Below, one piece after another: positions 1 through 64,000 of a stretch of DNA of 64,000 bases. The stretch covers positions 124,001 to 188,000 of the forward strand of contig NZ_NOIT01000002.1 in assembly GCF_004136555.1 (NCBI RefSeq). The letters are read 5' to 3'. Made by a program: the position numbers and the translations under genes. Each line of letters starts with the position of its first letter. Positions within the stretch are counted from its first letter, which is position 1. The notes under the pieces were generated by a model, which had not been told where the DNA came from, did not search any database, and was given only the letters and a program-made list of their open reading frames with translations. Origin of the DNA: Kocuria carniphila. GTDB lineage: Bacteria > Actinomycetota > Actinomycetes > Actinomycetales > Micrococcaceae.

Positions 1-91
1 TCAGGTTGGTGCTCAGTGACTTGAACATCTCACCGAGCGATTCGTGCTCCGCCCGCTGCTCAGGCTCTGACGGTGGAATGGGGTGGCTCAT
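1..91 (-). CDS. Phage-holin-like family membrane protein, N-terminus only (partial)
   Basis: Reading the minus strand from an ATG at 91 gives about 30 codons beginning MSHPIPPSEPEQRAEHESLG and then EMFKSLSTNL before the window ends. The acidic start followed by a LGEMFKSLSTNL-type helix resembles the N-terminus of actinobacterial 'phage holin family' (DUF1469-type) proteins. These are small proteins with two membrane helices found in ordinary chromosomes and have no proven lytic role. The ATG overlaps the stop of the upstream gene by 4 bases (ATGA), so the two are translationally coupled. The membrane part lies outside the window, so the family call is tentative. Confidence 0.55.
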   Translation of the reverse strand, partial: MSHPIPPSEPEQRAEHESLGEMFKSLSTNL

Positions 92-801
92 CGACGCTCA
101 CCGTGCTCTCCGGGGTAAACGGAACCGGGAACCTGGTCGGTGTAGGTGCGGGGAGCCTGACCCTGTGCGTCAGCGTGGTACGCGTAGGTCTCGTCCGCAG
201 CGGGAGTGCCGTAGACGCGCGGCTGATTGACGGCAGCGGCGTTGTTGCTGTTGCCGATCTCGTCGCTGTCCTTGGCACTGCGAGTTGCGCGGCCGGCCAG
301 CAGGCCGATGCCCGCGGCGATCGCCAGGAAGGTACCGGGACGGCGAGCGGCGAAACGGCGAACGTCGCCGAGCAGATCCTCAGCGTTCTTGTTCTCGAGG
401 GAGGAAGCAAACGAATCAACGGTGCCGGAGACATTGCCGAGCAGACCGGATACGTAGTCGGTTTCGGGCTTCTTGCCCTGAGAAATGGCGTTGACCTCGT
501 CGCTCACGGAGCGCGCGGTGGACGCGAGACGCTCCTGCTGCGGGCCCACGTAGCTCTGCAGGTCGTCCTTGAGCTGGCCCAGGAGATCCTTGGCCTGGTG
601 TGCGGCTTCGTCCTTGGCGGCTACGGCCTGGTCCTTGGCCGTCTCCTTCACTCGGCGGCCGGATCCGGCTGCCTCGTTCTTGAGCTGCTGACCTTCGGCC
701 TTGCTGGATTCTGCCGCGATGTCCTTCTTGGAAGGCACTTCGGTGGAACCCTGGGTGTTGGCCTTCTGGCCGCCCGGACGCTGGTTGTTCTTGTTGCTCA
801 T
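88..801 (-). CDS. Hydrophilic helical protein with one short hydrophobic segment, unknown function
   Basis: A 237-residue protein. The ATG at 801 was chosen because AAAGGTG lies just upstream; an upstream in-frame extension has no such site. The first half is rich in Lys, Ala, Glu and Gln (for example KETAKDQAVAAKDEAAHQAK), which suggests an amphipathic LEA/apolipoprotein-like helix. A short hydrophobic stretch, GTFLAIAAGIGLLAGRATR, follows near residue 160 and resembles the glycine-zipper membrane anchors of DUF883/YtxH-like stress proteins. The tail is rich in Ala, Tyr and Gln. It overlaps the holin-like gene by 4 bases; such pairs are usual in Micrococcaceae and are thought to act in the envelope or in stress. 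No enzymatic motif is visible. Confidence 0.7.
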   Translation of the reverse strand: MSNKNNQRPGGQKANTQGSTEVPSKKDIAAESSKAEGQQLKNEAAGSGRRVKETAKDQAVAAKDEAAHQAKDLLGQLKDDLQSYVGPQQERLASTARSVSDEVNAISQGKKPETDYVSGLLGNVSGTVDSFASSLENKNAEDLLGDVRRFAARRPGTFLAIAAGIGLLAGRATRSAKDSDEIGNSNNAAAVNQPRVYGTPAADETYAYHADAQGQAPRTYTDQVPGSVYPGEHGERR

Positions 802-961
802 AGTGGCACCTTTCATACAACACATGGTCGACTTGATAAGGGTACAGATCTTTTCCCAACAAATAAGGTTGCGTATTAACTTTTCCGCTGTCAGCACCGA
901 ACCTGGGGTGCGGGGTCATGGGCATCACATTCCTCGATTTGCTTTTTCGTGCTTTGACCCC

Positions 962-994
962 TTTACATTCAGACTTGAGCGTAGTAGACTCAAC
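962..994 (+). promoter_or_regulatory. clpB promoter with HAIR (HspR) operator
   Basis: TTTACA at 962-967 and TAGACT at 985-990 are separated by 17 bases and make a good housekeeping promoter. Overlapping the -10 element, 974-994 reads CTTGAGC-N7-ACTCAAC, close to the HAIR inverted repeat CTTGAGT-N7-ACTCAAG bound by the heat-shock repressor HspR. HspR control of clpB is established in Streptomyces and mycobacteria. The match here is 12 of 14 defined bases. Binding across the -10 would block transcription until heat shock. Confidence 0.85.
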
Positions 995-1037
995 TTAGCT
1001 GAACTAGCAAGAATCACAACTGTCAGAAGGAGCTGCT

Positions 1038-3707
<2,670 letters not shown>

Positions 3708-3770
3708 TCCGCGGTAATACTGATCCGCGGTAATTAGGCAGACATCAACCCAGTCTGACCGATGCAATAC

Positions 3771-3810
3771 AGCGCCGGTAGTGGCCCCGAGGGGGGTTAC
3801 TACCGGCGCT
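3771..3810. terminator. Bidirectional hairpin between clpB and the MFS gene
   Basis: AGCGCCGGTAGT (3771-3782) pairs perfectly with ACTACCGGCGCT (3799-3810) around a 16-base loop. It lies between two convergent stop codons, as expected of a shared terminator. The T-tract is weak on the plus side. Confidence 0.75.
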
Positions 3811-3849
3811 TCTGCCTGTCCGCTGTCTTGGTGTGGAAGCGCGGAATGT

Positions 3850-5034
3850 TCAGTGGGCCCCGTGAACCGCTCTTCGATCAGGTGGAGTTCGATTGGCGGG
3901 AACCGGTCGGGGCTGTCCGGCGATTGCTACTGCGCCGATAGTCGCAGCTGCGAAAAACACCAGGGGTGCGGAACCGAGGTCTTGCAGCGTGCCGAGAAGC
4001 CAGGCGCCAACGGCCTGTCCCAGTGCCAGGGCCACAAAAAGAACGACCGTTCCCGCAGCGGCCGAGCGTGGGGTCAACCGCATGGCCCACACGATCAGGA
4101 CGCCCGTCATGGCGGTGTAGCCCGCGCCGAACAGTGACACCGCTGCGAAGGCGATCACCGGGTGCCCGGGGTCCACTCCGACCCCTGCGGTGCCCACTAG
4201 CATCGCCAGGTTGGTCAGCGACCACGCCCGACTCAGCGACCAGCGTTGAACGAGTCGGGCGGCCAATGCGCCGGCAACGCTCATGGCACCCAGCAGAATC
4301 CAGGCCGTGACCGAATATGACTGCCCGGTGAAAAAACTGGGGGAGGCCGCATCGAGTGCTGATCGGCCGAAGGTCCATACGGCGGCACTCCCCGCCCCCG
4401 AGCACAGGGCGATAGCAACGACGCGTCGCAAGGCGAGAAGGTCGTGCGGGCGGACGTGTGCATCTGCAGCCGGCTCACCGAACCTCGAGGTGTGGTGAGG
4501 GTGCCCGGCGCGAGCCGAGGTGAGTGTGGCCACCGTGGCAAGCGCCGTGGTGATGGCGATGATGGTCCATCCGGTACGCCAATTCTCGGTTGTCGTTGCC
4601 AACAACAGGCCGGCGGCAACAAGCCCCACGCCCGTGCCCGAATTGACCGTGGTCTGGGCGCCTTCTCTTTTGGCTTCCCCGATGATGCGCGAGATCAGTC
4701 CCACGGTTCCCGGTGTGGCGAAACCTGCGCCGGCGCCGGCCACCACCACTCCGATCCCCAAAACCACGGTACTGGGGGCAGCCGCCACCGTGAGTGCACC
4801 CGCCGAGGCAGAGGCTCCAGCGCAGACCACGAGGAGACGAGGCCATGTGGCTCCGCGCGCGGCAATTACGGCGGCGACACAGTAGGACAGGAAACTACCC
4901 GCCTGAATCATGCCCGCGGTGGCGCCATCGAGATCGAAGGCCTGCTGGAACTGCGGAAGAAATAGGCCGTATCCGAACCGCGCCAAACCGTACGTGGCGG
5001 CGATGAGTCCCATGCTGCTGAGGATGAGGCGCAT
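3850..5034 (-). CDS. MFS transporter, TetR-linked
   Basis: A 394-residue polytopic protein starting MRLILSSMGLIAATYGLARF with about 12 hydrophobic segments, the usual size of a single-polypeptide major facilitator. The N-terminal half carries a degenerate loop 2-3 (RGATWPR), and a Thr/Pro-rich, charged central loop separates the two six-helix halves. AAAGGAG precedes the ATG. It is divergent from a TetR-family gene, with a near-perfect operator between them, so it is probably an exporter repressed by that regulator. It resembles the YbfB/AraJ type of MFS proteins. The substrate cannot be told from the sequence. Confidence 0.85.
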   Translation of the reverse strand: MRLILSSMGLIAATYGLARFGYGLFLPQFQQAFDLDGATAGMIQAGSFLSYCVAAVIAARGATWPRLLVVCAGASASAGALTVAAAPSTVVLGIGVVVAGAGAGFATPGTVGLISRIIGEAKREGAQTTVNSGTGVGLVAAGLLLATTTENWRTGWTIIAITTALATVATLTSARAGHPHHTSRFGEPAADAHVRPHDLLALRRVVAIALCSGAGSAAVWTFGRSALDAASPSFFTGQSYSVTAWILLGAMSVAGALAARLVQRWSLSRAWSLTNLAMLVGTAGVGVDPGHPVIAFAAVSLFGAGYTAMTGVLIVWAMRLTPRSAAAGTVVLFVALALGQAVGAWLLGTLQDLGSAPLVFFAAATIGAVAIAGQPRPVPANRTPPDRRAVHGAH

Positions 5035-5051
5035 AGGAAGCTCCTTTCTAA

Positions 5052-5082
5052 AACGTTCGTTACACTTATAGTAACGTACGTT
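5052..5082. promoter_or_regulatory. Inverted-repeat operator for the adjacent TetR-family regulator
   Basis: AACGTTCGTTAC (5052-5063) and GTAACGTACGTT (5071-5082) are inverted repeats with one mismatch around a 7-base AT-rich spacer. The site sits 18 bases before the MFS start and 29 bases before the regulator start. That placement suits autoregulation and repression of both transcripts by a TetR dimer. Confidence 0.8.
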
Positions 5083-5110
5083 CTAGTTTCCTCGGTTTAG
5101 AGTTGAGTTG

Positions 5111-5686
5111 ATGATGGTGACGAGGACCCCGGCGCGGACCCGATTGTTGGAGGCGGCGGATCGACAGCTGTTCACGCGTGGCGTTCAGGCGACCCCGGTG
5201 GACGATCTTCTGCGCGAGGCGGAGACCTCCGCGGCAACGCTTTACGCGCAGTTCGGAAGCAAAGACGGTCTGCTGGCGGAAGCGCTCGAAGGCCGGCTGG
5301 CGAATTGGCAGGCCGCGTGGGACGCGCACATCGCCGAAGCTTCTGACGACACGTCTCGTTTGCTGGCGATTTTCGACGCTCTACTCGCATACCGCGAACG
5401 TGGCCGCCCATCGGCACGGTGGTGTGCCTTCCTCGCGACGGCTTCGGAAATGTCCGACCCGCCGAAACCAGTGCGGTCCGTTCTGGAAGCGGACTCGGCA
5501 TTACTGCGGAAACGACTGCTCCATCTCTCGCATCCCTTGGCCGGAGAGCGAGCGGCGGACTTGGCCGATGCCGTGGAGCTCATTTACTCGGGCGTTCTGG
5601 CCTCGCTCCTCCGGGATGACCCCGTGGATCCGATAGCTGTTGGCCGCCGCTCGGCAGCGGTGGTAGCCGCTTCCTACGGTTCTTAG
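5111..5686 (+). CDS. TetR/AcrR-family transcriptional regulator
   Basis: About 191 residues. The N-terminal helix-turn-helix is recognisable: TRLLEAADRQLFTRGVQATP, then VDDLLREAETSAATLYAQFGSKDGLL, which follows the TetR pattern in which a Tyr-x-x-Phe lies in the recognition helix region. The C-terminal ligand domain is helical and undiagnostic. Several starts are possible (TTG 5108, ATG 5111, ATG 5114) and none has a strong Shine-Dalgarno sequence. ATG 5111 is used here. It is followed after 12 bases by a serine hydrolase gene, so the two are probably co-transcribed. It probably represses itself, the hydrolase and the divergent MFS gene through the operator at 5052-5082. Confidence 0.9.
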   Translation: MMVTRTPARTRLLEAADRQLFTRGVQATPVDDLLREAETSAATLYAQFGSKDGLLAEALEGRLANWQAAWDAHIAEASDDTSRLLAIFDALLAYRERGRPSARWCAFLATASEMSDPPKPVRSVLEADSALLRKRLLHLSHPLAGERAADLADAVELIYSGVLASLLRDDPVDPIAVGRRSAAVVAASYGS

Positions 5687-5698
5687 AAAGGACCCCGC

Positions 5699-6733
5699 AT
5701 GAGCGCTACATCGAGCCTGGCCCGCGTGGACGATTTGCTGCGCTCGCGGAACTCCGTGCATCACGCAGTAGTCCTCCTGGAAAGCGCAGACGGGTCTCGG
5801 CGCCACACGGCGACCACCGGTCGGGCGAACGTGGATGGGCGATTCATCACCGCGTCCATCAGCAAACTCTTCGTTCACGCCATCACGTACGCGCTCGTGG
5901 ATCAAGGGATTCTCGAGTTCGACCAGCCAGCCGCTCAGTGGCTCGGTGCTGACTCTCTTCGCGGTGTGCATGTCATCAGGGGGCGCGACTATGGCGACGA
6001 GATCACACTGCGCCATCTCGTGACGCACACCTCCGGCCTTCCCAACCTGGAAACGGCCGGAGTCAACGGGGCACCGTCCCTTGAGAAGCAGGTCTTGCGG
6101 AGGGACCGTGAGGTGCCCCTTTCAGAGGTCTTGGACCTCCACCGCCACGTGGCCGCCAAATTTCCGCCCGGCGCGGGTCGCAGGGCGCAGTATTCAGATA
6201 CCAATGCAGACCTGCTGGCGTTGATTCTCGAACGCACCACGGACACGCCCTACGAGCAGTTGATCAGGGACTACGTCCTGGAACCATTGGGCCTTGGTCG
6301 CACGGGCCTCGTTCGCGCCGATACGACCGATACCGCCCCGGTCTTCCGACGACGCCGCCCCGTCACCTTCAATCGCTATATCTCGTCCCAGCGTGGTTCC
6401 GGAGGAATCGCGGCATCAGCCTCGGACCTCATGAAGTTTTTGCGCGCTTTCATGGAGGGCGAGCTGTTCTCCCCGGAGCACCTGTCGAACCCTGATTGGC
6501 GACGGACTCAGTACGGGCCGCTGCAATAGGGCCCGGGCGTGATGCGATTGCAGCTCCCACGATTGATGTCGCCGTTCTTGCCCGCCCCGGAGATCATCGG
6601 GCACTCGGGGTCGACGGGCAGTTTCGCGTTCTACAGTCCGCCCTATGAGACCTACGTCGTGGGTACCGTCAACCAGATGTCTGGTATCCCGTTCGAATAC
6701 GTCTACCGGTATCTCAACGCGTTCGCGCGGTAG
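5699..6733 (+). pseudogene. Serine hydrolase (class C beta-lactamase-like) interrupted by an in-frame amber codon
   Basis: The reading frame begins at ATG 5699 behind AAAGGA. It encodes a beta-lactamase/D-Ala-D-Ala carboxypeptidase-fold protein with the nucleophile motif Ser-Ile-Ser-Lys (after FITA), a Tyr-Ser-Asp motif in AQYSDTN, and HTSGLPN. At 6527-6529 a TAG stops translation after 276 residues (...RRTQYGPLQ). The same frame then continues without a break to 6733 with GPGVMRLQLPRLMSPF and the third family motif HSGSTG. Related proteins normally read Tyr-Gly-x-Gly-Met/Val-Met-Arg at this point, so a single base change of a TAC or TAT codon explains the stop. The truncated product lacks the His-x-Gly wall of the active site and is probably inactive. 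Readthrough or a sequencing error are the alternatives. Confidence 0.85.
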
Positions 6734-6770
6734 GTGGCGCGAGCGGCGTCGTCGGCGGGGGAGGAAAGCA

Positions 6771-6817
6771 CACAGCGCCGGCGACCTTCCCGAATAGGGG
6801 CGGCCGACGGCGCTGTG
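6771..6817. terminator. Hairpin between the hydrolase remnant and the BCCT gene
   Basis: CACAGCGCCG (6771-6780) pairs with CGGCGCTGTG (6808-6817) between convergent stop codons. The loop is long (27 bases) but contains further GC-rich pairing. Confidence 0.6.
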
Positions 6818-6830
6818 CAGTGCGAGGACG

Positions 6831-8666
6831 CTACTTGGCTGGTTCGTCCTCCACGTACTTGTCCTCGCGGTAGTCGTAATCAATCGGACGATCGTCTTCG
6901 TCGGTGCGCTGATACCAGGCGCTGATGCGCTCCGAGGTGGAATCGACGTCGTGACCGGCCGCAGACGGGCCCTTCTCGTGGCGGATCTCGATGGCGAAAT
7001 CATCACCGTGCTGGTCCATACCCTGGCGCACGGCGTTGTCCAACGCCTTGCGGGCGTAACGGTGTCGCAGGCTCATGGGGTCGGTGCTCAAATCCCGCAG
7101 GAACGCGGGGATCAGGGCGAGCAGGATGATTGCGAACGGTAGCGCCGCCACGGTGACCAAGTCTTGGAGCCCCTGCAGCGCATCCGAACCACCCACCAGC
7201 AGCATCACGGAGGACACGCCGGCCAACGCGAGTCCCCAGAAGATGGTGATCTTCTTGTCCGGGTGCGGCTTCCCCTGCTGGGACATGGACGCCATTACCA
7301 GAGTTGCGGAGTCCGCGGAGGTGATGAAGAAGACGGCCAGCAGGATAATGATCGCGATGGGCGTGATCTGGCTCAGGGGCAGCGCACCGAGCATCAGGAA
7401 GAGCATTTCCTCGGGGGAAGCCGCGCTGGCGATGTCTGCGCCGGAACGCTGCAACCAAATGGCGGTGCCGCCGAAGATGGAGAACGCGAGCACGCAGATC
7501 AGGGTGGGTGCCAGAAGCACCACGGTCACGTACTGGCGCAGGGTGCGACCGCGCGAAATGCGGGCCACGAAGACACCCACGAAGGGCGCCCAGGAAACCC
7601 ACCAGGCCCAGTAAAACAGGGTCCAGTAGCGCATGAACTCTTCGGCCTCGGGACCCCAGGACGCGGACATCGAGATCATCTGGAACATCTCGCCGAAGTA
7701 GGTTCCGACCACGGAAGGGATGAAGTTCAGCAGGAATACGGTGGGGCCGGCCACGAACAGGAAGAACGCGACGATGGCCGCCAGGACCATGTTGAAATTG
7801 GAGAGGCGACGAATGCCCTTGGCCACTCCGGACACGGCGGAAATCAAGAACACGCAAGTCAGTACGGCAATGATGCCGATCAGCAGGCCGTTGCCCACCT
7901 CGCTCATGCCGGTGATGATCTGCAGACCGCTACCGATTTGCAGGGTGCCCAGACCCAAGGAAGCGGAGGTCGCGAACAGGATGCCGATGATCGCGAAGGT
8001 GTCGATCAGTCGACCGCCCACGGTTAGGTGCGCGCGCTGACCGAAGATGGCGGACATCAGCAACGGCCGACCGCGGCGGTAGGCCGCGTACCCCACGGCC
8101 GCGCCCACCAGCGCGTATATGGCCCACGCCTGCAGGCCCCAGTGGAAGATGGTCTGTGCCATGGCTGAGTGCATCGCCTGGTACGTTTCGGCTTCCGCAC
8201 GGCCCGGCGGAGGAGTCATGTAATAGGTGATCGGCTCGTACACGCCGAAGAAGATCAGGCCCACGCCCATGCCCGCGGCAAAGAGCATCGCGATCCACGA
8301 ACCCATGGAATAGGCGGGAGCTTCGCCGTCCTTGCCGAGGGGAATCCTGCCGTAGCGGGAGAAACCCACGTAGAGCAGGAACAGCAGCACGACCGCGGCC
8401 AGCAGTGTGAAGACCCAACCGCCGTACGTTACGACGCCGGTCAGGGCTGCGGAAGCGACCTGGGTGAGGGTTTCGGTGGACACCGCACCCCACACCACGA
8501 ATCCCACGATCAGCGCACCGGCCACACCGAACGTGATCTTGTCGGTGCGGTAGCGGACGCGCTGTTCTTCCACGGAGACACCGGGGATCAAGCCCGGGTG
8601 TGTGTCGTGGGGGTAACTGGCGGGGGGATCGTCGGACCCGGATACCGGGCGGGACGAGGAGCTCAT
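6831..8666 (-). CDS. BCCT-family betaine/choline/carnitine transporter
   Basis: A 611-residue membrane protein that imports quaternary ammonium osmolytes, probably with Na+. It has a hydrophilic N-terminus with a Ser/Asp/Pro-rich stretch, twelve predicted helices, a glycine-rich segment (AAGMGVGLIFFGVYEP) in helix 3, and the family signature WAWWVSWAPFVGVFVARISR in helix 8. The charged C-terminal tail of about 80 residues is rich in Asp, Arg and Glu. In BetP of Corynebacterium a C-terminal tail senses osmotic stress, so a similar role is plausible. The gene stands alone. Only a weak ribosome-binding site (AGGTT) precedes the ATG. The exact substrate (betaine, ectoine or choline) is not resolved. 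Confidence 0.92.
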   Translation of the reverse strand: MSSSSRPVSGSDDPPASYPHDTHPGLIPGVSVEEQRVRYRTDKITFGVAGALIVGFVVWGAVSTETLTQVASAALTGVVTYGGWVFTLLAAVVLLFLLYVGFSRYGRIPLGKDGEAPAYSMGSWIAMLFAAGMGVGLIFFGVYEPITYYMTPPPGRAEAETYQAMHSAMAQTIFHWGLQAWAIYALVGAAVGYAAYRRGRPLLMSAIFGQRAHLTVGGRLIDTFAIIGILFATSASLGLGTLQIGSGLQIITGMSEVGNGLLIGIIAVLTCVFLISAVSGVAKGIRRLSNFNMVLAAIVAFFLFVAGPTVFLLNFIPSVVGTYFGEMFQMISMSASWGPEAEEFMRYWTLFYWAWWVSWAPFVGVFVARISRGRTLRQYVTVVLLAPTLICVLAFSIFGGTAIWLQRSGADIASAASPEEMLFLMLGALPLSQITPIAIIILLAVFFITSADSATLVMASMSQQGKPHPDKKITIFWGLALAGVSSVMLLVGGSDALQGLQDLVTVAALPFAIILLALIPAFLRDLSTDPMSLRHRYARKALDNAVRQGMDQHGDDFAIEIRHEKGPSAAGHDVDSTSERISAWYQRTDEDDRPIDYDYREDKYVEDEPAK

Positions 8667-8866
8667 AACGGAACCTGCGTTCTGAACTGAAGATGGCGGC
8701 GTCGGCCGCCCGGACCGTTAGACCTTACCGGTTTCTACTGAGACGCAGCGTCATGAAGGTGTCCACCGAAAAGGCACTAACCGACGAGTAGGCACTGTCC
8801 ATAAGCTCATGAGGGGCTGGAAACGACCCGGGGAGTGGGCAATTTCACGTTCAATGGGGAACCAAC

Positions 8867-9202
8867 ATGACAATTCAATATCGATCCATGATCCGTTCGA
8901 CGTTGGCTTTCGCCGCAGCGTCGTTCATGATCGTCAACGCCATGCCGGCCGCGGCCGCAGAAACTGAAGAGGACTCGTTCTCGTTCGCGACGCTGGGTAT
9001 GTGCGACCAAGAACCTGTGCGTAACCTGTACTGAATCACCATGAATGGTGACACCAGCGCGAATAATTACCTGAAATTCACCGTAAACCCGCACGTTCCG
9101 GCGGGTGGGTCAACCACCGGGTCCAGCTCAGGCGAAGTGGTCAATTACGAGCGGGTTCGCTTCGACCGAGGTCATGTAGAGGGTTTCTCCCAATGTGAGT
9201 GA
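8867..9202 (+). pseudogene. Small secreted protein interrupted by an in-frame UGA
   Basis: ATG 8867 follows GGGGAA and opens a 55-codon frame. It has a classical signal peptide: a basic start, MIRSTLAFAAASFMIVNA, and a likely Ala-x-Ala cleavage near AAAAE. The frame stops at TGA 9032-9034. It then stays open for 55 more codons (ITMNGDTSANNYLKFTVNPH onwards) to TGA 9200-9202. Each half has one Cys (GMCDQ and FSQCE), which suggests a disulfide-bonded mature protein of about 80 residues. A TGG-to-TGA change at the first stop would explain the break. I do not recognise the family. An intact 55-residue peptide followed by unused sequence is the alternative. Confidence 0.5.
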
Positions 9203-9340
9203 CCCCTCGTCAGCAAGGGCGGGTAAAAGCATGTAACCTGGACCTACGAAAAACTGACAAGATACTCCGGGGCCGTACTGTGTGCGCAGTGCGTTGAACA
9301 GTGCCGCCCATCGGACACGAGACGCAGAGGGGGTCACGCC

Positions 9341-9541
9341 ATGGGGCGCGGCCGTCAAAAGGCGAAGGCGACACGGCAGGCGCGGGAGATGAAGTACTTC
9401 AGCCCGCAAACCGACTACTCGGCGCTGCAGCGCGAGCTGCGGTCCAACAAACCGTCCACCCGAGCCGTAGACCACGAGGATCGTCATGAGGAAGAAGATG
9501 ATTACTCGGCCTACGCGGAGAAGTACTCCGACTACGACTGA
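9341..9541 (+). CDS. DUF3073 family protein
   Basis: A 66-residue basic-then-acidic protein starting MGRGRQKAKATRQAREMKYF followed by SPQTDYSALQRELR. This is the invariant opening of DUF3073, a family confined to actinobacteria with no known function. The end is rich in Asp, Glu and Tyr. GAGGGGG lies upstream of the ATG. As in many relatives it lies next to purM, here convergent with it across a strong hairpin. Confidence 0.93.
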   Translation: MGRGRQKAKATRQAREMKYFSPQTDYSALQRELRSNKPSTRAVDHEDRHEEEDDYSAYAEKYSDYD

Positions 9542-9645
9542 CCTGGTTCACGCGGAAACCCACTGAGGCCCGCACGACCGGCAGTGCAGCGCATGCGTCA
9601 CGCGAACGTGGAGCACCACGTTTCGGGTCCAAGGACGTTGTAGTT

Positions 9646-9692
9646 CACAAGGAACCGCCCCACACCACGAGTGGTTGGGGCGGTTCCTTGTG
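9646..9692. terminator. Strong bidirectional terminator between DUF3073 and purM
   Basis: CACAAGGAACCGCCCC (9646-9661) and GGGGCGGTTCCTTGTG (9677-9692) form a perfect 16-base-pair stem with a 15-base loop, between convergent genes. Confidence 0.88.
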
Positions 9693-9719
9693 CGCTTTTC
9701 TTCCCGCTCCGCGAATGAC

Positions 9720-10883
9720 TCAGTGGGCGTACTTGCCCGTCATGAGCACCCCGCCGCCGTTCACGCCCTTGGCGCCTTGGACCCAGTCCAACCCGGCGTC
9801 CTTGGCGGACGGATCCACGGGGCCCACATGACCCATGATCCAAGAGCTCACGCCGCGCTTGTTGAGGTGCTCCACCGCGGCATCTGCGACTGAGGGGTCA
9901 ACGATTGCGACCATGCCCACACCCAGGTTGAGGGTGCGTTCCAGATCGGGCTGGGGAACGTTGCCCAGCTGACCGACCAGCTGGAAGATGGCGGGCAACT
10001 CCCAGGTGGAACGATCCACGGTGGCCTGCAATCCTGCGGGCAGCACGCGTGCCAGGTTGGCTGCCAAACCGCCACCGGTCACGTGCGAGAAACCGCGCAC
10101 GCCGTGGCCCGTCTGCCCGTCTTCTCCGTTGACGGGGAAGGCCCGAGCCAGGTCCAGGACATCAGCCGCGTACACGCGCGTGGGCTCAAGCAGTTCTTCG
10201 CCCAGGGTGCGTCCGAGTTCCGAGACCTGACGATCCAGCTGCCAGCCGGCCACATTGATCACCCGGCGCACCAGGGAGTAGCCATTGGAGTGAATGCCGG
10301 AGGATGCCATGCCGATGATCACGTCACCGGACTGCACGCGGTCCGGGCCGAGCAGCTCGTCGGCCTCGATGATGCCGGTGGCCGCTCCCGCGACGTCGTA
10401 CTCGTCCGGGGCCAGCAGGCCCGGGTGCTCGGCAGTCTCGCCACCGACCAAGGAGGTTTCGGCGGCGTCGCAGGCCGCGGCAATGCCACGCACGATGTCC
10501 GCGATGCGCTCTGGAACCACCTTGCCGGTGGCGATGTAATCGGTCATGAACAACGGCTTGGCGCCCACCACCACGATGTCGTCCACGACCATGCCCACCA
10601 GGTCCCAGCCAATGGTGTCGTGGATGTCCAGGCTCTGGGCGATGGCCACCTTGGTGCCCACACCGTCCGTGGAGGTCGCCAGGTAGGGCTTGCGGTACTT
10701 GGTGAGTTCCGAGACATCGTAGAGACCGGCGAATCCGCCCACCCCACCGACCACGTTGGTCGAGTGAGTGGCCTTGACCGCGGACTTCATGAGTTCCACG
10801 GCGCGATCACCGGCTTCAACGTCCACTCCGGCGCTCGCGTAGGTCACGGACTGGGCGCTGGCGCCGTCTTGGATGTTGCTCAT
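9720..10883 (-). CDS. purM: Phosphoribosylformylglycinamidine cyclo-ligase (AIR synthase)
   Basis: A 387-residue enzyme converting FGAM and ATP to aminoimidazole ribotide, step 5 of purine synthesis and the branch point to thiamine. It shows the N-terminal motif TYASAGVDVEAGDRAVELMK, the ATP-binding segment KPYLATSTDGVGTKVAIAQ, DDIVVVGAKPLFMTDY, GGETAEHPG and the C-terminal FSHVTGGGLAANLARVLP. The length is slightly above the usual 345-350 because of a longer C-terminus that ends GGVLMTGKYAH. The ATG overlaps the purF stop by 4 bases, so the two form one minus-strand operon. Confidence 0.97.
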   Translation of the reverse strand: MSNIQDGASAQSVTYASAGVDVEAGDRAVELMKSAVKATHSTNVVGGVGGFAGLYDVSELTKYRKPYLATSTDGVGTKVAIAQSLDIHDTIGWDLVGMVVDDIVVVGAKPLFMTDYIATGKVVPERIADIVRGIAAACDAAETSLVGGETAEHPGLLAPDEYDVAGAATGIIEADELLGPDRVQSGDVIIGMASSGIHSNGYSLVRRVINVAGWQLDRQVSELGRTLGEELLEPTRVYAADVLDLARAFPVNGEDGQTGHGVRGFSHVTGGGLAANLARVLPAGLQATVDRSTWELPAIFQLVGQLGNVPQPDLERTLNLGVGMVAIVDPSVADAAVEHLNKRGVSSWIMGHVGPVDPSAKDAGLDWVQGAKGVNGGGVLMTGKYAH

Positions 10884-12424
10884 GCGCTGTTCTCCTGGGT
10901 GGCAGGTGTCTGAGGTTCGGTCTCGTTCAGCTCGTGGTGCTTCGCCGACGGCGCTGAGCTGCCCGGCGCTTCAAGCACGGCCTTTCCGAGCTTGTCGGCT
11001 TCGGGCAGGGGAGTGGGGTACGTGCCGGAGAAGCATGCGGTGCACAGGATCTCCCGCGGCTGCTTGGTCGCCTCGACCATGCCTTCCTGAGAGATGTACC
11101 CCAAGGAATCGGCACCCAGCGAGGCGCGGATGTCTTCCACTGCCAGCCCGTTGGCGATCAGCTCCGCACGCGAAGCGAAGTCGATGCCGTAGAAGCACGG
11201 CCACTTGATGGGCGGGGATGAGATCCGAATGTGGATTTCCGCCGCACCGGCTTCGCGCAGCATGCGCACCAGTGCACGCTGGGTGTTGCCGCGCACGATC
11301 GAGTCGTCCACGACGATCAGCTTCTTGCCCGCGACGATCGAACGCAGCGGGTTGAGCTTGAGCCGGATGCCCAGTTGTCGGATGGTGTCCGAGGGCTGAA
11401 TGAACGTGCGTCCGACATATGAGTTCTTGACCAGGCCGTGACCGAACGGAATACCGGCTGCCTCCGCGTAGCCGATGGCCGCGGGGGTTCCGGACTCCGG
11501 GGTGGGCATGACCAGATCGGCCTCGACCGCGTGCTCGCGAGCCAATTGGCGGCCCATTTCCACGCGGGATTCGTACACGGAGCGGCCGTTGATGGTGGTG
11601 TCCGGGCGGGCCAGGTACACGTACTCGAACACGCAACCCGCGCGCTTGGGTTCGGCGAATTGACGGGTGCGCAGGCCGTTCTCGTCCACGGCAATGAACT
11701 CGCCGGGCTCGATCTCGCGAACCAGCGAGGCGCCGACGATGTCCAGGGCGGCGGTCTCGGAAGCGACCACCCAGCCGCGCTCCAATCGACCCAGCACCAG
11801 CGGGCGGATGCCCTGGGGGTCGCGAGCGGCGTAGAGCGTGGTCTCGTCCATGAAGGACAAGCAGAAGGAGCCGGTGAGCTTGGGCAGCAGGTGCATGGCG
11901 GCGTCCTCGAGCGAATTATGAGGATGCTCCGCCAGCAAGGCCGTGATCAGCGCGGTGTCCGTGGTGTTGCCCTGGGCCATTTCGCCGCGCGACGGGAAAC
12001 CGGACTTGTCGATCAGCTGGTCGTACAGCTCAGCCGAGTTGGTCAGGTTGCCGTTGTGCGCCAACGCCACGGTTCCGTGCGGGGTGGCACCCAGCGTCGG
12101 TTGTGCGTTGGCCCAGTGCGATCCACCCGTGGTGGAGTAGCGGCAGTGGCCCACGGCCACGTGCCCCTGAAGGGTGTTCAGGACGGTCTCGTCGAAGACC
12201 TGGGAGACGAGACCCATGTCCTTGTAGACCGAGATACGGTCGCCGCTGGACGTGGCAATACCCGCGGACTCCTGCCCGCGGTGCTGCAACGCGTAGAGAC
12301 CGTAATACGCAAGTTTGGCTACGTCCTCGCCGGGGGCCCACACACCGAAAACGCCGCACGCGTCCTGGGGGCCTTTTTCGCCGGGGAAGATGTCATGAGT
12401 GAGTTTTCCATCGGATCGAACCAC
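10880..12424 (-). CDS. purF: Amidophosphoribosyltransferase
   Basis: A 514-residue enzyme catalysing the first committed step of purine synthesis, PRPP plus glutamine to phosphoribosylamine. The catalytic N-terminal Cys is residue 23 in DACGVFGVW, so a 22-residue propeptide must be removed, as in Bacillus PurF. The Ntn-hydrolase domain includes YALQHRGQESAGIA and GHCRYSTTG. The phosphoribosyltransferase PRPP loop reads LIVVDDSIVRGNT. The iron-sulfur-type Cys residues of the Bacillus enzyme are partly matched by CVFEYVYLARPD, WPCFYGIDF and CTACFSGTYP. The start is GTG without a strong ribosome-binding site. purM overlaps the stop. An upstream membrane-protein gene ends 12 bases before the start. 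Confidence 0.97.
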   Translation of the reverse strand: MVRSDGKLTHDIFPGEKGPQDACGVFGVWAPGEDVAKLAYYGLYALQHRGQESAGIATSSGDRISVYKDMGLVSQVFDETVLNTLQGHVAVGHCRYSTTGGSHWANAQPTLGATPHGTVALAHNGNLTNSAELYDQLIDKSGFPSRGEMAQGNTTDTALITALLAEHPHNSLEDAAMHLLPKLTGSFCLSFMDETTLYAARDPQGIRPLVLGRLERGWVVASETAALDIVGASLVREIEPGEFIAVDENGLRTRQFAEPKRAGCVFEYVYLARPDTTINGRSVYESRVEMGRQLAREHAVEADLVMPTPESGTPAAIGYAEAAGIPFGHGLVKNSYVGRTFIQPSDTIRQLGIRLKLNPLRSIVAGKKLIVVDDSIVRGNTQRALVRMLREAGAAEIHIRISSPPIKWPCFYGIDFASRAELIANGLAVEDIRASLGADSLGYISQEGMVEATKQPREILCTACFSGTYPTPLPEADKLGKAVLEAPGSSAPSAKHHELNETEPQTPATQENSA

Positions 12425-12436
12425 AACAGCAGTGTC

Positions 12437-12778
12437 TCACGATCCGGGGCGGTCACCACTGTCGTGTACGTCATCAACCTGTGCGGTGACATCGCGGGTG
12501 CGCTTGAGCGAAATCTTGTCGACGATCAATGACACGACCGAGCCAAGGCCTGCGCCGACCACCAGGCCGATGACCAGGAAGAACCCCATGATGGAGCCGC
12601 GGGTGTAGAACTGGGATTCCGGACCCAGCAACCCGAACAGGACGCCGGCCACGGCACCCAGAATCGCACCGGTGATGAGGAATGCGAGCAGATTGGGAGC
12701 GCGGCGAATGGTCATCTTCTCTTCGCGCGAAGGCTCGTCGGATGCGTGTTCGGGGGTGGTGTGGGGCATGGAACTCAT
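12437..12778 (-). CDS. Small two-helix membrane protein upstream of purF, unknown function
   Basis: A 113-residue protein, taking ATG 12778 (MSSMPHTTPEHASD) as the start; the longer frame is unlikely. A hydrophilic acidic N-terminus is followed by two glycine-rich membrane segments, LLAFLITGAILGAVAGVLFGLL and a second ending VVGAGLGSVVSLIV, then a charged tail. A similar protein lies beside purF in many Micrococcales. Nothing in it shows an enzymatic role. Confidence 0.8.
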   Translation of the reverse strand: MSSMPHTTPEHASDEPSREEKMTIRRAPNLLAFLITGAILGAVAGVLFGLLGPESQFYTRGSIMGFFLVIGLVVGAGLGSVVSLIVDKISLKRTRDVTAQVDDVHDSGDRPGS

Positions 12779-12857
12779 GGGTTCCAGGCTATCGCGGGTT
12801 CGCCGTGACCGCTCACACCAGCGCTGGCGGGGGACCGGGGGTTTGCTGACAACCCGG

Positions 12858-13223
12858 TCAGCTGAACAGCGGTAGCCAGTCCGAGAGGTCGGTTCTGGTT
12901 CCCGACGCCGCCACGGTCCCGTTCCCCACGGCGCTCGCCCAGTCGAGTTGTCCGGTGGCCAGCCGGAGCCAGGTGAGAGCATCGGTCTCCACCACGTTCG
13001 GGGGAGTACCGCGCGTGTGCCGAGGCCCGGCCACGCACTGGGTCACACCGAACGGGGGTACGCGTACTTCCACCGAGTTGCCCTCGGCGCGGGTTGCCAG
13101 CTCTTCCAAGCAGTAGCGCACGGCCAACGCCGTGGTCTTACGCGGTGTCGATTCGGGGTCCTGACGCCACTGGGTCAGTGCCAGGGTGCCGTCCGCGGGA
13201 TTGATCTTGCGACGCACGCTCAC
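12858..13223 (-). CDS. Sterol-carrier-family (SCP2-like) protein
   Basis: A 121-residue protein, MSVRRKINPADGTLALTQWR onward, with the VRYCLEELATRAEGNSVEVRV strand-helix pattern and WLRLATGQLDWASAVGNGTV near the end. The latter matches the SCP2/MDMPI C-terminal fold, in which a 'threshold' segment of this form closes a lipid pocket. The family is regularly found near purF in actinobacteria and has no assigned role there. It ends about 80 bases before the membrane-protein gene. Confidence 0.8.
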   Translation of the reverse strand: MSVRRKINPADGTLALTQWRQDPESTPRKTTALAVRYCLEELATRAEGNSVEVRVPPFGVTQCVAGPRHTRGTPPNVVETDALTWLRLATGQLDWASAVGNGTVAASGTRTDLSDWLPLFS

Positions 13224-13321
13224 GGTGCAGTGCCTCCAGGAATAGGTGCGACATGGCTGGTGCGGAACAGTTCGCGACAGCTCGGGTCAAGACGGCGTGG
13301 GACAGAGGATGAGTGTGCGGG

Positions 13322-14323
13322 TCAGGCGAGCAGGTCCAGAACGGGACGCGCGAGCTTGATGGCCCCCACGGGTTTCCCGGCCCCGGTAATGGGGCGCAGG
13401 ACCTTGTCCAGGACGCGAGCGACGTCGTCGGAGGAAATGGCACCTACCTGGGCGAGGAGTGTGAGGCCCACCAGCGCATTGGCTCGAGAGGAACCGTCGA
13501 GCATCTTGATGGCCACGGACCAGCCGCTACGCGTGCCCAGACCCAGCACACCTTCCGCGCCGAGCTTGGTGATCACGTCGAGTTCCTCCATGATCACGGT
13601 GTTGGAGCGGCCGGGGCCTTGAACGTATTCGGGGTAGTCGAGCATGGAGGTCGCGACCGTGGCGGCGCGGGCGTCGGCCTGAATATTACGTGCCGCGCGG
13701 CCCAGCGTGGAGTACATGCGAGCCAGGCCGGTAAGCGTGAGGGCGGTAAGCGGTGCACCGCAACCGTCGATGCCCACGTGCTGGACCTGTTCACCGGAGA
13801 AGTCCTCGATGGTCTCGACCACGAGCTTCTGCAGCGGGTGCTGCGGATCCAGGTAGCTGTCCAGGGGCCATTCGTTGACCACGCAGGCCCACAAGAAGGC
13901 CGCGTGCTTGCCCGAGCAGTTCATGCACATGCGGTTCTTGCCACGCTCGGTGCGGATCAGCCAGGCGCGGGTGTCCTCGTCCTGCGGCCAGTCCTTCGGG
14001 CACTGCAGGGAGTCTGGGGTCAGGCCTGCCGCCTTGAGGATGGAACTCACGGCGTCCAGATGGTCGAACGTACCGGTGTGGGAGGCGGCTGCGATGGCCA
14101 CCTGATCCCCGCGCAACGGCGCGCCGGCCTTCATGGAGGCGATGGCCTGGAACGGTTTGAGCGTTGAGCGGGGGAAGATCAGTTCGTCCGGGGCGCCCAG
14201 TGACAGGGCCACGGAGCCATCGGGTGCCAACACCACGGCCGAGCCGCGATGCCGGGATTCCACGAACCCGCTGCGCTCCACCTCGGCGAGATCGACGGCC
14301 TGTTCAGAACTGAATGTGTGCAT
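13322..14323 (-). CDS. Asparaginase (AnsA/Rhizobium type II-like, PF06089)
   Basis: A 333-residue protein related to the thermolabile Rhizobium etli asparaginase, which hydrolyses L-asparagine to aspartate and ammonia. Visible family blocks are RSTLKPFQAIA near residue 50 (Ser and Lys in the active site), AASHTGTFDHLDAV, the cysteine-containing MCMNCSGKHAAFLWAC near residue 130, and VGIDGCGAPLTALTLTGLAR. The length is normal. It is divergent from purD with 71 bases between the starts and convergent with nothing. Activity is inferred from the family only. Confidence 0.9.
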   Translation of the reverse strand: MHTFSSEQAVDLAEVERSGFVESRHRGSAVVLAPDGSVALSLGAPDELIFPRSTLKPFQAIASMKAGAPLRGDQVAIAAASHTGTFDHLDAVSSILKAAGLTPDSLQCPKDWPQDEDTRAWLIRTERGKNRMCMNCSGKHAAFLWACVVNEWPLDSYLDPQHPLQKLVVETIEDFSGEQVQHVGIDGCGAPLTALTLTGLARMYSTLGRAARNIQADARAATVATSMLDYPEYVQGPGRSNTVIMEELDVITKLGAEGVLGLGTRSGWSVAIKMLDGSSRANALVGLTLLAQVGAISSDDVARVLDKVLRPITGAGKPVGAIKLARPVLDLLA

Positions 14324-14357
14324 GAAGTCCAGTATGTCAGCGCGATCATGCGAAACG

Positions 14358-14394
14358 TTGGAGTAGGTGGACCCAGTGCCGATACGCTGAGCAC
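14358..14394 (+). promoter_or_regulatory. Putative leaderless promoter of purD
   Basis: TTGGAG (14358-14363) and TACGCT (14383-14388) are separated by 19 bases. The GTG start of purD comes six bases after the -10, and no Shine-Dalgarno sequence is present. Together this points to a transcript that begins at the start codon. The spacing is a little long. Confidence 0.5.
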
Positions 14395-15690
14395 GTGAAG
14401 GTTTTGGTGGTGGGCCCAGGCGGCCGAGAACACGCGATAATCAAGTCCCTGCTGGCAGATCCCAAGGTCAGTGAAGTCCACGCTGCGCCAGGTAACGCCG
14501 GGATCGCCCAGGATGTCCCCGTGCACGCCGTCAACGCGCAGGATCCCGAGGCGGTCACCGAGCTGGCTCGCCAACTGCATGCGGATCTCGTGGTCGTGGG
14601 CCCCGAGGCGCCACTGGTCGCGGGCGTGGGGGATGCCCTGCGCGCGGCCGGCTTCCCGGTGTTCGGGCCCTCCAAGGATGCCGCGCACATCGAAGGCTCC
14701 AAGGCGTTCGCCAAGGAGATCATGTCCGCCGCCAATGTGCCCACCGCGCGTGCCGTGGCCACCTCCGACATGGCCGACGTGCGCGAGGCGCTCACTGAGT
14801 TCGGCGCCCCGCACGTGGTCAAGGACGACGGTCTGGCCGCGGGTAAGGGCGTGGTGGTCACGGACGAGCGTGACCGCGCAGAAGCCCATGCCCGCGAGTG
14901 CATCGAGGCCGGCGGCGCGGTGGTGATCGAGGAGTTCCTGGACGGCCCTGAGGTCTCCTTGTTCGTCATCACCGACGGTGAGCGCGTGGTTCCGTTGATC
15001 CCCGCGCAGGACTTCAAGCGCGTGCGCGACAACGACCAGGGCCCCAATACCGGTGGCATGGGTGCTTACACGCCTCTGGGCTGGCTGCCCGAGGGCTTCA
15101 CGCACGAGGTCGTCGAGCGCGTGGCTCGGCCCGTGGTCAACGAATTACGACGCCGCGGCGCACCCTTTGTAGGCGTGCTCTACTGCGGCCTGGCGGTCAC
15201 CAAGCGCGGCGTGCAGGTCATCGAGTTCAACGCGCGTTTCGGAGACCCCGAGACGCAGTCCGTGCTGGCAATGCTCGAATCCCCGCTCGGGGAGCTCATG
15301 CTCGACGCCGCGCAGGGTCGCCTTTCCGAGGACCGAGCGCTGCAGTGGAAGCCCGGCGCATCCGTGACCGTGGTGCTTGCCGCCCAGAACTACCCCGGCG
15401 CCCCGCGCAAGGGCGACGTCATCACCGGGCTGGAGCAGGTCGGGACCGTGGACGAGACCCACGTGATCCATGCCGGCACCGCCACGAATGACGCAGGAGA
15501 GGTTGTTTCCGCAGGTGGCCGCGTGCTGGCCGTGGTGTCCCACGGGGCGGACCTCAACGAAGCGCGTGAGCGTGGTTATCGTGGGATGGAAGTGATCTCC
15601 CTCCCCGGCGCGCACTACCGCAGCGACATTGCGCTCGCTGCTGCCGAGGGGCGCATCACCTTCCCGACCACAGCTGAGGAGCAAGCATGA
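14395..15690 (+). CDS. purD: Phosphoribosylamine-glycine ligase (GAR synthetase)
   Basis: A 431-residue ATP-grasp enzyme joining phosphoribosylamine and glycine, step 2 of purine synthesis. It starts VKVLVVGPGGREHAIIKSL, the nucleotide-like N-domain with GGREHA. GPEAPLVAGVGDALRAAG and GKGVVVTDERDRA follow. The metal-binding PNTGGMGAYTP and FNARFGDPETQ lie in the ATP-grasp domain. The length is normal. It overlaps purC by 4 bases. Confidence 0.97.
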   Translation: MKVLVVGPGGREHAIIKSLLADPKVSEVHAAPGNAGIAQDVPVHAVNAQDPEAVTELARQLHADLVVVGPEAPLVAGVGDALRAAGFPVFGPSKDAAHIEGSKAFAKEIMSAANVPTARAVATSDMADVREALTEFGAPHVVKDDGLAAGKGVVVTDERDRAEAHARECIEAGGAVVIEEFLDGPEVSLFVITDGERVVPLIPAQDFKRVRDNDQGPNTGGMGAYTPLGWLPEGFTHEVVERVARPVVNELRRRGAPFVGVLYCGLAVTKRGVQVIEFNARFGDPETQSVLAMLESPLGELMLDAAQGRLSEDRALQWKPGASVTVVLAAQNYPGAPRKGDVITGLEQVGTVDETHVIHAGTATNDAGEVVSAGGRVLAVVSHGADLNEARERGYRGMEVISLPGAHYRSDIALAAAEGRITFPTTAEEQA

Positions 15691-16658
15691 GTGAGCACCC
15701 CGCACCGCTCGAGATCCCCGGGTGGAAGCACGCCTATACGGGCAAAGTTCGTGAACTCTACATTCCGGACGAATCCCGCCTGCGCGCTACTGGCGTGGCC
15801 ATCAACGACAACGCCGAGTATCGCGCCGGATCCGTGCTGGTGGTCGCAAGTGATCGGATTTCCGCTTTCGACCAGGTGCTGCCCACCGAGATCCCGGACA
15901 AGGGCATCATCCTGAACCAGTTGTCCCTGTGGTGGTTCGAACAACTCACTGGGATTCCCAATCACATTCTCACGACCGACGTGCACGAGTCCGTGCGTGG
16001 TCGCGCGGTGATCTGCAAGAACCTGTCCATGTTCCCGGTCGAGAACATTGTGCGCGGTTATCTGACCGGCTCCGGCCTCAAGGATTACAACGCATCGGGG
16101 TCGATCTGCGGCGTGAAGTTGCCCGAGGGCCTGGAAGATGGTGATCGGTTGGAAAACCCCATCTTCACCCCCACCGGCAAGGCGGAACTGGGCGAACACG
16201 ACGAACCCATCACCTTCCAGGAAATGGCTGATGTGGTGGGCAATGCGGTTGCCGATCGTCTCCGCGAGCTGTCGCTCAACATTTATCTCGAGGCCGAGGA
16301 GATCGCACGGGAACGCGGGATCATCGTGGCCGACACCAAGATGGAGTTCGGTCTGGACTCCTACCGCGGTGCCATCACCCTGGGTGACGAGGTTCTGACC
16401 CCGGATTCATCCCGGTTCTGGGACGCCGAGACCTACAAGCCGGGTCAGGCCCAGCCCTCGTTCGACAAGCAGTACGTTCGCGACTGGTTGCGCTCCGACG
16501 AATCCGGGTGGGACGGCAACGGGCCGGTACCGGAACTTCCCGAAGACGTGGTCGAGAAGACCCGTGCACGATACGTGGAAGCCTATGAACGACTCACCGG
16601 GCGCGCTTTCGACCCCAAGGGACCCTTCTACGAAGTCGCGGGCCCCACGGAGTACTGA
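15687..16658 (+). CDS. purC: SAICAR synthase
   Basis: A 323-residue enzyme condensing CAIR with aspartate using ATP, step 7 (bacterial numbering) of purine synthesis. Motifs: GKVRELYIPDE (phosphate-binding beta strand), VASDRISAFDQVLPTEIPDK, ENIVRGYLTGSGLKDY, IIVADTKMEFGLD, and TPDSSRFWDAETYKPGQAQPSFDKQ, which holds the catalytic and substrate-binding residues. The length matches the long (yeast-like) form found in actinobacteria. It is coupled to purD through an ATGA overlap. Confidence 0.97.
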   Translation: MSEHPAPLEIPGWKHAYTGKVRELYIPDESRLRATGVAINDNAEYRAGSVLVVASDRISAFDQVLPTEIPDKGIILNQLSLWWFEQLTGIPNHILTTDVHESVRGRAVICKNLSMFPVENIVRGYLTGSGLKDYNASGSICGVKLPEGLEDGDRLENPIFTPTGKAELGEHDEPITFQEMADVVGNAVADRLRELSLNIYLEAEEIARERGIIVADTKMEFGLDSYRGAITLGDEVLTPDSSRFWDAETYKPGQAQPSFDKQYVRDWLRSDESGWDGNGPVPELPEDVVEKTRARYVEAYERLTGRAFDPKGPFYEVAGPTEY

Positions 16659-16717
16659 GCGCGCGGAGTACCAAGCGCGGGACAGCAACGCGGTCCGTGA
16701 TTTTTGATCTTGACGCC

Positions 16718-16747
16718 TTGATTCCTGAGTACTTGATTCCTGAGTAC
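16718..16747. repeat. Exact tandem duplication of a 15-base unit
   Basis: TTGATTCCTGAGTAC occurs twice head to tail (16718-16732 and 16733-16747) between the convergent purC and alkyltransferase-like genes. A shorter GAGTAC copy follows the purC stop. It is probably replication slippage in spacer DNA. Confidence 0.9.
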
Positions 16748-16790
16748 CGGGGCTCCTTGGCCGCCCTGACTGGGGTCGGGGCGTTGGATC

Positions 16791-17153
16791 CTAGCCTGCT
16801 GGGACCGCGAAGTCATCCGGTGGATCATCCCAGCGGGCGGCGCTCATCGCCACCTGTACCAAGTGGGCGTCGGTGTCCTTGAGGGGTGTGCCCTCGTTCA
16901 CGTAGTGCTCGCGGGCTGCGATCTGCAAGTGATCCGGCAGGGAGCCGTCCGCTCGAACGATCCGCCACCAGGCGACGTCGTCCCCGGCGAGACCGCGGGA
17001 CATGATGCGCGCCGCAAGCCTGGCCGAACTCAGCCCCGCGAGTTCGGCCACATCACCGTAGGACAGGACCGAACCGGGCGGTACCAAGAGGACCACGTTG
17101 CGCACTGCTCGTGCGGCGGCGTCTCCGGTGAGCGGGTAGGGCGAATCAGGCAT
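16791..17153 (-). CDS. Alkyltransferase-like (ATL/MGMT-fold) DNA-binding protein
   Basis: A 120-residue protein starting MPDSPYPLTG at ATG 17153. It has the MGMT winged-helix fold: VPPGSVLSYGDVAELAGLSSARLAARI and WWRIVRADGSLP. The Pro-Cys-His-Arg acceptor motif of true methyltransferases is absent and Trp-Trp-Arg takes its place. ATL proteins bind O6-alkylguanine and hand it to nucleotide excision repair. The start overlaps the end of the histidine kinase gene by 8 bases, which suggests one transcript. The link to the kinase has no obvious logic. Confidence 0.85.
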   Translation of the reverse strand: MPDSPYPLTGDAAARAVRNVVLLVPPGSVLSYGDVAELAGLSSARLAARIMSRGLAGDDVAWWRIVRADGSLPDHLQIAAREHYVNEGTPLKDTDAHLVQVAMSAARWDDPPDDFAVPAG

Positions 17154-18375
17154 CGCCAAAGGGGATCCGCACGTCCAGAACCCATCGATCGTCCTGGGGG
17201 CCGTAGGTGACTTCACCATTGAGCAGCGCAACGCGCTCCTGGATCCCGTGCAGACCGTAACCGGAGGTCATCGGGAACTCACCGTCATCGGACCTGTATG
17301 ACTGCTGCAGTTTGTTCTCCGTGCGGATCATCACCGAATTGGCATCCGTGGTGAGCGACAGCAGGCATGTCGAGCCCGCAGGGGCGTACTTGATGATGTT
17401 GGTGGACGCCTCCTGGAGGATGCGTGCCGCGGTACCGCGTACGGAGGTGGGCAGTTTCTCGAAACCGTCGACGGTGTTCACGGTGACCGAGAATCCGGCT
17501 GCTGTGAGACTCGCGCTCAGGGAGTCGACCAAGCTTTCCAGGGAACCGGTCGTCAAACCGGACGAGTTGTCATTGCGGCTCACAGCGCCCGGGGATTCGC
17601 GCAGAATGTGCAGCAGAGTACGCAGTTCCTGCAAGCCAGAGCGGGCCGCGTTCTCCATGGTGGAAATGGTGTCGTGCAGAACTACCGGGTCGTTCTGTCG
17701 GTGGGATCCCGCGGCCTGCATGGTCACCAGGGTGAGCTCGTGGGCGACCACGTCGTGGAGGTCACGTGCGAGCTCCAATCGTTCCTGTTCGCGCAACTGC
17801 TGGTGAGCGGCCTCGATGCTCCTCAGCCGCGCTTTGTTCTCGCGATGCTGGATCACAAAGAATCGCAACGCCACGCCGATGAGCACACCAGTCACCAGGG
17901 GCGTTCCCATGATCCACAGAACGTCCGTGGTGCTCTCCACCACCACGGCCGTGATGGTCCACGCTGCGAGGATCACGCTGTAGATGATGGTCATGACCCG
18001 AGGCAACATGCTCACCGTGGCAATGGTGACGATGACCGCGCAAATCAGGGTGAAACCGTAGTTGTGCGTGAACAGTGCGAGAGCCAATGGAACCAGAAGT
18101 AGGGCGCTCGCAATTCCCGGGCGCCACGCGATCAGTGCCAATGAGACGTAGCCCAGGATCATCTGAACGGCAATGACAACCATCGTGGCGGGGGCTTGAT
18201 CCACCGATTCCAGCGCCCGAAGATCGTCGAAGAGCGCGATGGCGGCGAAAAGTACCAGTGTGACTCGAAGCCAGACCGGGAGTGGGCTGGTGCGGTTAAA
18301 TCCCTCCCGCACTGAGGTGGAACCAGCCGGTGCGGCGATTACCACCCGCCGCAGAGTTGGGGGACGTACCGGCAC
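17146..18375 (-). CDS. NarL-type sensor histidine kinase with six membrane helices
   Basis: 409 residues from GTG 18375; GTG 18345 is an alternative, and neither has a clear ribosome-binding site. The first about 180 residues are six hydrophobic segments without an extracellular domain. The HisKA_3 motif ELARDLHDVVAHELTLVTMQ follows with the phosphorylated His near residue 206. The HATPase_c domain has ILQEASTNIIKYAPAGS (N box) and SGYGLHGIQERVALLNGEV (G box). Its 5' end lies inside the small secreted-peptide gene, so translation is probably coupled. The partner regulator is divergent at 18571. With little sensory domain outside the membrane, a membrane-associated or peptide signal is likely. 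Confidence 0.92.
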   Translation of the reverse strand: MPVRPPTLRRVVIAAPAGSTSVREGFNRTSPLPVWLRVTLVLFAAIALFDDLRALESVDQAPATMVVIAVQMILGYVSLALIAWRPGIASALLLVPLALALFTHNYGFTLICAVIVTIATVSMLPRVMTIIYSVILAAWTITAVVVESTTDVLWIMGTPLVTGVLIGVALRFFVIQHRENKARLRSIEAAHQQLREQERLELARDLHDVVAHELTLVTMQAAGSHRQNDPVVLHDTISTMENAARSGLQELRTLLHILRESPGAVSRNDNSSGLTTGSLESLVDSLSASLTAAGFSVTVNTVDGFEKLPTSVRGTAARILQEASTNIIKYAPAGSTCLLSLTTDANSVMIRTENKLQQSYRSDDGEFPMTSGYGLHGIQERVALLNGEVTYGPQDDRWVLDVRIPFGDA

Positions 18376-18548
18376 AGGACGCTACCGGGTCCCTTTTCCG
18401 CCGGGCCCTGCTGAGCACTCAAGGTGGGGCCACCCAGGGTGAACAGGAGCGAGCACGCGATCAGAGCTGCTGCGAGGGCTCGTTTGAAACTCGTCAAAGA
18501 GCCGGTTTGGTCAGCATGGATGCGGGAAATGGCATGAGGAGAGTTCAT
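18339..18548 (-). CDS. Small secreted Cys-X6-Cys peptide, candidate signalling peptide
   Basis: A 69-codon gene encoding MNSPHAISRIHADQTGSLTS, then a basic-hydrophobic signal (FKRALAAALIACSLLFTL) and a likely signal peptidase site after LSA. The predicted mature part is about 24 residues, QQGPAEKGPGSVLCRYVPQL followed by CGGW, and its two Cys could close an eight-residue ring. It overlaps the start of the histidine kinase by 37 bases and is divergent from the response regulator. A TAAACT -10-like element ends six bases before the ATG, so the message may be leaderless. I know no described family. A non-functional exported leader or a chance frame is possible, but the signal peptide and position argue for a real gene. 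Confidence 0.6.
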   Translation of the reverse strand: MNSPHAISRIHADQTGSLTSFKRALAAALIACSLLFTLGGPTLSAQQGPAEKGPGSVLCRYVPQLCGGW

Positions 18549-18570
18549 GCCATCAGTTTATGATCAGATT
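18549..18570. promoter_or_regulatory. Overlapping divergent promoters of the peptide/kinase and regulator genes
   Basis: Only 22 bases separate the two start codons. On the plus strand TATGAT (18559-18564) ends six bases before ATG 18571. On the minus strand TAAACT (18560-18555) ends six bases before ATG 18548, with TGCACA 17 bases upstream (complement of 18578-18583). Both mRNAs appear leaderless and the -10 boxes overlap, so firing of one should interfere with the other. Confidence 0.55.
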
Positions 18571-19308
18571 ATGAGTTTGTGCACCCTTATTTTGGTAGAT
18601 GACCATCCACTCATGCGTGACGCGTTGCGGAATTTATTCGATGCGGAGCCCGGTTTTCAAGTTTTGGGTGAAGCGTCGGAGGGCGCGGAGGCGGTGCAGA
18701 AATGCCTCGAGCTTGACCCGGACGTGGTGCTCATGGACATCAGAATGCCCGGAATGGATGGGATCGAGGCCACTGCTGAGATCGTTCAGCAAGCTCCGCG
18801 TTCAAAAGTTTTGGCTCTCACAACCTTTTCTACTCTGGAGTATGTTGTCCCGGCACTGAGAGCGGGTGCCTCCGGATATCTGGTCAAAGACGCCCGACAT
18901 GAAGAAATTGTTTCGGCGGTGCTGCAAGTTCGCGAGGATGAAATGACGCTGTCGCAGTCTGTGGCGAATTCGTTGGCCAACAATGTTCTCGGTGATGTGC
19001 CCGTTCCCTCGGTGCGCAGAAGTCGGAGCGCAACACCCAGTACACCGCCCGCGGCCCCCGCCGCAGCGAGCCAACAATCCTTCGTGCCGGACCTGACCGC
19101 ACGGGAACTGGAAACCCTGCGCTGGATCGCCAAGGGGCTCAACAACAATGAGATCGCGGACCAGATGAAGGTCTCCCACGGCAGCGTCAAGGCGTACGTG
19201 TCCCAGCTGTGCGACAAATTGGGTGCACGGGACCGCGTGCAGGTGTTGATCGCGGGCATCCAGAGCGGTCTGGTCGAGCCCGAACTGACCGAAGATCTGA
19301 CGCAGTGA
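18571..19308 (+). CDS. NarL/FixJ-family response regulator
   Basis: 245 residues from ATG 18571; ATG 18547 in frame is less likely. The receiver domain has LVDDHPLMRD, the phosphorylated Asp near residue 56 in VVLMDIRMPGMDGIE, and the conserved Lys in GASGYLVKDA. A Pro/Ala/Ser-rich linker at about residues 150-172 is longer than usual. The LuxR-type helix-turn-helix follows (LTARELETLRWIAKGLNNNE then IADQMKVSHGSVKAYVSQL). It pairs with the divergent kinase. The N-terminal half is visibly lower in GC than the C-terminal half. Confidence 0.93.
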   Translation: MSLCTLILVDDHPLMRDALRNLFDAEPGFQVLGEASEGAEAVQKCLELDPDVVLMDIRMPGMDGIEATAEIVQQAPRSKVLALTTFSTLEYVVPALRAGASGYLVKDARHEEIVSAVLQVREDEMTLSQSVANSLANNVLGDVPVPSVRRSRSATPSTPPAAPAAASQQSFVPDLTARELETLRWIAKGLNNNEIADQMKVSHGSVKAYVSQLCDKLGARDRVQVLIAGIQSGLVEPELTEDLTQ

Positions 19309-19600
19309 AGTCACTCACAGGCTTTTAACAGGTTAGAGGCCTCAACTCTGGCCATTTGGCCATGTTCTCCCGGTGGTGAAGTGCGGCAAAGTAATACATG
19401 AACACGACGAAGGAAGTGTTCATCGACTCAGGACCTTGAGTGGACGCGGTGAGTGTACGGCGCCGTAGCACGAAAGCTTGGGTCACGCTGAACTCGCGGC
19501 GGGGGTCTTGTACGGCCCTCCCCGGTTAGAGCTCCGGAAGACTTGGATCACCTTGCGTGACGCTCCGAGACTCCCGTCGCGTCAGCACCATGAGAAGTAG
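19309..19600. other. About 290-base non-coding stretch, possible small RNA
   Basis: No convincing protein gene is present on either strand; the longest candidate is a 13-codon frame at about 19398. TAATAC at 19392-19397 could be a -10 but has no good -35. The stretch ends in a strong intrinsic terminator at 19601-19640, which lies 290 bases beyond the regulator stop. That is far for a simple 3' untranslated region. It matches no RNA family I can recognise. Confidence 0.35.
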
Positions 19601-19640
19601 AGTGCGGCCCCTCTCGACCAGGAGGGGCCGCACTACTTTT
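19601..19640 (+). terminator. Strong intrinsic terminator
   Basis: AGTGCGGCCCCTC (19601-19613) and GAGGGGCCGCACT (19622-19634) form a perfect 13-base-pair stem with an 8-base loop, followed by ACTTTTTC on the plus strand. Confidence 0.9.
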
Positions 19641-19674
19641 TCAGATCAGAAATGTGGCGCTGGTCGGTCTGCGA

Positions 19675-20397
19675 TTACTTCTCGGCTCGGGGTACCAGGC
19701 TGTAGAACCAGGTGATGTGATCGCGCAGCAAACGGGTCGCTAGTTTCCCATCGCGATCGGTCACTGCCGTGAAGATGTCCCGGTGCTGGGTTTGCAGCGT
19801 GGCTCGGATGCTTGGCCAATCCTCAAGGGTCGCTACCGTCTCTTGCACGTAGCCGATGGTTGCTTCGCGCAGCGACACCATGATGGTCTCCAGTACCACG
19901 TTGCCGGCCAGCGAGGTCAAGAGCAGGTGGAACTGGGCGTCCAAGGCATGGAACTCGTCATTGGAGATCTCCGGGTCGTCCATGCGGTCCAGAAGATCGC
20001 GGGCATGGCTCAGGATGTCGTCCCGGTCAGTGTGATCGTCGTTCTCGCCCGAGGCTGCGTCCCAGGCTGCCTGGGTCTCCAGCAGGAGGCGCGTGGTGAC
20101 GACGTCCTTGACCGGTAGCGCCCTGGTGGCGATGTGCATGCGCAGTGCCCATCCGAGAGCGGCCGAGGGTTCGGAAATCACCGTGGCACCGGCTTGCGGG
20201 CCTGATCCGGTGGCAGAGCGCGCCAGGCCCATGGCGTCGAGGATGCGTATTGCCTCGCGTACGGACGCCCGGGAAATGCTGAAGTGCTCCGCAAGAGCCC
20301 GTTCTGCAGGCAGCTTGTCGCCCACCCGGATCTTCCCGTGGCGCAACTGCTCCTCGAGCCAGTTCAACACCACCGTGTAGGCGGGGGTGGCAACCAT
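19675..20397 (-). CDS. GntR/FadR-family regulator, probably LldR (lactate-responsive)
   Basis: 240 residues from ATG 20397, preceded by AGGAGG. The N-terminal GntR winged helix reads AYTVVLNWLEEQLRHGKIRV, GDKLPAERALAEHFSISRAS then VREAIRILDAMGLA. The C-terminal all-helical FCD domain has the metal-ligand pattern FHALDAQFHLLL and QHRDIF with later His residues. It lies just downstream of the lactate permease, and the permease/lutABC intergenic region holds three copies of TGGTC-N-GACCA, a typical FadR-subfamily operator. Together these make it the likely repressor that lactate relieves. The ligand is inferred. Confidence 0.85.
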   Translation of the reverse strand: MVATPAYTVVLNWLEEQLRHGKIRVGDKLPAERALAEHFSISRASVREAIRILDAMGLARSATGSGPQAGATVISEPSAALGWALRMHIATRALPVKDVVTTRLLLETQAAWDAASGENDDHTDRDDILSHARDLLDRMDDPEISNDEFHALDAQFHLLLTSLAGNVVLETIMVSLREATIGYVQETVATLEDWPSIRATLQTQHRDIFTAVTDRDGKLATRLLRDHITWFYSLVPRAEK

Positions 20398-20423
20398 GCG
20401 ATCCTCCTGCGGTCGTTGAAAGA

Positions 20424-20464
20424 AAACCGCCCGCCACCCGTGATGCACGAGTGGCGGGCGGTTT
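20424..20464. terminator. Terminator after the lactate permease
   Basis: AAACCGCCCGCCAC (20424-20437) and GTGGCGGGCGGTTT (20451-20464) form a perfect 14-base-pair stem. On the minus strand it is followed by TTTTCTTTC, giving an intrinsic terminator for the permease just before the regulator gene. Confidence 0.88.
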
Positions 20465-20478
20465 ATGCATCGCCAAGT

Positions 20479-22149
20479 CTATGCGGCGGGAAGCATCCAA
20501 GCGAGCACGTTGGACTGCAGGAACACCAAACCGCACAGCACGATCAGCATGCCGATGGACCAGGGGATCACCGAACGGAAGATCTTGGACTCCTGCCCCT
20601 GCATGCTCACTGCGGTCGCGGCAATGGCCAGGGACTGCGGCGAGATCATCTTGCCGACCACGCCGCCGGAGGTGTTGGCCGCGGTCATCAGGTAGGGATC
20701 CAGTCCGGATTCCAGAGCGGCGGTCTTCTGCAGGTTGGCGAACAGCGCGTTGGCGGAGGTATCCGAACCGGTCACGGCGGTGCCCACCCAACCCAGGACG
20801 GGGGAGAAGAATGCGAACGCCGCGCCCAGCCCGGCCACGAACGTACCGATGGAAATGGTCTGGCCGGAGAAGTTCATGACGTAGGCCAGAGCCAACACGG
20901 ACGCAATGGTCAGGGCGGAGAAGCGCATCTTCCACGCGCTGCGCCCGATCTCCGCAATCGCGTTGCCCACGGTGAGCTTGAAGCGGCCGTGGTGGTTGAA
21001 CACGGAGTAGATGATGGCGACCAGCAAACCGGAGATCAACAACAGGGTGCCGGGGCTGGAGAGCCACTGGAAGTTGTAGACGGAACCGGAAATGGGTTCA
21101 CCGGCAGAGTTGAGCAGGTGACCGTGCAGGCCGGGCCACGGGATCTTGATGTCGGTGGCGGCCAGTGCCTGAGGAATATTGACACCCCAGGTCCACAGCT
21201 TGGCGATACCGAAGACCACGACCACCAGGATGTAGGGCAGAACAGCCATCCACGCACGCACGGGGGTGAGGCCTTCCACGCTCTGGGGGCGATCAATGCC
21301 CAGATCCGCACGGACCTCCTCGGTGCCTTTGGGCTTCCAGAAGCGCATGAGGATCACGGCGGCGGCCAGGCCGGCCAAGGATGCCACGACGTCCGTGAGT
21401 TCGTAGGAGAAGTGCGTGGCGCACCACCACTGGGCGATGGCGAACGTACCGCCCACGGCCAGCGCTGCGGGCCAGGCCTGCTTGAGGCCCCGAACGCCGT
21501 CGACGATCATGAGCAGGAAGAACGGGACCACGAACGCGAAGAACGGTGCCTGGTGGCCGACCACGGCGCCGATGTGGGCCGGATCCAGGCCGGTGAGCAC
21601 GCCGGCGGTGGTGATGGGGATGGCGATGGCGCCGAAGGCCACGGGCGCGGTGTTGGCGATCAGTACCACCGTGGCGGTCTTGAGTGGCTTGAGGCCCAAC
21701 GCCAGGATCATGGTGGCGGTAATTGCCACGGGCGCACCGAAACCGGCGAGGGCTTCCAAGAGGCCGCCGAAGCAGAACGCGATCAGCATAGCCTGGATAC
21801 GCAGGTCGCCGCCGCCGATGGTGTCGAAGATGGTGCGCAGATCCTCGAAACGTCCGGACAGTACCGTCACCTGGTAGAACCACAGCGCCATGACCACGAT
21901 CCACACGATGGGGAACAAGCCGTAGACGGCACCCTGAGTGGCGCTCAATGCGGCCAGCTGCGCGGGCATGTTGAACCCGAAGATCGCGACGAGCAGGGCG
22001 GCACCCAGAGCGGTGAGGCCGGCAACGTGCGCGCTGGTCTTGAACGCCAGCAGCATCACGAAGAACGTGAGCAAGGGGATGCAGCCCACCAGGGCTGAAA
22101 GTCCGACACTGCCACCCACGGCGTCGGTCATGGCGGTAAATGTGGTCAC
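20479..22149 (-). CDS. lctP: L-lactate permease
   Basis: 556 residues from GTG 22149, chosen for the upstream AGGAG. A longer frame exists but would cover the operators. It has about 13-14 membrane helices with LctP-family blocks such as GGLLEALAGFGAPVAITATM, NTAPVAFGAIAIPI, and SPVLGWVGTAVTGSDTSANA followed by LFANLQKTAA, plus ANTSGGVVGKMISPQSLAIA near the end. It imports lactate (and probably glycolate) with protons. It is divergent from lutABC, which oxidises the imported L-lactate. Confidence 0.95.
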   Translation of the reverse strand: MTTFTAMTDAVGGSVGLSALVGCIPLLTFFVMLLAFKTSAHVAGLTALGAALLVAIFGFNMPAQLAALSATQGAVYGLFPIVWIVVMALWFYQVTVLSGRFEDLRTIFDTIGGGDLRIQAMLIAFCFGGLLEALAGFGAPVAITATMILALGLKPLKTATVVLIANTAPVAFGAIAIPITTAGVLTGLDPAHIGAVVGHQAPFFAFVVPFFLLMIVDGVRGLKQAWPAALAVGGTFAIAQWWCATHFSYELTDVVASLAGLAAAVILMRFWKPKGTEEVRADLGIDRPQSVEGLTPVRAWMAVLPYILVVVVFGIAKLWTWGVNIPQALAATDIKIPWPGLHGHLLNSAGEPISGSVYNFQWLSSPGTLLLISGLLVAIIYSVFNHHGRFKLTVGNAIAEIGRSAWKMRFSALTIASVLALAYVMNFSGQTISIGTFVAGLGAAFAFFSPVLGWVGTAVTGSDTSANALFANLQKTAALESGLDPYLMTAANTSGGVVGKMISPQSLAIAATAVSMQGQESKIFRSVIPWSIGMLIVLCGLVFLQSNVLAWMLPAA

Positions 22150-22184
22150 GCTGTCTCCTGTGCGCTCCGGTGGGTCCGTTTGTA

Positions 22185-22209
22185 TGGTCGGACCACAATG
22201 GTCAGACCA
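22185..22209. promoter_or_regulatory. Two LldR-type operators before the lactate permease
   Basis: TGGTCGGACCA (22185-22195) and TGGTCAGACCA (22199-22209) are perfect 5+5 inverted repeats 14 bases apart centre to centre. They lie 36-60 bases upstream of the permease GTG. A TATGCT -10-like box on the minus strand (22218-22213) would place the transcription start inside the second site. Confidence 0.8.
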
Positions 22210-22283
22210 CGAAGCATACATGATGCTCGTCACACCGCACAGTTACTTCCGGAGCGCTTTGCCGGGGTGATCAAGAAGCTTGC

Positions 22284-22322
22284 TTGTGTGATCACGTTCA
22301 CTCACCTAGCATGGTCAGACCA
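22284..22322 (+). promoter_or_regulatory. lutABC promoter with LldR-type operator
   Basis: TTGTGT (22284-22289) and TAGCAT (22307-22312) are 17 bases apart. A third operator, TGGTCAGACCA (22312-22322), begins at the last base of the -10 and would cover the transcription start, which suits direct repression by the GntR-family protein at 19675. Confidence 0.75.
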
Positions 22323-22352
22323 CAGGAGCCAGAGTTATCGGAGATCAACGTT

Positions 22353-23186
22353 GTGAGAATCGCACTGTTCGCCACGTGCATCGTGGACGCTATGTATCCC
22401 AAGGTGGCGCTGGCCACCGTGCGCGTTCTGGAGCGCCTCGGCCACGAGGTGGTGTTCCCGCAGGGACAGGGTTGCTGCTCGCAGATGCACGTCAACAGCG
22501 GCTACTTCGACGACGCGATGCCGGTCATCCGTAATCACGTCAAGGCCTTCACCGAGGTCGAGTTCGACGTCGCCGTGGCGCCTTCCGGCTCGTGCGTCGC
22601 CTCGCTGGGACACCAACAGCCGATGGTTGCACGCAAGTGCGGGGATGACCTGCTGGCCGAACAGGCCGCGGATGTTGCCGCCAATACCTATGAACTCTCC
22701 GAACTGTTGATCGACGTGCTGGGCGTGACCGATGCCGCCGAGCAGCTCGGTTCGTGGTTCCCGGACACCGTGACCTATCACCCCTCGTGCCACGGCATGC
22801 GTTTGCTGGACCTGGGGGATCGACAGAAGGACCTGGTGAAGTCCGTGGGTGGCATCGACTACCGGGAACTCCCGGATGCCGAAGAATGCTGCGGATTCGG
22901 CGGCACGTTCTCCTTCAAGAACCCGGACGTCTCCGGAGCCATGGCGGAAGCCAAGCTGCGCAACATCGAGGCCTCGGGCGCGTCCCTGTGCACCGGAGGC
23001 GACTCATCCTGCTTGATGCACCTGGGCGGTGCCGCATCCAAGCGCAAGGCGCCCGTGCGCACCGTGCACTTCGTGGAGATTCTGGCCTCCACCAAGGAGA
23101 ATCCCCTCGTGGTGGAGGGGCCCGTGGAACTGTCCATTCCCGCGCGAGGTGCGCGAGTGGCGTCGAACGCTGGAGGTAACCGATGA
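22353..23186 (+). CDS. lutA: Lactate utilisation protein A (iron-sulfur, CCG domains)
   Basis: 277 residues from GTG 22353, with GGAG upstream. It carries two cysteine-rich CCG domains that bind an iron-sulfur cluster: the first has GQGCCSQMHVNSG and APSGSCVASL, the second YHPSCHGMR and DAEECCGFGGTF with CTGGDSSCLMHL. LutA, LutB and LutC together oxidise L-lactate to pyruvate at the membrane face. It is the first gene of a three-gene operon with 4-base overlaps. Confidence 0.95.
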   Translation: MRIALFATCIVDAMYPKVALATVRVLERLGHEVVFPQGQGCCSQMHVNSGYFDDAMPVIRNHVKAFTEVEFDVAVAPSGSCVASLGHQQPMVARKCGDDLLAEQAADVAANTYELSELLIDVLGVTDAAEQLGSWFPDTVTYHPSCHGMRLLDLGDRQKDLVKSVGGIDYRELPDAEECCGFGGTFSFKNPDVSGAMAEAKLRNIEASGASLCTGGDSSCLMHLGGAASKRKAPVRTVHFVEILASTKENPLVVEGPVELSIPARGARVASNAGGNR

Positions 23187-25081
23187 GCATCACCGATCTG
23201 GGCATGCCCGCGGTGCGTCCCGTGCACGGGCAGGGCAATCTGCACGCACAGGTCGCGTTCCCCAAGGCCGCCAAGGAAGAACTCAAGAACGATCAGATGC
23301 GGGCCAACATCCGGCACGCGACGCACACCATCCGCGGCAAGCGCGCCAACGTGGTGGGCGAGGTCCCGGACTGGCAGCAGCTGCGCGATGCGGGGTCCGC
23401 GATCAAGGAACGCGTGATGGCCAATCTGCCCGAGCTGCTCGAAGCGTTCGAGCAGAACGTGATCGCCCGCGGCGGCGTGGTGCACTGGGCGCGTGACGCG
23501 GATGAGGCCAACCGGATCGTGACCGAGCTCGTGCAAGAGACCGGCACGTCGGACGTCATCAAGGTCAAGTCCATGGCCACGCAGGAAATCGGTCTGGACG
23601 CGCACCTCGAGGAACACGGCATCACCGCGACCGAGACGGACCTCGCGGAGTTGATCGTGCAGCTGGGTCACGACAAGCCCTCGCACATCCTGGTGCCCGC
23701 GATTCACAAGAACCGCGAGGAGATCCGTGAGATCTTCCGCCGCGAAATGCCCGAAACCACGGACGAGCTCACGAGCGAACCGCGGGTTCTCGCTGAGGCC
23801 GCGCGGCAGCACCTGCGGGAGAAGTTCCTGGCCACGCGCGTGGCGATCAGCGGTGCGAACTTCGGCATCGCCGATACCGGCACGCTGTCCGTGGTCGAGT
23901 CCGAGGGCAACGGTCGCATGTGCCTCACGCTCCCGGACACCCTGATCACGGTCATGGGGATCGAAAAGCTGCTGCCTTCGTACGAGGACCTCGAGGTCTT
24001 CTTCCAGCTGCTGCCGCGGTCCTCGACCGGCGAGCGGATGAACCCCTACACCTCGCTGTGGACGGGGGTCACGCCCGGCGACGGGCCGCAGAACTTCCAC
24101 GTGGTGCTGCTCGACAACGGCCGCTCCGCGGTGCTGTCCGATCCGGATGGTCGTTCCGCGTTGCACTGCATCCGCTGCTCAGCCTGCCTCAATGTATGCC
24201 CGGTCTACGAGCACGCCGGCGGTCACGCGTACGGTTCCACGTATCCGGGGCCCATCGGCGCAATCCTGTCGCCGCAGCTCACGGGCATCACCTCCGAGGA
24301 GAACGCATCCCTGCCGTACGCGTCTTCGCTGTGCGGCGCCTGCTACCAGGTGTGTCCCGTCAAGATCAATATTCCGGACATTCTGGTGCACCTGCGCGAC
24401 GAGGACATTCGCACCAAGCACGGCGAACGCACCCAGGACGACGCCGCCCCGGCTCCCGTTTCTCACGACCTCGCCACGGAATCCGCGGACAACTGGCGGT
24501 CGGAGAAAGCGCTGACGGGTGATGCGGATTCCGAGCGGACCGATCCTGGCACACGTTCTCGAGGTGCGACCGTGCGCGGAGCAGCGAGTGACGTTGCCGC
24601 GTCCGTGCGATCCGCGGGACGCAAGATTTCTAAGTCCGCTCCGGCCAAGAAGGTCCCCACCCAGATGGACGCCATGATGAAGGGGGCCTCGTTCGTGATG
24701 TCCTCGGGTAAGCGCATGTCCCTGGCAGAAAAGGGTCTGCCGCTGGGCCGTGTGGTCGCCGGACGCGATCACGCCATCGGTTGGCTCCCCGGCATGGTGG
24801 GTGGTTGGACGCAGCAGCGAGACATCCCCGAACCGCCCAAGCAGTCCTTCCGCAACTGGTGGAAGAAACACGAGGGTGAGACCGAACAGCGACTGGCCCA
24901 GGACGGCGTCGTCGCTTTTGCTTCGAGCGAGGAATCTGCGGACGGGCCCGCGACCACGCGACGGACGGAGCAGGACGATGCTGTACCGGCGATCCCGCCG
25001 GAGAACTCTGCAAAACAGCCCACCGCCGAGCCGGACCAGCTCGGCAACGGCACCAACGACCAGGACGGAGCACAGCGATGA
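23183..25081 (+). CDS. lutB: Lactate utilisation protein B, with extended C-terminus
   Basis: 632 residues, against roughly 470-500 in many LutB proteins. The N-terminal LUD domain includes GVVHWARDADEANRIV, ISGANFGIADTGTLSVVESEG and the YEDLEVFFQLLPRSSTGE block. Two 4Fe-4S motifs follow, CIRCSACLNVCPVYEHAGG and CGACYQVCPVKINIP. Next comes a low-complexity charged linker of about 90 residues, then a DUF3390-like segment ending in SFRNWWKKHEGETE, and a further disordered acidic tail of about 65 residues. The extra linker and tail have no recognisable domain. Confidence 0.93.
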   Translation: MSITDLGMPAVRPVHGQGNLHAQVAFPKAAKEELKNDQMRANIRHATHTIRGKRANVVGEVPDWQQLRDAGSAIKERVMANLPELLEAFEQNVIARGGVVHWARDADEANRIVTELVQETGTSDVIKVKSMATQEIGLDAHLEEHGITATETDLAELIVQLGHDKPSHILVPAIHKNREEIREIFRREMPETTDELTSEPRVLAEAARQHLREKFLATRVAISGANFGIADTGTLSVVESEGNGRMCLTLPDTLITVMGIEKLLPSYEDLEVFFQLLPRSSTGERMNPYTSLWTGVTPGDGPQNFHVVLLDNGRSAVLSDPDGRSALHCIRCSACLNVCPVYEHAGGHAYGSTYPGPIGAILSPQLTGITSEENASLPYASSLCGACYQVCPVKINIPDILVHLRDEDIRTKHGERTQDDAAPAPVSHDLATESADNWRSEKALTGDADSERTDPGTRSRGATVRGAASDVAASVRSAGRKISKSAPAKKVPTQMDAMMKGASFVMSSGKRMSLAEKGLPLGRVVAGRDHAIGWLPGMVGGWTQQRDIPEPPKQSFRNWWKKHEGETEQRLAQDGVVAFASSEESADGPATTRRTEQDDAVPAIPPENSAKQPTAEPDQLGNGTNDQDGAQR

Positions 25082-25722
25082 GCGCGGACGCCAAAACCGA
25101 GATCTTGGCCCGCATCCGCGGCGCGCTGGCCGATCAGCCAGCCGTGGCGGAGACTCCGCGGGAGTATCGGAAGACCTCGGAATTGTCCCGCGAGGAGATC
25201 GTGGAGATGCTCGAGGACCGGTTGCTGGACTACAAGGCCAATGTGTTCCGTGAAACCGCGGAGACCGTGGCGGAGCGGATCGCGACCCAGCTCGGCGCGT
25301 CGGCTCGTTACGTGATCCCCGATGTGTTCGATACCGCGTTCCTGCCGGAAGATACCGCTGCTCGCCGTGCGATCGTCGATCCGAACGATGCTCGTAAGGC
25401 GTCAGCTCTGGGTGTGCGCGAACTGAACCAGGTGGATGCGGTGGTGACGTCCTCCACGGTGTCCTGTGCGCAGACGGGAACGATCTTCCTGTCCGGCAGG
25501 CCCAATGAGGGACGTCGCGCGATCACCCTGGTCCCGGATCACCACATCTGCATCGTGCCGCTGGATTCGATCGTGGAACTGATCCCGGAAGCCATGGCCC
25601 GTGTGGAGCCGACCGCTCCCACGACCATGATTTCCGGGCCATCAGCGACTTCGGACATCGAGCTGGAACGAGTGGAGGGCGTCCACGGCCCCCGCACCCT
25701 GGATGTGATCCTGCTGGGCTGA
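25078..25722 (+). CDS. lutC: Lactate utilisation protein C (LUD domain)
   Basis: 214 residues. The LUD-domain core is visible: VREL-NQVDAVVTSSTVSCAQ-TGTIFLSGRPNEGRR, HHICIVPLDSIVELIPEAM and GPSATSDIELERVEGVHGPR, the signature shared with YkgG/YvbY. It overlaps lutB by 4 bases and completes the L-lactate oxidase complex. No signal peptide or membrane segment is seen. Confidence 0.95.
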   Translation: MSADAKTEILARIRGALADQPAVAETPREYRKTSELSREEIVEMLEDRLLDYKANVFRETAETVAERIATQLGASARYVIPDVFDTAFLPEDTAARRAIVDPNDARKASALGVRELNQVDAVVTSSTVSCAQTGTIFLSGRPNEGRRAITLVPDHHICIVPLDSIVELIPEAMARVEPTAPTTMISGPSATSDIELERVEGVHGPRTLDVILLG

Positions 25723-25753
25723 TGGAGCCGGCGTCCCCGGACCGCTCGGACAG

Positions 25754-25869
25754 CCTCATGTGAGGCAAGAACAGCCACCCAGCGTGGTGTGAGGGAAGTG
25801 CTGAATTCTTGCAAGAATTCAGCACTTCCCTCACCTAAAACTAGGATCCTGCAGTTTCCTCACCTGAGG
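25754..25869. repeat. Symmetric three-hairpin palindromic element
   Basis: The centre is a perfect 46-base palindrome (25789-25834) with arms GTGAGGGAAGTGCTGAATTC plus TTG, each 23 bases, and no unpaired spacer. On each side, exactly 23 bases away, lies a small hairpin CCTCA-NN-TGAGG (25754-25765 and 25858-25869), so the whole 116 bases is mirror-symmetric about 25811/25812. The spacers are only weakly alike. It sits between the convergent lutC and SDR genes and could act as a terminator, but it has no T-tract. It has no open frame of its own. Confidence 0.85.
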
Positions 25870-25914
25870 TTCGGATCTCGCTCCCGCGCAGGACAGTCCG
25901 AGCAGCTGCGCGGT

Positions 25915-26715
25915 TCACCAGGAAGTGTCGCCTCGGGTCAGGGCGTCATAGCCGGAGTCCACGAACAGCACCTGGCCGGTGACCTTGCCCGCCGCGGTCG
26001 AGGTCAGGAAGCAAATGGCCGACGCAATGTCCTCGGCACGAGCGGGGCCGTTCAGCGGAGAGGGCATGCCCTGTTCCATCTGCTGGCGACCCTCTTCGGT
26101 CGCGAAAAGCTGCTCGGTCATGGGCGTGATGACCACACCGGGAGCCACGGCGTTGAGCGAGATTCCCGCGCCTGCGAACCGTTCGGTGGTGGCGTTGCGG
26201 CGGACCCAGCGGGCCACGGCCTGTTTGGAAGAAGAGTAGTTGAGGTAACCGGCCATCCCACCGGCGGCCACCAGCTGCTCGCCAATGGCGGCGGCGGTTT
26301 CGCGGTCGCCGTTGAGCATTGCGTCCAAGAGTTCATCATTGGCGGGGTGCAGTGACGCGGCGCTTGCGGTAATGCACACGCGGGGCGCATCGGAGTTGCT
26401 CAGCAAGGGAAGCAGCCCATTGACCGTGCCCACCGCACCGAAGAAGTTGATGGCCACATCCAGGGGAGCCTGCAAGGAGGTTCCCGCGTTGGCGATTACT
26501 CCGTCCACCACGGAGGTCTGCTGGGATACCTCTTCGACCATCCCGGCGAGGCCCTCCTCGGTGGAGAGGTCCGCGACCACTTCGGTGTTCTTGAGGTCAA
26601 CGCCGATGACCCGGTGACCTTGGTCGATGAGCTGAGCGGCGGCGGCCTGACCGATTCCGGATCCGGCACCGGTGACCACGTAGACGCGAGGGGCAGCAAC
26701 TTCAGTGGTGGGCAC
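25915..26715 (-). CDS. SDR-family oxidoreductase
   Basis: 266 residues from GTG 26715, with GAGGAG upstream. Classical short-chain dehydrogenase features: nucleotide-binding VTGAGSGIGQAAAAQLIDQG, an Asp after the second strand (VIGVDLKN), NAG in VIANAGTSLQ, the catalytic Ser region (CITASAASL), and Tyr-x-x-x-Lys in NYSSSKQAVA. It resembles 3-alpha-hydroxysteroid dehydrogenase-like SDRs, including the shortened central region and the ITPMTEQL segment. The substrate is unknown. It is a single gene between the palindromic element and the thiamine operon. Confidence 0.9.
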   Translation of the reverse strand: MPTTEVAAPRVYVVTGAGSGIGQAAAAQLIDQGHRVIGVDLKNTEVVADLSTEEGLAGMVEEVSQQTSVVDGVIANAGTSLQAPLDVAINFFGAVGTVNGLLPLLSNSDAPRVCITASAASLHPANDELLDAMLNGDRETAAAIGEQLVAAGGMAGYLNYSSSKQAVARWVRRNATTERFAGAGISLNAVAPGVVITPMTEQLFATEEGRQQMEQGMPSPLNGPARAEDIASAICFLTSTAAGKVTGQVLFVDSGYDALTRGDTSW

Positions 26716-26856
26716 AATCTCTCCTCAGTGACACGGCCGACCCGGGCGGCGCGGCCGTCAACTTAATGGTGACACGCGTATCTGAAAGCAAGGGCTCGAG
26801 GCACCCCGTGTGGGGAAAAGCGGCCCTGCAATCTAAGGTGATGAGGGTGCAGAATC

Positions 26857-26875
26857 CATGCCGGGAATCGGCATG
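26857..26875. terminator. Weak hairpin after the thi operon
   Basis: CATGCCG (26857-26863) pairs with CGGCATG (26869-26875) around 5 bases, about 27 bases past the stop of the last thi gene on the minus strand. There is no T-tract, so this is only a possible terminator. Confidence 0.3.
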
Positions 26876-26901
26876 TGCATCACATGAGACTTCGATGCCC
26901 G

Positions 26902-28098
26902 TCAGTAGCTCGGCAGCGTGGGATCCACGTCTTGGATCCACGCCAAGACTCCGCCGTCCAGGTGTTTGACGGTGTCCTCCCTCAGTGCGTAGTCCGCGCG
27001 CAACGCACCGAGTGCCTGAGCGGAGCGCACCCCGGCCTTGCAATGCAGGATCACGTTGCCCTCCACCGAATCCGGTAGCGCGGACACACCTCGGTCCAGG
27101 ATCTCCTGGAGCCGGACCTGCACGGAGCCCGGGATGGAGACCAGGTCTCGCTCCCAGTCATCGCGCACGTCGATCAGCGTGAAGGACGTTTCACCCAATG
27201 AGCGAGAGGTCAGTAACACAGCCAACTCGGAAGCGGTGAGGGTTTCGTGGGAGGCGGGAGAGGCGTCGTCGGCGGTGGGGAGGCCGCAGGCCACGGCGAC
27301 CTGCGAGAGATCGGTGACCGGCGGACGATCAGGGTCCGGCAGGATGGAGAGCTCGCGCCAGGTCTGGGCTAGAGCGTCATGGATGAGCACGCGACCCACC
27401 AGCGGGCGGCCGATGCCGGTGATGAGTTTGAGCGCTTCGGTGACCATGACCGAGCCAATGGTGGCCGGGAGCATGCCGAGTACACCACCCTCCGCGCACG
27501 ACGGCACCTGACCCGGCGCGGGCGCCTCCGAGAAGAGATCACGGTATACCGGACCGTGGCCGGACCAGAACACCGAGACCTGGCCGTCGAAGCGCAGGAT
27601 GGAGCCCCACACGACCGGAATCCCCACGAGCTCCGCGGCGTCCGAGACGAGATAGCGCGTACCGAAATTGTCCGCGCCGTCCATGATCAGGTCGTAACCG
27701 GAGAAGATGTCCAGGGCGTTGTCGGTGGTCAGGCGCTCGCCGTGCGCGTTGACGGTGACCAGGGGGTTGAGGCGGGTCACCGCGTCCGCGGCGGAATCAA
27801 CCTTGGGGCGGCCGATGTCCGCCATACCGTGCACTACTTGGCGCTGCAGGTTGGACACGGAGACCACGTCGTCGTCGATCACGCCGATGGTTCCCACACC
27901 CGCGGCCGCCAGATACTGCAGGGCCGGGGCACCCAAGCCACCGGCTCCGATGATGAGCACGCGCGCGTTCTTGAGGCGCCGCTGACCCTCGACCCCGAGT
28001 TGCGGGAGCGTCAGGTGGCGGGAGTAGCGCTCGAGTTCCTCGTGGTTGAGCTCCGGCGTGGGCTCGACGAGGGGCGGGAACGGGGAAACTGCGGTCAT
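26902..28098 (-). CDS. ThiF/MoeB-type adenylyltransferase with C-terminal rhodanese domain
   Basis: 398 residues from ATG 28098. The E1-like domain has RYSRHLTLPQLGVEGQRRLK, the ATP-binding VLIIGAGGLGAPALQYLAAA, the Arg/Lys segment SVSNLQRQVVHGMADIGRPK and MDGADNFGTRYLVSD. The catalytic-Cys region around PSCAEGGVLGMLPATIGSVM follows. A rhodanese domain (about residues 290-395) ends with the persulfide Cys loop HCKAGVRSAQALGAL. It activates the ThiS C-terminus and supplies sulfur, and may also serve MoaD-type carriers (MoeZ-like). It is the last gene of the thiO-thiS-thiG cluster. Confidence 0.92.
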   Translation of the reverse strand: MTAVSPFPPLVEPTPELNHEELERYSRHLTLPQLGVEGQRRLKNARVLIIGAGGLGAPALQYLAAAGVGTIGVIDDDVVSVSNLQRQVVHGMADIGRPKVDSAADAVTRLNPLVTVNAHGERLTTDNALDIFSGYDLIMDGADNFGTRYLVSDAAELVGIPVVWGSILRFDGQVSVFWSGHGPVYRDLFSEAPAPGQVPSCAEGGVLGMLPATIGSVMVTEALKLITGIGRPLVGRVLIHDALAQTWRELSILPDPDRPPVTDLSQVAVACGLPTADDASPASHETLTASELAVLLTSRSLGETSFTLIDVRDDWERDLVSIPGSVQVRLQEILDRGVSALPDSVEGNVILHCKAGVRSAQALGALRADYALREDTVKHLDGGVLAWIQDVDPTLPSY

Positions 28099-28112
28099 GA
28101 AACGTGCGACTC

Positions 28113-29451
<1,339 letters not shown>

Positions 29452-29463
29452 GTTGTTCACCTG

Positions 29464-30723
29464 TTACATCTCGGGGTGCGCGGGAGAATGCCGCGCGGGG
29501 TCGGTCGAGGTCAAGAAGTCGGAGTCGTGCTCGTGGCTGACGGCCGGGTCCGCGACACCGGTCGCCAGTTCTGCGGCCAACCGGGCGGCCACGGGAGTCA
29601 ACAGAATTCCGTGCCGGAAATGACCGGTGCTGATCACCAGGCCGGTCACGGAGCACAACCCCATGTACGGCAGATCGTCCGGAGTCCCCGGGCGAGCGCG
29701 GGCCAGCATCTCCAGCACATCGCAGTCGTCCACAGCGGGCAGGATGGCGCGTGCGTCCCGCAACAGTTGGTGCACGCCACCGGCCAGTACGGACGCTCGC
29801 CCGTCTTCGCGACTCGTGGCGCCCAGCACCAACGTCCGGTCGGCTCGGGGCACCAGGTACACGGCCCGCCCGTGGACCTGCCCGCGAACCGTGCGTGTGA
29901 TCAAGTGTTCCTCCCCGGGCAGGAGCAGCGAATCGGGCACGCTCAGCCGCAGAATGTCGCCGTACACAGGGCGCAGCCGCAGGGTCAGGCCCGCGGGTAG
30001 CTGTCCGGTATCGCTGGTGTTCAGTCCAGTGGCCAGCACGACGACGTCGCTCTCGACCGTCTCGCCTCCCTCCAGGAGCACTCCGGTCACCTGGGGTTCG
30101 GTACCGCGGGTTGAGAGAACTCGTTCGACCTTCGCGTGGAACCAACGCGCGGGGCCGGGGTCTGTGGCACCGTTCAGCGTGTCAATGGCCGGTGCGTCCA
30201 GGGCTTGGATCAGGGATGCGGCGAGCAGTCGGGGGTCCACCTGATGGTCCGTGGGAACCCTGATGGCACCCGCGACATGCGGTGCGAGAGCGGGCTCTAG
30301 TTTCCGGGCCTGACGAGCTGTGATGTTCTCGACCTGCATGCCCGCGGCGCGCTGGTGGGCTGCGAGGTCCTGCAAGGCGTGTGCATCGGCGGAGTCGACT
30401 CCCAACACCAGGGTCTCTTCGGTGCGGTAGCCGGTGGGGAGCCCGGAGGCAGCGGAGACCCGCTCGATGAATGCCGGATACTCCACGGCGGAGGCAGCCA
30501 TGAGGGGGTACAGGCTTTCCTGGCCGTACTGGGTTTCGGCGATCGGGGCGAGCATGCCCGCGGCAGCGTGGGTGGCTCCCGAGGCGGGACGGGGGTCTGC
30601 GAGCGTGACTGCTACGCCGCGGCGTCGTAATTCGAAAGCGGTCGCCAGACCAATCAAGCCGGCGCCCGCGACCACTGCGTGCCGTGGCGCACTGTGGTGC
30701 TGGACGGGTGGCATGGGTGCCAC
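29464..30723 (-). CDS. thiO: Glycine oxidase ThiO
   Basis: 419 residues. The N-terminal FAD-binding Rossmann motif is [20 protein letters not shown] with the acidic end of the second strand in [20 protein letters not shown]. Later blocks are [26 protein letters not shown] and [18 protein letters not shown], as in DAAO-family glycine oxidases. It makes the dehydroglycine used by ThiG. The likely start is GTG 30723, placed directly after the riboswitch whose 3' strand contains the ribosome-binding site; ATG 30714 is the alternative. The C-terminus is extended and His/Asp-rich. Confidence 0.92.
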
Positions 30724-30726
30724 AAC

Positions 30727-30833
30727 ACTCCCTCCGGCGGCATGATCCGCATCAGGTTTCCGGTCGGCGGCTCACGCCCTCTCAGCCCGCTGCGGTGGTT
30801 GCCGGGGCAACAGTCGCGGACTCCCGTGGAACT
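30727..30833 (-). ncRNA. TPP riboswitch (THI element) controlling thiOSGF
   Basis: On the minus strand the leader reads CCACGGGAGTCCGCG, then GGGCTGAGAGGGC (CTGAGA complementary to 30780-30785), then GGAAACCTGATGCGGATCAT and GCCGCCGGAGGGAG. These are the conserved pyrimidine- and pyrophosphate-binding loops of the TPP aptamer in the right order. The closing strand GGAGGGAG is also the ribosome-binding site of thiO, 5-6 bases before the GTG. Ligand binding should therefore directly block translation. Confidence 0.93.
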
Positions 30834-30851
30834 ACCGGTCATGTGACCGGT
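30834..30851. promoter_or_regulatory. Perfect palindrome between the divergent thi transcripts
   Basis: ACCGGTCA-TG-TGACCGGT is an 8+8 inverted repeat lying between the TPP riboswitch and thiE. It could be a protein operator or a hairpin at the 5' end of the thiO leader. No regulator can be named. Confidence 0.45.
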
Positions 30852-30890
30852 ACCTCTCAGTGTAACCGTGACCCGTGGCACCATGGCCAC

Positions 30891-31547
30891 ATGAGTGAGC
30901 AACAGAGTCAGGGAACCCGTAGGCGTGATGCGTTCGCGAATGCCAAGTTGTACGTGTGTGTCACGGCGCGAAAAGAGCGCGGTGACCTGCGGGAATTCCT
31001 GCATGCCGCGTACGAGGGCGGCGTGGACATCATCCAGCTGCGTGACAAGAAACTCGAAGCCGCGGCAGAGATCGAGGCCATCGAGGTGCTCGGCGAGGTT
31101 GCACGGGAACACGGCAAGCTGTTCGCGGTCAATGATCGGGCAGACGTAGCGATGCTCACCGGTGCGGATGTTTTCCACGTGGGGCAGGGCGATCTCACCA
31201 CCCCGCAGGCGCGCCAGTTGCTGGGCGATGACGTGATCATCGGCCGCTCGTGCCTGTCTCGTGAGCAAGTGGACGGAGCGATTGCGGACGAGGGCCTGGA
31301 CTACTTCTGCACCGGACCCGTGTGGGAAACGCCCACCAAACCCGGACGTGCCGCCGTGGGGCTGGAACTGCCGAAGTATGCCGCGGAGCACGCGGGAGAC
31401 AAGCCGTTCTTCGCCATCGGCGGGATTGACGCCGAGCGGTTGCCGTCCGTGCTCGAGACCGGCGCGTCACGGATCGTGGTGGTTCGGGCGGTCACGGATG
31501 CCACCGACCCGGAAGCTGCCGCTCGCGAGCTGCGGAAATTCTTGTAA
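30891..31547 (+). CDS. thiE: Thiamine-phosphate synthase
   Basis: 218 residues from ATG 30891. It joins HMP-PP and thiazole phosphate to thiamine phosphate. TIM-barrel motifs are [20 protein letters not shown], the diphosphate-site [68 protein letters not shown] and [20 protein letters not shown]. It is divergent from thiO. No riboswitch is seen on this side and no clear ribosome-binding site. Its stop abuts the stop of the DCC gene without a gap. Confidence 0.95.
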
Positions 31548-31967
31548 TTACGTAGTTCTGGGCTCGCAGTTTTCCGGGTGACATTCGCACCACGGCGTGA
31601 CACCGGGGAACTTTCCGCGGTGATCCGCGACCCATTGGTACACGCGATCCTGGGCCGTTCGTACTGGTGGGATGCGGTAGAGCTTGCCAAAAATGCGGGT
31701 GCCGAGGGCGGTGTCCAGAGTCTCGGCTACGGCCGCTGCGCCGGCCGATGGTGTCCCGCCGACCACGGCCCAGACCGCAGTGTGAGCTTGTGATTCGGTG
31801 AGACCGAAGCGCTCCAGCACGTCAGGTTCCTGATACGCGTGGGTGCTGATGCGACGGTGACGGTCGAGTCTGTGCACCCACCCCACGGCGCGGGTGCAGA
31901 AGCCGCAGCGGCCGTCGAAAATCAGGTCCAGGTGCGCCTCGGTCGGTGTGACTTGTCGGTCGGTCAC
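31548..31967 (-). CDS. DCC-family thiol-disulfide oxidoreductase-like protein
   Basis: 139 residues from GTG 31967, which overlaps the phzF-like stop; GTG 31991 would add eight residues. The family signature is FDGRCGFCTRAVGWVHRLDR (DUF393, named after Asp-x-x-Cys-x-x-Cys). TESQAHTAVWAVVGG and LYRIPPVRTAQDRVYQWVAD follow. The short C-terminus has three further Cys (WCECHPENC), possibly a metal site. Function is unproven; a thioredoxin-like role is assumed for the family. Confidence 0.85.
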   Translation of the reverse strand: MTDRQVTPTEAHLDLIFDGRCGFCTRAVGWVHRLDRHRRISTHAYQEPDVLERFGLTESQAHTAVWAVVGGTPSAGAAAVAETLDTALGTRIFGKLYRIPPVRTAQDRVYQWVADHRGKFPGVTPWCECHPENCEPRTT

Positions 31968-32818
31968 AGAAGCACTGACCCACTGATGCACGTGGTGCAG
32001 TGCCCACCCACCCAGACATTCTCAGCGGCATCCGACGTGACGGTCACGCGCCCGCGGCGCCCCATGGCCGTGCCTTGCTGGGCAAAGTACGACGACGCCG
32101 CCTGGCCGGTTCGCATGAGCCACTGCGCCAGGCTCGCGTTGAGACTTCCCGTGACGGGGTCTTCGTAGCCGCCGGTGCCGGTCACGAACGCGCGGACCTC
32201 GAACTGCTGCGGGCTGCTCTCCGGATAGGGGCCCACCACGCCGATCTTGTAATTCCCCAGCGCCGGGTAATCCGGTTCGATGGCCAGGACATCGTCTGCG
32301 GAGGGCAGCAAGACAGCTGCCCACCCCGGCCCGTTGTCGACCCACTGATGGGCCACGATCTCCTCGTCATCCAGACCCAGTCCCGCAGTGACCTGCTCCA
32401 GCATGGCGGGATCGAAGTTTCCCGAGCGCGAGGTGGGCGGGGCGGCAAAGGTCAGAGCGCCGTCGTCGGTGGGGCGGACCTCGACCAGGCCCGCGGTGCA
32501 TTCCTGAACAATGACGTCGCGGGAGCGAGGGGTATTACCCGCCTCGAGCCACGCGTGGGCCGAGCCGAGCGTGGGGTGACCCGCGAAGGGGAGTTCACCG
32601 CCGGGAGTCCAGATGCGTAGCCGGTAATCGGCGTCTGGCGAGGTGGGCGGCAGGACGAACGTGGTTTCGGACAGGTGGGTCCACCGCGCGAAGCGGGCCA
32701 TGTCCTGGTCGCCGAGGTCCGTGCCGTCGAGGACGACCGCCACCGGATTGCCCATGTAGGGCTCACGGGAGAAGACATCGACCTGGGCGAACGGGCGCTG
32801 GCGCTGCTGATCAGTCAT
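31964..32818 (-). CDS. PhzF-family isomerase
   Basis: 284 residues. PhzF/diaminopimelate-epimerase-like fold: QVDVFSREPYMGNPVAVVLD, the proposed catalytic Glu in THLSETTFVLPP, RIWTPGGELPFAGHPTLGSA and TGTGGYEDPVTGSLNASLAQ. The length is normal. Most PhzF homologues outside phenazine clusters have unknown substrates, and nothing here suggests phenazine synthesis. It overlaps the hydrolase gene (8 bases) and the DCC gene (4 bases), so the three form one operon. Confidence 0.92.
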   Translation of the reverse strand: MTDQQRQRPFAQVDVFSREPYMGNPVAVVLDGTDLGDQDMARFARWTHLSETTFVLPPTSPDADYRLRIWTPGGELPFAGHPTLGSAHAWLEAGNTPRSRDVIVQECTAGLVEVRPTDDGALTFAAPPTSRSGNFDPAMLEQVTAGLGLDDEEIVAHQWVDNGPGWAAVLLPSADDVLAIEPDYPALGNYKIGVVGPYPESSPQQFEVRAFVTGTGGYEDPVTGSLNASLAQWLMRTGQAASSYFAQQGTAMGRRGRVTVTSDAAENVWVGGHCTTCISGSVLL

Positions 32819-33722
32819 GGGTCGATTCCATCACATGCTTGACTGCGCGCATCATCTGTTCGAAACCCGGTTCCTCCACCGGAAAGTGTCCGGCGTTCTC
32901 CAGCAGCCGCCACGACTTCTGGGCACCAATGCGTTCGAAGAACGGGCGGCTGATCTCCAGCGGGGTCCAACGGTCGTCACCGGGGTGGAGGAGTAGCACG
33001 GGCGTGTCCGTGAAGTCCTCAGGTTCGATCAGGGGCGCAGATTCCATGTAGCTGCGTATCCAGCCCAGAGGCACACGGCCACCGCCGCCGCGCCGGTCTC
33101 TGACGACCTCACGTACCAGTCCCGGATCGTTGGAGATGTGCCGGATGTCCGCGATCCAACGGATCGGCACGCGCAGGTTGGCAGGTGGCCCTTGCACCAA
33201 CTTCAAAAATGGCCCGGTGAGTCGTGCCAGCAAGGGATGCCACGTCAACCGCGCCCGCACACGGGGATCACGCGGATCCAGAAGGCACGTGACGATCAGA
33301 CGAGCGGCGAGACCTGTGGCCGCGGCGGCGTCGTAAGCCAAAAGCCCACCCATGCTGGCACCCAGGATGATCAGGGGGCGCTCGTCTTCCTCCGCGCGAA
33401 GCAGGTCGATCAGGAGTTCGCGCCAATCGTCGTAGCGGATGCGCTCCGGGCGATCGGTAACGGTCATGCCGTAGCCGGGGAGGTCCGGCACCGTGACATG
33501 GGCCCCGAGCGAGGCGAAGTGCGCGGCGTACGGCCAGAAGGCATCGCTGTTCCCGCCGGCGCCGTGAACCAGGAGGATGCGTACCGGCGCGTCCGGGGCA
33601 CCCACGCGGTCCAGGTGGACCTGGGAGTCACGCCAATGCCAGGTGTCGTGGGAACGGCGGATGTCCTGGCCGTTCACGGCCGGAACATGCTTCTCGTAGC
33701 GGCGGTCATGCGGAGTGGTCAC
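32811..33722 (-). CDS. Alpha/beta hydrolase
   Basis: 303 residues from GTG 33722, preceded by GGAAGG. The frame is open further upstream but only through the terminator and tRNA-Pro. Hydrolase-fold features are the oxyanion strand ILLVHGAGGNSDAFWPYAAH, nucleophile elbow LGASMGGLLAY (Ser), an Asp in LLHPGDDRWTPLEI and the catalytic His in LENAGHFPVEEPG. The substrate is unknown. It is the first gene of a three-gene operon with the PhzF and DCC genes. Confidence 0.88.
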   Translation of the reverse strand: MTTPHDRRYEKHVPAVNGQDIRRSHDTWHWRDSQVHLDRVGAPDAPVRILLVHGAGGNSDAFWPYAAHFASLGAHVTVPDLPGYGMTVTDRPERIRYDDWRELLIDLLRAEEDERPLIILGASMGGLLAYDAAAATGLAARLIVTCLLDPRDPRVRARLTWHPLLARLTGPFLKLVQGPPANLRVPIRWIADIRHISNDPGLVREVVRDRRGGGGRVPLGWIRSYMESAPLIEPEDFTDTPVLLLHPGDDRWTPLEISRPFFERIGAQKSWRLLENAGHFPVEEPGFEQMMRAVKHVMESTHD

Positions 33723-33744
33723 TGCAGCCTTCCGATATGAAAAA

Positions 33745-33781
33745 ATCCCCTTGCCGTCACGGATCGTGATGACAAGGGGAT
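33745..33781 (-). terminator. Terminator of tRNA-Pro
   Basis: On the minus strand ATCCCCTTG and CAAGGGGAT pair, with further partial pairing inside the loop, followed by TTTTTT. It separates the tRNA from the hydrolase gene. Confidence 0.85.
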
Positions 33782-33784
33782 CGT

Positions 33785-33861
33785 TGGTCGGGATGACAGG
33801 ATTTGAACCTGCGACCTCGTCGTCCCGAACGACGCGCGCTACCAAGCTGCGCCACATCCCG
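33785..33861 (-). tRNA. tRNA-Pro (CGG)
   Basis: A 77-base cloverleaf on the minus strand begins CGGGATGTGGCGCAGCTTGG. The anticodon stem-loop is CGTCG-TTCGGGA-CGACG (anticodon CGG, proline codon CCG). The T-arm is CAGGTTCAAATCCTG, and the CCA end is encoded at 33785-33787. The acceptor stem CGGGATG pairs with CATCCCG. A strong T-run terminator follows. Confidence 0.96.
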
Positions 33862-34004
33862 AAATTTGCAGGCGTGCCCGCAAACAACTGCTCCAGCTTA
33901 GCGGCAGGGGAGCGTGAATGTGAAATCCAGTGGCGGACTCGAACGTGCCGGCTGTCCACGACTTACTGACCACAGTGTCGGGAATCACAGGTAAGGTCCC
34001 CTAT

Positions 34005-35273
34005 ATGAATGCGCGGCCCGCCTCCGGTGACAACAACTCCCCGTCGAAGAGCAGCCCCATCACTTCTCGCACCTGGATCCGCGTGGGACTCGCAATGTTC
34101 GCGGTGGGTTTCGGAACTAACCTCTTCGCGCCGATGCTCGAGGTCTACCGAGATCAGGACGGCATTTCGGAAGCCTCCGTAACCGCGATGTTCGGCATCT
34201 ACGCGGCGGGACTGGTGCCCGCGCTCCTGATCTTCGGCCCCGTGTCCGACCACTACGGCCGCCGCGCCGTGGTGCGACCGGCACTGATTCTCGTGGCGGT
34301 GGCATCAGGAATCCTCGCGGCCGGCAGCCAAGCGCCCGAGTGGGTGCTGTACGTGGGCCGGTGGATCATGGGTTTTGGTGTGGGCATGGCCATGTCCTCG
34401 GGCTCGGCGTGGATCAAACAGCTGTCCGTGGACCGCCCGACCGCCGGCCCGCGTCGCGCGACCATCGTCCTCTCGGCGGGCTTCGGCGGCGGACCACTGA
34501 TCGCCGGCCAGTTCGCGGAGTTCCTGCCCGGTCCGCAGATCACGCCCTATCTCTTGCACATCGCCCTGGTCATCGTGACCATCCCGCTCGTCTGGGGCGT
34601 TCCCGAAACGCAGTTCCCCGCGGAGGGGCGCGTCAAACGGCCACCGCTCGTTCCGCGCATCGCACTGACGGGTCGGTTCTTCTGGGCGGTCGCCGCGTGG
34701 GCCCCGTGGGTCTTCGGCACGGCCACGGTCGCGTTCACGAGCATCCCCGGTTTCGTCACGGACAACGTTGAGTACCCGGTCGCCTACCTCGGCCTGATCT
34801 CCGGCGTGGGCATGTTCTCGGGTGTCTTCATCCAACCGGTCGCCGCGAAACTCGCCACGTACGGCTGGTTGCCACTCTCGGTCGTGGGCCTTGGCGCCGC
34901 GAGTGTCGGCCTGGTGCTGGGCGCCGTCGCGATCGAGGTGGACAGCGCACTGTTGGTGATTCCGGCCGCGATCATCCTGGGCTGCAGCTACGGCATCATG
35001 ATGGTTTCCGGTCTGCGCGAGGTGGAGATCATTGCCGAACCCCACGAATTGGGTGCGCTCATCGGCGTCTTCTACACCCTCACCTACACCGGATTCGCGG
35101 TGCCGTTCGTGCTTGCCGTTCTGGGTCCCTTTGTGGGCGATCTCTTCGGCATCGGCCCGGTCCGTGGCTTCATCGCATGCCTGGCCTTCGGCGTGGTCGT
35201 GTGCCTCGTCTCGACCGTTCCGGTGGCGCGGGCAGCCTCACGAGCCGTACCGCACCCGCGTCGCGAAGTCTGA
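34005..35273 (+). CDS. MFS transporter
   Basis: 422 residues from ATG 34005, with AAGG upstream. Twelve predicted helices. The loop 2-3 signature FGPVSDHYGRRAVVRPAL is well conserved (Gly-x-x-x-Asp-x-x-Gly-Arg-Arg), and WIMGFGVGMAMSSGSAWIKQ lies in the helix 4-5 region. A short disordered Ser/Asn-rich N-terminus precedes helix 1. A drug or metabolite exporter of the DHA1-like group is the likely class. No regulator is adjacent, so the substrate is unknown. Confidence 0.88.
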   Translation: MNARPASGDNNSPSKSSPITSRTWIRVGLAMFAVGFGTNLFAPMLEVYRDQDGISEASVTAMFGIYAAGLVPALLIFGPVSDHYGRRAVVRPALILVAVASGILAAGSQAPEWVLYVGRWIMGFGVGMAMSSGSAWIKQLSVDRPTAGPRRATIVLSAGFGGGPLIAGQFAEFLPGPQITPYLLHIALVIVTIPLVWGVPETQFPAEGRVKRPPLVPRIALTGRFFWAVAAWAPWVFGTATVAFTSIPGFVTDNVEYPVAYLGLISGVGMFSGVFIQPVAAKLATYGWLPLSVVGLGAASVGLVLGAVAIEVDSALLVIPAAIILGCSYGIMMVSGLREVEIIAEPHELGALIGVFYTLTYTGFAVPFVLAVLGPFVGDLFGIGPVRGFIACLAFGVVVCLVSTVPVARAASRAVPHPRREV

Positions 35274-35399
35274 CGACGCCGCTCGCTCACGCCATCGACA
35301 TAGCTCCCGACTCGCGGGCCGGCTGTTCACCAACGTGCGTCCCGAGAGAGCGGTGCCACCCCACGAACGACGCCGCTCTGGGGCCAAGCCTGCTTAGCG

Positions 35400-38261
35400 T
35401 CACCTACTCACGCGCTCGAGCACTTGCAACACATGCTCGTAGGGTTTGCCGGTGGCTTCGGTCATGCCCTGCTCGCACGTGCGGTTGAGGGAAACGTAGG
35501 CATCGTAGTAGGTGCCGTTCACCTCGGCAGCTTCCGGGGCCGTGGCGGCCGCGGTGAGCTCGGGGTGCAGCATGCCGCGATCGCCGGCGTAGCCACAGCA
35601 ACCCCAGGCGAAGGGAACGGTGGCTCGTTCCGCTGCAGCATTGGCCAGCCGCATCAGGTGGTCGTTGATGCCCAGCTGAACCGACGAGCACGTGGGGTGG
35701 ACGGCCACAGAACGCAACGGGTCAGATACGGCGATCCGATCGAGCACATGCTCCGAGACGAATTCCACGGCGTCCACGAAACGCAGCGGTGCGTACTTCT
35801 CGGACTCTGCGGCCAACTGCCGCATGGTCTCCAGCCCTTCGGTACACGAGGATGCATCACACACCACCGGCAACCGCCCGTGATCCGATGACTTCCACAG
35901 TGTCTCCAGCGTGCGATGGGACATCGTCTGGTAACCGGTGGGCAGCCCCTTGGACTTCCAGGGCGTGCCGCAGCACGAAGCCGTGATGCCCTCGGGAACG
36001 CTCACTTTCACCCCGGCCCGCTGGCACAGCTTCAGGAATGCCTCGGAGGCGGACGGGCCGGTGCCCTCGACCGTTCCGAACATGGCCCCGATACACGCGG
36101 GGAAGAACACGGCCTCGGCAGCTTCGGCAGGAACGTTCGCGGGCGACGTCGTCAAGAAATCGCGCGATCGGCCACCCGCCGGCAGTTGCGGCTTGTACTG
36201 CGGGACGTTCTCCGCGCCCAGGGCTGCGCGGGCCACCGTGGTGGCGCTGACCGGCAGTACCGCCGGCAGCCGCTTGGCCACGGACAACGCGAAGGCGGCA
36301 CCGGGAGCTGTCACGGACCAGGAACGTGCAAGGCCCGCCCACACGAGATCGGCGACCTTTGAGTGGTTCTCGGAGCGCAGCCGACGCACCAGGTCGCCGG
36401 TGTTGATGTGCACCGGGCACGCGGTCACACACATGCCGTCCACGGCGCAGGTGTCCAGCCCGGCGTAGTCGTACTCGCGGGACAACCGGGCGGCCAACTC
36501 GTGCTTGCCTGCCAACTCCGCCTCCGCGATTTCGCGGCGACCGGCAATGCGCTGCCGCGGGGTCAACGTGAGGTTCTGCGATGGGCATACGGGCTCGCAG
36601 TAACCGCACTCAACACAACGGTCGACCTCCTCTTCCACGGTGGGCGCCGTCTTGAGGTCGCGCAGATACGCGGTGGGGTCATCGGTGAGGATCACGCCCG
36701 GGTTGAACCGGTAGGCGGGATCGATCAGTTGCTTGAGTTCGAGCATCACAGCGTAGAGCTCATCGCCGTACTGCCGTCGCACGAACGGCGCCATGATGCG
36801 CCCGGTACCGTGCTCGGCCTTGAGCGCGCCGCCGCGATCAAGCACGAGATCCACCATGTCCTCGGTGAAGCGTTCATAGCGCTTGAGCTGCTTGGGGTCC
36901 GTGAACTGCTCGTTGAGCATGAAGTGCACGTTGCCGTCCTTGGCGTGCCCGAAAATCACCGAGTCCTCGTAGCCGTGCGCGTCGAACAGCGCAGTCAATT
37001 CCTCGCACGTCTCACCCAACTGCGGCACCGGCACCACGATGTCCTCGAGCAGCGCATTGGAACCGGTCGGCCGGTTGCCGGCCACTGTTGTATAGAGGCC
37101 CTTGCGCACGGTCCAGAGGCTCGCGCGTTCCTTGGGGTCGGTGGCCAGCTGCGCGGGACTTTCCAACCCCAGGTTTTCGAACAACGACGACGCCGCCCGC
37201 GCTTGGTCCCGGACCTCGGCTTCCGAATCCGCCTGGTATTCCACGAGCAGCGCGGCCTGTTGGTCCACGGAGATGTCCATGATCACCGGAGGAGCCTGGC
37301 CGGTGCGTTGGGAGACCTTCAACGAGGTGGCGTCGAGGAGTTCGACGGTGGCGGAATGGACATCCACCAACTGCGGAACGGAGCTCGTAGCCGCCACCAC
37401 CGTGGGGAACACGAGCAGGCCGGTGGCCACGAACCGATGAATGGGAACGGTGCGGAAGACCGCCTCAGCCACGAAACCGAGCGTGCCTTCCGAACCAATC
37501 ATGAGGTGCTCGAGGACCCGCACCGGTTCCTCGAAGTCGACGAACGCGTTGAGCCCGTAGCCCATCGTGTTCTTCATGGCGAACAATCGCTCGATGGTGC
37601 GCACCGACTCGGGGTTCTCCACGACCCTGCGTCGCAGCCTGAGTAGACCCTCATGAAGTTCGGGTTCGGCGGCACGCAACTGGGAGTCCGCATCCGGGGC
37701 CGCAGTGTTGATCACTGTTCCGGAGGGCAGCACCACGGTCATGGATTCCAGGGTGCGGTAGGTGTTGAACTCGGTGCCGCACGCCATCCCTGATGAGTTG
37801 TTGGCCACCACACCGCCCACGGTGCATGCGGCCTCACTCGCGGGATCCGGACCCAGCTTGTACCCGTGGGGAGCCAGGCGGGCATTGACCTGCCGGATGG
37901 TTACCCCGGGCTGAACGCGCACCCGGGCACCGTTGTCCAGGACCTCGACGTCGCGGAAATGGCGGCGCGTGTCCACGAGAACCTGATCGGTGACGGCCTG
38001 CCCGGACAGCGACGTACCGCCCGAGCGCAACGTGAGACCCAGCCCGTGTCGAGCGGCGGCCGCGAACATACTGCCCACGTGCTCTGCGCTCTGGGGGCGT
38101 ACCACTGCTTGCGGTTGCAGCAAATAGTGGGATGCGTCATGAGCCAGAACGCGGCGTTCCAGCTCGCTCTCGGCAATCGCGGTCGTACCGCATGCCTCGC
38201 GCACCTGCGCCACGAAACGCTCGGTGGCGGTGATGGATTGTTCCTGAACGGGTGCGCTCAT
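35400..38261 (-). CDS. FAD-linked oxidase with fused 4Fe-4S and CCG domains (D-lactate dehydrogenase-type)
   Basis: 953 residues from ATG 38261, preceded by AGGAG. The N-terminal half is a PCMH FAD domain (VVRPQSAEHVGSM, LRSGGTSLSGQAV, GPDPASEAACTVGGVVANNS) with the cap domain that ends LKAEHGTGRIMAPFV. Two 4Fe-4S motifs follow near residues 550-625 (CVECGYCEPVCPSQ and CAVDGMCVTACPVHINTG). Two CCG domains end the protein (ITASCCGTPWKSKG near 765, FAWGCCGYAGDRG near 887). This matches the quinone-linked D-lactate/2-hydroxyacid dehydrogenase fusions (Dld-II/YdiJ-like). D-lactate is the likely substrate given the L-lactate system in the same window, but this is inferred. Confidence 0.9.
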   Translation of the reverse strand: MSAPVQEQSITATERFVAQVREACGTTAIAESELERRVLAHDASHYLLQPQAVVRPQSAEHVGSMFAAAARHGLGLTLRSGGTSLSGQAVTDQVLVDTRRHFRDVEVLDNGARVRVQPGVTIRQVNARLAPHGYKLGPDPASEAACTVGGVVANNSSGMACGTEFNTYRTLESMTVVLPSGTVINTAAPDADSQLRAAEPELHEGLLRLRRRVVENPESVRTIERLFAMKNTMGYGLNAFVDFEEPVRVLEHLMIGSEGTLGFVAEAVFRTVPIHRFVATGLLVFPTVVAATSSVPQLVDVHSATVELLDATSLKVSQRTGQAPPVIMDISVDQQAALLVEYQADSEAEVRDQARAASSLFENLGLESPAQLATDPKERASLWTVRKGLYTTVAGNRPTGSNALLEDIVVPVPQLGETCEELTALFDAHGYEDSVIFGHAKDGNVHFMLNEQFTDPKQLKRYERFTEDMVDLVLDRGGALKAEHGTGRIMAPFVRRQYGDELYAVMLELKQLIDPAYRFNPGVILTDDPTAYLRDLKTAPTVEEEVDRCVECGYCEPVCPSQNLTLTPRQRIAGRREIAEAELAGKHELAARLSREYDYAGLDTCAVDGMCVTACPVHINTGDLVRRLRSENHSKVADLVWAGLARSWSVTAPGAAFALSVAKRLPAVLPVSATTVARAALGAENVPQYKPQLPAGGRSRDFLTTSPANVPAEAAEAVFFPACIGAMFGTVEGTGPSASEAFLKLCQRAGVKVSVPEGITASCCGTPWKSKGLPTGYQTMSHRTLETLWKSSDHGRLPVVCDASSCTEGLETMRQLAAESEKYAPLRFVDAVEFVSEHVLDRIAVSDPLRSVAVHPTCSSVQLGINDHLMRLANAAAERATVPFAWGCCGYAGDRGMLHPELTAAATAPEAAEVNGTYYDAYVSLNRTCEQGMTEATGKPYEHVLQVLERVSR

Positions 38262-38400
38262 CTGATGCTCCTGCCGGGTGTGACGGTCCTGACACCCATT
38301 GTAAGACCACAGGCCGACATGCACTCGGCACTGCCACCGGAAGCGTGGTTCTTGGCAGTCAGAGGGCCGGCCGATCGAAGTCAGGCGGCGTCGGCGGGTC

Positions 38401-39315
38401 TTAGTCCGTGAGCGTGACCAGCACCGCTTGGGGAGGGCAGAACAACCGCACAGGGGCGAAACGGGATTCGCCGAGCCCTTGCGATATATTGACTGGCACG
38501 CCGCGGTGATCGATCAGGCCCTTGCAGATGGCGGGGTCCAGGTCGCAGTTGCTCACCAGGGCGCGACCTCCGGGGAGGCAGACCTGACCGCCGTGGGTGT
38601 GTCCGGCGAAGACGAGATCCGCGCCGTCGGCCACGAACCGGTCCAGGGTGCGCAAGTACGGGGCGTGTGCCACGCCGATACGGAGGGCGGCAGCGTCGTC
38701 CTCGAAAGAGGCAGCGGGAAAACCCGGGTGCCGGTCGTAGGCGAGGTGCGGATCGTCCACGCCCGAGAAGTCGAGCACCGTGTCCCGTACGCGCAGCCGA
38801 TCGTGGCGATTGATGAGCCCGGTCCAGCCGGCGGCGTCGAAGGCGCGGTGCATGTCCGCGGTGGGCAGACGTGTGTTGTCCGTCGGATCTTCGCTGGCAG
38901 TGGTCTTCCACAGGTACCGGAAGGGGTTCTTCAGCTCCGGCGCGAAATAGCAGTTGGAACCGGGAACATACACGCCCGGGAACTCGAAGAGCGGCTCGAG
39001 GATCTCCAGCAGATAGGGCAGCGCCCGCATGTGGGACAGGTTGTCGCCCGTGTCGATCACCAGGTCCGGACGAAGTGCCGCCAGCGATTGGACGAAGCGC
39101 TTCTTGGCCTCCTGGCCCGGGACCGTGTGCAGGTCGGAGATGTGCAGGATCCGTAGCGGCCTGGACCCCGCGGGCAACGCCCGCAGAGTCTCTTGCCGCA
39201 GTTGGAACCTGCGCCGTTCACCAAAGATCCCCCACGCGGCGGTGCCCGCGCCCACGGCACCTACCCCTGCGGTAAGTGTCGCGGCTGCGCGGGCGCCGTT
39301 ACTCATGGAACTCAT
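38401..39315 (-). CDS. Membrane-anchored metallophosphoesterase
   Basis: 304 residues. An N-terminal hydrophobic stretch (AAATLTAGVGAVGAGTAAWG) may anchor it. The calcineurin-like motifs are ILHISDLHTVPG, LVIDTGDNLSHM, then GSNCYFAP where most relatives have Gly-Asn-His, and VFAGHTHGGQVCLPG. The Gly-Ser-Asn variant is usual in the actinobacterial group that sits beside class A PBP genes. Its ATG overlaps the PBP stop, so it is co-transcribed and probably acts at the envelope. The substrate is unknown. Confidence 0.9.
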   Translation of the reverse strand: MSSMSNGARAAATLTAGVGAVGAGTAAWGIFGERRRFQLRQETLRALPAGSRPLRILHISDLHTVPGQEAKKRFVQSLAALRPDLVIDTGDNLSHMRALPYLLEILEPLFEFPGVYVPGSNCYFAPELKNPFRYLWKTTASEDPTDNTRLPTADMHRAFDAAGWTGLINRHDRLRVRDTVLDFSGVDDPHLAYDRHPGFPAASFEDDAAALRIGVAHAPYLRTLDRFVADGADLVFAGHTHGGQVCLPGGRALVSNCDLDPAICKGLIDHRGVPVNISQGLGESRFAPVRLFCPPQAVLVTLTD

Positions 39316-41453
39316 TTGTTCGTGGAGAGCACGCGTGACGGCGGATCCGAGAACTCGGACGTGTCGTAGTCGCGGGCCACGTCACGCATGTAGTTCTGCC
39401 ACTGGGCACCGGCGTAAGTGGAGCCGTCCACCCAGTCCGTGTCCGAGCCGCCCGTGCGGCCACCGATGGACAGACCGTTCAGCGAACGGGAGCCCAGCTC
39501 ATAGTTACCGACCCACGAGGCGGTGGACAGGCCCTTGGTGTAGCCCATCATCCAGGTCTGGGTGGAGTTGTCGGTGGTGCCGGTCTTGGCGGCGGATGCG
39601 CCCGGAAGGTCGATATCACGCTGCCAACCGGAACCGCGGGTCAGAGTCTGGTTCAGGGTGTAGTTCACGCCCTGGGCCACTTCTTCCTTGATCACGCGTT
39701 CGCACTTGTCCGCGGGAACGTCATAGGTCTTGCCGGTGAAGTCCTCGACCTTGGTCATAGAGCGGACTTCACACATCACGCCATCGTTGGCGAAGGCCGA
39801 GAATGCACGAGCCATGGTCATGGGCGCGATGTCCACCGAACCGCCCAGCAGCGAGGACAGGATGGTCGTGTCCACGGGCTCACCGGTCTTGCCGTCGCGG
39901 ATGCCCAACTGCTCGGAGATCTCACCGATGTCGCACAGGTCCAGATCGGCAGCCATGGCGAACAGCGCGGAGTTGATCGAGTTGTACAGGCCGTAGTCGA
40001 CCTGCATCCGACGCTCGTAACCGCGCTCCGCGTTCTGGAACTCGAAACCGTTGCCGTCGTCGCCGGGCTCGTACTTCACGCCGCCGGGCAGGCAGGATGC
40101 GCGCCACTTGTAGTCGGCCGGGTAGTGCGTGCGGCTCGCGTCAATGGTGGCCTTCACGCCCTTACCCGCGTTGATCCACTGGGCCAGGGTCAGCGGCTTG
40201 TAGGTCGAACCCACCTGGAAGCCACCGGCACCACCCATCGTGGTGTCCACGTTGAAGTTGTAGGTGGTGTTGGAGTCGCCCTCGGCACCGGAGTAGAAGG
40301 TGTTCTGTGCCATCGATGCGATGTGACCGTTCTCGGGCTCCAAGGACACCAGGGCAGTGGAGACGTTGTCCGGGTTGTTGTCACGCGGCTGGGTCTTGTT
40401 GACCTCGCGCTCGGCGGCGCGCTGCGCGTTCATGTCCAGCGTGGTGTGGATGGTCAGGCCGCCGCGCTGCAGGGTGGCCAGACGCTCGTCCGGGGTGGCA
40501 CCGAAGGCCTCGGACTGCATGAACTCGTTCTGCACGTAATCGCAGAAGTACGGTGCGGTTTCAGCGGCAGTGCAGCCGGAATTGCTCGTGTGGATGTCCA
40601 GATCCAGGGGAGCCGCAACGGCCTGATCGTGTTGCTGCTGCGTAATGGAACCGGTCTGCAGCATGGTGTCGAGCACCAGGTTGCGACGCTGTTCGGAGGC
40701 TTCCGGGTTCGCTTGAGGGTTGTAGTAGTTGGGGGACTGGACCATGCCGGCCAGGACTGCCGACTGCTGAATGTCCAACTCGGACGCCGGGATGCCCCAG
40801 AAGTACTGGGCTGCGGCCTCGACACCGTAGTTCTGGCCACCGAACAAGACAATGTTGAGGTAGCCCTCCAAGATCTCGTCCTTGGACATCTCCTGTTCCA
40901 TGGACAGTGCGAGCTTGATCTCCTTGATCTTGTCCACCACGCCCTTGTCGGAACCAATGGTGCTGGCCTGCTCGCCGGCACGGACCTGCTGGTCGATGAG
41001 CAGGTTGTTCACGTACTGCTGAGTGATGGTGGAGGCACCCTGACGGGCACTCGGGCGCAAGATGTTGTTGCCCATGGCGCGCACGATACCGCCGGTGTCC
41101 ACGCCACCGTGCTCATAGAAGTCACGGTCCTCAATGGCCAGGATGGCATCCTGCATGTGCGGGGACATGTCCGCCAGCTCGACCGGTTCACGGTTCTGAG
41201 CGAAGAACGTCGCAATTTCGGTTCCGTCGCGAGCGACCACCGTGGAGGAGCGGGACAGCGGACCCATCTCCATCTCATCCGGGAGGGACTTGAACCATCC
41301 GATGGAAGCGTTGGAAGCCATGCCAACTGCCGCTGCGGGCGGAACGAGTAACCCTGCTGCCACGATGCCTGCGACGACTGCGGTGGCGAGGAAAGCCACA
41401 ACGTTGCCGAAGACCGAGGTGGACTCGGAGTCCGAATTCTTGCGTGATGCCAT
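39312..41453 (-). CDS. Class A penicillin-binding protein (transglycosylase/transpeptidase)
   Basis: 713 residues from ATG 41453. A cytoplasmic tail and one membrane helix (VVAFLATAVVAGIVAAGLLV) come first. The glycosyltransferase domain has the catalytic Glu in ILAIEDRDFYEHGGVD near residue 106 and QGASTITQQYVNNLL. The transpeptidase domain has the nucleophile motif Ser-Thr-Tyr-Lys near 415, Ser-Ile-Asn in GLYNSINSALFAM, and Lys-Thr-Gly-Thr near 622. It polymerises and crosslinks peptidoglycan outside the membrane. TACACT lies six bases before the ATG, suggesting a leaderless message. No PASTA domain is present. Confidence 0.95.
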   Translation of the reverse strand: MASRKNSDSESTSVFGNVVAFLATAVVAGIVAAGLLVPPAAAVGMASNASIGWFKSLPDEMEMGPLSRSSTVVARDGTEIATFFAQNREPVELADMSPHMQDAILAIEDRDFYEHGGVDTGGIVRAMGNNILRPSARQGASTITQQYVNNLLIDQQVRAGEQASTIGSDKGVVDKIKEIKLALSMEQEMSKDEILEGYLNIVLFGGQNYGVEAAAQYFWGIPASELDIQQSAVLAGMVQSPNYYNPQANPEASEQRRNLVLDTMLQTGSITQQQHDQAVAAPLDLDIHTSNSGCTAAETAPYFCDYVQNEFMQSEAFGATPDERLATLQRGGLTIHTTLDMNAQRAAEREVNKTQPRDNNPDNVSTALVSLEPENGHIASMAQNTFYSGAEGDSNTTYNFNVDTTMGGAGGFQVGSTYKPLTLAQWINAGKGVKATIDASRTHYPADYKWRASCLPGGVKYEPGDDGNGFEFQNAERGYERRMQVDYGLYNSINSALFAMAADLDLCDIGEISEQLGIRDGKTGEPVDTTILSSLLGGSVDIAPMTMARAFSAFANDGVMCEVRSMTKVEDFTGKTYDVPADKCERVIKEEVAQGVNYTLNQTLTRGSGWQRDIDLPGASAAKTGTTDNSTQTWMMGYTKGLSTASWVGNYELGSRSLNGLSIGGRTGGSDTDWVDGSTYAGAQWQNYMRDVARDYDTSEFSDPPSRVLSTNK

Positions 41454-41569
41454 TGCGCCAGTGTACAAGCCAGGACTGGAAGCAAGTGTGCACCAGAGAG
41501 CACTGTCACAGTGGTTCGCCAGCAAACTTTGAACGGACATGACCGGAGCCTGGCACTAGGGTGGTGACC

Positions 41570-41764
41570 ATGACCACTTGGGAGTATGCAACCGTTCCGC
41601 TCATGATCCACGCTACTAAGCAGATCCTCGACAACTGGGGTGACGACGGCTGGGAGTTGGTGACCGTCCTGCCGGGCACTCAGGCCGCCGATGTTCCCGC
41701 CGGTAACGTCAACGCACCGGTCCAGACCAACCCCATCGCGTATTTCAAGCGACCCAAGAACTGA
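41570..41764 (+). CDS. DUF4177-like small protein
   Basis: 64 residues, MTTWEYATVPLMIHATKQIL then DNWGDDGWELVTVLPG. The Trp-Glu-Tyr start and the Gly-x-x-Gly-Trp-Glu-Leu-Val turn define DUF4177. The function is unknown. It is consistently found just before ridA in Micrococcales; here the gap is 31 bases. GGGTGG upstream may serve as the ribosome-binding site. Confidence 0.88.
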   Translation: MTTWEYATVPLMIHATKQILDNWGDDGWELVTVLPGTQAADVPAGNVNAPVQTNPIAYFKRPKN

Positions 41765-41795
41765 TCGACCTGCATCGAAAGGGCCACCCAGAACC

Positions 41796-42275
41796 ATGAG
41801 CAGCTCGATTGAAGAACGCATCAAAGAACTAGGACTCACCCTGCCCGAGGTGTCCGCGCCGGTGGCGGCTTACGCTCCCGCCGCGGTCTCGGGCAAGTAC
41901 GTCTACACCGCGGGTCAACTGCCGTTCGTCGACGGCGCTCTGCCCGCCACGGGCGTGGTGAGCGAGACCGAGGGTGAGAACCACGTCAGCCCGGAACGCG
42001 CCAAGGAATTGGCCGCGCGCTCGGCCCTCAATGCCGTGGCGGCCGTCAAGGCCGAGATCGAAGACCTGGACCGCGTGGTCCGAGTTGTGAAGGTCACCGG
42101 GTTCGTGGCCTCCGCCCCCGATTTCTACGGTCAGCCCGGCGTGATCGATGGCGCATCCACGCTCCTGGGCGACATCTTCGGAGAAAAGGGTAAGCATGCC
42201 CGTTCAGCGGTGGGTGTGAGTGTGCTGCCGCTGAACTCGCCCGTGGAGGTCGAACTGATTGTCGAGTTCAGCTAA
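41796..42275 (+). CDS. RidA-family (YjgF/YER057c/UK114) deaminase
   Basis: 159 residues from ATG 41796. RidA proteins hydrolyse reactive enamine/imine intermediates formed by PLP enzymes. Visible blocks are YTAGQLPFVDGALPATGVVS, ARSALNAVAAVKAEIEDLDR and VVKVTGFVASAPDFYGQPGV, and the end SPVEVELIVEF. The N-terminal MSSSIEERIKELGLTLPE identifies the longer bacterial subgroup (YjgH/Rid2-like). The conserved Arg of true RidA is not evident in the final strand, so the activity may differ. Confidence 0.92.
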   Translation: MSSSIEERIKELGLTLPEVSAPVAAYAPAAVSGKYVYTAGQLPFVDGALPATGVVSETEGENHVSPERAKELAARSALNAVAAVKAEIEDLDRVVRVVKVTGFVASAPDFYGQPGVIDGASTLLGDIFGEKGKHARSAVGVSVLPLNSPVEVELIVEFS

Positions 42276-43185
42276 CACCACGGCTCGCGGGTCGGCCGAA
42301 CGGTTGTTCCACGTTCCGCAGGCGCATCGGAAGGCCGCGTTGGCCTGGTTGGATCGGGGCGTGGGAATCCACGGTTCGGCCCCCAGGCACGCGTCCTCCG
42401 TAGTGGTGGTCCGCGATGGCGACCACGGTGTGGAAGCGCTGATGATGTTCCGCCCGGATCGGCCGTCATTTGGACAGCTTTCCTTCCCCGGCGGGCTCCT
42501 GGAACCCAGTGACGACGAACCGCTCATCTGGTCCGGACCTCGCCCCACCGAGTGGGCCAACAAGCTCGGCTCGGATGATATCGGCCTGGCTCGTCGAGCC
42601 GTGGTCGCCGCTGCACGGCGGGTGTTCGTGGAAACAGGGTTGCTCTTCGCCGGTTCCGAGGGCGACGGCATAGCCGAGCACGTGGACGGCGCGGACTGGA
42701 TGCTGGCGCGTCAACAACTCTCGGACCTGGACATCTCTTTCGCCGGGGTCCTGTCCAACAGGGTGTTCGCCTTCAGAACCGAACTGCTGCGTCCGCTTGC
42801 TCGCTGGATGACCTCCGACTTCGTCCACCAGCGCGTGGACCTGAGATACTTCGCCGCGGTGCTCCCCGTGGGGCAGCGGTGTTCGCCCCTGAAAACCCGC
42901 GCCAGGGACTCATGGTTGGGGTGGGTTGATGCCGCGACCCTGCTTGAGCATCCCCACGACACTGCGGTACCCGCACTCTTTGCGGACCGGAACGCTCAGC
43001 ACGGAGAATCCGGCCAGGAGTTCAATCTGGGAGAAGTGGCCACCCCGGGTGTCCAGACGATCCTCGGCATGATCGCGCGGGCGAATTCGGCCATTGCTTT
43101 CCTCAGCGCCCGCCGGGACATGACCGTTCAAACCCCGTCATTGGATGTTCGAAACGGTGACCCGGTGCTCGTACTGAACAACTGA
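42259..43185 (+). CDS. NUDIX-fold protein with degenerate Nudix box
   Basis: 308 residues from TTG 42259, which overlaps ridA by 17 bases and has GGAGG 12 bases upstream. The first part of the Nudix box is visible (FPGGLLEPSDD). A 20-residue insertion follows, and the metal-binding half reads ARRVFVETGLLF, where the canonical Arg-Glu-x-x-Glu-Glu-x-Gly has become Arg-Arg-x-x-Val-Glu-x-Gly. Two of the usual acidic metal ligands are therefore missing, so hydrolysis is doubtful. The position next to ridA and an MBL-fold gene is usual in relatives, but the MBL gene is absent here. Confidence 0.85.
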   Translation: MSSSANTTARGSAERLFHVPQAHRKAALAWLDRGVGIHGSAPRHASSVVVVRDGDHGVEALMMFRPDRPSFGQLSFPGGLLEPSDDEPLIWSGPRPTEWANKLGSDDIGLARRAVVAAARRVFVETGLLFAGSEGDGIAEHVDGADWMLARQQLSDLDISFAGVLSNRVFAFRTELLRPLARWMTSDFVHQRVDLRYFAAVLPVGQRCSPLKTRARDSWLGWVDAATLLEHPHDTAVPALFADRNAQHGESGQEFNLGEVATPGVQTILGMIARANSAIAFLSARRDMTVQTPSLDVRNGDPVLVLNN

Positions 43186-43188
43186 AAA

Positions 43189-43218
43189 CGCCGCGGCACC
43201 CGAGTGGGTGCCGCGGCG
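43189..43218. terminator. Bidirectional terminator between NUDIX and glxR
   Basis: CGCCGCGGCACCC (43189-43201) and GGGTGCCGCGGCG (43206-43218) form a perfect 13-base-pair stem with a GAGT tetraloop, preceded by AAAA, between convergent genes. Confidence 0.88.
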
Positions 43219-43263
43219 TCGTCGGCGGGTCGGCGCGTGACACGCGACCGCCGCGCGGAAGTC

Positions 43264-43941
43264 TTAGCGCGAACGCTGCTTGAGGCGCTGCAGGTCCAGG
43301 ATGACCACGGCGCGCGCCTCCAGACGGATCCAACCGCGCTGTACGAACTCGGCCAGGGCCTTGTTCACGGTTTCACGGGAAGCGCCCACGAGCTGAGCCA
43401 GCTCTTCCTGGGTGAGCTCGTGAGCCACCAGGATGCCGTCCGTTGCGGGGCGGCCGAAGCGGTCCGCGAGGTCGAGCAGTGCCTTGGCGACGCGGCCCGG
43501 AACGTCCGAGAAGACCAGATCGGCCAGGTTCTCGTTGGTGCGGCGTAAGCGGCGGGCCAAAGCCTGCAGCAACTGCGCGGAGACCTCCGGGGAGCGGGTG
43601 ATGACCTTGCGCAGGTTCTCGTGCTTCAACCCGGCCAAGCGCGTCTCGGACACGGCGGTTGCCGAAGTGGAGCGGGGGCTCGGGTCGAACAAAGCCATCT
43701 CCCCGAAAATCTCACCCGGGCCCATGATGGCCACCAGGTTCTCGCGGCCGTCGCTGGCGGTGCGGCCCAGCTTGATCTTGCCGGAAATGATGAAGTAGAG
43801 CTGATCTCCGGGATCGCCTTCGTAGAAGAGGGCGGAGCCGCGGGAGAGGTCAACCTCGGTGATCTCCTCGGTCAGCGCGGAAAAAGCTTCATCGTCCAGT
43901 GAAGCAAACAGCGGGGCGCGGCGGAGGACGTCGGTATCCAA
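43264..43941 (-). CDS. glxR: Crp/Fnr-family regulator, GlxR orthologue
   Basis: 225 residues from TTG 43941. This start is chosen because GAGGAG lies six bases before it and because GlxR proteins begin MDxxVLRRAPLF; an upstream ATG at 43956 would place the ribosome-binding site inside the gene. The cyclic-nucleotide domain includes GDQLYFIISGKIKLGR and the phosphate-binding GEIFGEMALFDPSPRSTSAT. The helix-turn-helix is LTQEELAQLVGASRETVNKA. GlxR is the cAMP-dependent global regulator of carbon metabolism in corynebacteria and relatives. It is divergent from the MarP-like gene with about 250 bases between. Confidence 0.92.
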   Translation of the reverse strand: MDTDVLRRAPLFASLDDEAFSALTEEITEVDLSRGSALFYEGDPGDQLYFIISGKIKLGRTASDGRENLVAIMGPGEIFGEMALFDPSPRSTSATAVSETRLAGLKHENLRKVITRSPEVSAQLLQALARRLRRTNENLADLVFSDVPGRVAKALLDLADRFGRPATDGILVAHELTQEELAQLVGASRETVNKALAEFVQRGWIRLEARAVVILDLQRLKQRSR

Positions 43942-44191
43942 GGTGGTTCTCCTCAACAGTTGGGGGTGCGCCGACTGAAGGCGCTATTTGTCACCATCGT
44001 AACGAGTTTCACACTTCACGGGGCTGACAAGCCCTTGCGCTGAGTGTGAACGCATCGTGTGACGGGTTTATGACGGTCTGTGATCAGCGTAACGCACGGT
44101 CCGGTTTCACGGTTTTCTCAGACCCGAGCCCTAAGCTCACTAACTACTTGTCTACCGCCCGCAGCCTGCGGCGCGACCTCGAAGGACGTAC

Positions 44192-45376
44192 ATGAACCTG
44201 GCACTTAACCTGCTCGACATCATTTTGGTGATGGTGTTGGTGGGCTACCTGATCGCTGGGCTGTCCAGGGGTTTCTTCCGCTCGCTCGCCTCACTGGTGG
44301 GCTTTGTGCTCGGCGCTGTGGCCGCGTTCTGGGCGGGGCCATGGATCTCCGCGCAGGTGGGTTCCGAGCTGCGCATCCCCTTTGTTCTCGTCACGGTGCT
44401 GGGTCTCCTGGTTCTCGGGCAGATTTTGGGCGGGCTTGTCGGAAACTTTCTGGCACGTCTTACCGAAAAGACAGGTTTGGGTGTGTTGGACCGCATTGGC
44501 GGGGGCGTTCTGAACGTTGCCGTTGCGGCCATCGTGCTGGCGCTGCTCGGTTCTCTAGTGGGCCAGTTGGGTATGCCGTCTCTGTCGCAACAGGTGGCGA
44601 GTTCCTCCGTGCTGCGCACCATTGAGAAGTACACGCCGGAGCCGGTCCGTGAGGCCATGACCCACACGCGCGACGCCGTGAGTGGTTCCCAGGGCATCCG
44701 CCAACTCGATTCTCTGCTGTTCCCCGTTGAGGCGGCCCCCGAACCGGAGCAGACCACCGACTCCAACGCGGTGGAGGCCGCGGGCCAGTCCGTGGTGCAG
44801 GTTTACGGCACCGCGGATCAATGCGCACAGAACCAGACCGGTTCAGGGTTCGTGGCCGCGTCCGGACTGGTCGTCACCAATGCCCACGTGGTGGCCGGTG
44901 TCGATCAGCCCGTGGTGCAAACCCGCGACGGTCGCGTGTATCAGGCCCACGCCGTGCAGTACGACGACGCTTCGGACCTCGCCGTGCTCTACGCCCCGGA
45001 TCTGCCGGAGGCACCTTTGCCCATGAGCAATTCGGTGGAGCGAGGCCAACAGGTTTCCTTCGCTGGGTACCCGCTGGGCGGTCCGTACACGGTGCGCCCG
45101 GCAACGATCCAGGGTGAGGCGTTCGCCCCGGTCCAGAACGTGACCACCGGTGACACTCTCTCGCGCAGCATCATCCAGATCGCGGGTCGTGTGGAACAGG
45201 GCAACTCCGGCGGACCCATGTTGGACGCCAACGGCAACGTGGTGGGCGTGATCTTCGCCAAGGCGGTGGAGGGCGAGGCCGGCTACGCGATTCCCATGGA
45301 GCAGGTCACCACCATTCTGGAAGCCGCGGCAGGGTCGACCGCCCCGATTGCCACCGGCGAGTGCGTGATGTCCTGA
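44192..45376 (+). CDS. MarP-family membrane serine protease (CvpA-like plus trypsin domain)
   Basis: 394 residues, with AAGGA upstream of the ATG. Four membrane helices in a CvpA-like domain (residues 1-135) are followed by a periplasmic-side linker and a chymotrypsin-like domain. The catalytic His is in VVTNAHVVAG near residue 230, Asp in YDDASDLAVL near 261, and Ser in QGNSGGPMLD near 339. Cys at QCAQ and in the C-terminal GECVMS may form the redox-sensitive disulfide known for MarP. In mycobacteria MarP protects against acid and oxidative stress. Its stop directly abuts the convergent OpuAC-like gene. Confidence 0.93.
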   Translation: MNLALNLLDIILVMVLVGYLIAGLSRGFFRSLASLVGFVLGAVAAFWAGPWISAQVGSELRIPFVLVTVLGLLVLGQILGGLVGNFLARLTEKTGLGVLDRIGGGVLNVAVAAIVLALLGSLVGQLGMPSLSQQVASSSVLRTIEKYTPEPVREAMTHTRDAVSGSQGIRQLDSLLFPVEAAPEPEQTTDSNAVEAAGQSVVQVYGTADQCAQNQTGSGFVAASGLVVTNAHVVAGVDQPVVQTRDGRVYQAHAVQYDDASDLAVLYAPDLPEAPLPMSNSVERGQQVSFAGYPLGGPYTVRPATIQGEAFAPVQNVTTGDTLSRSIIQIAGRVEQGNSGGPMLDANGNVVGVIFAKAVEGEAGYAIPMEQVTTILEAAAGSTAPIATGECVMS

Positions 45377-46201
45377 TCAGGCGAACCAGCCGTTGACCGT
45401 TTCAGGATTACGTTCCATCCAGTCCCGAGCCGCTTGCAACGGATCCTTGCCGTCCAGGTTCACGGCGCGATCCATTTCATTGACGGCCTCTAGCGGGTAA
45501 TTGATCCGGGCCACCACGCGGCGAGTTTCCTCCGGAAGGTTGTCCCAGCTCTGGCGGTACGCCAAGAGCGACGCACGATCGGGTGCGGGGAACGCCCCGA
45601 GCGGATCGGCCAGCGGGCGCAGCTCGTACACGTCATTGAGGTACTGCGGCTGCCACAGGGGAGTGGCGAACCAATCCCCGGCCTTCATGCGCTGGTTGAC
45701 GGTGTCGATGATGGCCTGCAGGTCACCGATCTCCTGATGCCAGCCGAGCGAGGCCAAACCGTAGGACTCGATGAGCTGCTCGGAGCGCATGGTCAACCCC
45801 GCGCCGGAAGTGGTGCCCTGCACGGTGAGCGTGGTCATCCGTTCGGCCACCCCGGGCTTGGCCAGGTCCTCGAGCGAGAAGACCAGATCCTCTGGGATGT
45901 AAGCCGGAACGGCCCAGTAGAACATGCAGCCCTCGTAGAGCACGGCGGCTTCGACCGCATTGTCCTTGACCTGTTCCCAGTAGACCTCGTGCCCGCCGGG
46001 CAGCCAGGCGTCCGCGAACAGATCCATCTCACCGGCGGCCAGTTGCGGATACATCTCCGGGTGCGGTCCTTCGACCACGTCCACGGTGTGGCCCAGTCGC
46101 ACCAAGACCTCCTCCACCACGGCGGCCGCTACCTGGTGGAAGGATTCGTCGATGCGTCCGTAGACCAGACGAGCGTTCGAAGACTGTTCAGCGGTGGTCA
46201 T
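45377..46201 (-). CDS. OpuAC-like betaine/proline-binding domain protein lacking a signal peptide
   Basis: 274 residues from ATG 46201 (MTTAEQSSNARLVYGRIDES). The sequence resembles the substrate-binding protein of glycine-betaine ABC transporters: VAAAVVEEVLVRLGHTVDVV, GEMDLFADAWLPGGHEVYWE, KAGDWFATPLWQPQYLNDVY and LPEETRRVVARINYPLEAVN. There is no signal peptide or lipobox, and no permease or ATPase gene is nearby. It follows aroQ by 10 bases in the same operon. It may be a cytoplasmic ligand-binding or sensor protein, or a misplaced remnant. Confidence 0.85.
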   Translation of the reverse strand: MTTAEQSSNARLVYGRIDESFHQVAAAVVEEVLVRLGHTVDVVEGPHPEMYPQLAAGEMDLFADAWLPGGHEVYWEQVKDNAVEAAVLYEGCMFYWAVPAYIPEDLVFSLEDLAKPGVAERMTTLTVQGTTSGAGLTMRSEQLIESYGLASLGWHQEIGDLQAIIDTVNQRMKAGDWFATPLWQPQYLNDVYELRPLADPLGAFPAPDRASLLAYRQSWDNLPEETRRVVARINYPLEAVNEMDRAVNLDGKDPLQAARDWMERNPETVNGWFA

Positions 46202-46211
46202 GGAGAGGGTC

Positions 46212-46676
46212 CTAACTGGTCGACGTGGACGAAGTCTTGTGAAGTTCGTTGGCCACGACCTGCACGCCCAGCTCGTACCCGAGCACACCGGCACCGGCGA
46301 TGACGGCCGTGGCCTGCGGGGACACGAAGGAGACGTGGCGGAATGATTCGCGCTGGTGCACATTGGAAATGTGGACTTCCACAATCGGGATTTCGCACAT
46401 CTCCAGGGCGTCATGCACGGCGATCGAGTAGTGGGTGAGGGCCGCGGGATTGATCACGATTCCACACGCATCGGTGCGCGCCCGCTGGATCCATTCCACG
46501 ATCTGGCCTTCGTAATTGGACTGTTCGAAGATCACGTCCAGTCCGTACTCGGAAGCCTTCGCGCGCACGTTGGCTTCAACGTCCGCGAGGGTGGTGTGGC
46601 CGTAGATCTCGGGCTTGCGCGTTCCGAGGGTGTTCAGGTTGGGGCCGTTCAACACGAAGATCGGGAGCTCGCTCAT
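46212..46676 (-). CDS. aroQ: Type II 3-dehydroquinate dehydratase
   Basis: 154 residues from ATG 46676 (MSELPIFVLNGPNLNTLGTR). It dehydrates 3-dehydroquinate to 3-dehydroshikimate in the shikimate pathway. Family motifs are LNGPNLNTLGTRKPEIYG (catalytic Arg and Tyr), FEQSNYEGQIVEWIQ, INPAALTHYSIAVHDAL and VEVHISNVHQRESFRHVSF with the catalytic His. The length is normal. No other aro gene is in the window. Confidence 0.95.
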   Translation of the reverse strand: MSELPIFVLNGPNLNTLGTRKPEIYGHTTLADVEANVRAKASEYGLDVIFEQSNYEGQIVEWIQRARTDACGIVINPAALTHYSIAVHDALEMCEIPIVEVHISNVHQRESFRHVSFVSPQATAVIAGAGVLGYELGVQVVANELHKTSSTSTS

Positions 46677-46704
46677 GCTCCCATTCAACACGACTTCAAC
46701 GCGA

Positions 46705-46753
46705 CGACGCCGCTCGGCGACCGTTTCGGACGAAAGGTCACCGAGCGGCGTCG
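46705..46753. terminator. Long hairpin terminator after acs
   Basis: CGACGCCGCTCGGCGACC (46705-46722) pairs with GGTCACCGAGCGGCGTCG (46736-46753) over 18 pairs with a single wobble and a 13-base loop. It lies between the acs stop and the aroQ start on the minus strand. Confidence 0.85.
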
Positions 46754-46774
46754 GCGGTGGGTGAAGGCGATCGG

Positions 46775-48727
46775 CTACTTGGTGCCGAGCGAATCCACGA
46801 TCTGCTGCATGACCGTCTGGTCCGCGAGCGTGGACACGTCGCCCACGGGACGATCCTCGGCCACGTCCTTGAGGAGGCGGCGCATGATCTTGCCGGAGCG
46901 GGTCTTGGGCAGCTCGGGGACGATCAGGACTTTCTTGGGCTTGGCAATCGGGGAGATCTCCTTGCCCACGTGAGCGCGGATCTCTTCGGAGAGTTCAGCC
47001 TGGTCGCGGCCTTCGGAGGTCGCCTGGTCCGAGAGGATGACGAACGCGAACACTGCCTGACCGGTGGTCTCGTCCGCGGCACCCACCACTGCGGCCTCGG
47101 CCACGGACGGGTGGGACACCAGAGCGGACTCGATCTCCGGGGTGGAGAGACGGTGGCCGGACACGTTCATGACGTCGTCCACGCGACCCAGGATCCAAAC
47201 GTCGCCGTCGGCGTCGCGCTTGGCGCCGTCACCGGCAAAGTACTTGTCGCCGAACTGGGCCCAGTAGGTGTTGACGAAGCGATCGTCGTCACCCCAGATG
47301 GTGCGCAGCATGGACGGCCACGGCTTGCGGACGACCAGGAAACCGTCGGTCTCGTTGGGCAGGGAATTGCCGGCGTCGTCCACGACGTCCACGGCGATAC
47401 CCGGCAGCGGGATCTGTGCCGAACCCGGCTTGGCCTCGGTCACGCCCGGCAGCGGGGAGATCATGATGGCGCCGGTCTCGGTCTGCCACCAGGTGTCCAC
47501 GATGGGGCACTTGCCGCCACCGATGTGCTTGTGGAACCAGGTCCACGCCTCCGGGTTGATGGCCTCGCCCACGGTCCCCAGCAGGCGCAGGGTGCTGAGG
47601 TCGAATTCGGCGGGGATGTCCTCGCCCCACTTCATCATGGTGCGGATGGCGGTGGGGGAGGTGTAGAGGATGCTCACGCCGTACTTCTGCACGATCTCCC
47701 AGAAGCGGCCGCGGTGCGGGGAATCCGGGGTGCCTTCGTAGATCACCTGGGTGGCGCCGTTGAGCAGCGGACCGTAGGCGATGTAGGTGTGGCCGGTGAC
47801 CCACCCGACGTCTGCGGTGCACCAGTACACGTCCGTCTCGGGCTTGAGGTCGAAGACGTTCTTGTGAGTGAAGGCAGCCTGGGTCAGGTAACCGCCGGTG
47901 GTGTGCAGGATGCCCTTGGGCTTACCGGTGGTGCCGGAGGTGTAGAGGATGAACAGGGGATCTTCAGCACCCTGCTCGGAAGGGGTGTGCTCGGTGCTTG
48001 CGGCTTCGAGAGCCTCGTGCCACCACACGTCACGGCCGTTCTCGAAGGGAACGTCGCTGCCGTTGCGCTTGACCACGAGCACGTGCTTGACGGACTCGCC
48101 ACCCTTGGACAGGGCCTCGTCCACGGCGGGCTTGAGCTGGGTGGGCTTGCCACGGCGGTAGGAACCGTCCGCGGTGACCACGAGCTTGGCCTCGCCGTCG
48201 TCAATGCGGGAGCGCAGGGCGTCTGCGGAGAAGCCGCCGAAGACCACGGAGTGGATGGCACCGATACGGGCGCAGGCCAGCATGGTGATGACGGCTTCCG
48301 CGATCATGGGCATGTACACGGCCACGCGGTCGCCCTTGGAGACACCCAGAGCTTCCATGGCGTTGGCGGCCTTGGAGACCTCGTCCTTGAGCTCCGAGTA
48401 GGTGTAGGACTTGCTGTCACCGGGCTCGCCCTCGAAGTGCAGGGCCACGCGATCGCCGTTGCCGGCCTCCACGTGACGGTCCACGGCGTTGTAGGCGGCG
48501 TTGAGCTTGCCGTCCTCGAACCACTTGGCGAACGGCGGATTGGACCAGTCCAGGACCGAGTTGAACGGGGTGGACCAGCTCAGTAGATCGCGGGCCTGGT
48601 TCGCCCAGAACTCCTCACCCTGATCCTCAGCCTGCTGGTACAGCTCTGCGGTGGCGTTCGCCTGCGCGGCAAATTCCTGGCTGGGCGCGTACGTGCGCTG
48701 TTCCGATGCGTTTGAGTCCTGAGACAT
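46775..48727 (-). CDS. acs: Acetyl-CoA synthetase
   Basis: 650 residues from ATG 48727, with AAGGAG upstream. It activates acetate through acetyl-AMP. Motifs: GDRVAVYMPMIAEAVITMLA, RIGAIHSVVFGGFSADALRS, phosphate loop LYTSGTTGKPKGILHTTGGY, the acetate-pocket Trp in DTWWQTETGAIMISPLPG, the hinge GRVDDVMNVSGHRLSTPEIE, and the regulatory acetylatable Lys in RSGKIMRRLLKDV near residue 610. The length is typical. It stands alone and is divergent from nth. Confidence 0.97.
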   Translation of the reverse strand: MSQDSNASEQRTYAPSQEFAAQANATAELYQQAEDQGEEFWANQARDLLSWSTPFNSVLDWSNPPFAKWFEDGKLNAAYNAVDRHVEAGNGDRVALHFEGEPGDSKSYTYSELKDEVSKAANAMEALGVSKGDRVAVYMPMIAEAVITMLACARIGAIHSVVFGGFSADALRSRIDDGEAKLVVTADGSYRRGKPTQLKPAVDEALSKGGESVKHVLVVKRNGSDVPFENGRDVWWHEALEAASTEHTPSEQGAEDPLFILYTSGTTGKPKGILHTTGGYLTQAAFTHKNVFDLKPETDVYWCTADVGWVTGHTYIAYGPLLNGATQVIYEGTPDSPHRGRFWEIVQKYGVSILYTSPTAIRTMMKWGEDIPAEFDLSTLRLLGTVGEAINPEAWTWFHKHIGGGKCPIVDTWWQTETGAIMISPLPGVTEAKPGSAQIPLPGIAVDVVDDAGNSLPNETDGFLVVRKPWPSMLRTIWGDDDRFVNTYWAQFGDKYFAGDGAKRDADGDVWILGRVDDVMNVSGHRLSTPEIESALVSHPSVAEAAVVGAADETTGQAVFAFVILSDQATSEGRDQAELSEEIRAHVGKEISPIAKPKKVLIVPELPKTRSGKIMRRLLKDVAEDRPVGDVSTLADQTVMQQIVDSLGTK

Positions 48728-48894
48728 GGCACTCCTTCGTGTGTCGCTACATGGCCATTGACCGCGCAAGTACTCCCTGCGTGGCGCAGTTCACATTTGA
48801 TCCCAGCGTAGTGGACTTCTCGTTGCCACACCCAACCGAACCGCGGGCGTGAAAAATCAAGTCGTGCTGTGACATCCCGGGCCTCGAAACGCGT

Positions 48895-48930
48895 TTGACC
48901 CGGGGTGCCCGGCCCAGCATGATCGAGACT
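48895..48930 (+). promoter_or_regulatory. Putative leaderless promoter of nth
   Basis: TTGACC (48895-48900) and CATGAT (48918-48923) are 17 bases apart. ATG 48931 follows the -10 by seven bases with no Shine-Dalgarno sequence. If this is right, the upstream in-frame TTG and ATG codons are promoter sequence and not starts. Confidence 0.5.
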
Positions 48931-49794
48931 ATGGACAACCCCGTAGCTGCCGAGCACATCCGCCACGTCACGCCGGATGAGGCAGCCAAGGCGGCAGCGC
49001 GGCGTCGTCGGGCCGGGGAGGAAAGCTCACTCTCCGTGACCCGCCGAGCGCGGAAGATCCAGCGGATTCTCGCCGAAACCTACCCGTACGCCGTGGCCGA
49101 ATTGGATTTCGACGACGCCTGGCAACTTCTCGTGGCCACGGTGCTGTCCGCGCAGACCACCGACGTGCGCGTGAACTCGGTGACGCCCATCCTGTTCGCG
49201 ACCTACCCCGGGCCGCAGGAACTAGCCGAGGCCGAACCGGAATCCGTGCAGGAGATCGTGCGGCCGCTGGGCTTCTACCGCTCCAAGGCACGATCAATCC
49301 AAGCGCTCGCCAATCGCGTGGTGGACGAATACAACGGCGAGGTGCCCGGGAAACTCAAGGATCTGGTCACGCTGCCGGGGGTGGGGCGCAAGACCGCGAA
49401 CGTGGTGCTCGGCAACGCGTTCGGGGTTCCGGGCGTCACCGTGGACACGCACTTCGGGCGGCTTGCCCGCAGGCTGGGATGGACCACCCAGGAGGACCCG
49501 GTCAAGGTGGAAAAGGACGTCACCGCCCTGTTTCCGCCCAAGGTTTGGACGGAGCTGTCCCACGAGCTGATCTACCATGGCCGCCGCATCTGCCATTCGC
49601 GGAAGCCCGCTTGCGGAGTGTGCCCGATCGCGGATTTGTGCCCCTCCTACGGAGAGGGCCCCACCGATCCGCAGGTGGCGCGCAAGCTACTCGCCTATGA
49701 ATTGAAACCCGGCCGCGAAGAACTGTTGGACCGGTACATGAACGGTGCCACGCGGCGAGAGCTGCGGGCCGAGGGGCACACGCTCAGCGCGTGA
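48931..49794 (+). CDS. nth: Endonuclease III
   Basis: 287 residues from ATG 48931. It is a DNA glycosylase/AP lyase for oxidised pyrimidines. Helix-hairpin-helix with the catalytic Lys: LPGVGRKTANVVLGNAFG, then the catalytic Asp in VTVDTHFGRLARRLG. The C-terminal 4Fe-4S cluster ligands are spaced Cys-x6-Cys-x2-Cys-x5-Cys in CHSRKPACGVCPIADLC. Both ends are longer than in E. coli (211), with an Arg-rich N-terminus and a 30-residue tail. It is followed by a NUDIX gene, the order seen around glxR in many actinobacteria. Confidence 0.96.
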   Translation: MDNPVAAEHIRHVTPDEAAKAAARRRRAGEESSLSVTRRARKIQRILAETYPYAVAELDFDDAWQLLVATVLSAQTTDVRVNSVTPILFATYPGPQELAEAEPESVQEIVRPLGFYRSKARSIQALANRVVDEYNGEVPGKLKDLVTLPGVGRKTANVVLGNAFGVPGVTVDTHFGRLARRLGWTTQEDPVKVEKDVTALFPPKVWTELSHELIYHGRRICHSRKPACGVCPIADLCPSYGEGPTDPQVARKLLAYELKPGREELLDRYMNGATRRELRAEGHTLSA

Positions 49795-49811
49795 GTCGTG
49801 AAAGGACACCC

Positions 49812-50579
49812 ATGAAACCTACGTCGCCCGGAACCGTTCACGCCCGCGAACAATTGTTGAAGTTGGCCCAAGAGGGGCACACGGTCTACATGGAGGACCG
49901 CGAGCCGTGGCGGATCGGAGAGCTTGCCGAGGACTACCGGCAGTCTGCCGTGCTGATCCTGTTCGGTGCGCTGGACCAAGTGCCCTCGGAATACGAGGAG
50001 CACGGTGAGGGGCCGGGGCGCGACTTGGACGTGTTGCTCGTCCAACGCTCGGCGAACCTGCGCTCGCACCCCGGTCAGGTGGCGTTCCCAGGCGGTCGCC
50101 TGGATCCACCGGACGGTGAGTTGGGTGAACTGATGACCGTTCCCGGTGGCGAGGTGAGCGCTCCGCACGTGCGCGGTGCGCTGCGGGAGGCCCATGAGGA
50201 AACGGGACTGGACCCGGACGGCGTGGAGGTGCTCGGAACCTTGCACCCTGTTCCACTGCCCATCAGTAATCACATGGTTACACCCGTCATCGGGTGGTGG
50301 CAGAGCCAGTCCGAGGTGGATGTGGTCGACCATGCCGAGTCCTCGCTGGTGTTCCGGGTTCCGGTGCTGGATCTGATCAACCCCGCGCACCGTTACTACG
50401 CGACTGTGACCCGAGGGAATCAGACCTATAAATCTCCGGCCTTTGACGTGCGGGTCAACGAGACCGGCGAAACCGTCACCGTGTGGGGGTTCACCGGCAT
50501 TGTGATCGATCGGATCTTGGAATGGCTTGATTGGTCGGTCGAATGGGACCACAACGACAAGCGTCCGGCTCCGCTGTAA
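49812..50579 (+). CDS. NUDIX hydrolase, CoA-pyrophosphatase type
   Basis: 255 residues from ATG 49812, preceded by GAAAGGA. The UPF0035 motif preceding the Nudix box, LLVQRSANLRSHPGQVAFPG, and the box GGRLDPPDGE...REAHEETGLD are both intact; this combination marks NUDT7/NudL-like CoA pyrophosphatases. The C-terminal region (VWGFTGIVIDRILEWL) is also typical. It is probably co-transcribed with nth (17 bases apart). Confidence 0.9.
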   Translation: MKPTSPGTVHAREQLLKLAQEGHTVYMEDREPWRIGELAEDYRQSAVLILFGALDQVPSEYEEHGEGPGRDLDVLLVQRSANLRSHPGQVAFPGGRLDPPDGELGELMTVPGGEVSAPHVRGALREAHEETGLDPDGVEVLGTLHPVPLPISNHMVTPVIGWWQSQSEVDVVDHAESSLVFRVPVLDLINPAHRYYATVTRGNQTYKSPAFDVRVNETGETVTVWGFTGIVIDRILEWLDWSVEWDHNDKRPAPL

Positions 50580-50590
50580 ACCCGTGACGA

Positions 50591-50624
50591 CCTGCCCGGG
50601 AAGGCTCAGCAAGTAGCGGGCAGG
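50591..50624. terminator. Hairpin between NUDIX and polymerase genes
   Basis: CCTGCCCG (50591-50598) pairs with CGGGCAGG (50617-50624) between convergent genes. The stem is short, so this is a moderate prediction. Confidence 0.5.
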
Positions 50625-50647
50625 AGCATGTTTGCTCTGGTCGCGGT

Positions 50648-52414
50648 CTACTTTGCGTCCGCGTAACTGGTGACCACGCTCGTGGCCACCGGAACTTCCA
50701 CCGGTACACGGCCGAACACGGTGCGCACCGCCTGATCGGCGGCGTCCAGAACCACTTGCTTGACCTGTTCGGCTTGTTCTTGAGCGCAGTGAACCATGAC
50801 CTCGTCATGCAGGAAGAAGACGAGGTGCGCGTCCAACCCTTGCCGGTGCAAGCCCTGGCGGATGTGTCCGAGCCAGGCCAACGCCCACTCGGCAGCTGAT
50901 CCCTGCACCACGAAGTTCCGGGAGAACCGGCCATGGGTCCGCGCCGCTTGGGTCGCGCGGCGCTCACCGGCGGCGGTTTCCGTGGCACGTTGGATCTCGA
51001 ACCACTCTGGTTCCGGAAGTGGCGACCAACGCCCGAGATAGGTGCAGACCTGTTCTCCGCGTTCACCCACGCGGGCAGCGTGTTCCACATAGCCCACGGC
51101 CCGCGGGAACATGCGGGTGAGGTGCGGCATGAAACGGCCGGCCGCTCCCTGGGTTGCTCCGTACATGGCACCGAGTAGTGCGACCTTGGCGTGGGGCCGT
51201 TCCTTCAACTCTGAGCCGCGCTCCTGTCCCTGTTGGGCGATGGATTCGTACAGATCTCGATCCCTGGAGGCCTGAGCCAGGGCATCATCGCGGGCCAGGA
51301 TGGCCAGTACGCGGGGTTCCAGTTGGGCGGCGTCGGCAACGACCAGGGTGCGACCGGGATCCGCGCGCACCGCATCGCGAATGAACTTGGGGATCTGCAA
51401 CGCTCCGCCGCCGCGTGCGGCCCAGCGGCCGGTGACCACGCCGCCGACCACGTATTCGGGGTGGAAGCGGCCGTTGGTGACCCACGTGTCGAGCCAGTGC
51501 CAGCCGGTTGCAGAGAAAATGCGCGACAGTTTCTTGTACTCGAGGACGGGGGCCACGATCTCTTGTCTGCGAGGATCCGGTTGCCCTGCCACCACGGTCC
51601 ACTCCTTGATCACCCAGGCACGTGTGGAATCGATGTCCACACCGGCGGTGCGCAGCGCCTTGAGGAGCTCGGGAGGAGAATCGGGATTGAGCGTGGGGGC
51701 AGCCAGGACTCGGCGAATCTCCTCGGCCAGCTTCTGCATGCGGATGGGGCGTTCGCCCTCTTTCGGGCGGGGGCCCATGGCGTCGGTGAGAATCTGTTCG
51801 TGGATTCCTGGATTCCACGGGATTCCCTGGTGACGCATGGTGGCTGCCACCAGCGCACCCTGCGATTCGAGACCCAGCAGCATCTCCAACCGTTTGGGGT
51901 TGCGTGCCGTGCTCACGGCGCGGATCTGTTCGGCCAGTTCTGCGACCAAGTCATCCAGGCCGGGACCGCGGTCCGTGGCCATGGCGAACAGCGAGGTTTG
52001 TGAGTCCTCCACCGGACGAGGACGTGGACCGGGAACATGTCGGGGGTCTGCCGGTTCGATGACTGGGGTGTACTGCATAGGCCGTGACTCGCCGGAATCG
52101 GGGTCCGGTGCTCCGGACCCCGGAGCGTCAGACGCGGTGGCCAGGATCGTTGCGCACAGTCCCAAGTCCCGGCATTTGGTGGCCCACACATCTGCTTCGC
52201 ACAGGAGCGCGGCGGGCACGGACGTATCCATCCAGGTCCAGACGGGCGGCTGCACGCCTGCTTCCAACGCGGCGGCTTCGCGTGTGGAGACTATGCCAGG
52301 GAATTCCTGGTCCGTGACCGTCAGTGGTTGCCCCGCCCGCTGACCGTTGGCCGTGACCACCTGCAGGGTCCAGCCTCCGGCCCCGGTTTCCGCGGGAGCC
52401 ACCACTATGTGCAT
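50648..52414 (-). CDS. Stand-alone family A DNA polymerase-like protein (bifunctional 3'-5' exonuclease/polymerase annotation)
   Basis: 588 residues, far shorter than the 850-900 of PolA, with no 5' nuclease domain. The N-terminal about 190 residues are a weakly conserved, exonuclease-derived region with an acidic linker. The palm motif A is LVVADAAQLEPRVLAILARD, where PolA has Asp-Tyr-Ser-Gln-Ile-Glu-Leu-Arg. The O-helix is HAKVALLGAMYGATQGAAG, and motif C is FFLHDEVMVHC with both catalytic acids. This is a distinct actinobacterial family of unproven role, possibly repair or translesion synthesis. Confidence 0.85.
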   Translation of the reverse strand: MHIVVAPAETGAGGWTLQVVTANGQRAGQPLTVTDQEFPGIVSTREAAALEAGVQPPVWTWMDTSVPAALLCEADVWATKCRDLGLCATILATASDAPGSGAPDPDSGESRPMQYTPVIEPADPRHVPGPRPRPVEDSQTSLFAMATDRGPGLDDLVAELAEQIRAVSTARNPKRLEMLLGLESQGALVAATMRHQGIPWNPGIHEQILTDAMGPRPKEGERPIRMQKLAEEIRRVLAAPTLNPDSPPELLKALRTAGVDIDSTRAWVIKEWTVVAGQPDPRRQEIVAPVLEYKKLSRIFSATGWHWLDTWVTNGRFHPEYVVGGVVTGRWAARGGGALQIPKFIRDAVRADPGRTLVVADAAQLEPRVLAILARDDALAQASRDRDLYESIAQQGQERGSELKERPHAKVALLGAMYGATQGAAGRFMPHLTRMFPRAVGYVEHAARVGERGEQVCTYLGRWSPLPEPEWFEIQRATETAAGERRATQAARTHGRFSRNFVVQGSAAEWALAWLGHIRQGLHRQGLDAHLVFFLHDEVMVHCAQEQAEQVKQVVLDAADQAVRTVFGRVPVEVPVATSVVTSYADAK

Positions 52415-52510
52415 GCGCTCATTATCGCGTGGGGCACTGACATGCTCCGGGCGGGCTCAGCGCTCCGCAATGAGTTCGAGTTCGAAGCCGTCCGAAACGC
52501 ACACACTTTT

Positions 52511-53065
52511 TCAGTCCGGCGCCGCCACGTCCAGCAGTTCCGCGACCTTTCGAACCGTGCGCATGTTCCGGGCGGTGATGGTCATGTCCGGCAGTTGTTT
52601 ACCGAGAGCGACCGGCAGTTTGGAAGCATGGATTCCCTTGTCACTGCCGTACCAAATATAGATTTCCGATCCGTCAACCACGATGCGTTCGTCGTCGTGG
52701 ATCGGTAGCGCGGCCAGATCCAGCTCGGGGACGGGACGGTCGCAGAAGTGCACTTGATACAGCTTGTCGTCGGTGGCGATGTCGCGCAGCGGATCTGCGG
52801 CCAGCACCGCCGACAGTTCTTCGAACGTCCGGTGAACGACCGGGCTCAGGACACCGAATTCCGATTCGATGGCCGCTGACAACGTTTTGGCGAACTCCGC
52901 GGGGTCGCCTTGACGAACACAGATTAGGTTGCCGCTCTGCAGGTAAGTCTTCACCTCTTGAGCGCCGAGCTGTTCCGTGAGGAGGGCACGCAGCTCTGCC
53001 ATGGGAACCCTGTTGTTGGCTCCCACATTGATGCCACGCAAGAAGAAAGCCGTTGGTCGGTTCAT
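52511..53065 (-). CDS. DUF1697 family protein
   Basis: 184 residues, starting MNRPTAFFLRGINVGANNRV then PMAELRALLTEQLGAQEVKT and YLQSGNLI, the diagnostic opening of DUF1697. The function is unknown. YIWYGSDKGIHASKL and ITARNMRTVRKVAELL lie near the end. It follows the aldehyde dehydrogenase gene by nine bases on the same strand and is probably co-transcribed. Confidence 0.92.
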   Translation of the reverse strand: MNRPTAFFLRGINVGANNRVPMAELRALLTEQLGAQEVKTYLQSGNLICVRQGDPAEFAKTLSAAIESEFGVLSPVVHRTFEELSAVLAADPLRDIATDDKLYQVHFCDRPVPELDLAALPIHDDERIVVDGSEIYIWYGSDKGIHASKLPVALGKQLPDMTITARNMRTVRKVAELLDVAAPD

Positions 53066-53074
53066 GGTCAGATC

Positions 53075-54490
53075 CTACGACCCAGGTGCCCTCCGCTTCT
53101 TGTCTCCGACCGGTGAGGTGGCCCGGTCCAACACGGATTTCACCGCGCCGTGGATGGGCGGATAGATCACACCCAGCGTCTCCGGTTTCAAGGGTTTGGA
53201 GAGCACCGCCCGCTGATGAGTGAACGTGTCGCGTGACCATTTACCGTGGTAGGTCCCCTGGCCACTGGCACCCTTACCGCCGAAGGGCAGATAAGGACTA
53301 CCCACATGAGCGACCGGGATCCCGATGCTGACTCCACCGGAGGGCACCTCGTCCATGATGTAGTCGCGAACGGACTTGTCCGTGGCGAAGATGTACAGGG
53401 CCAAGGGAGCGTCCCGTGTGAGCATTCGCTGCACGGCTTCCTGAGGACCGCGCACCGGCAGGATGGGCAGGACCGGGCCGAAGATTTCCTCGCTCATCAC
53501 GGGATCGGATTCGGCCACGGGGTACAGGACGGTGGGCGCGATATAGCGATCCTCCCGATCCACGTCACCGCCGCACACGATCTGCTCCGAACCCTTGGCC
53601 GGGAGCATGGCACTCACGCGATCCACCGCGCCGGTGTGGATCATGCGCCCATAGTCTTCCGATTCCTGCGGCCGAGCTCCGAAACTCTCGCGCACGGCTC
53701 GCGCGAGTTCCTCCGCCAATGACGCCGCAATGTCCTGGTAAGCATAGATGTGATCCGGTGCCACACACGTCTGGCCGGCATTGACGAACTTGCCCCACAC
53801 GATCCGGCGTGCGGCCGCATGAAGGTCGACATCGTTGTGCACGTATGTGGGGGACTTCCCACCCAGCTCCAGGGTCACGGGAACGAGATGGCGAGCTGCG
53901 CGTTCGGCCACCGCGGTGCCCGTGGCGGTGGAACCCGTGAAGAACACGTGATCGGGGCGGGCATCGATGAGGGCAGTGGCGGCGTCGGCCTGGCCGGTGA
54001 CTACGGCGACGGCTTCTTGGTCGAAGTAGCGCGGGACCAGCTCGGCAAAGAGCTGTTCGACGGCCGAACTGATCTCACTGGGCTTGATGACCACGCAGTT
54101 ACCCCCGGCCAGCGCGCCCATGAGCGGAGAAAACTGCAATTGCAGCGGGTAGTTCCACGGCGAGATGATCACCACGACACCCAGCGGGTCGTACCGCACC
54201 CACGAACGGGCGGGAAAAAACTGCAACGGCGTGCGAACCGGCTGGTCCTTGTGCCATTTCTTGAGATTGCGACGTGTGTGTTTGAGCTCGGTGATCACCG
54301 GATAGATCTCGGTCATTGTGGCCTCGAACGGAGATTTCCCCAGGTCTTCGCCCAGCGCCCTTTGCCACTGCTCCTTGTGATTGAGCAGCATCGCTTCGAG
54401 CGCGTTGAGCTGTCCCCTGCGCCATTCCACAGAGCGGGTCCGCCCGGTACGGAAGGTGCTTCGGAGCCTGGCCACAACGTCAGCGTTCAT
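53075..54490 (-). CDS. Aldehyde dehydrogenase family protein (class 3-like)
   Basis: 471 residues. NAD(P)-dependent oxidation of an aldehyde to an acid. Motifs: VIISPWNYPLQLQFSPLMGA, FFTGSTATGTAVAERAARHL, catalytic Glu in VTLELGGKSPTYV, catalytic Cys in FVNAGQTCVAPDH, EEIFGPVLPILPV, and the C-terminal GGKGASGQGTYHGKWSRDTF, which is typical of class 3/AlkH-like enzymes. The C-terminal hydrophobic region is short, so membrane attachment is uncertain. The substrate is unknown, probably a medium or long-chain aldehyde. Confidence 0.94.
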   Translation of the reverse strand: MNADVVARLRSTFRTGRTRSVEWRRGQLNALEAMLLNHKEQWQRALGEDLGKSPFEATMTEIYPVITELKHTRRNLKKWHKDQPVRTPLQFFPARSWVRYDPLGVVVIISPWNYPLQLQFSPLMGALAGGNCVVIKPSEISSAVEQLFAELVPRYFDQEAVAVVTGQADAATALIDARPDHVFFTGSTATGTAVAERAARHLVPVTLELGGKSPTYVHNDVDLHAAARRIVWGKFVNAGQTCVAPDHIYAYQDIAASLAEELARAVRESFGARPQESEDYGRMIHTGAVDRVSAMLPAKGSEQIVCGGDVDREDRYIAPTVLYPVAESDPVMSEEIFGPVLPILPVRGPQEAVQRMLTRDAPLALYIFATDKSVRDYIMDEVPSGGVSIGIPVAHVGSPYLPFGGKGASGQGTYHGKWSRDTFTHQRAVLSKPLKPETLGVIYPPIHGAVKSVLDRATSPVGDKKRRAPGS

Positions 54491-54574
54491 GGATTCAGGT
54501 TACGGGTGGCTCCTGACATGCACAGCAGAACACCGGTTGTGGGGAGCGCGGATGCCGCGTGACACAGTAGAAAG

Positions 54575-55249
54575 ATGTCCGACCAGATTCCCGATGATCA
54601 CGACATCCCCTGGGCCATGCAATTGGTGGTCTACAGGGATCGGCAGTCTCCTGCGCGGCAGGTGGACGTGGCCGAGACCGCCGCGCGCGCCGTCGTCGCC
54701 CTGCTTGCGGACCCGCGATCCGCACCTGACGGCCCCTGGTACCCGGCCGTGAAGCACTGGCGCGACGCGCGTATCCGCAAACTGGTGCGCCGCGCGGACG
54801 GCAAACGCTGGACCGACGTTCAGGAACTCGACGGCGTGACGGTCACCCAGGCAGGTAGCGGGGAATTCGGCGACGCCGCCGTGCGCGCCTTTGTGCCCGG
54901 CCCGGTCAAACCGCTGCCCAAGGAACTGAACAAACTTCAGGTTTCGGGCACAACTTTTCCCGACGACGGCGCTTCAAACGTTACTGACGCGAAGGTCACC
55001 GTTGAGGTGCGGCCGGGGCTCGAGATGACCAGTGGCAAGCTTGCGGCCCAGTGCGCCCACGCCGCGCAATTGGCATGGGAGGCCATGTCCGAAGCCGAGC
55101 GGGAACAGTGGCGGGCGGACGACTTCAGGGTGCGGGTCGATGAACCGCGTGAGGCGGAGTGGGCAGCTGCCACTCGGCCGGTTGCCGTGGTGGACGCCGG
55201 GCTCACCGAACTCGACGGGCCCACCGAGACGACTCGTGCGTGGTGGTAG
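54575..55249 (+). CDS. Pth2-family peptidyl-tRNA hydrolase domain protein
   Basis: 224 residues. The C-terminal half has the Pth2 active-site block MTSGKLAAQCAHAAQLAWEA and the closing RPVAVVDAGLTELDGPTETT. The N-terminal half is a related but degraded region (AMQLVVYRDRQSPARQVDVA, then AAVRAFVPGP), so the protein looks like a single-domain Pth2 with a long N-terminal extension. The usual enzyme recycles peptidyl-tRNA, a role mostly filled by Pth1 in bacteria. It is divergent from the aldehyde dehydrogenase. Confidence 0.85.
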   Translation: MSDQIPDDHDIPWAMQLVVYRDRQSPARQVDVAETAARAVVALLADPRSAPDGPWYPAVKHWRDARIRKLVRRADGKRWTDVQELDGVTVTQAGSGEFGDAAVRAFVPGPVKPLPKELNKLQVSGTTFPDDGASNVTDAKVTVEVRPGLEMTSGKLAAQCAHAAQLAWEAMSEAEREQWRADDFRVRVDEPREAEWAAATRPVAVVDAGLTELDGPTETTRAWW

Positions 55250-55282
55250 TGGGACATCAACCGGAACGTTTTCGTGAGCGGG

Positions 55283-55981
55283 CTACTGTGGCTCGGCGGA
55301 TTGAAGCCTGACTCCTACGTGATCCCCGGCAGGAGTAATCCACCAGGCCAGCCCAGATCCCAGGACACGAGGATACCGCGCGTCATCCAGGTGGAGGGCA
55401 GTGTCTTCGTCCACGGCGACGGCGGATGACACGCCACCGGACGCCACCACCGCAATCGCCCGAGTCAGCGTGCCCGCCTGCGAGGCGTGAACGTCAACGG
55501 TCCACGGCACGATACCGATCCCCGCTTGCACGGTGAGGGCCTCCAGATCTTCTGAACATTCGGATGCGCACACCTCAATGCCGTCCATCGTGTATCCGCC
55601 GAGAATTGCGTACTCCGCGGCAATCATCGCCCCCGCAGAGAAACCGAGGTAGGGCGCACCCTTGCCGACCAGGTCACGCAGCTGTGGCATCGAAGCCGCG
55701 AGCGCAGAGTGATAATCGGGGGTTCGTCCACCGCCCACGATGATCGCGTTGAATCGTTGCAGGTCGCCGACGTCGCCGCTGAGCGGGAGGAGATCGATCC
55801 GGTCACGCACGGCGTGAAGGAGTTCGAGGTACGGGCCAGCGCTGTGCTCAGTGGTGACGGCATCACCGGTCAGGAACAAGCCGATGCGGCCGGAGCCGAG
55901 GGCGAGGCACTTCTCGAGAAAGGGAGCCACACAGCCTGGACTCGTGGAATCGGGACCCCCACCGACGAGTGTGATGTTCAT
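55283..55981 (-). CDS. Peptidase S51-like (type 1 glutamine amidotransferase-like) protein
   Basis: 232 residues from ATG 55981 (MNITLVGGGPDSTSPGCVAP). Peptidase E/cyanophycinase fold: NAIIVGGGRTPDYHSAL for the strand-turn, and the nucleophile Ser in YLGFSAGAMIAAEYAILGG. The end DHVGVRLQSAEPQ is short. A longer upstream frame exists but lacks family similarity. The substrate is unknown; dipeptidase E acts on Asp-X dipeptides. It is convergent with the Pth2-like gene. Confidence 0.85.
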   Translation of the reverse strand: MNITLVGGGPDSTSPGCVAPFLEKCLALGSGRIGLFLTGDAVTTEHSAGPYLELLHAVRDRIDLLPLSGDVGDLQRFNAIIVGGGRTPDYHSALAASMPQLRDLVGKGAPYLGFSAGAMIAAEYAILGGYTMDGIEVCASECSEDLEALTVQAGIGIVPWTVDVHASQAGTLTRAIAVVASGGVSSAVAVDEDTALHLDDARYPRVLGSGLAWWITPAGDHVGVRLQSAEPQ

Positions 55982-56136
55982 GGTGCAAGTCTGACTCGTT
56001 GACGTCCGCCTGGCGAGGGTGCACTCGCGGTGACGTAACTGCACAGGCCTGATGACTGCCGTGGAGGGTTGGTCCTGACTCCACAATCGGGACCCAAGGT
56101 GGTCCTCAAAGCGGGTGATTCGACGACCGTAAGGGC

Positions 56137-57270
56137 ATGACCCCTCCAGCGCACAGGTCCCCGAACACGGCGGTGATTCCGCGGACGCGCAGAGCCCAGC
56201 GCACCGACCCTGACCGTGCGACCGTCGATCGACGTAGCCGCGACTTACTGGCAGCAGCCTTGACCAGAACGGTCCATCTTCTGAGCACTGATCCGCAGCT
56301 CATCGAATCCGTAGAAGCCGTGTGCGTGAGCTGTCGCGTGGAACTGACGGTCACCGACAGCCTCGCCGACACGAAGGGCGCGGACACCTTGCTGGTCGAT
56401 GCGGCGTCGGAGGTCGAACGCGTTCCCAACGGAGCGATCATCGTCGCCTTGGCTTCCCACCAGTCAGCGTGGGAACTCGCGGCCCGCAGCGCGGCGAGCG
56501 CCGTCGTCGTGCTCCCCGACGCCGCCGAATGGCTGGCCGAGATGCTCGCGCGCTCCGAACACGAAACAGGCGCGATCGAGCTCGGACGTGTCCTCGGCGT
56601 GGTGGGTGCAACGGGTGGTGTGGGCGCTTCGACGCTTGCGTGCTGGCTCGCCCAAGAATTCTCGGAGACCGGTGCGCCCACCGCGGTGGTCGATGCCGAC
56701 CCCGGTGCAGCGGGCCTGGACTTGGTGCTCGGAACGGAATCCGAGGACGGCCTGCGCTGGCCCGAGTTGCACCAGTTCTCGGGTGCTGTGGCGGCGGATC
56801 AGTTGTGGGCGGCCATGCCGAGCGCGGGATCTCTGCGTTACCTCTCCTGGGACCGCCAGGGCACGCACGCCTCCAGTGTTCCGGTGGGCACCGTGATCCA
56901 CGCGCTGAGAAGCGCGGCGACCTATCTGGTCGTTGACCTGAATGCGGACCGCCTCGAGGAGCAGGCTCAGTGGTGCTCAACGGTGCTAGTGCTCACTCCG
57001 CGCACCGTCAGGGGAGTTCTGGCGGCGACACTGGCAGTCCAGCGCTGCGGCGAGATCCCAGTGATGACCGTCCTGACCGGGCTCAACGTGGCGGACGTGG
57101 ATGCAGCCATCGTGGAATCGGCAACCGGAGTCGGTTGTGCCGGCTCCCTCACATTCGACCCACGCCTCCCTCAAGAGCTCGACAACGGTGCCGTGTTGCA
57201 GCGGGGCAAACGCGCGAAACATGCGAAAGCCGTCCGTGCCATAGCCCAGCAGGTGGAGGCGCGGTCATGA
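56137..57270 (+). CDS. CpaE/Ssd-like P-loop ATPase of the Tad pilus locus
   Basis: 377 residues, with AAGGG close before the ATG. The N-terminal about 140 residues are a degenerate receiver-like domain (LLVDAASEVERVPNGAIIVA). A deviant Walker A follows, VLGVVGATGGVGASTLACWL, with VVDADPGAAGLDLVLG and YLVVDLNADRLEEQ, as in the ParA/MinD-type TadZ/CpaE proteins. These localise the pilus machine at the pole, and the mycobacterial Ssd relatives affect septation. It overlaps tadA by 4 bases and heads the operon. Confidence 0.88.
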   Translation: MTPPAHRSPNTAVIPRTRRAQRTDPDRATVDRRSRDLLAAALTRTVHLLSTDPQLIESVEAVCVSCRVELTVTDSLADTKGADTLLVDAASEVERVPNGAIIVALASHQSAWELAARSAASAVVVLPDAAEWLAEMLARSEHETGAIELGRVLGVVGATGGVGASTLACWLAQEFSETGAPTAVVDADPGAAGLDLVLGTESEDGLRWPELHQFSGAVAADQLWAAMPSAGSLRYLSWDRQGTHASSVPVGTVIHALRSAATYLVVDLNADRLEEQAQWCSTVLVLTPRTVRGVLAATLAVQRCGEIPVMTVLTGLNVADVDAAIVESATGVGCAGSLTFDPRLPQELDNGAVLQRGKRAKHAKAVRAIAQQVEARS

Positions 57271-58481
57271 GCGGCACGGAACTCGACACTCAGTTCACGG
57301 AAGACGTCCGCAATCGTTTACTGCAGGAAGGTGGTGCCCTCACTGACGCCCGGATTGCCCGCGCCATCCAGGACACCGGCCGCGTGCTCGGAGCGGTGGG
57401 ATCTATCCGGGCGGTACAGCACATCAAAGCCGAGCTCACGGGACTCGGTCCGCTCGAACCGCTCCTGCCCACCGAAGGGCTCAGCGACGTGTATGTCAAC
57501 GGGCACGAGAACGTGTTCGTGGAGACCCTCGGCGGCGTGACCCGGGTGCCATCTCCTTTCGCGAATGAGGCAGATGTTCGCGCGCTCGCGGTGCGTCTCA
57601 TCACGGCGGCCGGTCGTCGGCTCGACGACGCCAACCCATGCGTTGACGTGCAGACCGCCACTGGACTACGTGTCCACGCCGTGATCCCACCGGTGTCCAC
57701 GAGCGGCACGTTGCTGTCCATCAGGTTTCAGGCTCCTCAGCGGTTGTCCCTGACCGACTTGGTGTCCTCGGGATCCATCCACCCGTTCATGGCGGACGTG
57801 CTGTGTACGGCCATCTCCGCAGGGGCCAACTTGATGATCAGCGGGGCCACGGGGTCCGGGAAAACCACCGTCCTATCCGCGCTGTTGTCGCAGTGCGATC
57901 CGTCCGAGCGTCTGGTACTCATCGAGGACGCAGCCGAACTGAACCCGGAGCATCCTCACGTGGTGGGGATGCAGGCCCGGCACGACAATGTGGAGGGCAG
58001 CGGCGCCGTGGACCTGGCAGCGCTGGTGCGCCAAGCCCTGCGGATGCGCCCGGATCGTCTGGTGGTCGGGGAGTGCCGCGGGGCCGAAGTCCGTGAGCTC
58101 CTCACGGCGTTGAACACCGGACACGCCGGCGCCGGAACCGTGCACGCGAACTCTGCGCAAGCTGTTCCCGCCCGCTTGGCGGCGCTGGGCTCGCTCGCCG
58201 GGATGAGCCGCGAGTCCGTCGAGTTGCAGGCTGCCAGCGCCCTTGACTTGATCGCCCACGTGAGCAGGGGAGTGGACGGCAGACGCTTGGAGACCCTGTG
58301 CACGCTCGAGCTGTCAGGCGATCAACTCATCACCCTGGCGGCGTTGAGCTGCGATGGTGGAGAACCGGTCAAGGGCCCGGGATGGCCACGTGTGGCGGAA
58401 CTGTTGTCACGCCCCGCAGCTCGCGCGAGCGCATCTGACTCTGCATTTGTCGGCGCAGCACACCCGCAGGGTGCGTCATGA
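57267..58481 (+). CDS. tadA: TadA/CpaF-type secretion ATPase
   Basis: 404 residues from ATG 57267. Features: LGPLEPLLPTEGLSDVYVNG in the N-domain, Walker A ISGATGSGKTTVLSALLS, the Asp box VLIEDAAELNPEHPHVVGMQ, Walker B MRPDRLVVGECRGAEVRELL and the His box GHAGAGTVHANSAQAVPARL. It powers assembly of the Flp pilus from the cytoplasmic side. The ATGA overlap with tadB couples the genes. It is at the short end of the CpaF range. Confidence 0.94.
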   Translation: MSGTELDTQFTEDVRNRLLQEGGALTDARIARAIQDTGRVLGAVGSIRAVQHIKAELTGLGPLEPLLPTEGLSDVYVNGHENVFVETLGGVTRVPSPFANEADVRALAVRLITAAGRRLDDANPCVDVQTATGLRVHAVIPPVSTSGTLLSIRFQAPQRLSLTDLVSSGSIHPFMADVLCTAISAGANLMISGATGSGKTTVLSALLSQCDPSERLVLIEDAAELNPEHPHVVGMQARHDNVEGSGAVDLAALVRQALRMRPDRLVVGECRGAEVRELLTALNTGHAGAGTVHANSAQAVPARLAALGSLAGMSRESVELQAASALDLIAHVSRGVDGRRLETLCTLELSGDQLITLAALSCDGGEPVKGPGWPRVAELLSRPAARASASDSAFVGAAHPQGAS

Positions 58482-59269
58482 TCCTCGCCCTGTCCGTGGG
58501 AAGTCTCATCGCCGCGGCGGGCCTGATGTGGGCCGGGGGAGCGGGTAGCCGCGCCCTCGTCGTCCACAGCGTCGGGGTCGCACGGAGCCATGACCCAGAA
58601 CGCCAACGGACTTCGCTGGCCACGGTGTCCTTCGCATCCCGCCACTGGCGACGGGACCGCGCGGCGGAAGCGGCCCAATGGGTCACTCTGATCCGACGGC
58701 TGGCGGCTCTGCTCAACGCCGGTCGCAGTCCGTCCCTCGTATTCGGCCAGGCCTCCCGGGCCACGAGCCAGAGCCCCGCCAACCCCACAGCCGCCTGGAT
58801 CGAACGTTTGTGCCGCGACGTACATGCGGCGTCGGAGCTGGGTGTCCCAGCCTCCGTAACCCTGGGCCGGATCGCGCAATCCACTCCGGACGTGTCTGAC
58901 CACGAACTCGCTCGCTGGGCCCGCTCCGTCAGCGTGCAGCTAGCCGCGTGTTGGGAGATCTCGGAACGCTCCGGAGCATCTCTGTCGAAGACCCTGAACG
59001 GCTTGGCTGATTCTGTCGAATCACAGATCGATGCCCAGGCCGCTCGCGACAGCGCGCTCGCCGGTCCCCGAGCCACGGTGCGTGTCCTTGCGTGGCTGCC
59101 GGTCCTCGCACTCGGTCTCGGAATGCTCATGGGGACCGGCCCGATCACCACCCTGATCACCACACCGTGGGGCCGAATCGCACTTATTGCGGGAGCTGTC
59201 CTCACGGTGGCCGGTCGGTTGTGGACCCGCCAGCTCATGCGGCACGCCGAGGGGGTGGACGGACCATGA
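58478..59269 (+). CDS. tadB: TadB-like inner-membrane platform protein
   Basis: 263 residues. An N-terminal membrane helix (LALSVGSLIAAAGLMWAGG), a cytoplasmic T2SSF-like helical domain with ISERSGASLSKTLNGLADSV, and two C-terminal helices (VLAWLPVLALGLGMLMGTG and IALIAGAVLTVAGRLW). It is the first of two type II/IV secretion F-domain proteins that anchor the ATPase. It overlaps both neighbours by 4 bases. Confidence 0.9.
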   Translation: MILALSVGSLIAAAGLMWAGGAGSRALVVHSVGVARSHDPERQRTSLATVSFASRHWRRDRAAEAAQWVTLIRRLAALLNAGRSPSLVFGQASRATSQSPANPTAAWIERLCRDVHAASELGVPASVTLGRIAQSTPDVSDHELARWARSVSVQLAACWEISERSGASLSKTLNGLADSVESQIDAQAARDSALAGPRATVRVLAWLPVLALGLGMLMGTGPITTLITTPWGRIALIAGAVLTVAGRLWTRQLMRHAEGVDGP

Positions 59270-59859
59270 CCATTGCCCTGGCCACTGGACTCTTAGTAGC
59301 CGTAGCGTTTTTCGTCTGGTCATCGCCGCGCGCGGTCGCGTTGTCCTCAACGGGTCCCGCTGGCTCGATCTCAGCACCGACCGACGACGCCGCTCTGTTG
59401 GCTTCGCACGGCAGCTCGCCCGGGTTACCCGCCGCCACACTCGTCGAGCTGACAGCAACTCAGCTTGACGCTGGACTACCTCTCGCGGAGGCAGTCTCCG
59501 TGCTGGCCCACAGCACTGCCGGGACCGGTCATCCCGAGCTTCAAAGGGTTGCCGCAGCACTTCGACTGGGTCTGGACTGGGACACCGCGTGGTCATCGGC
59601 CAACGAGTCACCCAGAGCGTTACTGGACTACCGCGATGCGCTCGAATTCACGGCGACGTCCGGGGCGGCGTCGGCGACGGTCTTGCGGGGGCAAGCCGAG
59701 CAAGTAAGGCGAGCCCAGTTCCGTCGAGCGGAACGTGCCGCAGAAGCGCTATCAGTTCGACTGGTGCTGCCGCTCGGACTGTGTTGTCTACCCGCCTTCA
59801 TGTGCTGGGGCGTGCTGCCCGTGCTCATGAGTTTGCTGCCCAAGGTGTTCGCCTCATGA
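59266..59859 (+). CDS. tadC: TadC-like inner-membrane platform protein
   Basis: 197 residues from ATG 59266. An N-terminal helix (ALATGLLVAVAFFVWSS), a T2SSF domain (LTATQLDAGLPLAEAVSVLA, then FRRAERAAEALSVRLVLPLG) and a C-terminal hydrophobic end FMCWGVLPVLMSLLPKVF. It forms the pilus platform with TadB. It is short for TadC but normal for this compact actinobacterial locus. Confidence 0.88.
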   Translation: MTIALATGLLVAVAFFVWSSPRAVALSSTGPAGSISAPTDDAALLASHGSSPGLPAATLVELTATQLDAGLPLAEAVSVLAHSTAGTGHPELQRVAAALRLGLDWDTAWSSANESPRALLDYRDALEFTATSGAASATVLRGQAEQVRRAQFRRAERAAEALSVRLVLPLGLCCLPAFMCWGVLPVLMSLLPKVFAS

Positions 59860-59939
59860 TCCGCGGCCGAGCGCCGCCCGCGGGCCGCGACATCAACCCC
59901 AGATCCCCGCTCGAATCACCCACCACACAGGAGAACACC

Positions 59940-60188
59940 ATGTCCCACACCACCGTCACCATCGTCCCCGCAGCTCCGCAGGTCATCCAGCCCGATGCCG
60001 TGCTGGAAGCCCACAGCACCGAACTCGTTCTTAGCTCGGATCACCCGGATCTCGGCGCATCCACCGCGGAATACGCAGTGATCGTCCTGGCAGCCGCCGC
60101 GTTCGGCGGCGTCATGGCCGCAGTGCTGTCCTCTGACTCCGTATCGGGTCTGCTGCTGGGCATCATCCAGAAGGCTCTGTCGGTGTAA
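59940..60188 (+). CDS. DUF4244 Flp-type pilin
   Basis: 82 residues from ATG 59940, with AGGAGAA upstream. A hydrophilic leader of about 37 residues precedes LGASTAEYAVIVLAAAAFGG, a Flp prepilin-type junction: if cleavage follows the Gly, Glu is at +5 of the mature protein, as class III pilins require. The remainder is hydrophobic and ends SVSGLLLGIIQKALSV. DUF4244 proteins are the major pilin candidates in actinobacterial tad loci. A hairpin follows directly. Confidence 0.9.
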   Translation: MSHTTVTIVPAAPQVIQPDAVLEAHSTELVLSSDHPDLGASTAEYAVIVLAAAAFGGVMAAVLSSDSVSGLLLGIIQKALSV

Positions 60189-60204
60189 TCCGATGGGAGC
60201 AACA

Positions 60205-60242
60205 CCGTTGGGTGCGCCTCGATGGTGAGGCGTGCCCAACGG
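60205..60242 (+). terminator. Hairpin between pilin and TadE genes
   Basis: CCGTTGGGTGCGCCTC (60205-60220) pairs with GAGGCGTGCCCAACGG (60227-60242), 16 pairs including two wobbles, around a 6-base loop. There is no T-tract. It could be a partial terminator or an RNA-stabilising structure that raises pilin over downstream expression. Confidence 0.6.
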
Positions 60243-60272
60243 ACCCACCTGAGTTCTCGGAAAGGCACCGAC

Positions 60273-60701
60273 GTGAGAACAGAGCAACCTTGGACCTCTT
60301 TTTCCACCGCTGGCTCACGGTCAGGCAGAGAGTCCAAAGACCCCTGCGATAGGGGTGCCGTCACCGTGGAAACCGCGGTCATCATGCCCGCTCTGGTGTT
60401 ATTGCTTGCGGTCATGCTGGCCGCGGCGGCAGCCGGGATGACACTGGTCCGTTTCGAAGAAGCGGCTCGAGCGTCTGCCAGGGCCGCTGCTCGAGGGGAA
60501 ACCGTGGCCGTCGCCCAAGAGCGAGCACGAGAGATCGCAGGGGATGATTCCACGGTGACCGTTGCCGCCGGCTCCGACCGGGTCAACGTGACGGTCAGCG
60601 GACCGGCACCGGGGATCCTGGGCCAGTGGAGTAGCTGGACACTTCAAGCTGATGCCATGGCCGTGACCGAAGGAGCGAGGAACGCAGATGTGGGCCCGTA
60701 G
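60273..60701 (+). CDS. TadE-like pseudopilin
   Basis: 142 residues from GTG 60273, with GGAAAGG upstream. A basic leader is followed by GAVTVETAVIMPALVLLLAV, the TadE prepilin signature (Glu five residues after the processing Gly) and a long N-terminal helix. The rest is a small soluble beta-type domain (VTVAAGSDRVNVTVSGPAPG). It is a minor pilin of the Flp system. It overlaps the next gene by 14 bases. Confidence 0.88.
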   Translation: MRTEQPWTSFSTAGSRSGRESKDPCDRGAVTVETAVIMPALVLLLAVMLAAAAAGMTLVRFEEAARASARAAARGETVAVAQERAREIAGDDSTVTVAAGSDRVNVTVSGPAPGILGQWSSWTLQADAMAVTEGARNADVGP

Positions 60702-61155
60702 TGTTCCGGAAGCGGACAGGTGTCGTTCGGTCTGGTCGAGTCCGCATCGGGATCGCCAGACGGCCGCACGTGGGAGTTCCAAGAGTCGGAACCACCCCGA
60801 TGAAGGGTCAGGAACTGTCCACGGCATGACCATCGCCGTGCTCATGTGTGCGCTGCTGATCGTGATCCTGTTGCTCGGGCAGGCGGGCATCTCGATGCAC
60901 CGGGCCGCCAAAGCCGCAGACCTCGCCGCGCTCGCTGCAGCCGACACGGCCCGGGGCTTAGCGAGCGGCGTGCCTTGCGACGTGGCCCGGGCCGTAGCCC
61001 AGGAGAACGGCGCGGTCATGGATCACTGCGACCTGGTGAGTCCCGAACAAACCACCGTGGATGTCCGCACGAGCATCGCGCTGTTCGGCCCATTGGAACC
61101 GCTGGGCCCGGCCATTGGAATATCACGGGCCGGACCGCCGCCGGGAGAGCCGTGA
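60688..61155 (+). CDS. TadE-like protein of the helicase/secretion neighbourhood (Rv3654c-like)
   Basis: 155 residues from ATG 60688, with GAGGAA upstream. A 42-residue hydrophilic leader precedes GSGTVHGMTIAVLMCALLIV and a membrane helix, followed by AAKAADLAALAAADTARGLA. This matches the TadG/Rv3654c-type protein described as the 'helicase/secretion neighborhood TadE-like' family. It is the last gene of the tad operon and is convergent with the helicase gene. Confidence 0.85.
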   Translation: MWARSVPEADRCRSVWSSPHRDRQTAARGSSKSRNHPDEGSGTVHGMTIAVLMCALLIVILLLGQAGISMHRAAKAADLAALAAADTARGLASGVPCDVARAVAQENGAVMDHCDLVSPEQTTVDVRTSIALFGPLEPLGPAIGISRAGPPPGEP

Positions 61156-61212
61156 TGCAGTTCGATATCGGTGAGGTGAGTTATCCGTACGCCCTCGGAG
61201 ACTGCTTAGCGC

Positions 61213-63561
61213 TCATTCCGCTGATGTGGCAGCCGGAGCGAACCGCAGCAACCCGTTCAGCAGCTTGAGCGCGTCGGCTTTATCCAGCGGATTGTTGCGG
61301 TTTCCGCACTTGGGAGATTGCACGCAGGACGGGCAGCCGGTCTCGCATTCGCACGCGGCAATGGCATCACGGGTGGCGGTGATCCAGCGGTGAAACATGT
61401 CGTAACCGCGCTCGGCGAAACCAGCACCGCCGGGGTGGCCGTCGTGCACGAAAATGGTGGGGAGCTCGGTGTCAGCATGCAAGGCGGTCGACAGCCCACC
61501 CACATCCCAGCGGTCACACGATGCCAACAACGGGAGCAGCCCGATCATGGCGTGCTCGGCCGCGTGCAGGGAGCCGGGGATGTCCGGTTCCTCGATTCCC
61601 ATGGCGGCCAATTGAGGCTGGTCCACGGTGAACCACGTGGCTGTAGTGGTCAATTGGCGCGGGGGTAACTCCAACGGTTCTTCGCCTACCACTTCGTTGG
61701 AGGCGGTGAGTTTGCGCTGGAAACTGATCACCTGGGTTGTCACGTCCACGCTGCCGCGGTGAATGGTGATGGGACCCCAGCGTTGGGTGTCAGCCACGGA
61801 ACGCACTCGAACTTCCGTCACATCGCGGGCCACAGTATAGAAATCCGGGAACGCGTGCCGCACGGAGGCCACGCTGAGTTCCTCGTCCAAATCCTCGACC
61901 AGGTACGTACGGCCCTGATGCACGTACACGGCTCCGGGATGTGCTTGGTAGTGGGACTGCGGAGCACCCATGGTTCCCAGCACCGCGCCGGTCTCGGATT
62001 CGATGATCTGCACGGGCCCGCCGTCCCCGGAACGGATGGACACCATGTCCGCGGGCCGTTCGGAACGCGTCCAGAACCAGCCGCTCGGGCGCCGTCGTAA
62101 GTGGCCGGCGGCCTCAAGGGATTGCACCACATCGTGGGCGGTGGGCCCGAACAACTCGAGTTCAGTGGTCCGGATGGGGAGCTCGGCCGCCGCGGCGCAC
62201 AGGTGCGGTGCGAGCACGTACGGATTGGACGCCTCGAACACCGTGGCCTCCACGGGCACGTCAAAAATCGCCTCGGGGTGGTTCACCAGGTAGGTATCGA
62301 GCGGATCGTCTCCGGCGATCAACGTGGCCAGTGCATGTTGACCAGCACGCCCCGCGCGGCCGATCTGCTGAGTGAACGAGGCTCGGGTGCCGGGCCACCC
62401 GGCGACCAGGACGGCGTCGAGCCCGGTGATGTCGATTCCCAGCTCGAGCGCAGAAGTGCTTGCAACCCCCAATAGGCGACCGTCGCGCAGGGCCTGTTCC
62501 AGTTCCCGACGTTCCTCCGGGAGGAAACCCGCCCGATACGCCGCGACTCGGTGCGCCAGCGACGGGTCAACCTCTTCGAGTTGCCGGTGCGCGATCTGAG
62601 AAATCGTCTCGGCACCCCGGCGCGACCGAATGAACGCAATCGTGCGGATCTGCTGCAGCACCAAATCAGTGAGCATGTCCGCTGACTCGGCGGTCACCGT
62701 GCGTCGTGAGGGCGCGTTGTTATCGGACCCTCCCGGCGACTGCTCCGGCTCCCACAACACCACGGTGCGCGAACCATGCGGCGAGGTATCGCGCTCCACG
62801 GCCGTCACCTCGTCAGGTGAGGCACCGATTAATCGCGCAAACGATTCCTGCGGTGATGCACTGGTCGCGGAGGCCCCCACAAAGACCGGGTCCGCCCCGT
62901 AATGAGCGGCAATCCGCTTGAGGCGCTTCATGAGCACGGCCACGTGCGAACCAAATACGCCCCGATAGGAATGAGCCTCATCGATGATCACAAAGCGCAG
63001 CCGCCGGAAGAATCGCGACCAGCCCGTGTGATTGGGCAGGATGCCGTGGTGGAGCATGTCCGGGTTGCACAGGATCACGTCCGCGTGGTCGCGAATCCAG
63101 CGGCGCTCGCCGGTGTCGGTGTCACCGTCGTAGGTGGCCGCGCGCACGTCGTCGAAACCCAGCGACCGAAGGGACATCAATTGATCCGCCGCAAGTGCCT
63201 TGGTGGGCGACAAGTACAGCGCCGTGGCTTCCTCGGGGTGGTGTAACAGTCCAGGTCGGGAGGCGATGGCAAGTTTCCCACGATGAACGGCGTTGAGCAC
63301 CAGCGACTGATACACCAGTGACTTGCCGGAGGCCGTTCCGGTGGCCACGATCGCGTGCCGAGGCGCCGTCATCGCCGCGACTTGATGAGCGAACGGTTCA
63401 TGAATCCCCAGCCGCTCGTACGCCCGGCGGACGGCCGGGTGGATCCACTCGGGCCACGGTGCATATTCGGCCTCGCGCGCGGGTAGTTCGCGGACATGAC
63501 GAACCTGCTCGGGCTGCGGTCCGCGGCCGAGCAAATTGACCATGTCCTGGGAAGAACTCAC
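61213..63561 (-). CDS. DEAH/DEAD-box helicase with C-terminal Zn-binding DUF1998 (MrfA-like)
   Basis: 782 residues. Helicase motifs: Q-motif region HEPFAHQVAAM, Walker A VATGTASGKSLVY, YLSPTKALAADQL, motif II FVIIDEAHSYRGVFGSH, motif III FVGASATSASP, and motif VI QQIGRAGRAGQHALATLIAG. The C-terminus carries four Cys in CECETGCPSCVQSPKCGN, as in the MrfA/Hrq1-like group, which repairs bulky or cross-linked DNA. It is the 'helicase' that marks tad loci in actinobacteria, but no direct functional link is known. ATG 63561 is taken as the start; ATG 63543 is possible. Confidence 0.93.
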   Translation of the reverse strand: MSSSQDMVNLLGRGPQPEQVRHVRELPAREAEYAPWPEWIHPAVRRAYERLGIHEPFAHQVAAMTAPRHAIVATGTASGKSLVYQSLVLNAVHRGKLAIASRPGLLHHPEEATALYLSPTKALAADQLMSLRSLGFDDVRAATYDGDTDTGERRWIRDHADVILCNPDMLHHGILPNHTGWSRFFRRLRFVIIDEAHSYRGVFGSHVAVLMKRLKRIAAHYGADPVFVGASATSASPQESFARLIGASPDEVTAVERDTSPHGSRTVVLWEPEQSPGGSDNNAPSRRTVTAESADMLTDLVLQQIRTIAFIRSRRGAETISQIAHRQLEEVDPSLAHRVAAYRAGFLPEERRELEQALRDGRLLGVASTSALELGIDITGLDAVLVAGWPGTRASFTQQIGRAGRAGQHALATLIAGDDPLDTYLVNHPEAIFDVPVEATVFEASNPYVLAPHLCAAAAELPIRTTELELFGPTAHDVVQSLEAAGHLRRRPSGWFWTRSERPADMVSIRSGDGGPVQIIESETGAVLGTMGAPQSHYQAHPGAVYVHQGRTYLVEDLDEELSVASVRHAFPDFYTVARDVTEVRVRSVADTQRWGPITIHRGSVDVTTQVISFQRKLTASNEVVGEEPLELPPRQLTTTATWFTVDQPQLAAMGIEEPDIPGSLHAAEHAMIGLLPLLASCDRWDVGGLSTALHADTELPTIFVHDGHPGGAGFAERGYDMFHRWITATRDAIAACECETGCPSCVQSPKCGNRNNPLDKADALKLLNGLLRFAPAATSAE

Positions 63562-63812
63562 CGTCCTATTCTTCCGTACGCAGCAACACGCATAAGCCGC
63601 CCGAAATAGTCGTCTCGCTTCCCCCGGCCATCGACGGCGTCACACGGAAACGTCCCCGACTTATAACGATCCCGTCTTGCAACGACGCCGCCGCGACCAG
63701 CCCCCGTGCCGCTCGCCCTCCACAACGGGCGCGGTTTCGTCATACGGCAGTGATCTGCGCCAATTTAGCGGTGGTCTCCCCGCTGACACGGCGCGCATGG
63801 AATTATGGGGAT

Positions 63813-64000
63813 ATGAGCACTCCGGAGCAGGGACACCCCATGAACATTGCCAAGTCACACGATCAGCAGGACGAGGCCAAGCAGCCGCCCATTCAGGAGC
63901 TTTCCGAACAGGAGAGCTGGGACCTGCTCAAGCAGGCACGTTTCGCCCGGCTGGCTACTCGCGACGGCGATGAAATCGACATCACCCCGTTGAACATCGT
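63813..64000 (+). CDS. Pyridoxamine 5'-phosphate oxidase-family protein, N-terminus only (partial)
   Basis: The plus strand from ATG 63813 reads MSTPEQGHPMNIAKSHDQQD, a Gln/Glu-rich segment, then ELSEQESWDLLKQARFARLA and TRDGDEIDITPLNIV, and is open to the window end. The Glu-x-x-x-x-Leu-Leu then ARLAT and DITPLNIV pattern matches the flavin- or heme-binding split-barrel PNPOx-like proteins of actinobacteria. ATG 63840, with AGGGA before it, may be the true start. The remainder lies outside the window. Confidence 0.7.
   Translation, partial: MSTPEQGHPMNIAKSHDQQDEAKQPPIQELSEQESWDLLKQARFARLATRDGDEIDITPLNI

Follow-up and report, generated by a model that had tools for sequence, protein, structure and literature searches.

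A Cys-ring peptide gene beside a HisKA_3/NarL-type kinase and regulator in Kocuria: a probable peptide-signalling module of actinobacteria

What is the role of a 69-codon gene that lies between a membrane-embedded histidine kinase and a divergent response regulator? The question is raised by a locus of Kocuria carniphila in the window, i.e. the whole stretch of 64,000 nucleotides that was analysed. Peptide quorum sensing is textbook knowledge in Firmicutes. For Actinobacteria, the consulted part of a review describes gamma-butyrolactones and, for Kocuria and Arthrobacter, only LuxR-type homologues (PMC4748050). Judged from its sequence, the locus is probably a stand-alone peptide-signalling module, in which a ring peptide would be sensed by the adjacent kinase and relayed to a NarL-type regulator. 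Its features are as follows.

17146..18345, minus strand: six-helix HisKA_3 sensor kinase, presumed GTG start at 18345
18339..18548, minus strand: precursor gene of the Cys-ring signal peptide, 69 codons, ATG start; leader at about codons 1-45, mature part at about codons 46-69 (18342-18413)
18351..18374, minus strand: predicted ring CRYVPQLC (C-X3-P-X2-C), codons 59-66, read from the sequence and from the motif in relatives
18549..18570, no strand: divergent intergenic region of 22 bp, holding the strongly conserved element TGATCATAAACTGA (18553-18566, from an alignment of 12 loci)
18555..18560, minus strand: TAAACT, putative -10 element for joint transcription of peptide and kinase, located 6 nt upstream of the ATG; the transcript would be leaderless
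18559..18564, plus strand: TATGAT, putative -10 element for transcription of the regulator, likewise 6 nt upstream of its ATG
18571..19308, plus strand: NarL/LuxR-type response regulator, divergent from the peptide gene

The peptide gene is real, is under selection as a protein and belongs to the module throughout most of the sensor family. The precursor ends in ...SAQQGPAEKGPGSVLCRYVPQLCGGW, with a predicted mature part of 24 amino acids (residues 46-69) and a predicted C-X6-C ring between Cys59 and Cys66. Over the mature part, dN/dS amounts to 0.04-0.15 (six pairs from four close relatives), which corresponds to purifying selection. The pair G234 vs G083 was left out of this set (last 26 codons) because a C-terminal indel misaligns it. 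At 19/19 syntenic Kocuria loci (12 of clade 1 and 7 of clade 2, defined by an alkyltransferase-like gene and purC behind the kinase), the peptide frame is intact, immediately precedes the kinase and points away from the divergent regulator. Translation of the gene is well supported, and the earlier note, which had proposed a signal-peptide gene with a mature end of about 24 residues and a C-X6-C ring, is borne out. The note had also named broken or missing peptide frames in orthologous loci as the observation that would count against it; such frames were sought, and loci lacking the peptide occur only outside the syntenic group. The peptides tested gave no match over the cut-off in Pfam or NCBIfam, and searches of an open-access library listed no description of this peptide system.

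The two genes flanking the peptide are of familiar types. Over the Pfam cut-off, the kinase contains PF07730 (HisKA_3) and the regulator PF00072 (Response_reg) and PF00196 (GerE), the domain composition of a HisKA_3/NarL-type two-component system encoded by neighbouring genes. In the AlphaFold model of the kinase, six helices are found (34-55, 62-81, 86-103, 106-123, 126-147 and from 151 on), connected by loops of merely 2-6 residues; the pLDDT of this block is 81-93, while the pTM of the whole chain is only 0.44. The model shows no extracellular domain and agrees with the earlier description of a six-helix kinase that has almost none. Among solved structures the kinase core is nearest to DesK; it also matches LiaS weakly. 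The top matches cover the cytoplasmic kinase core, and the six-helix sensor region is therefore unmatched. The open kinase frame (17146-18375) overlaps the peptide gene, as had been noted before. The frame most likely starts with a GTG at 18345, overlapping the TGG-TAA at the end of the peptide gene. For the regulator, the ATG matching its relatives is that at 18571, although a longer frame from 18547 is likewise open; measured from the peptide ATG, this start confirms the gap of 22 bases between the divergent genes.

Within this gap the two putative -10 elements, facing opposite directions, overlap by 2 bp. The conserved element was also searched in the organism's own genome, where one exact copy and three copies with two mismatches were found, versus 2 for the backward control pattern. 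It was rejected as a regulon motif, and with its single exact copy no regulon was identified in this way.

How widely is the module spread? A tblastn search of the peptide in 395 genomes of the family (E<=1) matched 241 genomes, nearly all by chance. Only the twelve matches that adjoin the kinase were retained, with E from 1e-43 to 0.024. The matches in G128 and G170 (E 4e-4 and 1e-3) were dropped, as they are not beside the kinase and apparently lie, by eye, within other ORFs. Further loci were obtained with a profile of the kinase membrane domain, which is free of peptide sequence, and through one kinase-similarity match in Raineyella. A peptide was counted when a small ORF between the divergent regulator and the kinase began like a signal peptide and had a Cys ring at its C-terminus. 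By this rule, which was set after the first peptides had been viewed, the peptide is present at 53/70 loci of the sensor family, in nine genera of two orders, compared to 1/70 and 1/63 in the controls. The regulator is divergent at all 53 of them. The earlier comparison of this layout with peptide-pheromone circuits is hereby supported, a dedicated peptide gene being linked to kinase and regulator.

At least one module occurs in 24 of the 27 Kocuria genomes, and some genomes contain two: clade 1 plus clade 4 in G005 and G308, clade 2 plus clade 3 in G206, G259 and G281. The ring is C-X6-C in 42 of the 53 peptides, and its fifth position is Pro (22) or Gly (17) in 39 of these 42. In Raineyella, which belongs to another order, the ring (CYYLPWLC) resembles that of Kocuria (CYYVPFWC). 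Kocuria rhizophila, a laboratory species, possesses the orthologous locus with the predicted ring CRFFPIYC, and other clade-1 rings are of the types CGYLPLLC and CHYWPVLC. The peptide is missing beside 14 kinases of the Arthrobacter group (g24), two of g12 and at L055; L055 and the g12 loci, outside the syntenic Kocuria group, have kept the kinase and the divergent regulator. With the sensor profile, matches were obtained in at least 4/396 genomes of the order (counting the own genome and one g24 genome that had been found before) and in at least 1/396 of the phylum (the own genome). A scan of genome contigs with the single kinase gave no match, whereas the alignment-based scan did, and nothing in the plasmid collection matched the kinase at E<=1e-30. 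The recurrence of the same three-gene layout in several actinobacterial groups suggests a so far undescribed circuit of peptide communication.

A peptide-pheromone system is expected to have a fast-evolving sensor domain that covaries with the peptide. Here the mean distance is larger for the sensor domain (0.77) than for the kinase core (0.62). Over all 53 loci the peptide distance correlates equally with both (r 0.83 each); with the kinase-core distance removed, a partial r of 0.31 (53 loci) or 0.54 (21 loci) remains between peptide and sensor. Among the 12 clade-1 loci, however, it vanishes (r -0.02), and because of this failure the co-divergence is not claimed as decisive proof.

The mechanism that fits these observations would start with a precursor exported by the Sec system, from which signal peptidase I removes the leader. 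Outside the cell, the two C-terminal cysteines would form a disulfide ring (eight residues here); two VKOR-type genes are present in the own genome. The six-helix domain of the kinase, embedded in the membrane, would then recognise the ring peptide, as linkage and co-divergence suggest, and the kinase would phosphorylate the NarL-type regulator, which linkage marks as its partner. Through the divergent promoter of 22 bp shared by the genes, this regulator probably affects the synthesis of peptide, kinase and regulator, and it would also have targets elsewhere. Housekeeping secretion and oxidation would suffice for such a peptide, and therefore no one exporter, maturase or protease would be tied to the module.

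The first step of this mechanism is also where the main rival applies. The small protein may never be released: anchored in the membrane by its hydrophobic part, it could modulate the adjacent kinase in cis with its Cys-ring tail, as MgrB does with PhoQ, and its cysteines could serve as a gauge of the extracellular redox state. The bitopic MgrB, likewise small, both binds and inhibits a kinase and has two essential outside cysteines that are thought to form a disulfide, according to the excerpt consulted (PMC10576120). The probable cleavage site of the window peptide (LSA|QQ) falls short of the ideal A-x-A. The A-x-A pattern is observed in 44/52, compared to 41.1 from shuffles; being no better than composition predicts, it demonstrates no cleavage of the leader and was rejected as proof of secretion. 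Against retention, the leaders resemble Sec signal peptides of the usual kind, with a basic start, a hydrophobic core and small residues. The ring is kept at the extreme C-terminus, whereas the part that separates it from the core is highly variable. The peptide gene is moreover tied to the kinase gene and diverges along with it, and the cysteines of MgrB are spaced more widely (C28-C39). Retention in the membrane is regarded as unlikely.

A released signal is also to be weighed against a kinase that senses the membrane or envelope in the manner of DesK or LiaS, with the peptide as a secreted product, e.g. an antimicrobial, merely under its control. The structural matches of the kinase core and the missing extracellular domain would suit such a sensor. 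The surroundings of the module speak rather against such a product. In the window the neighbours are ATL, purC, purD, gntR and lldP, without any exporter, protease, immunity, transport or modification gene. Neighbours differ between clades, and in Pfam scans of 27 neighbour proteins (one scanned twice) no single exporter, maturase or protease family recurs beside the module, yet the peptide is retained beside the same sensor domain. An MFS gene lies behind the kinase in the two g4 loci. The earlier statement that no dedicated exporter or protease adjoins the window's module holds, while the paralogous clade-4 modules of G005 and G308 do have a transporter and a protease. These belong to a LanB-type, YcaO-type (thiazole/oxazole bacteriocin-type) cluster, which fits the pheromone reading and, less well, the antimicrobial one. 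The ring peptide is thought unlikely to be the product of this cluster because the latter has Ser/Thr/Gly-rich candidate precursors of its own. Bacteriocin-type clusters are a kind of target under peptide-pheromone control elsewhere, and the clade-4 cluster is a possible target of the paralogous module. Overall, a mere secreted product is quite improbable. Finally, a spurious ORF, conserved only through its few-base overlap with the kinase start and its position on the promoter, is extremely improbable and already contradicted by the low dN/dS and by the peptides of clade 2 and other groups (not Raineyella), which are kept although a distance of 35-288 bases separates their ends from the point where the kinase match begins.

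The disulfide-ring peptides are thus probably the cognate ligands, and autoinducers, of these HisKA_3/NarL systems; we infer secretion, ring closure, binding and autoinduction. We lean slightly towards a broader reading of the genomes, in which actinobacteria would have a class of pheromones not described so far. These would be disulfide-ring signals, exported by Sec and cleaved by SPase without maturase or dedicated exporter, and read by HisKA_3 kinases with six helices. Two such circuits would run in parallel, and probably orthogonally, in a single strain; the class would extend over at least nine genera from two orders and would in some strains be wired to a bacteriocin-type cluster. If true, the phylum would gain a directly testable system of cell-cell signalling with three genes and no maturase. 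The circuit would also provide a compact signalling part that may be orthogonal and whose specificity groups already exist in nature. The genomes give the sequences of candidate mature peptides, which are simple disulfide rings accessible to synthesis, and the clade-4 module would offer a route to ask what turns on the cluster beside it.

How does the module compare to known systems? ComA, the regulator of the ComQXPA system of Bacillus, is of the NarL type. In that system, as in the module, a small signal-peptide gene adjoins a kinase of the PF07730 family that has many membrane helices and whose sensor domain is variable, and gene overlaps occur; in the consulted part of the comQXPA census, none is reported outside Firmicutes (PMC4008528). 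ComQXPA, however, includes the isoprenyl transferase ComQ, and no such enzyme was found among the window neighbours or the neighbour proteins scanned at 12 further loci and in Raineyella. ComX carries a modified Trp, whereas the peptide here has a two-cysteine ring and a Sec-type leader; its final residue is a Trp, which most relatives lack. The genes X, P and A follow each other on the same strand, in contrast to the divergent regulator of the module.

In AgrBDCA, the sensor of a small macrocyclic peptide involving a cysteine is a kinase that has six helices and no large extracellular domain, much as proposed here. The AgrB protease has no counterpart among the window neighbours scanned or the syntenic genes. 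The AgrD-derived AIP is a thiolactone, in contrast to the two cysteines, presumably in a disulfide, of the ring peptide, and Agr uses an HPK10 kinase and a LytTR regulator instead of HisKA_3 and NarL-type (GerE) proteins. MgrB shares the tiny size, the hydrophobic N-terminal part, the two outside cysteines and the action on a sensor kinase (excerpt of PMC10576120). It is retained in the membrane, however, while the peptide gene of the module is physically tied to its kinase and the ring and spacing differ. Among solved structures, those of DesK-DesR are nearest to the kinase core. An extracellular domain is absent from DesK too, which is not known to have a peptide partner. The best reading is that the module works like ComX/ComP/ComA or Agr, but without the defining parts of those families.

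The three-gene module around the Cys-ring peptide is real and conserved. In the window, the features are as follows:

16791-17153, minus strand: alkyltransferase-like gene (DNA_binding_1), overlapping the kinase stop
17146-18375, minus strand: frame of the HisKA_3 kinase
18339-18548, minus strand: Cys-ring peptide ORF, intact, 69 codons, read in the sequence
18553-18566, both strands read: 14-bp element with two apparent overlapping -10 hexamers
18571-19308, plus strand: NarL-type regulator

The peptide product begins with a leader that is first basic and then hydrophobic, and ends in ...GPGSVLCRYVPQLCGGW. The earlier note had proposed a 69-codon gene with a signal-peptide-like leader, and the intact ORF with its basic-hydrophobic start bears this out. 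The claimed layout was confirmed in the sequence as well: the kinase gene lies directly downstream of the peptide ORF and overlaps it, while 22 bases separate the latter from the divergent regulator. The alkyltransferase-like gene may share a transcript with the peptide and kinase genes. For the mature part, the six pairs among four close relatives gave dN values of 0.02-0.14 and dS values of 0.20-0.95 (ratio 0.04-0.15). For the last 26 codons, dN/dS was 0.10-0.33 in four more distant clade-1 pairs (the clade of the window module); a fifth pair was misaligned and left out. No Pfam model scored over the cut-off for five peptides scanned, nor did any NCBIfam model for five scanned.

The gap between regulator and peptide contains a core, GATCATAAACTG, that is strongly conserved across 12 clade-1 loci. 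In the window it yields TATGAT and TAAACT on opposite strands, each 6 bases ahead of an ATG, from which we infer two leaderless, overlapping divergent promoters. The 14-bp element is thus a candidate compact bidirectional promoter for divergent leaderless transcripts. By eye, -10-like hexamers are also found about 6-7 bases 5' of the peptide ATG in genera g4 and g22. Upstream of the clade-2 peptide genes of loci L043 and L045, an inverted repeat (GAGCAGCAC ... GTGCTGCTC) surrounds C-rich tracts, possibly a leader structure or an operator.

Relatives of the kinase are present in K. marina, K. varians, K. rhizophila, K. salsicia, K. tytonicola, K. tytonis and others. The kinase search of 27 Kocuria genomes listed at least 48 matches, 30 of which were obtained as loci. 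Upstream of the kinase, 29 of these 30 (exception: L055) carry an ORF with a signal-peptide-like start and two C-terminal cysteines, and 24 of the 27 genomes hold at least one module. Genome G120 holds kinase and regulator but no peptide; at the threshold applied, the kinase was not matched in G251 or in G302 (76% complete). The peptide satisfied the E-value limit in five of the eight loci L131-L138, and direct reading shows it in the other three. The seven of these with full flanks (L132-L138; the flank of L131 is incomplete) share the order lldP, gntR, regulator / kinase, alkyltransferase-like gene, purC, purD. Behind the kinase, all 19 clade-1 and clade-2 loci carry the alkyltransferase-like gene and purC, for which the remaining 11 Kocuria loci gave no match; on this basis we treat clades 1 and 2 as orthologous. 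Clades 3-5 and L055 are regarded as located elsewhere in the genome.

Beyond Kocuria, profile A2 (membrane domain only, 29 rows, free of peptide letters) matched in at least 61 of 395 family genomes and at least 8 of 32 genera, with nine candidates scored per genome. The locus set comprised 70 loci: 30 from Kocuria, 37 non-Kocuria loci from A2, L139 (from kinase similarity), L212 and L213. The detection rule, a signal-peptide-like small ORF with a C-terminal Cys ring just upstream of the kinase, was positive in 53 of the 70; it was written once the first peptides were known, so its sensitivity is not independent. Positives were Kocuria (29/30), genera g4 (7/7), g22 (9/9), g27 (2/2), g31 (1/1) and g14 (2/2), Raineyella (1/1) and one locus each in families f3 (1/1) and f11 (1/1). 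Mirrored antisense windows were positive in 1/70 and other HisKA_3 kinases in 1/63 (L146-L210 minus L149 and L187, with the search region placed from the kinase ORF start); the two controls speak for the specificity of the rule. The HisKA_3 positive is L188, from a Micropruina MAG, where a short ORF (3305-3457) ending NNVLCRILPVLCGR, with a C-X3-P-X2-C ring, lies directly upstream of a kinase matched only in its core. It may be chance or a distant relative. The g4 module L091 (G148:C96) closely resembles Kocuria clade 2 and sits on a 3.9-kb contig, which makes assembly contamination possible; it may reflect either that or horizontal transfer.

No peptide was detected by the rule in g12 (0/2), where the regulator is divergent with a gap of nearly nil, or in g24 (0/14), the Arthrobacter group that includes Arthrobacter sp. 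GMC3. The fourteen g24 kinases (L092-L105) belong to the same sensor-domain family, the fetched pieces lack a regulator match, and these kinases are possibly orphan receptors.

The regulator is divergent in all 53 peptide-bearing loci. Their rings are mostly of the X6 type (42, against 8 X5 and 3 X7). In the X6 rings, position 5 is Pro (22) or Gly (17) in most cases, and positions 3 and 4 are for the most part aromatic or hydrophobic. CYYLPWLC of Raineyella antarctica (Propionibacteriales) resembles CYYVPFWC of two Kocuria genomes.

The six-helix kinase with almost no extracellular domain, as described earlier, was recovered by AlphaFold (kinase plus 29 relatives): six membrane-type helices are joined by loops of two to six residues. 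Local scores are good in this region and the whole-chain pTM is low (0.44). DesK heads the list of solved relatives of the kinase core. Over the 53 loci, the mean distance is 0.77 for the sensor part vs 0.62 for the kinase core. The correlation of peptide distance is the same with sensor distance as with kinase distance (r 0.83 each). Once kinase distance is removed, the peptide-sensor partial r is 0.31 (53 loci) or 0.54 (21 loci), values reached by 0/2000 permutations; within the 12 clade-1 loci it is -0.02. This co-divergence fits a ligand-receptor pair, without proving one.

How would the peptide mature? The genome encodes two VKOR homologues, and in Actinomyces oris the oxidative folding of Sec-exported proteins is described as catalyzed by VKOR and MdbA (PMC5478893). 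Housekeeping enzymes could thus suffice for Sec export of the precursor, cleavage of the leader and oxidative closure of the ring between the two cysteines. Going by the layout, the ring peptide would then bind the membrane domain of the kinase, followed by phosphotransfer to the regulator and feedback on the circuit. The cleavage-site pattern, present in 44 of 52 distinct peptides where composition predicts 41.1, does not stand out from composition, which leaves room for a peptide retained in the membrane in the manner of MgrB, a small protein with two outside cysteines that acts on the kinase PhoQ (PMC10576120). We consider such retention less likely than release.

At 12 further loci and in Raineyella, the selected neighbor proteins scanned with Pfam fall into varying families: GntR, alkyltransferase-like, nitroreductase, BCCT and MFS transporters, luciferase-like, ABC permease, aldolase, epimerase, citrate synthase, beta-galactosidase, oxidoreductase and others, with several proteins lacking a family. 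In the two g4 loci of this set, the kinase is followed by an MFS gene. In G005 and G308, LanB-type genes (Lant_dehydr_N and _C) abut the regulator of the clade-4 module, and their homologues are confined to the clade-4 loci of these two genomes among the 231 loci examined:

L230 (G005), 2948-14815: thiazole/oxazole bacteriocin-type cluster abutting the clade-4 module; counterpart in L231 (G308)

In G005 they are accompanied by a SagD-type YcaO protein, SagB-like proteins, an M50-type protease and an ABC transporter. As noted earlier, no exporter or protease adjoins the window's own module; the cluster at the clade-4 loci includes both. By eye, the G308 cluster has the same gene order, with its LanB gene in pieces. 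Three short ORFs that lie between SagB and the protease have Ser/Thr/Gly-rich ends and, by eye, look like the precursors of the cluster. In Firmicutes, a bacteriocin-type cluster next to a pheromone circuit is familiar logic, and the clade-4 cluster is therefore a candidate target of the circuit.

Among the titles and opening lines of abstracts listed by searches of an open-access library, none describes the module; an earlier description may exist in subscription papers or bioRxiv preprints. The ComQXPA census reports no such locus outside Firmicutes (PMC4008528). Most likely, the module is a peptide-signaling two-component system, in a variant new to the searched literature that is set apart by its two-Cys ring, Sec-type leader, lack of a constant maturase and divergent NarL-type regulator.
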